A program made the translations under genes and the position numbers. DNA of 40,362 nucleotides from the NCBI GenBank assembly GCA_019347575.1, contig JAHWKY010000038.1, positions 1-40,362 of the forward strand. The letters run 5' to 3'. How positions within the stretch are numbered: the first letter of the stretch is position 1; the number at the start of each line of letters is the position of its first letter. Below the pieces are notes generated by a model. It did no database searches and was not told where the DNA came from. It worked only from the letters and a program-made list of their open reading frames with translations. This document shows, piece after piece, positions 1 through 40,362 of the stretch. Source of the DNA: Actinomycetota bacterium (GTDB lineage Bacteria > Actinomycetota > Nitriliruptoria > Nitriliruptorales > Nitriliruptoraceae).

Positions 1-2
1 AC

Positions 3-251
3 TTCGGCGTCGTCACGCTCCGCCCTGACGCCCCAGCGGCTGCCACCGGCGTGGTGCAGGTCGGACTCGCGGGGGGTATCGCCGTCGGCCCTCTGCTCTT
101 CGGCCTCCTCGCGGGCCACCTCGATTACGGTCGATCGTGGATGGTCGTCACCGCTGTGATGCTCATCGCGGCCTGGCTCGTCTTCCGTGGAGCCGTGGGC
201 CTCGGACACCACTCGGGCTCGCTGGTCCCTCTGGCCAGGAGCGACGGGTGA
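3..251 (+). CDS. MFS-type transporter, C-terminal fragment
   Basis: The reading frame is open from the window edge to a TGA at 249-251, so only the last 82 residues of a membrane protein are seen. The segment contains two hydrophobic stretches separated by a short polar loop (GHLDYGRSW), as in the final two helices of major facilitator superfamily carriers; the glycine-rich start of the first (GLAGGIAVGPLLFGLLAG) fits an MFS helix 11. The tail is short and polar. The stop overlaps the GTG start of the following oxidase by 4 bases, so the two are probably translated together and the carrier may import the substrate of that enzyme. Substrate cannot be told from this fragment, and another polytopic permease is possible. 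Confidence 0.6.
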   Translation, partial: FGVVTLRPDAPAAATGVVQVGLAGGIAVGPLLFGLLAGHLDYGRSWMVVTAVMLIAAWLVFRGAVGLGHHSGSLVPLARSDG

Positions 252-1423
252 GTCGCACCCTGCACTCGGTTGCGCACGCTCGACGCGTCGCACGTCGCCG
301 GCTGCCGAAGGTCGTGTTCGACTTCGTCGACGGCGGCGCCGAGGACGAGATCACGCTGCGACGGAACACCGCTGACCTCGCAGCGCTCACGCTGCGTCCG
401 GACGGCCTGGCCGACGTCTCGCAGCGCGATCTGAGCACGACCGTGCTCGGTGAGTCGGTGTCAATGCCGATCCTGCTCGCGCCGGTCGGCCTCGCCCGGC
501 TCGTTGGCGGCGGTGGAGAGCGCGCTGCCGCCGCAGCCGCGGCAGCGGCTGGGACCGTGTACGTGCTGAGCACACAGTCGAGCTACACCATCGAGGACGT
601 CGCAGCGAGTTCGTCAGGACCGCGATGGTTCCAGCTCTACCCCTGGCGCGACCCCGCCGTCGTGGCGCAGCTCGTCGATCGTGCCGAGCGCGCCGGGTAC
701 CGGGCCCTCTGCCTGACCATCGACGTGCCGACGGTCGGCAAGCGGGAGCGGGACCTGCACAACCGGATGGTCCTGCCACCACGGCCACGACCCCACCACG
801 TCCTCGAGGCGGCGATCCGCTGGCCGTGGATCCGTGACGTCATCCTGGGGGAACCGGTGCGGTTCGCCAACCTCGCCGGCATCGCCGACGGCGACAGCAC
901 GGTGACCGTGGGGCAGTACGTCAGCCGTGAGCTCGCGAACCCGGGCGCCACGTGGGCGGTCGTGGGCGAGCTACGAGAGCGCTGGGAGGGGCCGCTGCTC
1001 GTCAAGGGCGTCCTCACCGCCGCCGATGCGCGCCACGCCGTGGATCACGGCGTCGACGGCATCGTCGTCTCCAACCACGGTGGTCGCCAGCTCGATGGCG
1101 TCTCGAGCAGCATCCGCGCCTTGACCGAGGTCGTCGCCGAGGTCGGCGACGACGCCCAGGTCCTCATGGACGGTGGCGTCCGCCGCGGCAGCGACGTCGT
1201 CAAGGCGCTCGCGCTGGGCGCCCGTGCCGTGCTCGTCGGCCGGCCCTACCTCTGGGGCCTGGCGGTCGGCGGGCAGGCAGGTGTCGAGGCCGTGCTGGCG
1301 ATCCTGGCAGACGAGCTCGATCGCTGCCTGACCCTCCTGGGTCGTGCCACCCCGTCCTCCGTCGATCGCCACGCCGTCGCGGTCCCCACGGCATGGGTTG
1401 CTCCAAGGGTGTTGACGGAATAA
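248..1423 (+). CDS. FMN-dependent alpha-hydroxy-acid oxidase/dehydrogenase (LldD/lactate oxidase family)
   Basis: A 391-residue protein of the FMN-dependent 2-hydroxy-acid dehydrogenase family, which oxidises L-lactate, glycolate, mandelate or similar acids to 2-oxo acids. Visible family blocks are the N-terminal VVFDFVDGGAEDE, the flavin-site LLAPVGLARL, QLYPWRD, LTIDVPTVGKRERD, the active-site SNHGGRQLDG (catalytic His near residue 276) and the phosphate-binding DGGVRRGSDVVKAL...GRP near the C terminus. Length is normal for the family (about 350-400). The GTG at 248 is chosen because it overlaps the preceding stop and begins just before conserved sequence; an upstream extension in frame would be an antisense-like, non-conserved tail. 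The substrate is not determinable here. It could feed 2-oxo acids to the E1 enzyme encoded at 11818-13776, but that is inference. Confidence 0.88.
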   Translation: MSRTLHSVAHARRVARRRLPKVVFDFVDGGAEDEITLRRNTADLAALTLRPDGLADVSQRDLSTTVLGESVSMPILLAPVGLARLVGGGGERAAAAAAAAAGTVYVLSTQSSYTIEDVAASSSGPRWFQLYPWRDPAVVAQLVDRAERAGYRALCLTIDVPTVGKRERDLHNRMVLPPRPRPHHVLEAAIRWPWIRDVILGEPVRFANLAGIADGDSTVTVGQYVSRELANPGATWAVVGELRERWEGPLLVKGVLTAADARHAVDHGVDGIVVSNHGGRQLDGVSSSIRALTEVVAEVGDDAQVLMDGGVRRGSDVVKALALGARAVLVGRPYLWGLAVGGQAGVEAVLAILADELDRCLTLLGRATPSSVDRHAVAVPTAWVAPRVLTE

Positions 1424-1440
1424 GTGATGATGATGATAAT
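1412..1440 (+). promoter_or_regulatory. Sigma-70-like promoter of the liv/hyu operon
   Basis: TTGACG (1412-1417), a 17-base spacer and GATAAT (1435-1440) make a near-consensus housekeeping promoter. It straddles the stop codon of the preceding oxidase gene (TAA 1421-1423) and lies in an AT-rich island inside very GC-rich DNA. The spacer includes a short GAT trinucleotide run. Predicted transcription would begin near 1447, about 35 bases before the livH start. Confidence 0.6.
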
Positions 1441-1481
1441 GAATATCCGTGCGGTCGGTCAGATGACGTGGGAGCGGTGAC

Positions 1482-2393
1482 GTGCTTCTCCTCCAACAGC
1501 TCACCAACGGGCTGCTCATCGGCGCGGTCTACGCGCTCTTCGCCACCGGGCTGACGCTGACGCTCGGCGTGCTGCGGATCCTGAACCTCGCCCACGGCGT
1601 CACCCTGACGATCGCGGCCATCGCCGGGGTCGAGATCGCCTCGCGCTTCGGTCTGCCCTTCGTGCCGCTCCTGGTCGTGGGTGCCGTGTTCGGCGGCATC
1701 GTGGGACTCGTGCTCGAGTACCTGGCGTTCCGACCGTTGCGGCTCTCCCGTTCACACGACGAGCACAGCCGCGAGTGGTCCACACTCGTCGCGAGCCTGG
1801 CGATGCTGATCGTGCTCGAGAGCTTCGCGCAGCTCTACACCTTCACCTTCACCCCCGATCAGATACTGCGCTTCCCCATCGAGACGTTCCAGAGCACACC
1901 GATCACCTTCCTCGGGATCTCGGTCCGCTCGATCAGCCTGGTGATGTTCGTGATCGCCACGCTCCTGACGGTCCTCGTCTGGTGGGTCATCCAGCACACC
2001 CAGACGGGTCGGGCCGCTCGGGCCGTGGCCGCCGACCCCGAGGCCGCAGGCATGCTCGGGATCAACGTCAACCTGTACGCGGCCGGGGTCGTCGCGGCGT
2101 CGGGGATGCTCGCCGGCATCGCCGGGATCCTGATCGGGGTCGCGTTCAACAGCGTCGACTTCCTCACCGGCGAGCTGTACCTGCTGCGCGGCTTCGCGGT
2201 CGTCATCCTCGGCGGCATCGGCAGCGTCCCCGGGAGCCTCTTCGGCGGCCTGCTCCTTGGGCTCTCGGAGGGCCTCACGGTGCACTTCGTCGGGACGCAC
2301 TGGGTGAAGGCGGTCGCCTTCGGCCTGCTCTTCCTCGTGCTGATCGTCCGACCGCAGGGGCTGTTCGGCAAGCTGGAGGTCGACCGCGCATGA
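1482..2393 (+). CDS. livH: Branched-chain amino-acid-type ABC importer permease (LivH)
   Basis: A 303-residue inner-membrane permease of the LivH family. It begins with the family hallmark LTNGLLIGAVYALFATGLTL and contains several strongly hydrophobic helices, the EAA-like ATPase-contact region around ARAVAADPEAAGMLGIN, and the late GGIGSVPGSLFGGLLLG motif. The start is GTG 1482, preceded by GGAG at 1471-1474. It pairs with LivM, to which it overlaps by 4 bases, and with the two ATPases that follow. Liv-type systems import branched-chain amino acids but also urea, amides, short-chain and aromatic acids. The surrounding HyuAB and CoA-transferase genes suggest a non-amino-acid or modified amino-acid substrate here. 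Confidence 0.92.
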   Translation: MLLLQQLTNGLLIGAVYALFATGLTLTLGVLRILNLAHGVTLTIAAIAGVEIASRFGLPFVPLLVVGAVFGGIVGLVLEYLAFRPLRLSRSHDEHSREWSTLVASLAMLIVLESFAQLYTFTFTPDQILRFPIETFQSTPITFLGISVRSISLVMFVIATLLTVLVWWVIQHTQTGRAARAVAADPEAAGMLGINVNLYAAGVVAASGMLAGIAGILIGVAFNSVDFLTGELYLLRGFAVVILGGIGSVPGSLFGGLLLGLSEGLTVHFVGTHWVKAVAFGLLFLVLIVRPQGLFGKLEVDRA

Positions 2394-3319
2394 GCCTCGG
2401 GCTGTCGCAGACGATCATCGAGCTGGCGCTCGTGAACGTCATCCTCGCACTGTCCGCCTTCGTCGTCGTCGCTGGCGGGACGTTCTCGTTCGCCTTCGTG
2501 GCCTTCATCGGCCTCGGCGCCTACACGGGCGCCATCATGGCCACCGAACACGGACTGGGCTTGCTGCCGGCACTGGTCGTCGCCCCGGCGATCGCGATGG
2601 TCGTTGCCGCGATCCTGGCCAAGCCCCTCGAGCGCCTGACCGGCGTCTACCTCGCCATGGTCACGGTCGCGATCATGGCCGTCTTCGAGGTCGTGCTCCT
2701 GAACATGAGCAGTGTCACCGGTGGGGCACTCGGCATCACGGGTATCGGCAGCGGCATCGGCCTGCTCGAACTCGGGCTCGCCGTGGCTGCGCTGCTGTTG
2801 GCGTTCCGGATGCTCCAACACTCGATGCTGGGACGCGCGATGCGGCTCGTGCGCGCGGATCCGCTCGTCGCCAGTGCCGTGGGCGTCAACGTGCCCCGCC
2901 TCCAGCTACTGCTCTTCGTCGCCTCGGCCGGGATAGGGGCCTTCGGAGGCGTCCTGCGCGCCTACTACTTCGGCTTCGTCGTCCCTGGCGACTACAGCTT
3001 CGCGCTGCTGATCCGCCTACTCGCGATGGTCATCCTGGGAGGCGTCGGGCACTGGAGCGGTGCGCTCATCGGCGCCTTCGTCATGACCGTGGTACCCGAC
3101 TGGTTGCGGCCGTTCGGCGAGTGGCGCGACATCGCGACCGGCGGGATCGTCCTGCTCATCATCGTCCTGGTCCCGCAGGGTGTGACCGGCGGGCTCACGC
3201 GTCTGCGGCGGATCCTCGTGCGCCGACGGCGGGGCGAGATCCAAGAAGAACCCGAGGACGCTCCCGCGACCGGACGGATCGAGGGTGAGCTCAGCATCGA
3301 GGGCGAGGGGGCGCGATGA
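2390..3319 (+). CDS. livM: Branched-chain amino-acid-type ABC importer permease (LivM)
   Basis: The second permease subunit, 309 residues, with about eight to nine hydrophobic segments. Family features are the early FVVVAGGTFSFAFVAFIGLGAY segment (equivalent of LivM's LxxGYxGxxSLGxAAFxGxGAY), MLGRAMRLVRADPLVASAVGVN as the ATPase-coupling loop, and MVILGGVGHWSGALIGA near the end. The ATG at 2390 overlaps the livH stop (ATGA) and is the first start giving the conserved N terminus; upstream in-frame codons lie inside livH. The C terminus carries an acidic tail of about 30 residues (EIQEEPEDAPATGRIEGE) beyond the membrane domain. It should form the heteromeric channel with LivH. Confidence 0.92.
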   Translation: MSLGLSQTIIELALVNVILALSAFVVVAGGTFSFAFVAFIGLGAYTGAIMATEHGLGLLPALVVAPAIAMVVAAILAKPLERLTGVYLAMVTVAIMAVFEVVLLNMSSVTGGALGITGIGSGIGLLELGLAVAALLLAFRMLQHSMLGRAMRLVRADPLVASAVGVNVPRLQLLLFVASAGIGAFGGVLRAYYFGFVVPGDYSFALLIRLLAMVILGGVGHWSGALIGAFVMTVVPDWLRPFGEWRDIATGGIVLLIIVLVPQGVTGGLTRLRRILVRRRRGEIQEEPEDAPATGRIEGELSIEGEGAR

Positions 3320-4071
3320 CCATGCTGTCCATCGAACACGCATCCAAGCACTTCGGTGCGCTCAAGGCCGTCGACGACATCAGCCTCGACGTGGCACCGG
3401 GCGAGATCGTGGGCCTCGTCGGCCCCAACGGGTCGGGCAAGACCACCCTGCTCAACCTCGTCAGTGGCTTCCTCGCCATGACCGACGGACGCATCGTCAT
3501 CGATGGGGACGACACCTCCGGAGCGCCACCGCACATGGTCGCCCGGAAGGGCGTGAGCCGGACGTTCCAGCTCATCCGGCTGGTCGAGACCGCCACGGTG
3601 CACGAGAACGTGCTGGCCGGCCTGTACACCGACGCCCCGGACCGCAGGCTCGGCCACGCCCTGGTGCCCTTCTGGGTCGCCGACCGGCGCCGTGAGCTCG
3701 ACGAGCGGGCAGCGGCTGCCATCGAACGGCTCGAGCTGTCCCCCTACGTCGGCATCGTCGTCGAGGAGCTGCCGTACGGGATCCAGCGGCGTGTCGAACT
3801 CGCGCGCGCGGCCGTATCGCAGCCGGCGCTCATCCTGCTCGACGAGCCGGCCGCCGGCGTCACCGAGCGCGACGTGCAGCGGCTCGGCAACTTCATCGAG
3901 ACCGAGGCGGAACGTGGCTGCGCCGTGGTCCTCGTGGACCACCACCTGCGTTTCGTACTGGACGTGTGTCCGCGGCTCGTCGTCATGAACTTCGGCGAGA
4001 AGATCTTCGACGGATCCTCCGGAGAGGCGACCGGGAACAGGGCCGTGCGGGAGGCCTACGTTGGGGTCTGA
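3316..4071 (+). CDS. livG: ABC importer ATP-binding subunit (LivG)
   Basis: A 251-residue cytoplasmic ATPase. Walker A is GPNGSGKTT near residues 35-43, the Q-loop region reads SRTFQLIRLVETATVHENVL (typical LivG), Walker B is ALILLDEPAAGV, and the H-loop lies in VLVDHHLRF. The ABC signature is degenerate: the canonical LSxGxxR position reads LPYGIQRRVELARA, a variant seen in LivG proteins. The start ATG 3316 overlaps the livM stop by 4 bases; its own stop overlaps the TTG start of livF by 11 bases. It powers substrate entry together with LivF. Confidence 0.92.
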   Translation: MTMLSIEHASKHFGALKAVDDISLDVAPGEIVGLVGPNGSGKTTLLNLVSGFLAMTDGRIVIDGDDTSGAPPHMVARKGVSRTFQLIRLVETATVHENVLAGLYTDAPDRRLGHALVPFWVADRRRELDERAAAAIERLELSPYVGIVVEELPYGIQRRVELARAAVSQPALILLDEPAAGVTERDVQRLGNFIETEAERGCAVVLVDHHLRFVLDVCPRLVVMNFGEKIFDGSSGEATGNRAVREAYVGV

Positions 4072-4759
4072 ACTGCTCAGCGTGACCGGGCTGCGGGTGG
4101 CCTACGGCGGCATCCACGCGGTCCACGCCATCGACCTGCACGTCGACCGCGGCACGGTGGTGGCGCTCGTCGGACCGAACGGCGCGGGCAAGACCAGCAC
4201 GATCCGCGGCATCGGAGGCCAGGAACGTGCCGATGGCCGCATCCTGTTCGACGGCGACGACATCTCGGGCTGGCCACCCCACCGCGTGTCGCGAGCCGGT
4301 CTCGCGCAGGTACCCCAAGGGCGCAGGTTGTTCCCCGAGCTGACCGTGATGGAGAACCTGTCGCTCGGCGCCTACAAGCGCGACGAGACGGGACAGCTGC
4401 GGGACGTGTTCGACCTGTTCCCCCGGCTGGAGGAGCGATCGAACCAGCGCGCCGGGTCCATGTCGGGGGGTGAGCAGCAGATGCTCGCCATCGGTCGAGC
4501 TCTGATGGCCGGTCCGAAGCTGATCGCCATGGACGAGCCCAGCCTCGGTCTCGCGCCCATCCTCGTCCGTGATGTCTTCGACGCGATCGCACGGATCCGC
4601 GAACTGGACGTCTCGGTGCTGCTCGTCGAGCAGAACGCGACGCAGGCGCTCAACGTCAGTGACCACGTCTACGTGCTCGATCGTGGCCGCATCGTGTACG
4701 AGCAGCCGACCGAGCGTGCTCGCGAGGAGCTCGATCTGATCGAGACGTACATGGGCTGA
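4061..4759 (+). CDS. livF: ABC importer ATP-binding subunit (LivF)
   Basis: A 232-residue ATPase of the LivF type. Motifs are Walker A GPNGAGKTS near residue 36, AQVPQGRRLFPELTVMENL (diagnostic of LivF), signature SGGEQQMLAIGRALM, Walker B LIAMDEPSLGLAP and H-loop-region LLVEQNA, where Gln replaces the His of most ABC ATPases as usual in LivF. Translation starts at TTG 4061, inside the end of livG, suggesting translational coupling. Length and motif order match E. coli LivF (about 237). Confidence 0.92.
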   Translation: MGSELLSVTGLRVAYGGIHAVHAIDLHVDRGTVVALVGPNGAGKTSTIRGIGGQERADGRILFDGDDISGWPPHRVSRAGLAQVPQGRRLFPELTVMENLSLGAYKRDETGQLRDVFDLFPRLEERSNQRAGSMSGGEQQMLAIGRALMAGPKLIAMDEPSLGLAPILVRDVFDAIARIRELDVSVLLVEQNATQALNVSDHVYVLDRGRIVYEQPTERAREELDLIETYMG

Positions 4760-4794
4760 CCGAGTCGGTCGGCACCCGAGCCAAGGAGCAACGC

Positions 4795-5487
4795 ATGAGG
4801 ATCAAGATGGTCAGCCCGATGACTCGCCTCGACGGCATGAGCCGCGAGGACTTCAGGGAGTACTACGTCAAGCAGCACACCCAGGTCGGGGGCGGTTTCC
4901 CCGGTCACATCAAGTACGTCGGCAGCCCCGCCATCCAGAGTGCCAACGGCGACGACCCGCCGTTCGACGCCGTGGCGGAGCTGTGGTGGGAGAGCGTCGA
5001 CGCGCTGGCCGCGGCGTACACGCACGAGCTGTGGGAACGGGCACGAGCTGACCACCCCAACGTCGTCAGCGGCCGCATCATGTTCGTGGTCGAGGAGCAC
5101 GACATCCTCGAGCCCCCGCCCACCGGTGAGGGCGTGAAGTACATCGCGCTGCTGACGCGCGCGGACAAGCAGTCGCGCGAGGACTTCCGTCGCTACTGGT
5201 TCGACGAGCACATCCCGCTGGCCCTGCAGACGCCGAACCTCAAGGGGTACCGCGCGTGCCCGGGTCTGTACTCCGCCAACGGCGACGGGATCCTGACCGA
5301 CCCCAGAGAGGTCAGCCAGTTCGACGGAGTCGTCGAGATGTTCTTCGACAGCGTGGAGGCGTTCAACGAGTCGTTCGCCGACCCCTTCTGGGACCGGCTG
5401 CGCACCGACTACTACGCGAACTTCGCGATGGGCCGCGTCCAGCTCCTCGTCGAGGAGCACCTCGTCTTCGACAAGATCACGGACTGA
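4795..5487 (+). CDS. Tandem EthD-domain protein (dimeric alpha/beta-barrel)
   Basis: A 230-residue protein built of two similar halves. Each begins with a beta-strand and then a near-identical motif: SREDFREYYVKQH near residue 17 and SREDFRRYWFDEH near residue 126. This matches the EthD family (ferredoxin-like fold, usually about 100 residues and dimeric), here fused in tandem. EthD was named from the ETBE-degradation operon and related domains occur in many catabolic clusters, often without an assigned reaction; some relatives are small-molecule decarboxylases, cyclases or monooxygenases. The Shine-Dalgarno AAGGAG (about 4781-4786) precedes ATG 4795. It lies between livF and hyuA in the same transcription unit. 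An actual enzymatic role is inferred, not shown. Confidence 0.75.
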   Translation: MRIKMVSPMTRLDGMSREDFREYYVKQHTQVGGGFPGHIKYVGSPAIQSANGDDPPFDAVAELWWESVDALAAAYTHELWERARADHPNVVSGRIMFVVEEHDILEPPPTGEGVKYIALLTRADKQSREDFRRYWFDEHIPLALQTPNLKGYRACPGLYSANGDGILTDPREVSQFDGVVEMFFDSVEAFNESFADPFWDRLRTDYYANFAMGRVQLLVEEHLVFDKITD

Positions 5488-5489
5488 CC

Positions 5490-7532
5490 ATGACCAACGA
5501 CGCACCTCGTCCGCAGCTCGTCGGCGTCGATGTCGGCGGGACCTTCACCGACGTCGTCGTCCGCGACGAGCGCGACGGATCGCTGCGCGTCGGCAAGGTC
5601 CCCTCGACCCCCGAGGATCAGTCGCGCGGGTTCATGGAGGGCCTCGCAGCGCTCGACATCGATCCGGGGTCCGTCGCCCTCCTCATACACGGCACGACGG
5701 TCGCCACGAACGCGGTGATCGAGCGCAAGGGCGCGGAGTGCCTGCTGGTCACGACCCGCGGGTTCCGAGACGCGCTGGAGCTCGGCCGACGCGACCGACC
5801 CCAGGTCTACGGCCTGCGCGGCAGCGTGCACCCGCTCGTCCCCCGGCGGCTCCGCGTCGAGGTCGACGAGCGCACCCGGGCCGACGGCACGGTCACGCGC
5901 GAGGTCGACGAGGACGAGCTCCTCGCGGCCGTCGAGACCCACGTCGACGAGGTCGGTGCCGTCGTCGTCAGCTTCCTGCACGCGTACGCCAACCCCGCGA
6001 ACGAGGAAGCGGCCTGCGCGGCGATCCGGCGACGTTGGCCCGAGCTGTACGTCATCCCGGCCGGGGTCAGCCTGCCGCGGATCTCGGAGTTCGAGCGCAC
6101 CTCCACGGGGGTGGTCCACGCGTACGTGCAACCCATCATGAACCGCTACCTCAGCTCGCTCGCGAGTGCTGTGGACGAGGCCGGCTACCTCCGCCCGCCC
6201 GCGATCGTGCAGTGCAACGGGGGGATCATGTCGCTCGGGCACGCGATCGATCGCCCCGCCAACACCGTCCGCTCTGGTCCGGCCGCCGGGGTCATCGCCG
6301 GCGCCACCGTCGCTCGGCAGGCCGGGTTCCCCAACGCCATCACGGCCGATATGGGTGGCACCAGCTTCGACGTCGCGCTGGTCGTCGACGGCATCCCCAC
6401 GGTCACCGACGAGAAGCTCGTCGACTTCCGGATCCCCCTGCGCGTGCCCACCATCGACGTCGAGACCCTCGGCGCCGGTGGCGGAAGCCTCGCGAGCATC
6501 GACGCCGCGGGGATCCTACGGGTGGGACCCGAGAGCGCTGGGGCGATGCCGGGCCCCGCGTGCTACGGGCGTGGCGGTGAGCAGCCGACCGTGACCGACG
6601 CCAACCTCGTCCTGCGTCGCATCAACCCCGATCGGCCCATCGGCGGCAAGCGCCTCGACCTCGACGTGTCCCTGAGCATCAAGGCGATCCAGGCTCACGT
6701 CGCGGACACGCTCGGCGTCGGCGTCGAGGAGGCAGCCGAGGCGATCCTCCGCGTGGTCGACGGCCGGATGGGTGGCCAGGTGCGCATCATGTCGGTGGGG
6801 CGCGGTCACGACCCCCGCGACTTCGTGCTCGTGCCGTTCGGAGGCGCGGGCCCGCTGCACGGCGCCGCGATCATGCGGGACGTGGGCATCCCACGCGCGG
6901 TCGTGCCGCCCTCGCCGGGGGTGACGTCGGCGATCGGCTGCATCGATGCGGATGTCCGCTACGACTTCGTCCAGAGCATCCGGCAGCCACTCGCCGACGT
7001 CGACTTCGACGCTGTCAACCGCATCGTCGACGAGTACCTGACCGAGGGGAGGCGCCTGATCGAACAGGGCGGGGTCCCGGTCGAGGCCGTCGCGCTGGGC
7101 GTCCAGGCGGAGATGCACTTCGAGGGGCAACGTCACGCCATCCGGGTCGAGGTCGAGAGCCCGCTGACTCGTGACGACGTGGAGCGCGCGTTCCGCGAGG
7201 AGTACCGCCGTCAGTACGGGACCGTGCTCGACAACCCGGCCATGCTACTCGACCTCGAGTGTCACGTGGTCGGGCGACGACCACGGAGGGTCGAGACCTG
7301 GCCCGAACTCGACGAGCAGCCGTGGGACGACGCGGTCATCGAGCGCCGGGACGTGTACTTCGACGGGGCTTGGCGAGACACGCCCATCATCGAACGTACC
7401 GCCCTGTTCCCGGGCATGTCCGGCGTGGGCCCGGCGATCGTCGAGCAGGACGACACCACCACGGTCGTGCTGCCCGACATGTCCGTGCGCGTCGATCACG
7501 CCGGGAACCTGATCCTGGAGGTGGCATCGTGA
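5490..7532 (+). CDS. hyuA: Hydantoinase/oxoprolinase subunit A (HyuA family)
   Basis: A 680-residue ATP-dependent amidohydrolase/carboxylase subunit. The N terminus has the ASKHA-type phosphate loop LVGVDVGGTFTDVVV, followed by HGTTVATNAVIERKGAE, and a second nucleotide-binding block TADMGGTSFDVALV near residue 285; later comes FGGAGPLHGAA. These are the hallmarks of the hydantoinase A/5-oxoprolinase/acetone carboxylase beta superfamily, which uses ATP to open or carboxylate substrates. The ATG at 5490 follows the EthD gene stop by two bases. The stop overlaps hyuB by 4 bases. No small acetone-carboxylase-gamma gene follows, so a hydantoinase/oxoprolinase-like reaction (opening of a cyclic amide) is favoured over ketone carboxylation. 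Exact substrate unknown. Confidence 0.88.
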   Translation: MTNDAPRPQLVGVDVGGTFTDVVVRDERDGSLRVGKVPSTPEDQSRGFMEGLAALDIDPGSVALLIHGTTVATNAVIERKGAECLLVTTRGFRDALELGRRDRPQVYGLRGSVHPLVPRRLRVEVDERTRADGTVTREVDEDELLAAVETHVDEVGAVVVSFLHAYANPANEEAACAAIRRRWPELYVIPAGVSLPRISEFERTSTGVVHAYVQPIMNRYLSSLASAVDEAGYLRPPAIVQCNGGIMSLGHAIDRPANTVRSGPAAGVIAGATVARQAGFPNAITADMGGTSFDVALVVDGIPTVTDEKLVDFRIPLRVPTIDVETLGAGGGSLASIDAAGILRVGPESAGAMPGPACYGRGGEQPTVTDANLVLRRINPDRPIGGKRLDLDVSLSIKAIQAHVADTLGVGVEEAAEAILRVVDGRMGGQVRIMSVGRGHDPRDFVLVPFGGAGPLHGAAIMRDVGIPRAVVPPSPGVTSAIGCIDADVRYDFVQSIRQPLADVDFDAVNRIVDEYLTEGRRLIEQGGVPVEAVALGVQAEMHFEGQRHAIRVEVESPLTRDDVERAFREEYRRQYGTVLDNPAMLLDLECHVVGRRPRRVETWPELDEQPWDDAVIERRDVYFDGAWRDTPIIERTALFPGMSGVGPAIVEQDDTTTVVLPDMSVRVDHAGNLILEVAS

Positions 7533-9208
7533 CCGCGATCGATCCGACCACGCTCGCCGTCGTGCGCGGCTACCTCGACGAGGTCGTCGACGAGATGGAT
7601 GTCGTGCAGGTCAAGGCGGCCTTCAGCCCGATCGTGTCGGAGATGAAGGATCGCGCCAACGGCCTGTTCCGCGCCGACACGGGCGAGACGATCGCCCAGG
7701 GCAACGAGGGTTCGCCGATCTTCGTCACGACGATGCAGCACGCCGTTCAGGCGACGCTCGACTGGCTCGGAACGATCGGACGTCGGTGGGAACCCGGTGA
7801 CGCCTACCTGCTCAACGACCCGTACCTCGCCGGGACGCACCTGCAGGACGCCAAGCTCGTCGCACCGTTCTTCTGGGATGGCGAGCCGAGGATGCTGCTC
7901 GCGAACACGGGCCATTGGATGGACGTCGGTGCCGCCCAGGCTGGGGCGTTCGGCCCCACGTGTCGTGAGATCTACGAGGAAGGCGTGCGACTGCCCGTCA
8001 TGCGCTTCGTCCGCGATGGCGAACTCGATCCCGAGATCCTGGCGCTGATCAGGGCGAACAACCGCCTGCCGGATCTCCAGGAGGGCGACCTCCGCAGCCA
8101 GTACAACGCGCTGCTCGTCGGACAGCGGCGACTCGAGCGCCTGTTCGACCGTTACGGCCCTGACGTGGTGATGGCGTGCGTGCACGAGCTCGACGAGCGC
8201 TCGGAGCAGCAGATGCGCTCCCGTATCGCCGACATCCCGGATGGTCGCTACCACGCCGAGGATGCCCTCGACAACGACGGCATCACCGACGAGGAGCTCG
8301 AGTTGCGGCTCGAGATCACCGTCGACGGCGAGCATATGACTGTCGACTTCACCGGTACCACCGGGGCCTGCGAAGGGCCGATGAACCTGACGCGCTCGAC
8401 CACCGTGACCGCCTGCTACACGGGCCTGAAACACCTCTTCCCGGACATCCCGATCAACGGAGGCTGTTTCCGGCCCGTCGACGTGACCGTCCCGCAGGGC
8501 TCGCTGCTGGACGCACCGCCGCCCCACGCGGTGGGCGGCTACCCCGACACATCGGCACGCATCGTCGGCATGGTGGCCCAAGCACTGGTCGAAGCGGTCC
8601 CCGACATCGCGCCGGCGACGAGCTTCGAGACGGGGGGAGTGGCGGTCGTAAGCGGGGCGCGGAACGGCGACGAGGTCTTCGTTGCCGTCTTCCCGTACGG
8701 GGGTGGCTACGGGGGATGCAGGGGTGGCGATGGCCTCGTGAACGGCACCAGCGTCGTCGGCATGGCCAGCTTCCCTTCGATCGAAGCGTCCGAGCACGAC
8801 TACCCGATCCTGTGGCACCGCTTCGGGATCCGGGAGGGATCCGGTGGTGCCGGGCAGTGGATGGGTGGCTGCGGCAACGAGTACGAGTTCGAGGTCGAGG
8901 TCCCCGCGCGTCTGTCGATCCTGGGTGAACAGGCCAAGCACCCGCCACCCGGCGCGCTCGGTGGACTGCCCGGGGCACCCAACGTCGTGGCCTACACCTT
9001 GAACGGCGAGTGGCAGGGCCCGGACCTCGGAGCCAAGGTCAGGCCCGTCGCCATCACGGCAGGCGACCGCATCCGCATGCGGTCGCCCGGAGGCGGCGGG
9101 TACGGGGATCCAGCGGATCGTGACCCGGCGGCGATCGAACGCGACATCGCGAACGGGTACCTCACGCCCGAGCAAGCACGTGAGTGGTTCGGCGGGAGCG
9201 ACGGATGA
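7529..9208 (+). CDS. hyuB: Hydantoinase/oxoprolinase subunit B (HyuB family)
   Basis: A 559-residue partner of HyuA. Family features include FSPIVSEMKDRANGLF near the N terminus, GDAYLLNDPYLAGTHLQD near residue 90 (the conserved NDPYxGGTH metal-site region), DFTGTTGACEGPMNLT, and the glycine-rich C-terminal block RMRSPGGGGYGDP. Length is typical for HyuB (about 520-600). GTG 7529 is the start; it overlaps the hyuA TGA by 4 bases and immediately precedes conserved sequence. With HyuA it should form a cytoplasmic heteromeric, ATP-using enzyme acting on the compound imported by the Liv system. Confidence 0.88.
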   Translation: MTAIDPTTLAVVRGYLDEVVDEMDVVQVKAAFSPIVSEMKDRANGLFRADTGETIAQGNEGSPIFVTTMQHAVQATLDWLGTIGRRWEPGDAYLLNDPYLAGTHLQDAKLVAPFFWDGEPRMLLANTGHWMDVGAAQAGAFGPTCREIYEEGVRLPVMRFVRDGELDPEILALIRANNRLPDLQEGDLRSQYNALLVGQRRLERLFDRYGPDVVMACVHELDERSEQQMRSRIADIPDGRYHAEDALDNDGITDEELELRLEITVDGEHMTVDFTGTTGACEGPMNLTRSTTVTACYTGLKHLFPDIPINGGCFRPVDVTVPQGSLLDAPPPHAVGGYPDTSARIVGMVAQALVEAVPDIAPATSFETGGVAVVSGARNGDEVFVAVFPYGGGYGGCRGGDGLVNGTSVVGMASFPSIEASEHDYPILWHRFGIREGSGGAGQWMGGCGNEYEFEVEVPARLSILGEQAKHPPPGALGGLPGAPNVVAYTLNGEWQGPDLGAKVRPVAITAGDRIRMRSPGGGGYGDPADRDPAAIERDIANGYLTPEQAREWFGGSDG

Positions 9209-9255
9209 AGGAACGGAGCAAGGTCATGCAAGCCAACCCCGAGAGGAGCAAGAGG

Positions 9256-10488
9256 ATGCACGCATCACGTACACGCCGATCTCTGCGGATGCTCGCAGGT
9301 GTGGCCGGACTCGCCCTACTGATGACCGCATGTGGGGGTGACGACGACGCTGCGGACGACGACGGCACGGCGGCGCCGACCGCCCCCGACACCGGCGACG
9401 GGACGGCCACCGACGGTGGTGATGGTGGTGGCGACCTGCCGGACTCCATCAGCATCGGGGCGCTCGACTCGCTCTCCGGGGCCGCCGCCTTCTGCGGGCA
9501 GAACGAGGTCGCGGGCATGGAACTGGCCATCGCCGAGGCCGAAGAGATGGACTTCCTCGAAGGGACCGACATCGAGCTCGTCGTGGAGGACGACGCGAGC
9601 ACCGCGGAGGAGGGCGTCGCTGCGTACCGGCGGCTCGTCGACTCTGGCGTGACCGCGATCGTCGGCCCGTGCTTCTCCACCGTGGCACAAGCGACGGTCG
9701 ACTTCACTGCCCAGGACGAGGTCCCCATGATCCTGACGACGTCGGGTGACCCGCCGCTCGTCGATCCCGAGTGGGTCTACCGCGCCGGTGTCACGCAAGG
9801 CAGCTTCGCCGGCAAGACCGTCGACGTGCTGGCCGAGCGCGGCATCGAGAGCATCGCCGTCATCTACCACACCGACACGCCGACGATCGTCGGTGTCTGG
9901 GAGGAGGTCTGGAAGCCCGGTCTCGAGGCGGCTGGCATCGAACTGGTGTCCGAGGACGGTGTCACCGCTGACAAGCAGGACTTCAGCGCCGAGATCGCCA
10001 AGTACCAGCAGCTCGACCCCGACGCGATCGGCGTACTCGTGGTGGGTGGGCCCAACGTGGCGATCGTGACGCAGCTCCGCGAAGCCGGTCTCGACCAGCC
10101 GATCATGGGTCAGCTCGTGATGGGCGCGCCGTTCTACATCGAGAACGCCGGTGCTGCGGCGAACGGATCGATCTTCGCGACGAACTTCCACCACGAGCTG
10201 CCGTTCGAGAGCTCCCAGGCCTTCACCGAGGCGTACCGGGCCGCCGAGGGCAGCGATCCTGACTTCGCCGCAGCCAACGGCTACGACGGCGCGTGGATGC
10301 TCCTGCACGCGATCAAGAACGCGGGATCGGTCGAGGCCGGTGACCTGAAGCTGGCGCTCGACACCCACCCGGGTTTCGCTGGCGCTCAGGGCGAGATCAC
10401 CTTCGACGAGAAGGGCGACGCGATCGGACCAGGTGCAGTGGTCGAGATCGTCGATCAGAGCATCGAGTTCGTGAGCACCGAGGGCTGA
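9256..10488 (+). CDS. Periplasmic-binding lipoprotein of Liv-type ABC importer (LivK-like)
   Basis: A 410-residue solute-binding lipoprotein. The N terminus (RRSLRMLAGVAGLALLMTAC) is a lipoprotein signal with lipobox LMTAC, followed by an Asp/Gly/Thr-rich linker, as in high-GC Gram-positives. The mature part is a type I periplasmic-binding fold (Peripla_BP_6): ISIGALDSLSGAAAFCG, VEDDASTAEEGVAAYRRLVD, AIVGPCFSTVAQATVDF. ATG 9256 is preferred because AGGAG (9244-9248) sits 7 bases upstream and the signal peptide then has normal length; ATG 9205 and ATG 9226 are in-frame alternatives. This subunit selects the imported substrate. It is placed after hyuAB rather than with livHMGF, which ties transporter and HyuAB into one functional unit. 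Confidence 0.9.
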   Translation: MHASRTRRSLRMLAGVAGLALLMTACGGDDDAADDDGTAAPTAPDTGDGTATDGGDGGGDLPDSISIGALDSLSGAAAFCGQNEVAGMELAIAEAEEMDFLEGTDIELVVEDDASTAEEGVAAYRRLVDSGVTAIVGPCFSTVAQATVDFTAQDEVPMILTTSGDPPLVDPEWVYRAGVTQGSFAGKTVDVLAERGIESIAVIYHTDTPTIVGVWEEVWKPGLEAAGIELVSEDGVTADKQDFSAEIAKYQQLDPDAIGVLVVGGPNVAIVTQLREAGLDQPIMGQLVMGAPFYIENAGAAANGSIFATNFHHELPFESSQAFTEAYRAAEGSDPDFAAANGYDGAWMLLHAIKNAGSVEAGDLKLALDTHPGFAGAQGEITFDEKGDAIGPGAVVEIVDQSIEFVSTEG

Positions 10489-10498
10489 CCGAGGCGAT

Positions 10499-10531
10499 CC
10501 GTGTGGGGTGGGCTCGACCCGCCCCACACGG
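10499..10531 (+). terminator. Strong hairpin after the binding-protein gene
   Basis: A 14-base stem (CCGTGTGGGGTGGG pairing with CCCGCCCCACACGG, one G-U wobble) closed by the 5-base loop CTCGA starts 11 bases after the binding-protein stop. No T-tract follows, as is common for terminators in high-GC actinobacteria. It probably ends or attenuates the liv-hyu transcript before the CoA-transferase gene. Confidence 0.65.
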
Positions 10532-10568
10532 CCCCACGGCCGATGACGTAGAGACGAGGAACGTAACC

Positions 10569-11825
10569 ATGCACGAGAACGCTGCGGACAACCCGCTCGG
10601 GGGAGCGCTCGACGGCATCACCGTCGTCGACCTGACGCGCCAGATGGCCGGACCCTACGGATCGCTCGTGCTGGCCGACTTCGGTGCGGACGTGATCAAG
10701 GTGGAGTCGTCGCCGCATGGTGATCCCAGCCGCCGTACGGGAACGCACTTCATCGAGGGCGAGAGCACGATGTTCCTCACTTGGAACCGCAACAAGCGCA
10801 GCGTCTGCGTCGATCTGCGATCCGAGGCAGGGAAGAAGGTCGTACGCCGCTTGATCGCGGACGCGGACGTGTTCATGGAGAACTACCGTCCGGGGGTCGC
10901 CGACGCGATCGGTGTCGGCTACGAGGCCATGCGCGAGCTCAACCCGCGACTCGTCTACTGCTCGGTCAACGCCTTCGGGTCCAAGGGCCCGTGGGCCGAG
11001 CGTCCGGGAACCGATCCGGTCGTGCAGGCCTTCAGCGGTGTGATGTCGGTGACAGGGGAACGCGACGGCGGACCCGTCCTGGTCGGGATCCCCATCGCGG
11101 ACTACACCGGAGCGATGCTCGCCGTGCAGGGAGTCCTGCTGGCGTTGCAGGCGCGCGAACGCACGGGCCAGGGCCAGCACGTCGAGATCCCGATGATCGG
11201 GGCACTGCTGTTCGGCCTGACCACCCGCGTCGGGCCGTTCTTCCAGACCGGCGAGGACCCGGTCCGCTGGGGGAGCCAGCACAGCCAGGTCGTGCCCTAC
11301 CAGGCGTTCGAGACCAGCGACGGCTGGGCCGTCGCCGGAGTGTGGGGTGACGACGGGTGGGCGGCGTTCTGTGACGCGCTCGAGTGGCCGGAACTCGCCA
11401 CGGACGAGCGCTTCGACACCAACGTCAAGCGTGTGGAGCGCCGCGACGAGCTCGGTCCGCTGCTCCAGGAACGGTTCGTGGAGCGCACGACCGCGGACTG
11501 GGAGGAGCGTTTCACGGCGCACCGCGTGCTGTTCTCACCCGTGCACACCTTCTCGCAGGTGCTCAGGCACGAACAGGTGCGAGCGAACGGGTTGGTCACG
11601 CAGGTCGAGCACCCCACGATCGGCAGCTTGGATCAGATCGGACCCGTCGTACAGCTCCGCAGCACCCCGGCGCAGGTACGCAGCGCTCCACCTCTGCTGG
11701 GCCAGCACACGGTCGAGGTGCTGCGAGAGAGAGGCTGGACCGACGACGAGATCCAGGAGCTGCTCGACGACGGTGCGGTCGTCGCCAACGAACTCGAGCC
11801 AACCGGCGGGCAGCCGCGTGGGTGA
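10569..11825 (+). CDS. Class III CoA-transferase (CaiB/BaiF family)
   Basis: A 418-residue enzyme that moves CoA between carboxylic acids. Family signatures are DGITVVDLTRQMAGPYGSLVLADFGADVIKVE split as N-terminal nucleotide-fold blocks, WNRNKRSVCVDLRSEAGKKV, ENYRPGVADAIGVGYE, and YCSVNAFGSKGPWAERPG. The catalytic Asp should be in GTDPVVQA (Asp near residue 152). Length is typical. The start ATG 10569 has a GAGG-type ribosome site near 10553-10558. It follows the hairpin at 10499-10531 and overlaps the E1 gene by 8 bases, so it begins the second half of the catabolic locus. It likely activates the acid produced by HyuAB or by the oxidoreductases; the CoA donor is unknown. Confidence 0.88.
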   Translation: MHENAADNPLGGALDGITVVDLTRQMAGPYGSLVLADFGADVIKVESSPHGDPSRRTGTHFIEGESTMFLTWNRNKRSVCVDLRSEAGKKVVRRLIADADVFMENYRPGVADAIGVGYEAMRELNPRLVYCSVNAFGSKGPWAERPGTDPVVQAFSGVMSVTGERDGGPVLVGIPIADYTGAMLAVQGVLLALQARERTGQGQHVEIPMIGALLFGLTTRVGPFFQTGEDPVRWGSQHSQVVPYQAFETSDGWAVAGVWGDDGWAAFCDALEWPELATDERFDTNVKRVERRDELGPLLQERFVERTTADWEERFTAHRVLFSPVHTFSQVLRHEQVRANGLVTQVEHPTIGSLDQIGPVVQLRSTPAQVRSAPPLLGQHTVEVLRERGWTDDEIQELLDDGAVVANELEPTGGQPRG

Positions 11826-13776
11826 GGGCGGCCAGGAACGGCTCGAGCATCTGTACCGTGAGATGCGCCGGATCCGGACCTTCGAGGAGTGGGTCTCGCG
11901 GCTGTACGCGGGCGGTGACGTCCCCGGGTTCTGCCACGTCTCCGTCGGGCAGGAGTCCGTTCCCGTGGGGGTCTGCTCGGCACTGACCACCGAGGACATC
12001 ATCACCTCCACCCACCGCGGGCACGGCCACGTCATGGCCAAGGGAACACCAGCCCGCGAGATGTTCGCGGAACTGATGGGCAAGTCCACTGGTGTCTGCG
12101 GCGGCCTCGGAGGATCGATGCACATCGCTGACCCGAGGATCGGGGTGTTCGGGGCGAACGGTGTGGTCGGCGCTGGCATCCCCATCGCCGTCGGTGCGGC
12201 CCACGCGGCCCGGTACCGGGACGCCGGGTTCGTGGTGACGTGCTTCTTCGGGGACGGAGCGGTCGCTGGCGGCGCTTTCCACGAGGGTGTCAACCTCGCG
12301 GCGCTGTGGAACCTGCCGGTCCTGTTCGTGTGCGAGAACAACCTCTACGCCGAGTTCACCTGGTGGGAACGCCAGCATCCCGTGCCGCCAGCCGAGCGTG
12401 CGGCCGCCTACGGGCTGAAGGGACACCGCATCGACGGACGCGACGTGGCCGAGGTGGCAGACCTGGCTGGAGAACTCGTCGACCAGCTCCGTTCCGGTGG
12501 GCCACCCGTCCTGCTCGAGGTCACGGTCCACCGGTGGGAGGGGCACTACGTCGGTGATCCGGCTGACTACCGCCTCGAGGGCGAGCGTGAGGCCATGCGT
12601 GCGGAGGATCCGCTCGCGCATGCACGCGAACGCCTCGAGGACGACGAGGCCGACACCATCGATCGTGAGGTCGAGGAGGAGATGCGCACCGCGGTCGAAA
12701 CCGCTCGGGCCGACCCCGTCCCCGACATCGCCGATCTCGGCCGGTACGTCTACGCGCCCCGACCACTGATCGACGAGGAGGACATCGATGACGACGTCAG
12801 CGACTTCCGCTACATCGACGGGGTCATCGCAGGCCTCGGTGATGCGATGGTCGACGACGATCGGGTCTTCCTCGCCGGGGTCGACGTAGGCGCGGTCGGT
12901 GGGATCTTCCGTGCGACCCGTGGCCTGTTCGACCAGTTCGGAGCCGATCGCGTGATCGACACGCCCATCTCCGAGACCGCCGTCGTAGGCCTGGCCGTGG
13001 GCTCAGCAATGGCCGGTCTGCGCCCCGTGATCGAGATCATGTTCATCGATTTCATCGGCGTCTGCTTCGACCAGATCATCAACCAGGCAGCGAAGCTGCG
13101 GTTCATGACCGGCGGCGCCGTTGACCTATCGCTGGTGATCCGGACACAATACGGGGCGGGACGGTCGGCGGGCGCCCAGCACTCGCAGAGCCTGGAGGCG
13201 CTCCTCGCAGCCGTCCCAGGGCTCTCGGTCGTGATGCCGTCGACGGGGACCGACGCCTACGGCCTGCTCCGTTCCGCGATCGAGGATCCGAACCCCGTGG
13301 TCTTCATCGAGCACCGCCACCTCTACGGATGGCGCGGCCCGAAACCGGGATCGGCACACCGGGTTCCACTCGGCAAGGCGAACGTCGTACGTGAGGGCCG
13401 GGATGTCACTCTCGTCACTTCTGGACGTCTTCTGCACCAGTCGCTCGACGCAGCGAACGAACTCGCCGACGAAGGCATCGACATCGAGGTGATCGACCTG
13501 CGTTCTCTCGTGCCTCTCGACGTCGAAACGATCGCGTCGTCCGTTCGGAAGACCACCCGCCTCGCCGTCGCACACGAGGCACCGGCGCCCTTCGGGATGG
13601 GCGCCGAGATCATCCAGGCGACGCTCGAGCAGGCGTTCTGGCGGATGGACGCGCCACCGCTTCGCATCGCTCCGCCTCCCGTTCCGGCACCCTACGCCCC
13701 GAACCTCGAGCGGGCGTGGCTGCCCGGGAAGGAGCGCATCGTGGAGGAACTGCGTCGACTGAGGCGGATGGCATGA
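11818..13776 (+). CDS. Fused alpha-beta thiamine-diphosphate 2-oxo acid/acetoin dehydrogenase E1
   Basis: A 652-residue single-chain E1. Residues about 1-320 are the alpha part: HRGHGHVMAKG, GGLGGSMHIADP and the thiamine-diphosphate motif GDGAVAGG (from residue 145) ending in NN (174-175). Residues about 330-650 are the transketolase-like beta part with DTPISETAVVGLAVGSAMAG, GAGRSAGAQHSQS, FIEHRHLYG and the C-terminal VAHEAPAPFGMGAEI. Alpha and beta are usually separate genes (PdhA/PdhB, AcoA/AcoB); here a linker of acidic sequence joins them. GTG 11818 overlaps the CoA-transferase end by 8 bases; the stop overlaps the regulator start. Sequence is closest in feel to acetoin or branched-chain E1. 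No E2 or E3 gene is present in the window, so partners must be elsewhere or the enzyme works differently. Confidence 0.85.
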   Translation: MGEGGQERLEHLYREMRRIRTFEEWVSRLYAGGDVPGFCHVSVGQESVPVGVCSALTTEDIITSTHRGHGHVMAKGTPAREMFAELMGKSTGVCGGLGGSMHIADPRIGVFGANGVVGAGIPIAVGAAHAARYRDAGFVVTCFFGDGAVAGGAFHEGVNLAALWNLPVLFVCENNLYAEFTWWERQHPVPPAERAAAYGLKGHRIDGRDVAEVADLAGELVDQLRSGGPPVLLEVTVHRWEGHYVGDPADYRLEGEREAMRAEDPLAHARERLEDDEADTIDREVEEEMRTAVETARADPVPDIADLGRYVYAPRPLIDEEDIDDDVSDFRYIDGVIAGLGDAMVDDDRVFLAGVDVGAVGGIFRATRGLFDQFGADRVIDTPISETAVVGLAVGSAMAGLRPVIEIMFIDFIGVCFDQIINQAAKLRFMTGGAVDLSLVIRTQYGAGRSAGAQHSQSLEALLAAVPGLSVVMPSTGTDAYGLLRSAIEDPNPVVFIEHRHLYGWRGPKPGSAHRVPLGKANVVREGRDVTLVTSGRLLHQSLDAANELADEGIDIEVIDLRSLVPLDVETIASSVRKTTRLAVAHEAPAPFGMGAEIIQATLEQAFWRMDAPPLRIAPPPVPAPYAPNLERAWLPGKERIVEELRRLRRMA

Positions 13777-14507
13777 CCACGATGCCGCGTCGCCAGGAGA
13801 AGATGTCGGAGATCGTCTCCCGCGAGATCGTCCACGCCATCGTCGACCAGGGCCTCGAGCCTGGCGCGAAGCTGGCGTCGGAGGGCGAGATGCTGGAACA
13901 GTTCGGGGTCGGCCGGGCGACCCTCCGGGAGGCTCTGCGGATCCTCGAGGTGAACGGCCTCATCCAGATCCGGCCGGGGCCCGGTGGTGGACCCATCGTC
14001 GCGGGCGTGAAGAGCCACGACTTCGGCCGGATGTCCACGCTGTACTACCACATGACCGGAGCGACCTTCCGGGAACTGGCCGAAGCCCGCCGCGCGATGG
14101 AGCCCGTCATGGCGCGGCTCGCGGCCGAGCGTGCCGACCCCGATCAGTTCGATCGGCTCCGCCGTTCCATCGAGCGGGCGGAGGCCGCCAGCGTCCGCGA
14201 GGAGGGGAACTGGGCCCGCGTCAGCACCGACTTCCACGCGACGGTGGCGAGCATGTCCGGCAACCGTGTCCTGGATCTGTTCGCTGAGTCTCTCAAGGAC
14301 GTCTGGTTCGATCGCATCTACGGCCTGATGTATCCAGTCGACGCTCGGGAGCAGGTCCGGCGAGATCACGAAGCCATCGCCGGCGCGATCATCAAAGGCG
14401 ATGGCAAGAAGGCGGAGAAGTTGATGGCCGCCCACATGGACGAGTTCCAGGGTTTCGTGACCGAGCGCTACCACGGCCTGCTCGACGAGGTTCTCGACTG
14501 GAGGTAA
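13773..14507 (+). CDS. GntR-family regulator, FadR subfamily (FCD domain)
   Basis: A 244-residue DNA-binding repressor/activator. Residues about 8-75 form the winged helix-turn-helix (IVSREIVHAIVDQGLEPGAKLASE, then GVGRATLREALRILEVNGL, the GntR recognition helix). The remainder is an all-helical FCD effector domain with the metal/ligand-binding pattern ARRAMEPVMARLAAE, DFHATVAS and RRDHEAIAGAIIKGD...AAHM. ATG 13773 overlaps the E1 stop (ATGA). Such proteins commonly respond to a carboxylate intermediate of the pathway they sit in, so it is the natural candidate for local control. Candidate operators are the AT-rich promoter islands at 1412-1440 and 16690-16710, but neither shows a clear FadR-type TNGTNNNACNA box. 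Confidence 0.88.
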   Translation: MTTMPRRQEKMSEIVSREIVHAIVDQGLEPGAKLASEGEMLEQFGVGRATLREALRILEVNGLIQIRPGPGGGPIVAGVKSHDFGRMSTLYYHMTGATFRELAEARRAMEPVMARLAAERADPDQFDRLRRSIERAEAASVREEGNWARVSTDFHATVASMSGNRVLDLFAESLKDVWFDRIYGLMYPVDAREQVRRDHEAIAGAIIKGDGKKAEKLMAAHMDEFQGFVTERYHGLLDEVLDWR

Positions 14508-14512
14508 CGGAC

Positions 14513-15709
14513 GTGTCCCAGGGTGGCAGCCCACGTGTCGTCGACTTCTCGACGCACCTGTCGGGCCCCCTCGCGAGCCACCTCCTGACCGAGATGGGCG
14601 CCGACGTCGTGAAGATCGAACGTCCTGGGGTCGGGGACGGCAACCGCGGACTCGACCCGTTGATCGCGGGACGCGGCATGTTCCACGCGGCGTTGAACTC
14701 CGGTGCCCGGAGCCTGGCCGTGCACAACCGCTCGCCGTACTGGAACGACATCGTCGCCGCCGCGGCGCGTTGGGCGGACGCCGTCATCGTCGGCCTGCGC
14801 CCCGTCGACGCGCAGCGTCGCGGCCTCGACTTCGCCACGCTCCGCGTGGAGAACCCCACCCTGGTGTACTGCCTGGTCTCGGGGTTCGGTGAGCGGGGCC
14901 CGTGGGCGGACTACACCGCGCACGGTCAGACGATCGACGCGCTGGCCGGTCAGGTACCCATCGAGTGGCACGACGGGCTGCCGTCGACACAGTCGGGCTG
15001 GCGATCGAGCGGAGCGGTGCTGGCAGGTGTGTTCGCCGCGTTGGGCGTGTTGGCGGGCCTGTACCGACGCGAGCGCGGAGAGGGAGCTCAGCACGTCAGC
15101 GCGTCGCTTTGGGGGAGCGCGATGTGGTGGAACTGGCGCGACCTCAACACCTACGCGAACCTGGGCCAGCCCTGGAACGAGTACCGCGAGCTGGGGGCGA
15201 GGTACGCGATGTACCCCACGGCCGACGATCGCGCGGTCCTGCTCGCCCCGATCGAGCGCAAGTTCTGGCACCGTCTGTGCGACATCCTCGATCTGCCCGA
15301 CGAGTGGCGCGAGCGCGGTTCGTGGGAGCGTTCCGCGATGGAGTTCGGCCGTGGCCCTGAACACGCTGACGAACGGCCCTTGATCGCCGAGCGCATGCGC
15401 CAGAAGCCGTTGGACGAATGGTGGCCCGCGCTCGAGGAGAGCGGTATCCCCTTCGCGCCGGTGTTGACCGTCGAGGAGGCGCTCCGGAGCGAGCACGCTG
15501 CCGCGGAGGGGGTGATGCGTGGGACACGAGTCCTCGAGGAAGACGTGCTCGTGAGCGCGTTGCCGATGCGGCTCTCGGACTCCGCGGAGGGCGCCGGCAC
15601 CGGCCCACTCGACCCGTTGTCGCCCGCCCCGGAGCTGGGCGCCGACGCACGGTCCGTGCTGGCCGACCTCGGGCTCGAGGGCATCGAGGACGAACTCGGC
15701 GTCGACTGA
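14513..15709 (+). CDS. Class III CoA-transferase, second copy (CaiB/BaiF family)
   Basis: A 398-residue CaiB/BaiF enzyme distinct from the one at 10569. It starts directly in the fold with VVDFSTHLSGPLASHLLTEMG and ADVVKIERPG, has LVYCLVSGFGERGPWADYTA, and the expected catalytic Asp in the next segment (near HGQTIDALAGQ). It lacks the clear WNRNK block of the first copy (here FHAALNSGARSLAVHN) and shows YRRERGEGAQHVSASLW, so the two are divergent and probably use different acids or form a heteromer, as some CaiB-family enzymes do. GTG 14513 lies five bases after the regulator stop, with GGAGG at about 14500. The gene converges on the reductase gene, leaving 7 bases between stops. Confidence 0.85.
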   Translation: MSQGGSPRVVDFSTHLSGPLASHLLTEMGADVVKIERPGVGDGNRGLDPLIAGRGMFHAALNSGARSLAVHNRSPYWNDIVAAAARWADAVIVGLRPVDAQRRGLDFATLRVENPTLVYCLVSGFGERGPWADYTAHGQTIDALAGQVPIEWHDGLPSTQSGWRSSGAVLAGVFAALGVLAGLYRRERGEGAQHVSASLWGSAMWWNWRDLNTYANLGQPWNEYRELGARYAMYPTADDRAVLLAPIERKFWHRLCDILDLPDEWRERGSWERSAMEFGRGPEHADERPLIAERMRQKPLDEWWPALEESGIPFAPVLTVEEALRSEHAAAEGVMRGTRVLEEDVLVSALPMRLSDSAEGAGTGPLDPLSPAPELGADARSVLADLGLEGIEDELGVD

Positions 15710-15716
15710 GCGGTCG

Positions 15717-16670
15717 TCAGTCCCCACTGCTGGCCAGGAGTTCTGCTCGGGCACGCACCAGCAGGTCCAGGGTCAGGTTGACGGGCACATCCACGCGCGC
15801 CTCGTGCGCCCGCTCGACGATGACTCCGGAGATGTCGGCTGCCTCCGAGGGTCGACCGCTGACCAGCGACTGGTACGTCGAGCCAGCGGTGCGCGTCGTC
15901 GTGGGGGCACCCCTGCCGAAGAAGCTCTCGAGGCGGTCGGTGTCGAGCCGGACGTCCAGCGCCCCCGCGACCTCGTAGACCTCGGCACGCGCCAACGCCA
16001 TGAGGCGCCGGACGCTGGCGGCCTGCAGCATCTCGTGCACCGGCAGCATCAGCGCACCGGAGACGCTGTTGGCCGTGGCGAGAGCCAGCTTCTCCCACAG
16101 CATGACGTCGCGATCGTCGACGATGCGTACGGGCAACTCGGGCTGGTCAGCGATCGAGGCGAAGCGTTCCGCGGCGAGCTCGGCATCCGGCCTCGGGGCG
16201 AGAAGTGTGGGGCCCTCTCCTGTCCACGCGACGATCCCGGGAGCCAGGTGGGTCGCACCCTGGTAGGTGGTCCCTGCCACGCCTCGGGGATCGGCTGACT
16301 CCACCAGCTCCGCGCTGCGCAGACCGTTCTGCAGCGACACCACCAGGCCGTCGTCCGCGACGAGTCGCAGGCCGAGGTTCGTCGCCCAGGGGGCGTCGTC
16401 GGCCTTGTTCAGCAGCAGCACGGCGTCGAAGCGCCCGGCACCTGGGACGTCGTCGGGTCCCGATACCTCCGGATACTCCCGCAGCGTTTCGGCGCCGGGC
16501 GAGCGGTGGTCCTCGACGGTCACCCCGTCGCTGGCGATGCGCTCGGCGACCTCGCTGCGTCTGGTCACCAGCGTGACGTGCACACCGGTGCGCTCCAGTA
16601 GGGCGGCGTACACACAGCCCAGGGCGCCTGCTCCGACGACCGCGACCGTGTAGGTGTCGTGGCTTCCCAC
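15717..16670 (-). CDS. Ketopantoate reductase-like oxidoreductase (ApbA/PanE family)
   Basis: A 317-residue NADP-dependent reductase of the ApbA/PanE family. The Rossmann motif is VAVVGAGALGCVYAALL near residue 9, followed by VTLVTRR; NKADD marks the second cofactor block; WEKLALATANSVSGAL contains the catalytic Lys near residue 193; the C-terminal helical domain ends with the SYQSLVSG-like pattern (TYQSLVSGRPSEAADISG) and a Glu-rich segment. The family reduces 2-oxo-pantoate, but many catabolic-cluster members act on other 2-oxo acids. As the only reversed gene of the region, divergent from the SDR, it shares an AT-rich intergenic promoter with it. A role in the local catabolic pathway is more likely than coenzyme A synthesis, by context only. 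Confidence 0.85.
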   Translation of the reverse strand: MGSHDTYTVAVVGAGALGCVYAALLERTGVHVTLVTRRSEVAERIASDGVTVEDHRSPGAETLREYPEVSGPDDVPGAGRFDAVLLLNKADDAPWATNLGLRLVADDGLVVSLQNGLRSAELVESADPRGVAGTTYQGATHLAPGIVAWTGEGPTLLAPRPDAELAAERFASIADQPELPVRIVDDRDVMLWEKLALATANSVSGALMLPVHEMLQAASVRRLMALARAEVYEVAGALDVRLDTDRLESFFGRGAPTTTRTAGSTYQSLVSGRPSEAADISGVIVERAHEARVDVPVNLTLDLLVRARAELLASSGD

Positions 16671-16695
16671 CGCCCGTCTCCCGAGAGCTATCTCT

Positions 16696-16701
16696 TATAA
16701 T
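16696..16701 (+). promoter_or_regulatory. Perfect TATAAT -10 box between divergent genes
   Basis: An exact TATAAT stands in a 17-base AT-rich patch of the 60-base divergent intergenic region, 15 bases before the GGTGGAGG ribosome site (16717-16724) of the SDR gene. No good -35 hexamer is visible at the right spacing, which suggests an activator-dependent promoter. The opposite strand reads TATGAT (16705-16700) and could serve the reductase gene. The core TATAATCATA is an imperfect palindrome and a possible operator. Confidence 0.5.
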
Positions 16702-16730
16702 CATAGTCCCCTACTTGGTGGAGGTGCGGG

Positions 16731-17498
16731 GTGGCGGAGAGAGCGGGCGGGCGGTTCCGTCTCGACGGGAAGGTGGCCATCGTGACCGGGGCGAGCTCGG
16801 GCCTCGGCGCCGACTTCGCCCGAGCCCTCGACTCCGCCGGTGCATCGATCGTCGTGGCGGCGAGGCGTGGCGAGCGACTGGAAGCGTTGTCGGCTGAGCT
16901 GCGCGACGCGCTGCCCGTCGTCTGTGACGTCGCCGACCCTGCTGATCGGGACCAGCTGGTCGCGGCGACCGTGGACCGCTACGGCACCGTCGACGTCCTG
17001 ATCAACAACGCGGGTGTGGCGCGGGTGAGTCCCGCACTCGAGGAGTCCGATGAGACCTTCAACGAGGTGATGGCGGTGAACCTCGTGGCGCCGTTCGCGC
17101 TCGCTCGACGCGTCGCCGCCGTCATGGTGGAGCGGGACGGGGGCAGCATCGTGAACGTCGCCTCCATCCTCGGTCTCGTCGGCGTCGGACAGATCCCCCA
17201 GGCCAGCTACGCCGCGAGCAAGGGTGGCGTGGTCAACCTGACCCGCGAGCTCGCCGCGCAATGGGCGCGCAAGGGCATCCGCGTGAACGCGATCGCCCCG
17301 GGTTGGTTCCCCAGCGAGATGACGACCGAGCTCTTCGAGAAGGAGCGAGGTCAGCAGTGGATGCAGCGGCGGATCCCGATGGGGCGACCTGGCGAGAACG
17401 GTGAGCTCGACGGGGCGCTGCTGTACCTGGCCAGTGACGCCAGCAGCTACGTGACCGGGCAGATCCTGGTCGTCGATGGTGGCTGGACCATCATCTGA
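16731..17498 (+). CDS. Short-chain dehydrogenase/reductase (SDR)
   Basis: A 255-residue classical SDR. The cofactor motif TGASSGLG is near residue 20, the stabilising NNAG near residue 90, the catalytic Ser145, Tyr160 and Lys164 (YAASK) are all present, and PGWFPSEMT follows the active site. Length is typical. GTG 16731 is preceded by a strong GGTGGAGG at 16717-16724. The arginine pair after strand 2 (AARRGERLEAL) favours NADP(H), but this is only an indication. It likely oxidises or reduces a hydroxy/keto intermediate of the catabolic locus. It ends the first region; a 154-base gap follows before the glycan operon. Confidence 0.88.
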   Translation: MAERAGGRFRLDGKVAIVTGASSGLGADFARALDSAGASIVVAARRGERLEALSAELRDALPVVCDVADPADRDQLVAATVDRYGTVDVLINNAGVARVSPALEESDETFNEVMAVNLVAPFALARRVAAVMVERDGGSIVNVASILGLVGVGQIPQASYAASKGGVVNLTRELAAQWARKGIRVNAIAPGWFPSEMTTELFEKERGQQWMQRRIPMGRPGENGELDGALLYLASDASSYVTGQILVVDGGWTII

Positions 17499-17652
17499 AC
17501 GAGGATCGTCTCAGCTAAGCCCGCGACGAACATCACCGACCGCGGCCTTGGCGTTGCTATCGGTCACTGGCGATGCGTCCGAACGCACGGCAGCCGTCGG
17601 TACTGAGCGAGGAATGCACGGAAGCTGGTGTTCCCAGGAGTTGGCGGGCCGC
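17499..17652. other. Intergenic leader of the glycan operon
   Basis: This gap separates the catabolic locus from the 13-gene operon and must hold or transmit the operon's promoter. I see a weak TTGGCG (17548-17553) without a matching -10, and a small stem TGCGT-CCGA-ACGCA around 17574-17588. Two ribosome-site-like sequences (GAGG near 17608-17611; AGGAG at 17636-17640) precede candidate ATGs at 17614 and 17653. No convincing promoter is visible, which may mean an alternative sigma factor. Confidence 0.4.
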
Positions 17653-20166
17653 ATGTCGAAGCCTTGCCGGGGAGTGCTTCGTTGGGGACGCGATGAGAGC
17701 GACGGGGGTCTGGACTTCGCCGGGGACGACGGCGTGAGCGGCCGCGTCACCGTCGACGGGAAGTTCTTTTCAGTCGCCAACGGGAGGTTCTCGTTTCGGG
17801 GCGTCACGTACGGCACCTTCCAGCGGCGCGAGGACGGGGCGTTGTATCCCGACCGCGACCGGATGAAGCGCGATCTGGCCGAGATCGCGGAGTCCGGCTT
17901 CACCCTGATCCGAACGTACGACAGCCCCCCCGATGACCTCCTCGAACTGGCCGCCGACTGGGGGCTGTACCTGTTGCCGCAGCCCTTCTTTCCCGACTGG
18001 CGCTACCTGGTCGGCCATTCGCGTCGCGACCTGCGCGAACTGAGGCGTCGTGCCGTCACCGAAGTCCGGCAGCAGGCGCGCCGACTCGCTGGCATCCCGC
18101 ACGTCTTGGGCCTGTGCCTGGGGAACGAGATCCCCGCTGATGCCCTTCGCTGGTACGGCGAGGAGCCGGTGCTCCGGGTCTTGCGGGAGCTGGCCGAGAC
18201 CGTCCGCGCCGAGGACCCCGGGCACCTCGTGACGTACGCGAACTACCCGACGACGGAGTACCTGTCGCTCGATTTTCTCGACTTCATGATGTTCAACGTG
18301 TTCCTCGAGGATCGAAGCGCTTTCCGTCGGTACCTGTCACGGCTCCAGCACCTCGCCGGCGACCGACCGCTGGTCCTCGGCGAGATCGGCATGCACGCCG
18401 GCAGCGGCCCAGTGGGCGAGCGGCAGCAGGCGCAGATGCTCGGGTGGATGCTGGAGACCGCGGTGGAGCGCGGGGTAGGGGGCACTTGTGTGTTCTCGTG
18501 GACGGATGACTGGTGGGTCGGCGGCCGCAAGGTCGAGGGCTGGCGGTTCGGCCTGACCCGTGAAGACCGCGCGGCGCGGCCAGCGCTTGACGTGGCGGGT
18601 GACTGGAACCGACGAACCGTGCGCGATCTCGACTTCGACTGGCCCTCGATCAGCGTCGTGGTCTGCGCGTACAACGCTGAGGCGACCCTCGATGAGTGTC
18701 TCCGGCACACCGTCGAGCTCGACTATCCCCGGTTCGAAGTCATGGTGATCGACGACGGCTCCGAGGACCGCACTGCTCAGATCGCGCGTCGTCACCCCTC
18801 GGTGCGGCTCGTCGAGATCGAGCATGCCGGTTTGGCCGTCGCACGCAACGAAGGGCTGCGGCATGCCACGGGCGAGATCGTCGCCTACCTCGACGCCGAC
18901 GCCTATCCCAGCCCCGAGTGGCCCTACTTCCTGGCGCTGGGCTTCGCAACGCGACGGGTCGGCGGCGTCGGAGGCCCGAACATCCCCCCATCAGACGATC
19001 CGCGCACCGCCCACCAGGTCGCACGCTCGCCCGGAGGGCCCGTGCACGTCCTGGTTTCGGACGAGTACGCCGAACACGTCCCTGGCTGCAACATGGCGTT
19101 CTGGAAGGACGTGCTCGAACAGGTCGGTGGCTTCGACCCGATCTACACCGCGGCTGGCGATGACGTCGACCTCTGCTGGCGTGTGCTGGACGCGGGTTGG
19201 GACATCGGCTTTCATCCCGCAGCCCTCGTCTGGCACCGTCGCCGCGGCAGCCTGCGTGCGTACCTGCGCCAGCAAAGGGGATACGGACGTAGCGAAGCGC
19301 TCGTCGAAAGCCGCCACCCGGACCGTTACACCCCCGCGGGGACGGCACGATGGACTGGTCGGATCTACTCCTCGTCGGCGCCCCCCCGTGGTCGTCAGCG
19401 TCTGTACCGCGGCGAGTACGGCACGGCCGCTTACCAGTCCGTGTATCGCGACGGCGGACATGCTGCCGATCTCGTTCACCAGGTCGGGCTGCCGGTCGCC
19501 GCAGCCCTGATCGCCACCGCTCCGGTTGCGCTCCTGCATCCCCTCGCCGCCGCCCCGGCTGCCGCAGCGGCGCTCTTTGCCATCGCGCTCTACGTGTACG
19601 ACGTGCTCCAGTGCGTCCCGCCGCGATCCATGCGTCGTGGCACCTGGTCGTTCCGAGCCGGCGTGGCCCTCATGCACGTGCTTCAGCCACTGGTGCGACA
19701 CTGGGCTCGGCGTCGCCACCGCCATGCCGCGCGCGCCGACCTGCCACCGCGTCTTCATGTCGCCGGGTCGGTCCAGAGGGGACGCGGCGGCACACTCGTG
19801 ATGCCTGCCGACGGGGCACGACAGGAGTTCGCCCGCCTACTTGTCGAGTCGCTGCGCAGCACCGGAGCGCGGATCGTCGCAGCGACCGCCTGGGAGCCGC
19901 GCGACGCACGGATCAGCACGTCCTGGTTCGTGCGCGGAGACCTGCTGACCAGCCTGCACGTCGAGGACTACTTCCAGGTCAGGATCCGTCCGACCCTGCG
20001 CTGGACGTGGCTCGCGGTCGCGCTGTGTGCCACTGTGGCAGCGAGCGCGGTTGTCCCGCTCGTAGGTGCGCTGCTCGGCTTGGCCGTGATCGCCGACGCG
20101 GTCACGGGACTGCTGCGACTCCGCCGGCTGGTGCCCAGGACGTTACGGATGTGCGCTGATGCCTGA
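17653..20166 (+). CDS. Glycoside hydrolase - GT2 glycosyltransferase fusion, membrane-anchored
   Basis: An 837-residue fusion. Residues about 30-310 form a TIM-barrel glycosidase of clan GH-A (GH2/GH5-like): FSFRGVTYGTFQ, then the putative acid/base Glu159 in LCLGNEIP and the nucleophile Glu244 in LVLGEIGMHAG. Residues about 330-560 are a GT2 glycosyltransferase with VVVCAYNAEATLDECL, VIDDGSEDRT, AYLDADAYPSPEW and AGDDVDLCWRV. Hydrophobic helices follow near 615-652 and 785-822. No export signal precedes the glycosidase. ATG 17653 is used (AGGAG 12 bases upstream); ATG 17614 and GTG 17734 are possible, the latter starting right at conserved sequence. Combining a hydrolase and a transferase suggests trimming or transglycosylation coupled to synthesis. 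First gene of the operon, overlapping the ABC exporter by 8 bases. Confidence 0.8.
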   Translation: MSKPCRGVLRWGRDESDGGLDFAGDDGVSGRVTVDGKFFSVANGRFSFRGVTYGTFQRREDGALYPDRDRMKRDLAEIAESGFTLIRTYDSPPDDLLELAADWGLYLLPQPFFPDWRYLVGHSRRDLRELRRRAVTEVRQQARRLAGIPHVLGLCLGNEIPADALRWYGEEPVLRVLRELAETVRAEDPGHLVTYANYPTTEYLSLDFLDFMMFNVFLEDRSAFRRYLSRLQHLAGDRPLVLGEIGMHAGSGPVGERQQAQMLGWMLETAVERGVGGTCVFSWTDDWWVGGRKVEGWRFGLTREDRAARPALDVAGDWNRRTVRDLDFDWPSISVVVCAYNAEATLDECLRHTVELDYPRFEVMVIDDGSEDRTAQIARRHPSVRLVEIEHAGLAVARNEGLRHATGEIVAYLDADAYPSPEWPYFLALGFATRRVGGVGGPNIPPSDDPRTAHQVARSPGGPVHVLVSDEYAEHVPGCNMAFWKDVLEQVGGFDPIYTAAGDDVDLCWRVLDAGWDIGFHPAALVWHRRRGSLRAYLRQQRGYGRSEALVESRHPDRYTPAGTARWTGRIYSSSAPPRGRQRLYRGEYGTAAYQSVYRDGGHAADLVHQVGLPVAAALIATAPVALLHPLAAAPAAAAALFAIALYVYDVLQCVPPRSMRRGTWSFRAGVALMHVLQPLVRHWARRRHRHAARADLPPRLHVAGSVQRGRGGTLVMPADGARQEFARLLVESLRSTGARIVAATAWEPRDARISTSWFVRGDLLTSLHVEDYFQVRIRPTLRWTWLAVALCATVAASAVVPLVGALLGLAVIADAVTGLLRLRRLVPRTLRMCADA

Positions 20167-22405
20167 CCAGCGCTCTCCCGTCGGAATCTGGGCCATCGCA
20201 CGCCGATACGTGCCGCGGGCGCTTCCGTACCTACGACCGTACCGTGGCCTGCTGGCCCTGACCGCGCTGCTGACCATGCTGGGCACGGCGATGATGCTGG
20301 CCGAACCGTGGCCACTGGCGTTCCTCGTCGACACGGTACTCACGGACGCCGAACCACCTGCACTCATCACGCGCCTCTTCGGCGCGGACAAGACACGGCT
20401 GATCCTCGTCGCGGTCGTGGCCGGCTTCGCGATCACGCTTCTGTCCAACGGGTTCCACGTGCTGACTAGCTACGTGCTGGTGCGCCTCGAGCAGCGCATG
20501 GTGCTCGACCTGCGCAGCGATCTGTTCGGCCACGTGCAGCGCCTGTCCCTGGCCTTCCACGACGACCAGCGCAAAGGTCGGCTGCTGTTCGCGATCAACG
20601 ACCAGGCCAGCGCTGTGGGTGACGTGCTCACATCGGTGATACCGCTCACGCAGGCCCTGCTCACCCTGGTGGGCATGCTGGTCATCGCGCTGAAGATCTC
20701 GCCCGCCTTGGCCTTGACCGCGCTTTCGGTGACGCCCTTGGTGTACCTCTCGACCGCGCTGTACGGCCGTCGGATCAGCCCATATCTACGGCACGTCCGG
20801 GGTCTCGAGGGCCGATCGATGTCGATCGTGCACGAGGCCATGTCGATGATGAAGGTCATCGTGGCATTCGGCCGCGAACGCTACGAGCATCATCGGTTCC
20901 GCGAGCAGGGTTCGGAAGCCGTCGACGGGCGCATCCGTGTCACGGTGGCCCAGACTGCGTTCTCCCTGGGCGTCAACGTCATCACCGCGGTCGGCACTGC
21001 GCTCGTGCTCGGTGTCGGGGCCCACCAGGTGCTCAGGGGCAATCTGACCGTCGGCGGCCTGCTGGTGGTCGTGTCCTACATCGCCTCGGTGTACAAGCCA
21101 CTGGAGCAGATCAGCACCACGGTCGCCCAACTCCAGGAGCGACTCATCACGCTCGAGGCGGCGGTGCGGCTGCTGGATCGCGTTCCCGACGTCGCCGACA
21201 GCCCCGACGCACAAGAGCTCGAGAAGGTCACGGGGCACGTCGGCTTTCGCGACGTGACCTACGCGTACCAAGGACGCAAGAACGCGCTGGAATCTGTGAA
21301 CCTCGACGTCGAAGCGGGCCATACGGTCGGCATCGTCGGTCACACCGGTGCCGGCAAGAGCACGCTGCTGGGTCTGATCCCGCGCTTCTTCGATGCCACG
21401 AAGGGCTCGGTGGAGATCGACGGGGTCGACGTCCGCCAACTCACGCTCGAGTCGCTGCGTCGACACATCAGCATCGTGCTCCAGGACCCACTGCTCTTTC
21501 GAGGTTCGATCGCGGACAACATCCGTTACGGCCGGCTCGACGCGTCGATGGACGAGGTCGTCCGCGCCGCGGAAGCGGCCAACGCCCACGAGTTCATCTC
21601 CGCGCTCGATGATGGATACGACACTGTGGTCGGGGAGGGCGGCACTAAGCTGTCGGGTGGCGAACGTCAGCGGATCTCGATCGCCCGGGCCTTTCTCCGC
21701 GACGCACCCATCCTGCTGCTGGACGAACCGACCTCGTCGGTCGACTCGCAGACCGAGGCGGTGATCCTCGATGCGCTGCAGCGCCTCACTTCCGGTCGCA
21801 CCACGTTCATGGTTGCACATCGGCTCTCCACACTGCGTCGCGCCGACCTGATCGTCGTCCTGGATCACGGCAGGGTCGTGCAGACCGGGACCCACGCGGA
21901 GCTCACCGTCGCCCAGGGTCCCTACCGGGACGTGTACGAGGTGCAGCACGGACTCGAACGGGCGGCCGCGCCGGTGTCTCCGGTAACGGTCGTCGACGCG
22001 GTCTCGGACTCGGTCGTGCGGTCGTCCAACGGCGACGGGGGCACGCCGCAGCGGCGAACGCCCAAGCGGCACCGGCAGCCACCCCGGCCGGTGCTTCCGA
22101 ACGGTGAGCGCAACAAACAACGGCCGTACCCGTCCAACGGTGTCCCGAAGCTGGACCTCAATGTCGCGTCAGCCGAGGACCTCGTATGTCTCCCCGGCAT
22201 CGGCCCCAAGCTGGCGCAAGAGATCGTCGCGCGCCGCGAGGAGATCGGTGGCTTCACCTGGGTGCGACAACTGCTGTGGGTCAGGGGCATCAGCGAAGCC
22301 CGGCTGGAGGAGCTAAGTCCTTACCTGGCTCCCGGGCCTCTCAAGCCGCCGGCTGCGGCGGCCGGCAACGGCACAGGTGAACCCGATGCGGGGGCGCCCG
22401 GATGA
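20159..22405 (+). CDS. MsbA-type ABC exporter with C-terminal helix-hairpin-helix domain
   Basis: A 748-residue half-transporter. Residues about 20-330 are the six-helix exporter domain; 350-600 the ATPase, with Walker A GHTGAGKST (near 394), Q-loop ISIVLQDPLLF, signature LSGGERQ (near 498), Walker B ILLLDEPTSSVD and H-loop MVAHRLST, all intact. A basic Pro/Arg-rich linker (about 620-662) leads to a ComEA-type helix-hairpin-helix unit: LDLNVASAEDLVCLPGIGPK, then EIVARREEIGGF and WVRGISEARLEELSPYL (about 665-725). HhH units normally bind DNA or mediate protein contacts, and are not part of ordinary exporters. Likely substrate: the glycan or glycolipid made by the operon. ATG 20159 overlaps the previous stop by 8 bases and the next start by 4. 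Confidence 0.87.
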   Translation: MPDQRSPVGIWAIARRYVPRALPYLRPYRGLLALTALLTMLGTAMMLAEPWPLAFLVDTVLTDAEPPALITRLFGADKTRLILVAVVAGFAITLLSNGFHVLTSYVLVRLEQRMVLDLRSDLFGHVQRLSLAFHDDQRKGRLLFAINDQASAVGDVLTSVIPLTQALLTLVGMLVIALKISPALALTALSVTPLVYLSTALYGRRISPYLRHVRGLEGRSMSIVHEAMSMMKVIVAFGRERYEHHRFREQGSEAVDGRIRVTVAQTAFSLGVNVITAVGTALVLGVGAHQVLRGNLTVGGLLVVVSYIASVYKPLEQISTTVAQLQERLITLEAAVRLLDRVPDVADSPDAQELEKVTGHVGFRDVTYAYQGRKNALESVNLDVEAGHTVGIVGHTGAGKSTLLGLIPRFFDATKGSVEIDGVDVRQLTLESLRRHISIVLQDPLLFRGSIADNIRYGRLDASMDEVVRAAEAANAHEFISALDDGYDTVVGEGGTKLSGGERQRISIARAFLRDAPILLLDEPTSSVDSQTEAVILDALQRLTSGRTTFMVAHRLSTLRRADLIVVLDHGRVVQTGTHAELTVAQGPYRDVYEVQHGLERAAAPVSPVTVVDAVSDSVVRSSNGDGGTPQRRTPKRHRQPPRPVLPNGERNKQRPYPSNGVPKLDLNVASAEDLVCLPGIGPKLAQEIVARREEIGGFTWVRQLLWVRGISEARLEELSPYLAPGPLKPPAAAAGNGTGEPDAGAPG

Positions 22406-24888
22406 GCCGGGCTCCCAGGATCGTCGTGCTCGGGATGATGACCAAGATGCCGGTCGCTGGGGTGGTGTGGCAGACCGTCCACTACCTGGTGGGCTTCCAG
22501 CGCCTGGGCTTCGACGTCTACTACGTCGAGGCCCACGCGCGGACGCCCTCGATGCTGATGGACGAGCGGAGCACCGACGGTAGCGAGGAGGCAGCCGCCT
22601 TCATCGATGGCGTCATGCGCCGCTTCGATCTTGCCGACCGGTGGGCGTACCAGGCGCTGCACAGCGACGGGCGTGTCCTCGGCATGGGCGCGGAGTCGTT
22701 GTCGCGGCTGTACCGCGATGCGGCGCTGGTCGTCAATCTGCACGGTGGCACCCTGCCTCGTGAGGAGCACGCCGCCTCGGGACGACTGGTGTTCCTCGAG
22801 ACCGATCCCGTCCTGCTACAGGTCGAGCTGCACAACGACGATCCCGATGCGATCGCCTACCTCGAGCCCCATACCGCCTTCTTCACGTTCGGGGAGAACT
22901 ACGGGACCGATCGCTCCAGGCTGCCGGTGTCGGACCGCTTCGAGTTCCGACCGACGCGCCAGCCGGTAGTCATGGAGTTCTGGCGTTCCGCGGCGACGAG
23001 CCGACGTCCCGTGTTCACCACGATCGCGAACTGGCAGCAGCAGTGGCGACGCTTCAAGTTCGACGGCGAGACCTACCACTGGGACAAGCGCCGCGAGTTC
23101 CTGAAGTTCCTCGACGTCCCGCAGCGCACCAAGGCGTCGTTCGAGCTGGCACTGGCTGGCTGCAGCGAGGCCGACCGCTCACTTCTGGAGCGCCACGGCT
23201 GGTCGGTTCGTGACGGGTACACGCTCTCGCTCGACCTCGACGCCTACCGCGACTACATCCAGGGTTCGGCTGCTGAGTTCACCGCCGCGAAGGACCAGAA
23301 CATCCGGTTCCGCTCGGGATGGTTCAGCGACCGCAGCGCCACGTATCTCGCCGCTGGCCGGCCGGTCATCACGCAGGACACCGGTTTTGGCGACGTGTTG
23401 CCGGTGGGTGAAGGCCTGTTCGCCTTCCAGTCGCTGGACGACGTCGCCGACGCAGTCGAGCAGGTGGCCGCCGCTCCCGCCCGGCATTCGCGGCGTGCAC
23501 GGGAGATCGCGCGCGAGAGTTTCGCGCACGATGTCGTCTTGGGGCGCCTGCTGGACGACCTCGATGTCCGGCCGCCGGCATCCACAGGACGTCCCGCGGC
23601 GACCCGGACCTTCCGAGATGCGCTGCGTCTCACCCCCCTCTCCCGTCGGCCCCTGACCCTGCCACCGCGTACCGTCGCGGAGGTTCTGGCGGCGCCGCTG
23701 CCACCACCCGGGCCCGCCTCGGACACCCACAACCCGGTCGTGAGCATCGTCGTGGTCACCCACAACCACCTGGCGGTCACGAGGCTGTGTCTCGAGTCCA
23801 TCCTCGCGCACTCGCGTGCAGTGCCGTTCGAGCTGGTGGTCGTCGACAACGCGTCGACCGACCTCACCGCGCCCTACCTGGAGGCGTTGGCCTCCCGTGA
23901 GCGGCGTGTACGCGTCATCCGCAACCAGACCAACGTCGGGTTCGCCTCCGCCGTCAACCAAGGGCTTGCGGCCGCGACCGCGAACCACCTGGTCGTGATG
24001 AACAACGATGTCGTGGTCGCGCCCCGCTGGCTGCTGGACCTGCGTCGACATCTCGCCGACGACGCTGTGGGGCTCGTGGGGCCGGTGACCAACCGTGCAG
24101 GCACCGCCGCCGAGATCCCGACCTCGTACGAGACCTTCGGTGATTTCGTGCGTTTCGCGACGCGCCGGTCACGGGAGCTGCGGGGCCAGAGCACCGACGC
24201 GGACATGCTCGCCCTGTTCTGCGTTGCGACCAAGCGAGAGGTCATCGAGCGTGTTGGGCCGCTCGACACCCGATTCGGCACCGGCCTCTTCGAGGATGAC
24301 GACCTCTGCCACCAGGTGCGCGCCGCCGGCTACGTGATCCGGCACGCCGAGGACGTCTTCGTACACCACTTCGGTGAAGCGTCGTTCGGTGATCTGTTCG
24401 CCGACGGCACCTACGCGCGGTTGTTCGAACGCAACCGGCGCTTGTTCGAGGAGAAGTGGGGCCTGCGCTGGCAGCCACACGGAAGACGCGACGACGGGGA
24501 TTACCAGGACCTCGTACGGAACACGCTCGCAACGGTCGCGGCTCTCACGCCACAGGACGCAAGGGTGGCCGTGCTGTCGCGCGGCGATGCCGCCTTCGTG
24601 GACTGCCCGCCACGGGTCATGTGTCATCTCCCTACGACGCGCTCAGGCACCTACGCCGGTCACCATCCGGCAGATGCGGACGAGGCGATCGAGGCGATCG
24701 AGTCCGCCCGCAGGGACGGGATCGAATACCTGGTCTTCCCTCGTGATTCGGCCTGGTGGCTCACTCACTACGACGGGCTGTCGGCGCATCTGCTGGAAGT
24801 CGCCACCCAGATCTCAGACGCCGATCACTGCACCGTCTACCGGCTCGATGCGGCACCAGGAGGTAGCCATGCCGACGAGAACGCCTGA
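22402..24888 (+). CDS. Multi-domain glycosyltransferase: GT-B-like + GT2 + 'HHPADS' domain
   Basis: An 828-residue protein. Residues about 1-395 form a GT-B-like region (VWQTVHYLVGFQRLGFDVYYVEA at the N terminus; SGWFSDRSATYLAAGRPV and QDTGFGDVLPVGEGLF near 305-335) that is paralogous to the proteins at 30930, 32611 and 33765. Residues about 445-690 are a GT2 domain (VVSIVVVTHNHLAVTRLCL, VVVDNASTDLT, NVGFASAVNQGL, MNNDVVV, FEDDDLCHQVRAAGY), of the rhamnosyl/galactofuranosyl-type. Residues about 720-815 form a small domain with SRGD, GTYAGHHPADADEAIEAIE, YLVFP and WWLTHYD, seen twice more in the 25657 protein. Two transferase domains suggest consecutive sugar additions. ATG 22402 overlaps the exporter stop; its end overlaps the sulfotransferase by 20 bases. 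Confidence 0.8.
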   Translation: MSRAPRIVVLGMMTKMPVAGVVWQTVHYLVGFQRLGFDVYYVEAHARTPSMLMDERSTDGSEEAAAFIDGVMRRFDLADRWAYQALHSDGRVLGMGAESLSRLYRDAALVVNLHGGTLPREEHAASGRLVFLETDPVLLQVELHNDDPDAIAYLEPHTAFFTFGENYGTDRSRLPVSDRFEFRPTRQPVVMEFWRSAATSRRPVFTTIANWQQQWRRFKFDGETYHWDKRREFLKFLDVPQRTKASFELALAGCSEADRSLLERHGWSVRDGYTLSLDLDAYRDYIQGSAAEFTAAKDQNIRFRSGWFSDRSATYLAAGRPVITQDTGFGDVLPVGEGLFAFQSLDDVADAVEQVAAAPARHSRRAREIARESFAHDVVLGRLLDDLDVRPPASTGRPAATRTFRDALRLTPLSRRPLTLPPRTVAEVLAAPLPPPGPASDTHNPVVSIVVVTHNHLAVTRLCLESILAHSRAVPFELVVVDNASTDLTAPYLEALASRERRVRVIRNQTNVGFASAVNQGLAAATANHLVVMNNDVVVAPRWLLDLRRHLADDAVGLVGPVTNRAGTAAEIPTSYETFGDFVRFATRRSRELRGQSTDADMLALFCVATKREVIERVGPLDTRFGTGLFEDDDLCHQVRAAGYVIRHAEDVFVHHFGEASFGDLFADGTYARLFERNRRLFEEKWGLRWQPHGRRDDGDYQDLVRNTLATVAALTPQDARVAVLSRGDAAFVDCPPRVMCHLPTTRSGTYAGHHPADADEAIEAIESARRDGIEYLVFPRDSAWWLTHYDGLSAHLLEVATQISDADHCTVYRLDAAPGGSHADENA

Positions 24889-25660
24889 TCCCATCATCGT
24901 GCTCGGGGCGCCGCGCTCGGGCACGACGTATCTGAGAGCGGTCCTGAACTCGCATCCCGACGTGTTCGTCTCGCACGAAACCCGAGTTTTCGTCTGGGCC
25001 CACCAGGCCCTGCGGGTGCTGCCCGAGGACCGCCAGGCGCTGCTGACGCATCGGGACCGTTTCGTCGATCACATCTCGGGAGTCGTCCGCGAGGCCATCC
25101 GCGACTTCTATTCCGGTCTGGCGCCGAAGGTGACCTATTGGGGCGACAAGAACCCGCACTACGCATCCCCGCGTCACCGCGGGTGTCTCGAAACCATCCA
25201 GGCGCTGTTCCCGGGCGCCAAGTTCCTTCACATCTACCGCGACGGCCGTGACGTCGTGACGTCGCTCATGCGCCGAGGATGGGCGGACTTCGAGGGTTCG
25301 CATCGCACCTGGGAGGGCCATGTGCGCGTCGCACGCGAGTTCGGAACCGTAGTGGGCGACGGTTCCTACTTCGAAGTGCGCTACGAGCAGTTCATCGCCG
25401 ACGACGAGGGGGTGGCTGGCCAGTTGTTCGAGTTCCTGGGCATCCCGATGCACCCGGCGACGCAGCAGTTCTGCCGCGACCAGACCCGGTCCCGTACGCC
25501 GCTGAGCGCGCCCACCACCGACGTTACGACGCTGGAGACGGCTGCGCCCAACGCGGCCTGGAACACGATGTTCGAAAGTGTCGCCGAGCGCGAACGCAGC
25601 CTGAGCCTGCTGGGTCCGACCTTGACAGAGTTGGGGTACCCGGTGCCCGAGAGGGGATGA
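24869..25660 (+). CDS. PAPS-dependent sulfotransferase
   Basis: A 263-residue sulfotransferase. The 5'-phosphosulfate loop is PIIVLGAPRSGTTYLRAVL near residues 8-26 and the 3'-phosphate motif IYRDGRDVVTSLM lies near residue 121; WGDKNPHY is also typical of bacterial carbohydrate/Stf-type enzymes. It should transfer sulfate from PAPS to a sugar or lipid hydroxyl in the cytoplasm. ATG 24869 has AGGAGG at 24858-24863, unusually strong inside the operon, and lies 20 bases before the previous stop. No PAPS synthesis genes (cysD/N/C) are present in the window, so the donor comes from general metabolism. Confidence 0.88.
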   Translation: MPTRTPDPIIVLGAPRSGTTYLRAVLNSHPDVFVSHETRVFVWAHQALRVLPEDRQALLTHRDRFVDHISGVVREAIRDFYSGLAPKVTYWGDKNPHYASPRHRGCLETIQALFPGAKFLHIYRDGRDVVTSLMRRGWADFEGSHRTWEGHVRVAREFGTVVGDGSYFEVRYEQFIADDEGVAGQLFEFLGIPMHPATQQFCRDQTRSRTPLSAPTTDVTTLETAAPNAAWNTMFESVAERERSLSLLGPTLTELGYPVPERG

Positions 25661-28600
25661 CCGTGCACCCTGCCGACTACGACCGGTTGATCAGTCGACT
25701 CCGCGAGCGCGCGGCCAACCACGTGCCGACCGACGACGATGTCCTGGTGGTCTCCAAGGGCGATGACGAGCTCCTGACCGTCGTCCCCGGACAGGGCGGG
25801 CGGCACTTTCCCTGCCGCGATGACGGTCACTACTCGGGCTTCCCACCCGGCGACAGCGTCTCGGCCATCGCGCAACTGGAAGCCGCCCGAAGCCTAGGGG
25901 CGCAGTGGTTGCTCGTTCCTGGCAGTTCACTGTGGTGGCGAGACTATTACGAGGACTTCTGGGGGTACCTGCGCTGCTACTACCAGGTGTGCGTCGAGGA
26001 CGACGATTGCGCACTGTTCGACCTGCGCGCCACCGGCACGCAGGACGACGTCGCAGCGGCCTTGCGAACGGTTCTCACCGAGGCACAGCCCGGCGAGGAT
26101 CTCGCGATCCTGACGTGGGGGGTGGACGATCCCCGTCAGTTCGACCACTTGAGGCGAGTACCGGTGTTCAGTCCATCGGTGGCGAAGGGGCCGTTGCCGT
26201 ACGCGGATGCCAGCATCGCGTTGGTCGCCGTGGGATCCGATGACCCGGGGATGGTCGCCGAGGCGCGACGTGTCGCGTCGATCGCAGCGGTGTCGCTCCG
26301 CCACGGCCGGTGGGTCCCTCACTGGACCCGGCAACGCTCGCGGACCCTACAGACCGAGAGTGTCAGCATCATCGTGCCGTGCTACGACGGATGGCAACTG
26401 ACCTCCGCGTGTCTGCGGTCGGTGTTCGAGACCGTGCCACCCACCCTTGCGGTGGAGGTGGTCGTCGTCGACGACGCGTCCTCCGACGAGACGTTCGAGC
26501 AGCTCGAAGCCTGGGCCAGCAGAGAGCCCCGGCTGCGAGTGGTGCGCAACGTCCGCAACCTGGGATTCATCCATACTTGCAACCGCGGAGCCGAACATGC
26601 GACGGGGCGTTTCCTGATCTTCCTCAACAACGACACGGTGTGTACCCATGGTTGGCTAGAGCCACTCGTGGAGACGCTGCGCGATCGTCCCGACGCGGGT
26701 GCCGTTGGGGCCAAGCTGGTCTACCCCGACGGGCGCCTCCAGGAGGCGGGCGGCGTCATCTTCCGCGACGGATCGGGAGCGAACTTCGGCAAGCACGACC
26801 AGCATCCCGGTTTCGAGCTCTACAGCTACCTGCGCGAGGTCGACTACTGCTCGGGAGCCGCGCTGGCCACGCCAGCGGCGCTGTTCCGCGAACTGGGCGG
26901 GTTCGATCGTACGTTCGCGCCCGCGTACTACGAGGACACCGACTACTGCTTCTCCGTCCGGAAAGCCGGATACCGGATCTTCACCCAGCCGGCCAGCGTG
27001 GTGATCCACCGCGAGGGTGCGACGTCGGGAACCAGCCCCGAGCACGGGGTCAAGCGTCACCAGCAGGTCAACCGCGAGCGATTCGTCGACAAGTGGCAGA
27101 CCGTTCTGCCGGAGTGCCATGCCAACCCGGGGGCCTTCGACCGTGCAACGTGGCACCGGCTCGCACGCCCCACAGGCCAAGGCCGACAGGTTCGGCGCGC
27201 ACTGGTCTGCGTCCCGACGCTGCCGTCCGCCGACCGCGAGAGTGGATCGAAGCGCCTGCACGACATGGTCGACGTCCTGCTGGCCGAAGGTTGGGACGTG
27301 ACACTGGTTGCCAAGGACCGGGGACCTGACGACCGTCGGATCCTCGACGCGATGTGGCGACGGGGCGTGGCTGCGTACGTCGAGCCCCGCGGCGAACTTG
27401 AACAGATCGTGCGCGACGGAGCCTTCGACGTCGCGGTACTGGCGTTCTGGTTCATCGGCGAGCTGTGGGGGTCGCTGATCCGTGAGTGCTCGCCCGACAC
27501 CCGGGTCGTGATCGACACGATCGATCTGCATTTCCTGCGCGAGTCACGTCGCCTGTTCGCAGGGGCTCGTCGACTCGAGTCCACGGTCCTGGACCGCACG
27601 CAGGCGGAACTCATGGCGCGCGAACTCAACGTGTACGCCTCCGCCGACGCGGTGTTGACCGTGTCGGACAAGGAGGCCCAGGTCGTCAACGATCTCGTGG
27701 GCGACAGCGGGCTGGCGCATACCGTTCATGACAACGAGGACGTCGGCCACGCCCACGTCGGACTTTCTTCTCGCCGTGGGCTGCTGTTCGTCGGCAACTT
27801 CCGTCATGCTCCGAACGTGGCAGCCGCCCGGTTCCTCCTGAGTGAGATCGTCCCGCTGCTGCCGGACGGCTTCCTGGAATCACACCCGCTCAGCGTCGTC
27901 GGCAACGCGCTGGAGGAGACCGACCTCGCCACGTTGTGCGATCGGGCGAACGTCCACATGGTTGGGTGGGTGCCCTCGGTGCTGCCGTACCTGGCCGCCA
28001 ACCGGATGTCGGTCGTGCCGCTGACCTATGGAGCCGGGACGAAGCGCAAGCTGGTGCAATCCATGATCGCTGGGACACCCGTGATCTCCACCAGCGTGGG
28101 TATCGAAGGCCTTCCCGTCCGTGACGGTGCGCATCTTCTCGTCGCCGACGAACCGGCGGACTTCGCGGCGCGGGTCGTCGATCTGGCCGCAGACGACGCC
28201 CTCTGGCGACGGCTTTCTCGCAACGGCAGGCGCCGAGTGCTCGCTTCGCATGGCCGCGGAGGCGCCCGAGAGCAACTTGCGGCCGCGCTCGACGCGATCT
28301 CGACGCGAGCGCCGAAACGGGCTCACCTCTTCGACGCCACACTACGCATCTACCGCAGCGATCTCCACCGCGACTACGTGCACTACGAGGAACAACTCAA
28401 CGAGACCCGGGCCGCCATCGAAACCCACGTGCCGCCGGGCGCGGTCGTCAGCGTCATAAGCAAGGGCGATCCGCGGTGGCTGCGGCTGGGGCCGCGCACC
28501 GGTTGGCACTTTCCTCGGACCGAGACCGGCGTGTACGCAGGACACCATCCGGCCGACTCGGCCGAGGCGATCGCCCATCTGGAGCACCAGATGCGATGCG

Positions 28601-28788
28601 GCGCCACGCACCTGGTCATCCCGGGCGTCAGCTTGTGGTGGCTCGAATACTACGACGAGTTCTACGCCTACCTGGGCGCCTGTTCTGACCGGGTGCTACC
28701 GATCGACACCACCTGCGTGATCTTCGAACTGCACGCGTCGCGACCCCGCGTCGCCGCCTCGGTGGAGAACGCCCATGCTGTGCAATGA
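25657..28788 (+). CDS. Giant glycosyltransferase: HHPADS domain + GT2 + GT4-like + HHPADS domain
   Basis: A 1043-residue protein, the largest of the window. Residues about 20-130 are a first 'SKGD...HFPC...YSGFPPGDSVSAIAQLE...WWRDYYEDFWGYL' domain; about 233-500 a GT2 domain (VSIIVPCYDGWQLTSACL, VVDDASSDET, NVRNLGFIHTCNRG, FLNNDTV, YYEDTDYCFSVRKAGY); about 514-900 a GT-B/GT4-type transferase (VCVPTLPSADRESGSKRLHD, then PLTYGAGTKRKLVQSMIAGT and GIEGLPVRDGAHLLV); about 925-1040 a second copy of the small domain (SKGDPRWLRLGPR, GVYAGHHPADSAEAIAHLE, WWLEYYDEFYAYL). ATG 25657 overlaps the sulfotransferase stop. Two unlike transferases flanked by the same accessory domain suggest a processive or scaffold role in assembling a repeating glycan; sugar specificities are unknown. 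Confidence 0.8.
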   Translation: MTVHPADYDRLISRLRERAANHVPTDDDVLVVSKGDDELLTVVPGQGGRHFPCRDDGHYSGFPPGDSVSAIAQLEAARSLGAQWLLVPGSSLWWRDYYEDFWGYLRCYYQVCVEDDDCALFDLRATGTQDDVAAALRTVLTEAQPGEDLAILTWGVDDPRQFDHLRRVPVFSPSVAKGPLPYADASIALVAVGSDDPGMVAEARRVASIAAVSLRHGRWVPHWTRQRSRTLQTESVSIIVPCYDGWQLTSACLRSVFETVPPTLAVEVVVVDDASSDETFEQLEAWASREPRLRVVRNVRNLGFIHTCNRGAEHATGRFLIFLNNDTVCTHGWLEPLVETLRDRPDAGAVGAKLVYPDGRLQEAGGVIFRDGSGANFGKHDQHPGFELYSYLREVDYCSGAALATPAALFRELGGFDRTFAPAYYEDTDYCFSVRKAGYRIFTQPASVVIHREGATSGTSPEHGVKRHQQVNRERFVDKWQTVLPECHANPGAFDRATWHRLARPTGQGRQVRRALVCVPTLPSADRESGSKRLHDMVDVLLAEGWDVTLVAKDRGPDDRRILDAMWRRGVAAYVEPRGELEQIVRDGAFDVAVLAFWFIGELWGSLIRECSPDTRVVIDTIDLHFLRESRRLFAGARRLESTVLDRTQAELMARELNVYASADAVLTVSDKEAQVVNDLVGDSGLAHTVHDNEDVGHAHVGLSSRRGLLFVGNFRHAPNVAAARFLLSEIVPLLPDGFLESHPLSVVGNALEETDLATLCDRANVHMVGWVPSVLPYLAANRMSVVPLTYGAGTKRKLVQSMIAGTPVISTSVGIEGLPVRDGAHLLVADEPADFAARVVDLAADDALWRRLSRNGRRRVLASHGRGGAREQLAAALDAISTRAPKRAHLFDATLRIYRSDLHRDYVHYEEQLNETRAAIETHVPPGAVVSVISKGDPRWLRLGPRTGWHFPRTETGVYAGHHPADSAEAIAHLEHQMRCGATHLVIPGVSLWWLEYYDEFYAYLGACSDRVLPIDTTCVIFELHASRPRVAASVENAHAVQ

Positions 28789-29827
28789 CGCTCTGCTGTT
28801 CGTGCACGTCCCGAAGACCGGCGGCATGTCGCTGACCAGGTTCTTGCTGGAGACGCTACCGGGACCCGTTCACTACTTCCATCCGGACCACGACGCGGAC
28901 CTCGACGCAACGCACGTCATCCAGCATGCAGGGATCCGCCATGAGTCGCTGAGCGAGGCAGCGGCCGCACTGGGTAGCGACCTAGGCCGGCGACTCGAGG
29001 ACTTCGAGGTCATCCTGGCCGTGGTGCGCAACCCCTACGCACTGGAGGTCTCGCGGTTCGCGTACCTCCAGAAGGGGCACCCGTGGGATCGGGGCTACAA
29101 CCAGACGCTCGCGATGGAGGACAACTTCGAGACCTTCGCCGTGCGAAGCCGCGACCACGCGGGAAAGCCCATCGGGGAGTACCTCGCGATCGCTGGACAG
29201 ACCCCGCCCAACCTGTACGTCTCGCGGGCCGAGACCCTGGACCAAGACGTGTCAAGGGTGTTGTCGAGCATCGGCGTGGACGCCGAGGTCAACCTCCCGG
29301 TCGTCAACACGTCACACCACGACCCCTACACGTCGTACTACACGCCCACCGCCGAGAAGGCGGTCTACGAGCGATACCGCGTTCTGTTCGAGCGTGGCTT
29401 CTACCAGCGCATGGGCGTCACCGAGATGCAGCCCACGCGGTACGGGCACCGAGTGCCGATGGTCGGCCCGGTTCAACAAGTCGGTCCGTCATCGGGCCTG
29501 TACCCCGACCTGTGGGCGACCTCGCCGCTGTACTTCAGCGTGCGGCCAGACCAGGCCGTTACGGCGCTGCGCGTCTCCGGGTGGCGCCCGGCCCGCCGCA
29601 CGCAGCCGGCGGAGTTGGAACTGCTGGTCGATGAACGTCCCCTGGCAAAGCTCCCGGGCACGACCGGCAAGTTCAAGTGGGAGGTACCTCTGACCCTCGA
29701 CGTCGATCAGCCTGCACGGTGCGAGATCAGGACGTCGCCGCTGTGGTCGCCCGCCGACGAGGCTCAACGCGCCGACCACCGGCGACTGGCGTTTCGACTG
29801 TCGTCAGTGGCGTTCGACCCCCGGTGA
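28775..29827 (+). CDS. Sulfotransferase-family protein with C-terminal beta domain
   Basis: A 350-residue protein. The N-terminal 210 residues resemble the Sulfotransfer_2 (carbohydrate sulfotransferase) family: FVHVPKTGGMSLTRFLLE as the 5'-PAPS loop near residues 9-26 and AVVRNPYALEVSRFAYL as the 3'-phosphate loop near residue 84. Residues about 215-350 form a strand-rich unit (LYFSVRPDQAVTALRVSGW, ELLVDERPLAKLPG) that looks like a carbohydrate-binding beta-sandwich. It is unrelated in motif detail to the sulfotransferase at 24869, so two different positions or sugars may be sulfated. ATG 28775 overlaps the previous stop by 14 bases. Activity on an alternative acceptor cannot be excluded. 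Confidence 0.75.
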   Translation: MLCNDALLFVHVPKTGGMSLTRFLLETLPGPVHYFHPDHDADLDATHVIQHAGIRHESLSEAAAALGSDLGRRLEDFEVILAVVRNPYALEVSRFAYLQKGHPWDRGYNQTLAMEDNFETFAVRSRDHAGKPIGEYLAIAGQTPPNLYVSRAETLDQDVSRVLSSIGVDAEVNLPVVNTSHHDPYTSYYTPTAEKAVYERYRVLFERGFYQRMGVTEMQPTRYGHRVPMVGPVQQVGPSSGLYPDLWATSPLYFSVRPDQAVTALRVSGWRPARRTQPAELELLVDERPLAKLPGTTGKFKWEVPLTLDVDQPARCEIRTSPLWSPADEAQRADHRRLAFRLSSVAFDPR

Positions 29828-30933
29828 AGCACAGCCCCGGCACCGCACGAACGTCGCGGCTCAGCCTGTTGGCCGCAGCCGCCCTTGCCCTGCTGGGAAC
29901 ATGGCCGACGATCGGTGCCGACGAGCCACCTGCACCGCCGACGCTGGGCCAGGGCGCGACCGACCGGCGCCACGCACCCCCTGGCGATCCGCTCGTCGGC
30001 GCCAACTACACCCATCTGCGATTCGACGACTGCGACTTCTCAGGGCGCCCACTCCTACGCGACTACCATCATCGCGGCGTGCGTGCAACTGCCCGGAGGC
30101 AGCTGGCCACGATGCAGGCCGACGGCATGGACACGCTCCGCCTGCTCATCTGGCACATGGATCGGCCCAGACGCCACCACGACTGGGGCGTGCTGGATTC
30201 CCGAGGCGGCACGTTGACCACGCAGGCGGCGGACAATCTGCGTGCCCTGCTCGAGGACGTACGTCGCGCCGGCTACCGTCGGCTGACGGTCGCCTTCGGC
30301 CCGCAATGGGCGAACCACCCGTCCCATCCGAGCTTCGACCCGACGCTGTATGAACAGAACTGGCAGTTCATCCGCCAGGTGCGAGCCCTGGCCGTGGCAC
30401 ACGGGCCGGCAGTGGTCCGCTTCGACCTGCTGAACGAGGGGGCGCCGTCCAGAACCCTGCCGGCCGAGCGCTACGCACACACCGAGGAGTACCTACAGCG
30501 GCTGTGGGCTTCGTACGTCAGCGACTACGGAACCGCCGATGCGACGGTCTCAGCGATCGCCGACGATCGACCTGACGGACACAGTCGGTTGCGCAACCTT
30601 GTCGAGATCCTCGCGGCGGACGGAGCCCCCGCCCCGCGGTTCTTGGACGTCCACGTCAACGGCGGGCCGGCCCATGCCACGGTGGGGTTGCGCGAAGCGC
30701 GCGCCCTGCTGGAGGATCACGACCTCGACGTCGAGCTGATCCTGGGCGAAACGCCCTACGACCACGCCGATACGGCGGCCGCCATCTCCGAGGCCGACGG
30801 CGACGTTTCGGAGGTGGTCCAGTGGTACTCGACGCCTGAGGACCGCTGCAACGTCTCGCCGCCCTACGGGACGCACGCGTACCGTGCAGCACTGCAGACC
30901 CCTGCGAGTACGACATCGGCAGCTCGATCATGA
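29824..30933 (+). CDS. Secreted GH5/clan GH-A-like glycoside hydrolase
   Basis: A 369-residue protein with an export signal (Lys/Arg-containing start, then LSLLAAAALALLGTWPTIGA, likely cleaved near residue 32). The mature part is a TIM barrel of the cellulase/clan GH-A type: GMDTLRLLIWHMDRP, RLTVAFGPQW, RFDLLNEGAPS with a putative acid/base Glu205, LDVHVN, and ELILGETPYD with a putative nucleophile Glu309. No carbohydrate-binding module or membrane anchor is seen. It is embedded in the glycan operon (GTG overlapping the preceding stop, ATGA overlap with the next), so it likely cleaves or remodels the exported polymer, for example to set chain length. Substrate unknown. Confidence 0.75.
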   Translation: MKHSPGTARTSRLSLLAAAALALLGTWPTIGADEPPAPPTLGQGATDRRHAPPGDPLVGANYTHLRFDDCDFSGRPLLRDYHHRGVRATARRQLATMQADGMDTLRLLIWHMDRPRRHHDWGVLDSRGGTLTTQAADNLRALLEDVRRAGYRRLTVAFGPQWANHPSHPSFDPTLYEQNWQFIRQVRALAVAHGPAVVRFDLLNEGAPSRTLPAERYAHTEEYLQRLWASYVSDYGTADATVSAIADDRPDGHSRLRNLVEILAADGAPAPRFLDVHVNGGPAHATVGLREARALLEDHDLDVELILGETPYDHADTAAAISEADGDVSEVVQWYSTPEDRCNVSPPYGTHAYRAALQTPASTTSAARS

Positions 30934-32060
30934 GGCCCAGCATCCTGCTCGGCGGCGCACTGGCGTCGCGACCCGGCGTCGGCGGGCACGCATGGGTGTT
31001 GCTGCACTACCTGCTCGGCTTCCGGGCACTTGGCTGGAGAGTGACGCTCGTCGATCGTCTCGACCGTGCGGCGTTGCCTGCGGCACTCGATCCGACCGTC
31101 GCCCATCGCGAGCTGCGCGGGGTCTTGCGGCGATTCGATCTCGTCAACGACTACGTGTGCCTCACCGACGAAGGCACGACCGGACCCGCCGCAGCCGGAC
31201 TGGACTCCACGCTCTCGGGGAGCCTGCTGATCGACGTCATGGGGTTCATCGGCGACCACCCGCTGCGCGATCGCGCCTCGTACCGCGTGTTCCTGGACAT
31301 CGACCCCGGTTTCCCGCAGCTCTGGCGTGAGCTCGGGCACGCCGATGTCCTCGACGGCTACGACGCGTACGTCACCGTCGGAACCGCCATCGGCCGTCTC
31401 GACTGCGAGATACCCCGGTGTGGCTTGGACTGGATTCCCACGCTCCCCCCGGTTGTCCTGGACCACTGGCCCGAATCTCCGTCCCCGGCAAGAACCTTCA
31501 CGTCCGTGGCCGCCTGGCGCGGGCCGTTCGGCCCCATCGACCAGGGCGGGCGCAGGCTTGGTCTGCGGGTCCACGAGTTCCGGCGCTTCCTAGCACTGCC
31601 GACGAGAACCCACGCCGACTTCGAACTCGCCTTGGACATCCACCCCGACGAAACCATCGACCTGGAGCGACTCGCCGCGCAGGGATGGAGGTTGGTGGAC
31701 CCTGCCAAGGTCGCGGCCACGCCCGATGATTACCAGACCTTCGTGCGCTCCTCGGGAGCGGAGTTCATGGTTGCCAAGAACCTCTACGTCGACACGCGGG
31801 GTGGCTGGTTCAGCGACCGCAGCGCGTGCTACCTCGCCAGCGGCAAGCCCGTGCTCTTCCAGGACACCGGCCTGGCGGGCTCCCTGCCCGACGGCTTGGG
31901 CCTGTTGCTGTACGCCGACCTCGACTCGGCTGTCGCCGGCGTCCATGAGATCCTGGCCAACTACGAGGGGCACGCGCGTGCAGCGCGCGCGCTGGCCATC
32001 GAACACCTCGACGCGCGCCGGGTGTTGACCACCCTGCTGGACCGGCTGGGTATCACATGA
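30930..32060 (+). CDS. GT-B-like glycosyltransferase, paralog 2
   Basis: A 376-residue member of a four-copy paralogous family in this operon (others: N-terminal half of the 22402 protein, 32611, 33765). Shared blocks are an N-terminal HAWVLLHYLLGFRALGWRVT followed by VDRLDR, a central VFLDIDPGFPQLW and TLPPVVLDHWP, and a C-terminal GGWFSDRSACYLASGKPV with QDTGL and LPDGLGLLLY, ending in EHLDARRVLTTLLDRL. The last blocks resemble the nucleotide-sugar-binding half of GT-B glycosyltransferases, though no textbook ExxxxxxxE motif is plain. ATG 30930 overlaps the hydrolase stop. I infer a sugar transferase; the exact reaction is not recognisable. Confidence 0.65.
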   Translation: MRPSILLGGALASRPGVGGHAWVLLHYLLGFRALGWRVTLVDRLDRAALPAALDPTVAHRELRGVLRRFDLVNDYVCLTDEGTTGPAAAGLDSTLSGSLLIDVMGFIGDHPLRDRASYRVFLDIDPGFPQLWRELGHADVLDGYDAYVTVGTAIGRLDCEIPRCGLDWIPTLPPVVLDHWPESPSPARTFTSVAAWRGPFGPIDQGGRRLGLRVHEFRRFLALPTRTHADFELALDIHPDETIDLERLAAQGWRLVDPAKVAATPDDYQTFVRSSGAEFMVAKNLYVDTRGGWFSDRSACYLASGKPVLFQDTGLAGSLPDGLGLLLYADLDSAVAGVHEILANYEGHARAARALAIEHLDARRVLTTLLDRLGIT

Positions 32061-32614
32061 CGGTCACTTCAGACGCCGCGATACGCCGGCTGAACTGGGG
32101 TTGCGGCGACCACGTCCGGACGGGATGGGTCAACTCCGACCTCAAGTCCGGGACCCATATCGATGTCACCACCGACGTGCGCGACGGACTGCCATTCGAG
32201 GACGCCGAGTTCGACTACATCGTCAGCGTCCACGCCCTTCAGATGCTGTCGTATCCCGAGATCGTGCCCGCCCTGGTCGAGTTGCGTCGGGTCCTGCGCC
32301 CCGAGGGTGTCCTGCGGTTGTGCCTACCTGACCTCGAGAAAGGCATCGACGCCTACCGCGCGGGCAACGCCGACCACTTCCAGGTGCCCGATGAGGAACT
32401 GCGCAGCCTCGGCGGCAAGTTCATCGTGCACATGCTGTGGTACGGCTGGAGCGTGACTCTGTTCACGCTGGACTTCATCGGCGAGCTCCTGGACCGCGCC
32501 GGGTTCCGGGACGTCAGCCCGTGCGGCTACCAACGATCCCCCAGCGGGTTGGAGGGCATCACCGACCTCGACAACCGGCCACATGAGAGCCTCTTCGTGG
32601 AGGCCACCCGGTGA
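32057..32614 (+). CDS. SAM-dependent methyltransferase
   Basis: A 185-residue class I methyltransferase. Motif I is LNWGCGDHVRTGWVNSDL near residue 12, motif II-like FDYIVSVHALQML lies near residue 52, and LRRVLRPEGVLRLCLPDLEK is the characteristic post-motif strand/turn of the predicted SAM-methyltransferase group found in surface-polysaccharide clusters. The fold is compact, with no membrane segment. It is sandwiched by 4-base overlaps between two paralogous glycosyltransferase genes, so O-methylation of a sugar is the simplest reading. Substrate is not determinable. Confidence 0.8.
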   Translation: MTVTSDAAIRRLNWGCGDHVRTGWVNSDLKSGTHIDVTTDVRDGLPFEDAEFDYIVSVHALQMLSYPEIVPALVELRRVLRPEGVLRLCLPDLEKGIDAYRAGNADHFQVPDEELRSLGGKFIVHMLWYGWSVTLFTLDFIGELLDRAGFRDVSPCGYQRSPSGLEGITDLDNRPHESLFVEATR

Positions 32615-33768
32615 CGACCGTTGCGGTGGCCGGAGCGCTCGCCAACAAGCCGCTCAACGCCGGAGAGGCTTGGGTACGGCTGAGCTGGATCAGAGGCCTG
32701 CAGTCGCTGGGTTTCGATGTGGTCTTCGTGGAAGAGATCGATCGGGCGACCTGCGTCTCCGTCCACGGCACGCCCTGCGCCCCGCACGATTCGGTCAACG
32801 TCGCCTACTGGCGGCAGGTCATCGAGAGCTTCGATCTGGGGGAGCGTGCAGCGCTGCTGGACACCGACGGTCGCTCGCTCGCCGGTGTCCGCCGCGCAGA
32901 CCTCGACGAGTTGCTAGACGGCGCGGCGCTGCTGTGCAACATCTCGGGTCATCTCCGCGTCCGCGAGCTCCGGGCAGCATTCGGCGTCTCGGTTTTCGTG
33001 GACCTGGATCCTGGATTCACGCAGTTCTGGGCTGCTCAGGGCGCCGACGTCAACCTGGACGGTCACGACCTGTACTACACCGTCGGGATCAACATCGGCG
33101 CCTCGACCTGCGACGTGCCTGCCGCTGGCGTCCACTGGCGTTCGCTGCCCCCGTTCTTCGTACCCGACGACTGGCCGCGATCCAACGCCGCCACGGACAG
33201 TCCGATCACGACGGTCGCAACCTGGCGCAGCTATGGTCGCGTCAGCGTGGGAAGCCGCACGTTCACGCTCAAGGCCCACCAGTTCCGTCGGTTCGTGCAG
33301 CTGCCCCAGCGGGTGGACGCGCGCTTTGAGATCGCGCTCGACATCCACCATGGCGACCACCGCGACCGTGAGCTTCTCGAGCGGCACGGCTGGAGGCTGC
33401 GCGACCCGCGCGCCGTCGTCCGCGACCCCGACGCGTTCCGACGCTACGTCCGTCATTCCTCCGCCGAGTTCTCCGTCGCGCAGGGCATCTACGTGGAGAC
33501 GTGCACGGGCTGGCTCGGCGACCGAACCGTCCGGTACCTGGCCAGCGGACGCCCGGCGATCGTGCAGGACACCGGCCTCGGTGCCCACCTGCCCACGGGC
33601 ACCGGACTGCTGACGTTCTCCACCCTCGAACAGGCCATCGCCGGCATCGAGGACCTCGCTGCCGCGCCCGAGCGCCACGCCGCGGCCGCCCGCCGGCTCG
33701 CCGATGAGTACCTCGACGCCCGGCGTGTGCTGGGGCGGGTCCTCGAGGACACAGGGACCGCGCCATGA
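32611..33768 (+). CDS. GT-B-like glycosyltransferase, paralog 3
   Basis: A 385-residue paralog of the 30930 and 33765 proteins. It has NAGEAWVRLSWIRGLQSLGF then VVFVEEIDRA at the N terminus, VFVDLDPGFTQFW in the middle, TVGINIGASTCDVP, and SLPPFFVPDDWP. Its C-terminal block is the most divergent copy: GWLGDRTVRYLASGRPA, against GWFSDRS in the others, followed by QDTGLGAHLPTGTGLLTF and EYLDARRVLGRVLED. The change at the FSDRS site may mean a different donor sugar or loss of activity. GTG 32611 overlaps the methyltransferase stop. Confidence 0.65.
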   Translation: MTTVAVAGALANKPLNAGEAWVRLSWIRGLQSLGFDVVFVEEIDRATCVSVHGTPCAPHDSVNVAYWRQVIESFDLGERAALLDTDGRSLAGVRRADLDELLDGAALLCNISGHLRVRELRAAFGVSVFVDLDPGFTQFWAAQGADVNLDGHDLYYTVGINIGASTCDVPAAGVHWRSLPPFFVPDDWPRSNAATDSPITTVATWRSYGRVSVGSRTFTLKAHQFRRFVQLPQRVDARFEIALDIHHGDHRDRELLERHGWRLRDPRAVVRDPDAFRRYVRHSSAEFSVAQGIYVETCTGWLGDRTVRYLASGRPAIVQDTGLGAHLPTGTGLLTFSTLEQAIAGIEDLAAAPERHAAAARRLADEYLDARRVLGRVLEDTGTAP

Positions 33769-34940
33769 AGCGCCCACAACGCCGCGCACGGCCAGACCGT
33801 CTGCGTATCGTGGTCGCGGGCAGCGTGGCGGCCGCTCCCGCCCAGGCCGGCGCTGCCTGGGCGGTCCTGCAGTACGTGCTCGGCCTGCGCCAGCTCGGGC
33901 ACGACGTGCTGTTGGTGGAGCCCATCGAGCGCGCTGACGACGCGGCTGTGCTCGACCGCACCCCGGTGGCACGGTTCTTTCGCGACGTCGTCAGGGACGC
34001 CGACGTCGCGGACCGTGCCGCACTGCTGGACGTGCGGTCCGGTGACACGGTGGGGATGTCCTGGCCGCAGCTGCGCAAGTTGGGCGCCGCAGCGGACGTA
34101 CTGCTGAACCTGTCCGGGATCCTTCGCCACCCTGCCCTACTTGAGCCCATCCCCCGACGGGTTTTCGTGGACCTCGACCCGGGCTTCGTCCAGCTCTGGC
34201 ACGCCCAAGGCATCGACATGGGCCTCGACGCCCACACGCACTTCGCGACGGTCGGGACGAACCTGGGTGCCCCTGACTGCCCGATCCCGACACTCGATCG
34301 AACCTGGCAGGCGACACTGCCGCCGGTGGTCCTCGACGAGTGGCCGTGCCGGCCAGCTCCCCACGCCAGCGCCGCCCCGGTCACAACCATCGGCAACTGG
34401 CGCAGCTACGGCTCAATCGACAACGACGGGACGCCCTACGGACAGCGGTGCCACTCGTTTCGTGCGCTGCTGCCCGTGGCCGCCCGCGCCCCCCGACCGA
34501 TCCGCCTCGCATTGACCATCCACCCCGGGGACGCGACCGATCTCGCCGCGCTCGAGTCCAACGGATGGAGGCTCGACGACCCACGGCAGGTCGCCGGCAC
34601 GCTTGCCGGCTACCGCAGCTACATCCAGGGGTCACATGCCGAGCTGTGCGTGGCCAAGAGCGGCTACGTCATCTCCCGCAGCGGGTGGTTCAGCGACCGC
34701 AGCGCCTGCTACTTGGCCTCGGGCCGACCCGTGGTTGCACAGGACACCGGTTTCGGTGCCCTACTGCCGTCGGGGCAGGGACTGCTGGTGTACACCGACG
34801 TCGACAGCGCAGTGGGGGCCCTCCACGAAACCGAGCGAGCGCACGCTGCCCACTGCCGTGCCGCACGCGAGATCGCAGCAACGTACCTCGATTCGCGGCG
34901 CGTGCTCGGTCGCCTCCTGGACGCGGTGGGCGAAGGATGA
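33765..34940 (+). CDS. GT-B-like glycosyltransferase, paralog 4
   Basis: A 391-residue paralog following directly on paralog 3 (4-base overlap). N terminus: AGAAWAVLQYVLGLRQLGHD then VLLVEPIERA; centre: VFVDLDPGFVQLWHAQGIDM, TVGTNLGAPDCPIP, TLPPVVLDEWP; C-terminal: SGWFSDRSACYLASGRPV, QDTGFGALLPSGQGLLVY and TYLDSRRVLGRLLD. The basic first 15 residues (KRPQRRARPDRLR) are an extension absent from paralog 2. A 20-base DNA stretch coding for WFSDRSA is identical here, in paralog 2 and in the 22402 gene, consistent with duplication. Probable sugar transferase; acceptor unknown. Confidence 0.65.
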   Translation: MKRPQRRARPDRLRIVVAGSVAAAPAQAGAAWAVLQYVLGLRQLGHDVLLVEPIERADDAAVLDRTPVARFFRDVVRDADVADRAALLDVRSGDTVGMSWPQLRKLGAAADVLLNLSGILRHPALLEPIPRRVFVDLDPGFVQLWHAQGIDMGLDAHTHFATVGTNLGAPDCPIPTLDRTWQATLPPVVLDEWPCRPAPHASAAPVTTIGNWRSYGSIDNDGTPYGQRCHSFRALLPVAARAPRPIRLALTIHPGDATDLAALESNGWRLDDPRQVAGTLAGYRSYIQGSHAELCVAKSGYVISRSGWFSDRSACYLASGRPVVAQDTGFGALLPSGQGLLVYTDVDSAVGALHETERAHAAHCRAAREIAATYLDSRRVLGRLLDAVGEG

Positions 34941-35872
34941 CCGCAGCGACGATCGCGACGCAGGAACTCCGGGCCGTTCTCGAGGCTGCCCTCCAGACGC
35001 CGATCCGCACCCTGCGGCGTCGCCCGTACCGGTATGCCACCAGCCACGCGCTGGAGGAGTTCGAGCTGGAAACCGCGGGCGGCGCAGTTCTCGAACTTCT
35101 GTTCAAGGACTTCGCGCGTTCGCCGGCGACCGGAAGCCAGCGCTCCGCCAAGCCAGCGCACGTCTACGACCCACTGCGCGAACTCCTCGTCTACCAGCAG
35201 GTGCTCGACGCCGCAGACACCGGGGCGCCACGTCTCTTTGCTGCCGTCGCCGATACGCACCGGCGCTGGCTTTTCATCGAGAAGATCCATGGCACCGAAC
35301 TGTGGCAGGTAGGCGAACTGTCGGTGTGGATGGAGGTGGCGCGCTGGCTCGCGCGGTTCCATGGCCAACACCGCCTGCTCCACCTGGCAGCCGACGTTCC
35401 CCTGGTGCGCTACGGAAGCGAACAGCTCGCCATCTGGCGCGAGCGTCTGCTAGCTGCGATGGGGGCGAGTGTACGGCCGCTGATGGAAGCGTTCGACGTC
35501 GCAACCGCGATGATCACGGAGGCACCGGCGACCTTCCTCCATGGCGAGTTCTACCCATCGAACGTGCTCATCGCGGACGGGGGACGCGTGCGTCCGGTCG
35601 ACTGGGAGATGGCGGCGATCGGTCCGGGCGCGTTGGACCTCGCGGCGCTGCTGTCCGGATGGGGGCACGACGAACAGGCGGCATTGATAGTGGCCTACCG
35701 ACAGGGCGACGGCTCGGGGCTCGACGACGACACCTTCGAACGGTTGCTGGCAGCTTGCCGTCTGCAGCAGGCCGCTCAATGGCTGGCCTGGTCGCCGCAC
35801 TGGCAGCCGCCGCCCGAACACGTCCAGGACTGGCTCGCGGTGGTGCAGGATCAGGCCGAGCGGCTGCGATGA
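34937..35872 (+). CDS. APH-fold phosphotransferase with HGE catalytic loop
   Basis: A 311-residue protein of the aminoglycoside phosphotransferase/choline-kinase fold. The N lobe contains VLELLFKDFARSP, the C lobe TFLHGEFYPSNVLIADGG and RPVDWEMAAIGPGALDLAAL. In classical APH enzymes the loop is HGDxxxxN, with Asp as catalytic base; here Glu204 occupies that place (HGEFYPSN), while the Asn and the metal-binding Asp of VDWE remain. It may still phosphorylate a sugar, amino alcohol or lipid head group, or bind nucleotide without catalysis. ATG 34937 overlaps the paralog 4 stop, the TGA overlaps the deacetylase start. In a glycan operon a kinase may prepare a sugar 1-phosphate; drug resistance is unlikely by context. 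Confidence 0.75.
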   Translation: MTAATIATQELRAVLEAALQTPIRTLRRRPYRYATSHALEEFELETAGGAVLELLFKDFARSPATGSQRSAKPAHVYDPLRELLVYQQVLDAADTGAPRLFAAVADTHRRWLFIEKIHGTELWQVGELSVWMEVARWLARFHGQHRLLHLAADVPLVRYGSEQLAIWRERLLAAMGASVRPLMEAFDVATAMITEAPATFLHGEFYPSNVLIADGGRVRPVDWEMAAIGPGALDLAALLSGWGHDEQAALIVAYRQGDGSGLDDDTFERLLAACRLQQAAQWLAWSPHWQPPPEHVQDWLAVVQDQAERLR

Positions 35873-36630
35873 TGCCCCCCGATGGAGCGACGTCGCGACG
35901 GCGTCTGATCGTGAACGCCGACGACTTCGGGCAGAGCTCCGGGATCACCGAGGGCGTCCTTGATGCGCATCGGCACGGCATCGTGACAAGCGCGAGCCTG
36001 ATGGTGCGCTTCCCGGGGGCGGCCGAGGCTGCGGCGCGGGGTGTGGCCGCTGGCCTGGACTTGGGGCTGCACGCCGACCTGGGCGAATTCGTGTTCGACG
36101 GCCGGGGATGGGTGGCGATATACGAGGTCGTCGGCACGGACGACGAGCCCGCCGTCCGTGCCGAGCTCGAGCGCCAGCTCGAGACGTTCCTCGACCTGGT
36201 ATGCCGGCCACCGACACACCTGGATTCCCACCAGCACGCGCACCGGAGCGATCCTGTACGGGGCGTGATGTTGGAGATGGCAGCCCGTCTCGACGTTCCG
36301 CTGCGAGGCGAGGGGCCGGTCCGATACGAGGGTGGGTTCTACGGTCAGGACGCCCGCGGCTCCAGCTACCCGGAATTGATCGATCCATCCGCCCTGTTGC
36401 GACTGATCGAGCAGCTGCCAGCCGGCGTGACCGAACTCGGGTGCCACCCCGGCCGCCGCGACGACGAACTGGCCTCGCCTTACCGGAGTGAACGGTCAGA
36501 CGAACTCTCTGCGCTGTGCGACCGGCGCGTCCGCGAGGCGCTCGATCGTCAGGGTGTCCTGCTCACGACCTTCGCCGCCGAAGCCGTCCGAGGTCAGCGG
36601 GACACCGAAGGTCGCGGCTCCCAGCGCTGA
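35869..36630 (+). CDS. YdjC/ChbG-type carbohydrate deacetylase
   Basis: A 253-residue protein of the YdjC (ChbG/HpnK-like) family of metal-dependent sugar deacetylases. Visible motifs: LIVNADDFGQSSGITEGV with the metal-binding Asp pair, GLHADLGE, THLDSHQHAHRSDPV with the metal His, and TELGCHPGRRDDEL near the C terminus. The family removes N- or O-acetyl groups from chito-oligosaccharides or related lipid-linked sugars. ATG 35869 overlaps the kinase stop; a second ATG at 35872 is directly adjacent. It closes the 13-gene operon and adds deacetylation to the sulfation and methylation steps. No signal peptide, so it acts in the cytoplasm. Confidence 0.85.
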   Translation: MMPPDGATSRRRLIVNADDFGQSSGITEGVLDAHRHGIVTSASLMVRFPGAAEAAARGVAAGLDLGLHADLGEFVFDGRGWVAIYEVVGTDDEPAVRAELERQLETFLDLVCRPPTHLDSHQHAHRSDPVRGVMLEMAARLDVPLRGEGPVRYEGGFYGQDARGSSYPELIDPSALLRLIEQLPAGVTELGCHPGRRDDELASPYRSERSDELSALCDRRVREALDRQGVLLTTFAAEAVRGQRDTEGRGSQR

Positions 36631-36736
36631 CAAGCACCGGTCGAACGAACGCAGATCATAACCGGCCGTGTGTCTCCGGCACCCACACTGCGAGCGCTAC
36701 ACCCCTTTACATTGCAAGGACGATAAGGAAGCAGCG

Positions 36737-37159
36737 GTGACGGTCCCGGTGTCCTACCGATTGGACGAGGGCCTCAAGCGCCGTCTCTCGGAGCAGGCGG
36801 CTGTGGAGGGGGTGACCGAGACGGGGCTGGTGGCACGCATCCTCGATGAGGCGCTCAAGGTCGCGGCGCACCCCGGCATCGTCTACCGCGACGGACCCAC
36901 GGGGCGGCGGGCCGCGCTCGCGGCTGGTCCCGACGTGTGGGAGGTCATCAACGGTGTCCGTCACGCGCGTGGCCGCGGCGAGAAGCGGATCGGCAACGCT
37001 GCTGAGCAGATGGGCCTGCCCGAGCGACTCGTGCGGCTGGCGGTCAACTTCGCGGCTGCCTACCCCGACGAGATCGAGGAGCGCATCGCCATGAACGCGG
37101 CGGCCGCTGAGAGGGCGCGGGCGTTGGCAGAGGAGCGGGAGCGTCTGCTGGCGTCGTGA
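36737..37159 (+). CDS. Antitoxin-like protein: ribbon-helix-helix N terminus, DUF433-like C terminus
   Basis: A 140-residue protein. Residues about 1-40 (VPVSYRLDEGLKRRLSEQAA then TETGLVARILDEALK) read like a ribbon-helix-helix DNA-binding unit. Residues about 47-115 start with HPGIVYRDG and continue with DVWEVINGVRHARG, MGLPERLVRLAVNFAAAYPDEIEERI, the layout of DUF433 antitoxins (PGI..G.., IxxV, L...V..A..YY..HPEEI). It ends in a charged helix. GTG 36737 has AAGGA 9-13 bases upstream. Its TGA overlaps the GTG of the next gene, which encodes a DUF5615-like PIN-fold protein, the usual partner of DUF433, so the pair looks like a toxin-antitoxin module. Confidence 0.7.
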   Translation: MTVPVSYRLDEGLKRRLSEQAAVEGVTETGLVARILDEALKVAAHPGIVYRDGPTGRRAALAAGPDVWEVINGVRHARGRGEKRIGNAAEQMGLPERLVRLAVNFAAAYPDEIEERIAMNAAAAERARALAEERERLLAS

Positions 37160-37467
37160 GGTTCCTCATCGACGAGATGTTCGCTGCGGACGTCGCCGAT
37201 CAGCTGCGTGATGTCGGTCACGACCCGGTTCACGTTTCAGAGGTTGGGCTGGGAGCAGGCGCCGACGGCGACGTGCTGGGATTCGCGGCCACCGAGGGTC
37301 GGGTCGTCGTCACGGAGAATGCCGCCGACTTCCTCCCGCTGCTCGACGCGCAGATCGCAGCGGGGGTCGCGGTCGCGCCGGTCGTCATCGTGCTGAAGGG
37401 GAAGCTCCCGCGCCGCTCGGGGGGCGATGAGCCACGCCCGCGTAGTCAAGCTCGACGCCTGGGCTGA
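37156..37467 (+). CDS. DUF5615-like PIN-fold toxin, C terminus displaced by a frame break
   Basis: A 103-residue protein beginning RFLIDEMFAADVADQLRDVG, then DGDVLGFAATEGRVVVTENAADFLPLL and APVVIVLKGKLP, the order of the small PIN-like DUF5615 family (acidic residues in LIDEM and TENAADF as the putative metal site). It starts at GTG 37156, overlapping the antitoxin stop. The last 15 residues after LPRRSG are Arg/Pro-rich and unlike a protein end, whereas the +1 frame directly after the G6 run (37419-37424) gives a sensible C terminus ending at 37510. The gene is therefore either frameshifted, read by slippage at G6, or affected by a sequencing error. Confidence 0.65.
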   Translation: MRFLIDEMFAADVADQLRDVGHDPVHVSEVGLGAGADGDVLGFAATEGRVVVTENAADFLPLLDAQIAAGVAVAPVVIVLKGKLPRRSGGDEPRPRSQARRLG

Positions 37468-37510
37468 GCGATGGACTGATCCCTACCACTACGTCCACTG
37501 GCTGACGTGA
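37427..37510 (+). pseudogene. Out-of-frame C terminus of the PIN-like toxin
   Basis: In the frame one base ahead of the toxin ORF this stretch reads MSHARVVKLDAWAERW then TDPYHYVHWLT and stops at TGA 37508-37510. Removing one G from the G6 run at 37419-37424 joins it smoothly to LKGKLPRRSG of the toxin, giving about 117 residues. The Trp-rich ending resembles what I recall of related DUF5615 proteins, but no alignment was possible. It also ends one base before the tRNA-derived segment. Confidence 0.55.
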
Positions 37511-37550
37511 GCGACGACGCCAATATCGCGAGTGCGTTGTCCGAGCCCTC

Positions 37551-37597
37551 CCTTGCCAAGGTGGGGGTCGCGGGTTCGAATCCCGTCGTCCGCTCCA
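37551..37597 (+). repeat. 3' part of tRNA-Gly(GCC), likely attachment-site copy
   Basis: Bases 37551-37597 match the 3' portion of a tRNA-Gly: anticodon loop TTGCCAA (anticodon GCC), 3' anticodon stem GGTGG, variable region, T-arm GCGGG-TTCGAAT-CCCGT, acceptor strand CGTCCGC, discriminator T and encoded CCA. The matching 5' acceptor strand GCGGACG and a normal D-arm are not found upstream; 37511-37550 is only faintly tRNA-like. A gene cut in this way is what integrases of the tyrosine family leave at the far end of an island inserted in a tRNA 3' end. A decayed tRNA pseudogene is the alternative. Confidence 0.7.
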
Positions 37598-37603
37598 CAC
37601 GAT

Positions 37604-37623
37604 CCCGGCGTGAGATCGCCGGG
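37604..37623 (+). terminator. Hairpin after the tRNA fragment
   Basis: CCCGGCG and CGCCGGG form a perfect 7-base GC stem around the loop TGAGAT, seven bases after the CCA of the tRNA fragment. It is followed by TTCC, without a long T-tract. Probably the original terminator of the tRNA gene, carried along with its 3' end. Confidence 0.5.
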
Positions 37624-37724
37624 TTCCGCCGTTCCTGCCCCGTTGGCTGCACATGCCCTCCAATCGGCACGTCCGGAAGGCAGCGGCGGCGAGGGCGGTC
37701 TGGCGTCATCTACTGCCCTGGGGC

Positions 37725-37745
37725 TGTGTGAATCCTGTGTGAATC
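37725..37745 (+). repeat. Tandem 10-bp direct repeat TGTGTGAATC, 11-base period
   Basis: TGTGTGAATC occurs at 37725-37734 and again at 37736-37745. The 11-base period places both copies on the same face of the helix, as for cooperative protein binding. It lies 128 bases after the tRNA fragment and could be an integrase arm-type or regulatory site. No protein is assigned. Confidence 0.5.
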
Positions 37746-38029
37746 GCAGCGCCGATGCGATCTCGACGGCGGTGTACGGGTACGCCGTCTGCGACACCGA
37801 CCTCTGCGACGCGCCGAACTGGATCGTCGACCAGGCCGCGTGGGAGGCCCTCGGAGGGACGACCGCCGCCCGCACCTTCGTGCGCACCGCCGCCGAGCCG
37901 CAGAACGACGGGACGGCCACGTCGGGCACCGTCAGGGTCTCGCTCGGCGAGCTCGCCGTCGGCGCGGGCCTGGTCCGCATCGTGGGAGCGCTCCTGCCGG
38001 AGCCCACGCAGGCGAACCACCACCCCTAG
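37739..38029 (+). CDS. Hypothetical protein, short
   Basis: A 96-residue open frame from GTG 37739 to TAG 38027-38029 with strong GC bias at third codon positions, which supports real coding. The sequence (for example CDTDLCDAPNWIVDQAAWEA and TVRVSLGELAVGAGLVRIVG) has no motif I recognise and no signal peptide or membrane segment. No good ribosome site precedes the GTG, and the frame is open further upstream into the tRNA-derived segment, so this may be the 3' remnant of a longer gene truncated at the junction. A palindromic hairpin follows directly. Confidence 0.4.
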   Translation: MNRSADAISTAVYGYAVCDTDLCDAPNWIVDQAAWEALGGTTAARTFVRTAAEPQNDGTATSGTVRVSLGELAVGAGLVRIVGALLPEPTQANHHP

Positions 38030-38030
38030 G

Positions 38031-38056
38031 GGGCTCTCCGCGTACGCGGAGACCCC
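38031..38056 (+). terminator. Perfect 18-base palindrome with extended stem
   Basis: TCTCCGCGT and ACGCGGAGA (38035-38052) form a perfect 9+9 palindrome with no loop base; beyond one C-C mismatch, GGG pairs with CCC. It starts one base after the stop of the short ORF. It may be a terminator cruciform or a dimeric protein operator; there is no T-tract. Confidence 0.45.
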
Positions 38057-38155
38057 GGCGGGGTACCGGGTGTTCGAGAACCTCGTGGACTGGCGCCGCC
38101 CGCGGTCGTGACGGCACGAGGACCGCGCACCCCCGCGGCCCGACGCCCCGGCGCC

Positions 38156-38161
38156 TACCCT
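38156..38161 (+). promoter_or_regulatory. -10 element TACCCT for a leaderless transcript
   Basis: TACCCT fits the actinobacterial TANNNT -10 pattern and ends exactly 7 bases before ATG 38169, so transcription would start at the A of the start codon. No Shine-Dalgarno is present between them. No clear -35 hexamer is seen. Confidence 0.5.
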
Positions 38162-38168
38162 CGCCCCC

Positions 38169-40362
38169 ATGGGTCGGGGTGGGCTGCCGTTCGTGGGACG
38201 CGAGGCCGAGCTCGCGGTCGCGCTCGACGTCGTGGACCGGGTCGCGGCGGCGACGGGGCAGGCGCTGGTCATCGAGGGCGAGGCCGGGATCGGCAAGACC
38301 CGGATGGTCGACGAGTTGCTGCGTACGGTCCGGCAGCGGGGCTGGCAGCTGGTCCGCGGGGCGGCTCGCCCGTTGGAGACGGAGATGGCGTTCGCGCCGT
38401 GGGTGGACGCACTCGGCCTCCATCCCGACGCCCCGGAGGAGCGCCGTGCCGCGATCGCGCGGCTGATGCTCGGGGACCCGGACAGTCCCGGATCGGCCGG
38501 TCCCGAGATGGGCACGGGCACCTCGCGGCAGGCACAGCTCGTCCAGGCGATCATCGACGTGATCGTCGACCGCTGCGATGCGGGACCGGTGGTGCTGGCC
38601 CTCGAGGACGTCCACTGGATCGACGGTCCCAGCCTCGCCGTGGTCGACCGGCTCGCACGGCGCCTGGCGCACCTCCCGCTGCTGGTGATCCTGAGCGCTC
38701 GCCCGTACCCGCGCAGCCCGGAGCTGCACGGCGTGCTGGACCGTCTGACGACGAGCGGAGCGGGGCACCTGCCGCTCGCTGGACTACCCGACGGGGCCAC
38801 CGCACGGCTCGCCGCCGCCGTCCTGCGGCAGGAGCCGGGACCCACGGTCCTGGCGGCGCTCAACGCCGCCGCGGGCAACCCCCTGTTCGTCGCTGAGCTG
38901 CTCGCCGCCCTGCGCGAGGATGGGGCGTTCGAGCCGCGCGACGGGGTGGTCGAGCTGCACACCGCCCGGTTGCCACCGTCGCTACGACTGACCCTCCTGC
39001 GACGTCTGAGCGTCCTCCCCGAGGACACCGTCGAGCTGCTCCGCCTGGCCGCCGTGCTCGGGACCGCGTTCGCACCCGACGCACTCGCGGTCGTGGCTCG
39101 CCGTCCCGAGGTCGACGTCGTGCGCGATCTGGAACCCGCCCGGCGAGCGGGTCTACTCGACAGTGGCGACCATGGGCTGACGTTCCACCACGACCTCATC
39201 CGTGACGCCGTGTACGAGGACCTGCCTGGGGCCGCGCGCCAGGTCCTGCACGGAGCTGCCGCGCAGGCGCTCGCGGACGCGGGGTACCCGCCGGAGGTCA
39301 CGGCTCCGCACCTGCTCCGTGGAACGCTCGAGGCGGACGAGAGGACGCTGACGGATCTCCGAGCGGTGGCTTCGGCGCTCGGGGTCCGGGCTCCCGATCT
39401 GGCCGTCCAGCTGCTCGAACGTGCCGTCGAGCTGGCGGATCGCGGTAGCCGTGACGAGCTGCGGGTGGAGCTGGCCAGGGCCATGGGGTGGGCGCACCGC
39501 CCCCGCGATGCGGCCGCCTTGGCGGACGAACTGCTGGAGCGCCTGGATCGGGGTCCGCTGCGCCGTACCGCGCTGTTGATCCGGGTCTCGCAGGCGCAGT
39601 TCCTCGGCGGGTTCGAGCGGTACGGCGAGCGGCTCGAGGCCGCCGCGACCGAGCCCGACGCGTCGCCCGGCGAGCGCGCCCGCCTGCTCGCCCTCGCGAC
39701 CGCGGCCTGCGTCGACGGCGGCGACCCGGAACGCGCGGAGGCGGTCGGGAGGCGCGCGACCGACGCAGCCCGGCATGCGGCCGATGATATCGCGCTCTGC
39801 GCGGCGCTGGTCTCGATGGCGGTCGCCGCCCTGGCGTCCATGGACGACGGGCACGGGCGTCACGTCCCGGCCGAGGCCGGCGGCCTCGCCATCAGCCGCG
39901 CGCGCGAGGCCGTCGACGTCGCCCGACGCAGTGACGATCCCGAGCTGCCGCTCGTCGTCGCGCCCGCAGTGACCTTGGCGATGACCCTGGGGACCTTCCC
40001 GCAGCACCGCGGGGAGGCGATCGAGCTCAGCCAGGGCGGACTCGTCGACGCTGAGCAGCGGGGCCTGCCGGCCTTCGCCGCCACGTACCACATGACTCTC
40101 GGCGTGAACCTCTACCGGGCCGGTCGCTGGGACGAGGCGACCACCGAGCTCGAGAGCGCCGTCGAGCGTTGCCTCGAGCTGGACACGACGGGACCGTTGG
40201 TCGACATCTCGTGTCGCCTCGCCCGCATCGCGGTGCGCCGGGACGATCTCGCCGGGGCGGAGCGGTGGATCGCCCGGGCGGAGGCCGCCCAGGGCCCGGC
40301 CCCATCGACCGCGTACGCGGTGTTCGCGGTCCTCGCCCGGGCGACACTGTTGGAGGCGACCG
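38169..40362 (+). CDS. LAL/LuxR-type AAA ATPase transcriptional regulator, 5' part
   Basis: The frame is open from ATG 38169 to the window edge, giving 731 residues so far. It starts LPFVGREAELAVALDVVDRV, then Walker A VIEGEAGIGKTRMVDELL near residues 35-52, Walker B VLALEDVHWIDGPSLAVVD near residue 140, GNPLFVAELLAAL, and FHHDLIRDAVYEDLP, the standard order of the large ATP-binding (LAL) regulators and signal-transduction ATPases. From about residue 390 on it is helical and Ala/Leu/Arg-rich, consistent with TPR-like repeats. Family members are usually 900-1100 residues with a C-terminal LuxR helix-turn-helix or an N-terminal cyclase/kinase; the end is outside the window, so DNA binding is not proven. 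The context (leaderless start, beyond the tRNA junction) suggests core chromosome. Confidence 0.8.
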   Translation, partial: MGRGGLPFVGREAELAVALDVVDRVAAATGQALVIEGEAGIGKTRMVDELLRTVRQRGWQLVRGAARPLETEMAFAPWVDALGLHPDAPEERRAAIARLMLGDPDSPGSAGPEMGTGTSRQAQLVQAIIDVIVDRCDAGPVVLALEDVHWIDGPSLAVVDRLARRLAHLPLLVILSARPYPRSPELHGVLDRLTTSGAGHLPLAGLPDGATARLAAAVLRQEPGPTVLAALNAAAGNPLFVAELLAALREDGAFEPRDGVVELHTARLPPSLRLTLLRRLSVLPEDTVELLRLAAVLGTAFAPDALAVVARRPEVDVVRDLEPARRAGLLDSGDHGLTFHHDLIRDAVYEDLPGAARQVLHGAAAQALADAGYPPEVTAPHLLRGTLEADERTLTDLRAVASALGVRAPDLAVQLLERAVELADRGSRDELRVELARAMGWAHRPRDAAALADELLERLDRGPLRRTALLIRVSQAQFLGGFERYGERLEAAATEPDASPGERARLLALATAACVDGGDPERAEAVGRRATDAARHAADDIALCAALVSMAVAALASMDDGHGRHVPAEAGGLAISRAREAVDVARRSDDPELPLVVAPAVTLAMTLGTFPQHRGEAIELSQGGLVDAEQRGLPAFAATYHMTLGVNLYRAGRWDEATTELESAVERCLELDTTGPLVDISCRLARIAVRRDDLAGAERWIARAEAAQGPAPSTAYAVFAVLARATLLEAT

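Follow-up and report, generated by a model that had tools for sequence, protein, structure and literature searches.

A truncated tRNA-Gly(GCC) copy at the edge of a probable catabolic and glycan island in an uncultured actinobacterial lineage

The window, i.e., the whole stretch of 40,362 nucleotides analysed here, is a complete contig (C38) of a draft genome of Nitriliruptoria (G000; 4.89 Mb in 120 contigs), a bin with an estimated contamination of 4.6%. Near its right end it carries a truncated 3' part of a tRNA-Gly(GCC) gene that, judging from the point where it departs from the tRNA, the anticodon loop, is a recombination junction. The interpretation that we consider likely is that islands targeted by integrases have accreted in tandem at one tRNA-Gly gene, and that the segment present in the window is one of them, without an integrase of its own. 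The location of this island mainly to the left of the copy, including a toxin-antitoxin pair, a glycan operon and a catabolic locus, is well supported. A scar of a tRNA 3' end such as a phage-type integrase leaves is of a well-known kind, found here within a chain of islands stacked at a single tRNA gene. Its presence means that a large catabolic and glycan locus of this uncultured actinobacterial lineage lies on DNA that was probably imported.

The genome contains one intact tRNA-Gly(GCC) gene (C2:20267-20342, minus strand) and three truncated copies, located in the window, at C21:65536-65582 (minus strand) and at C42:20130-20176 (plus strand). The copy in the window corresponds to the last 47 bases of the intact gene and also includes the T-arm and the acceptor strand (Table 1). 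Upstream of 37551 the 5' half of the tRNA is absent, and the end of the toxin gene is found instead, followed by ...CCGAGCCCTC. This agrees with the sequence-only reading, which had described a 47-base 3' part devoid of its 5' half, although it had set the start at 37511, i.e., 40 bases too early. With the flanking bases included, the match has E = 3e-26, which excludes chance. The identity with the C2 gene has a sharp left limit in the anticodon stem-loop, matching the crossover position known for integrases of this type; in the Cluster J mycobacteriophages, a 44-bp core starts in the anticodon loop of tRNA-Leu (PMC3706429). Ten non-tRNA bases to the left of this limit are common to the copies of the window and C42 with a single difference, and both copies share 93% identity over 57 bases, counted from 37541.

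Table 1. Location of the main features of the window
Feature	Position	Strand	Observations
Catabolic part of the island	3..17495	.	MFS C-terminal fragment (3-248), FMN dehydrogenase, branched-chain ABC uptake genes, hydantoinase A/B, CoA transferases, E1/transketolase, SDR
Glycan operon, island cargo	17476..36627	+	Glycosyltransferases, ABC exporter, methyltransferase, APH-like kinase, YdjC deacetylase
Putative antitoxin, right end of the island	36737..37159	+	Weak ribbon-helix-helix (RHH) match
DUF5615 PIN-like putative toxin	37156..37509	+	Annotated frame stops at 37467; homology in another frame to 37509
Left (element-side, P) flank of the core, CCGAGCCCTC	37541..37550	+	Unlike the tRNA; the truncated copy of C42 has CCGAACCCTC; C38/C42 identity from 37541, C38/C2 identity from 37551
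Truncated tRNA-Gly(GCC) 3' part (anticodon stem-loop to CCA), common core of an integrase attachment site	37551..37597	+	47/47 identity to the intact tRNA-Gly of C2; 5' half absent
Right arm block X (P'-like arm)	37598..37781	+	Homologous to the DNA after the intact tRNA of C2 (80%) and after the copy of C21 (75%)
Two perfect 11-bp direct repeats, CTGTGTGAATC, putative integrase arm-type sites	37724..37745	+	Only perfect 11+11 tandem repeat of the window
C-terminal remnant of a large protein, about 85 codons plus a frameshifted tail	37772..38111	+	N-terminal part missing; long-open-frame homologues in the same genome and in relatives, 56-64% identity
AAA ATPase regulator gene	38169..40361	+	Runs off the contig end; right flank with 74.8% G+C

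To the right of the core, the homology of the window with C2 and C21 runs for 170-180 bases, and the end of this arm carries a pair of 11-base repeats that reads CTGTGTGAATC twice in the window and CTGGGGGAATC twice on C2, with a near-perfect pair on C21. The variant within the pair is TGTG/TGTG in the window and GGGG/GGGG on C2, so both units have changed together; this parallel change between sister arms may offer a simple means of pairing islands with integrases. Paired direct repeats of about 10 bp have been described as putative arm-type sites of actinophage integrases (PMC3706429). When 63 distinct tRNA-Gly-like copies having at least 200 bases downstream were inspected, repeats spaced by 11 bases followed nine of them (one being in fact a tRNA-Asp locus on C31); random stretches of these loci would be expected to give 0.58. 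A second integration site of this genome is found on C31 (C31:44743-48225), where a further integrase, with an 11-bp repeat pair of its own (CGTGACCACTC), adjoins a tRNA-Phe/Asp/Lys cluster.

Beyond the arm the window contains a gene that has lost its beginning; a paralogue of this remnant on C53 gives a weak match to zinc carboxypeptidases (M14). The DNA directly to the right of the copy is best read as an element-derived arm followed by a broken gene, and not simply as host DNA. An arm block followed by a truncated gene suggests that elements are stacked at this site, and the right arm would be the residue of another element, the rest of which was lost in a deletion extending into the neighbouring gene.

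Three lines of evidence argue that the island lies to the left of the copy, namely the non-tRNA left flank of the core, a step in G+C content and a transporter gene split between contigs. The G+C content is 68.3% to the left of the copy versus 74.8% to the right, a modest shift, the left part being slightly below the 69.3-71.6% found in 13 sampled stretches of the genome and the right flank measuring only 2.6 kb. On C2 the DNA downstream of the tRNA-Gly gene has 67.2% versus 72.5% upstream, i.e., the intact tRNA points into low-G+C DNA. A tetranucleotide comparison did not discriminate.

Concerning the split gene, base 1 of the window cuts a transporter gene of which 82 residues remain (C38:3-248), and at C21:729 a gene for a transporter of that subfamily is likewise interrupted, with 284 residues left. 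Both pieces align with successive parts of a single homologue in about 18 relatives, at similar identity (about 40%), and the residues missing between them are usually 31-35; the next best match to the C21 piece in the genome is a distant transporter (29%). From this split gene we infer that C21, read in the direction of the tRNA, continues into the window. The segment comprised between the copies of C21 and the window, which have the same orientation, would probably span about 102 kb, to which C21 contributes 64.8 kb and the window 37.5 kb, with some 100 bases missing between the two contigs. According to its translations, C21:1-65 kb is catabolic throughout, encoding acyl-CoA dehydrogenases, CoA ligases and transferases, hydantoinases and two branched-chain uptake sets, like the first 17 kb of the window. 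Part of C21 has a normal G+C content.

A comparison of contig ends revealed no overlap joining the window to C21 or C2. A direct join between C2:1 and C38:1 was discarded, as C2 ends in an alpha/beta-hydrolase gene, C38 starts in a transporter gene and they share no end sequence. C21 runs 728 bases past the cut transporter, where the translations reveal truncated DoxX- and TetR-like genes, and C21:1-728 must be a chimeric contig end or a rearrangement. Around position 729 of this contig the truncated DoxX-like gene and the truncated transporter gene abut in head-to-head orientation.

The proposal that the copy is an attachment-site copy at an island edge, with the element to its left including the toxin-antitoxin pair, the glycan operon and the catabolic locus, gains support from the P-type left flank, the G+C step and the split gene leading to a same-orientation copy on C21. 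The additional proposal that it is the far end, opposite to an intact tRNA, held only in part: a displaced tRNA 3' copy does stand at the boundary, but the nearest opposite boundary found is the truncated copy of C21, probably about 102 kb away, and the intact tRNA is on C2. Similarly, of the intact tRNA-Gly(GCC) followed by an integrase that was to be sought upstream, the intact gene is present in the genome, on C2, but no integrase was found on that contig, which is not joined to the window. The features of an att-bounded island that we observe are the displaced tRNA copy (47/47) and the arm-type direct repeats beside the core (37724-37745). It is on this copy and this arm that assignment to such islands would rest, both links to other boundaries being indirect.

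The 5' side of the C21 copy carries an HTH_17/AlpA-like (excisionase-like) gene and a gene encoding a 428-aa tyrosine integrase, with a related repeat pair between the copy and these genes. This integrase is located on the far side of the C21 copy, outside the 102-kb segment. The window and C21:1-65 kb, which together cover the deduced segment, yielded no integrase, and Pfam and tblastn searches for a hidden integrase remnant in the window and on C2 gave none. With no tyrosine integrase found inside it, the segment differs from a self-mobile integrative element. The Pfam scans, which covered proteins of the window, detected no conjugation or replication genes, transfer (Tra/Rep) genes or phage structural genes.

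The same 47 bases are present in metagenome bins, several of them labelled Nitriliruptorales, Egibacteraceae, Euzebyaceae or Euzebyales. Integrase genes or their remnants adjoin tRNA-Gly or its copies in three relatives (G031, G022 and G016) and at the loci L075 and L088, and tandem copies occur in five (G031:C50, G037:C103, G041:C131, G042:C147 and G019:C103). In addition, the dut side of tRNA-Gly is conserved across the family, while the opposite side is variable. Taken together, the neighbouring integrases, the tandem copies and the single variable side indicate that tRNA-Gly(GCC) is a recurrent integration site in Nitriliruptoria, where the 47-base core and the 11-bp arm repeats provide a search handle for such islands.

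The toxin-antitoxin pair ends about 40 bases before the 47-base core. The only other DUF5615 match of this genome is on C42, and its end lies at a similar distance from the truncated copy of that contig. In the relatives no toxin homologues were found beside tRNA-Gly copies, such a placing occurring only at these two copies of G000; in G031 it is a ParDE pair that precedes a tRNA-Gly copy. The toxin gene shows a one-base frameshift near 37430 when compared with a 66%-identical homologue (G005:C99), possibly real or possibly an assembly error. In Shewanella, the composite island CGI48 was shown to be stabilised by such a pair (PMC8978831).

According to the mechanism that we propose, strand exchange would take place at the anticodon loop, as the sequence boundary and the known tRNA-targeting integrases suggest. 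Each insertion would restore an intact tRNA at one end and leave the 47-base copy at the other, and repeated use of the site would line up islands with tRNA copies between them, in an order that is tentative. One of these segments would extend from the C21 copy through about 65 kb of catabolic genes and the 37.5 kb of the window, ending in the toxin-antitoxin pair, which might help to keep it in the cell. With no integrase found in it, the segment would depend for its movement on a related integrase that acts on its ends, unless it is now fixed. To the right of the copy, the arm left over from another element would have become fused to the broken gene.

Two other explanations have to be weighed against this tandem accretion. 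The element could lie to the right, the fragment and its arm being the P' start of an element that continues past the contig end, with ordinary chromosome on the left. The arm block with its integrase-type repeats is on that side, and several relatives have an integrase on that side of tRNA-Gly or of a copy. However, about 180 bases after the core the right side turns into the truncated gene and the high-G+C regulator, without any integrase, whereas the core is preceded on the left by non-tRNA sequence that a second copy shares, which is what the end of an element should look like, and that side has a catabolic character and a link to C21; we therefore regard an element on the right as improbable. 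Quite unlikely too is that the copy and its arm were left by a small element lost long ago, with no island on either side and with the glycan and catabolic genes as residents. The absence of an integrase from the segment, the frameshifted toxin, the truncated gene on the right and the normal G+C of part of C21 would fit such a history, but a core 47/47 identical to the tRNA and two perfect 11-bp repeats imply a site that is either not old or under selection, and the split gene indirectly links the window to a second copy in the same orientation about 102 kb upstream. A real but degenerate tRNA gene, as in the 97-base tRNA-Asp(GTC) called by ARAGORN at 37501-37597, or a chance match can practically be discarded, because the call is of abnormal length and a false positive (no Rfam family, tRNA included, reaches the threshold anywhere in the window), its 3' part matches tRNA-Gly exactly and C31 has a normal tRNA-Asp(GTC).

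For tandem accretion at the tRNA, the nearest described case appears to be the chain of islands at ssrA of Dehalococcoides, which includes 15 islands without integration modules, possibly mobilizable in cis (PMC3146451). In both cases a single RNA gene is followed by a series of islands, every one of them delimited by a copy of the 3' end of that gene, with a conserved non-matching motif upstream of the copy, and some of them lack integration genes. The Dehalococcoides chain has a tmRNA target, a 20 bp repeat and reductive dehalogenase cargo, whereas the window has tRNA-Gly(GCC), a 47-bp core, arm repeats of the tyrosine-integrase type and acyl-CoA catabolic and glycan cargo. As in the Cluster J mycobacteriophages (PMC3706429) and the AICEs (PMC3218068), the core runs from the anticodon loop of a tRNA and is accompanied by arm-type sites in the form of paired direct repeats of about 10 bp, and a tyrosine integrase stands beside an attachment site, but, unlike these actinobacterial phages and AICEs, the segment of the window has no integrase found and no phage structural genes among its scanned proteins. 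The combination of islands at a tRNA gene together with a toxin-antitoxin pair, which aids maintenance in Shewanella, recalls CGI48 (PMC8978831), although the toxin is here a putative DUF5615 PIN-like protein, possibly frameshifted. Tycheposons, described from Prochlorococcus and Methylophilaceae, are also cargo islands bordered by tRNA genes with a tyrosine recombinase (PMC10872708).

Cassette-like arrays of tandem tRNA-Gly 3' copies, many of them only 1.1-2.5 kb apart, were observed at three loci of the relatives, L158 (G037:C103), L163 (G041:C131) and L057 (G031:C50), with one to three ordinary genes per unit and mostly without integrase. At L158, one tRNA-Gly copy is followed by three arm-like repeats spaced by 11 bp. 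A tentative idea, to which we assign a small chance, is that tRNA-Gly(GCC) of Nitriliruptoria anchors integron-like arrays of short integrase-less units (1-2.5 kb, one or few genes, sometimes a toxin-antitoxin pair), which all end in a tRNA 3' copy, in some cases have their own arm repeats, and are gained and lost through integrases of differing arm specificity, and that large islands like that of the window are built by the same traffic. Concerning the comparison with integrons, the repeats of the window are tRNA 3' ends. Finally, the loci L065 (G034:C220) and L084 share about 120 identical bases exactly at the tRNA-Gly core and arm, as if the assembler had broken at a repeated attachment site.
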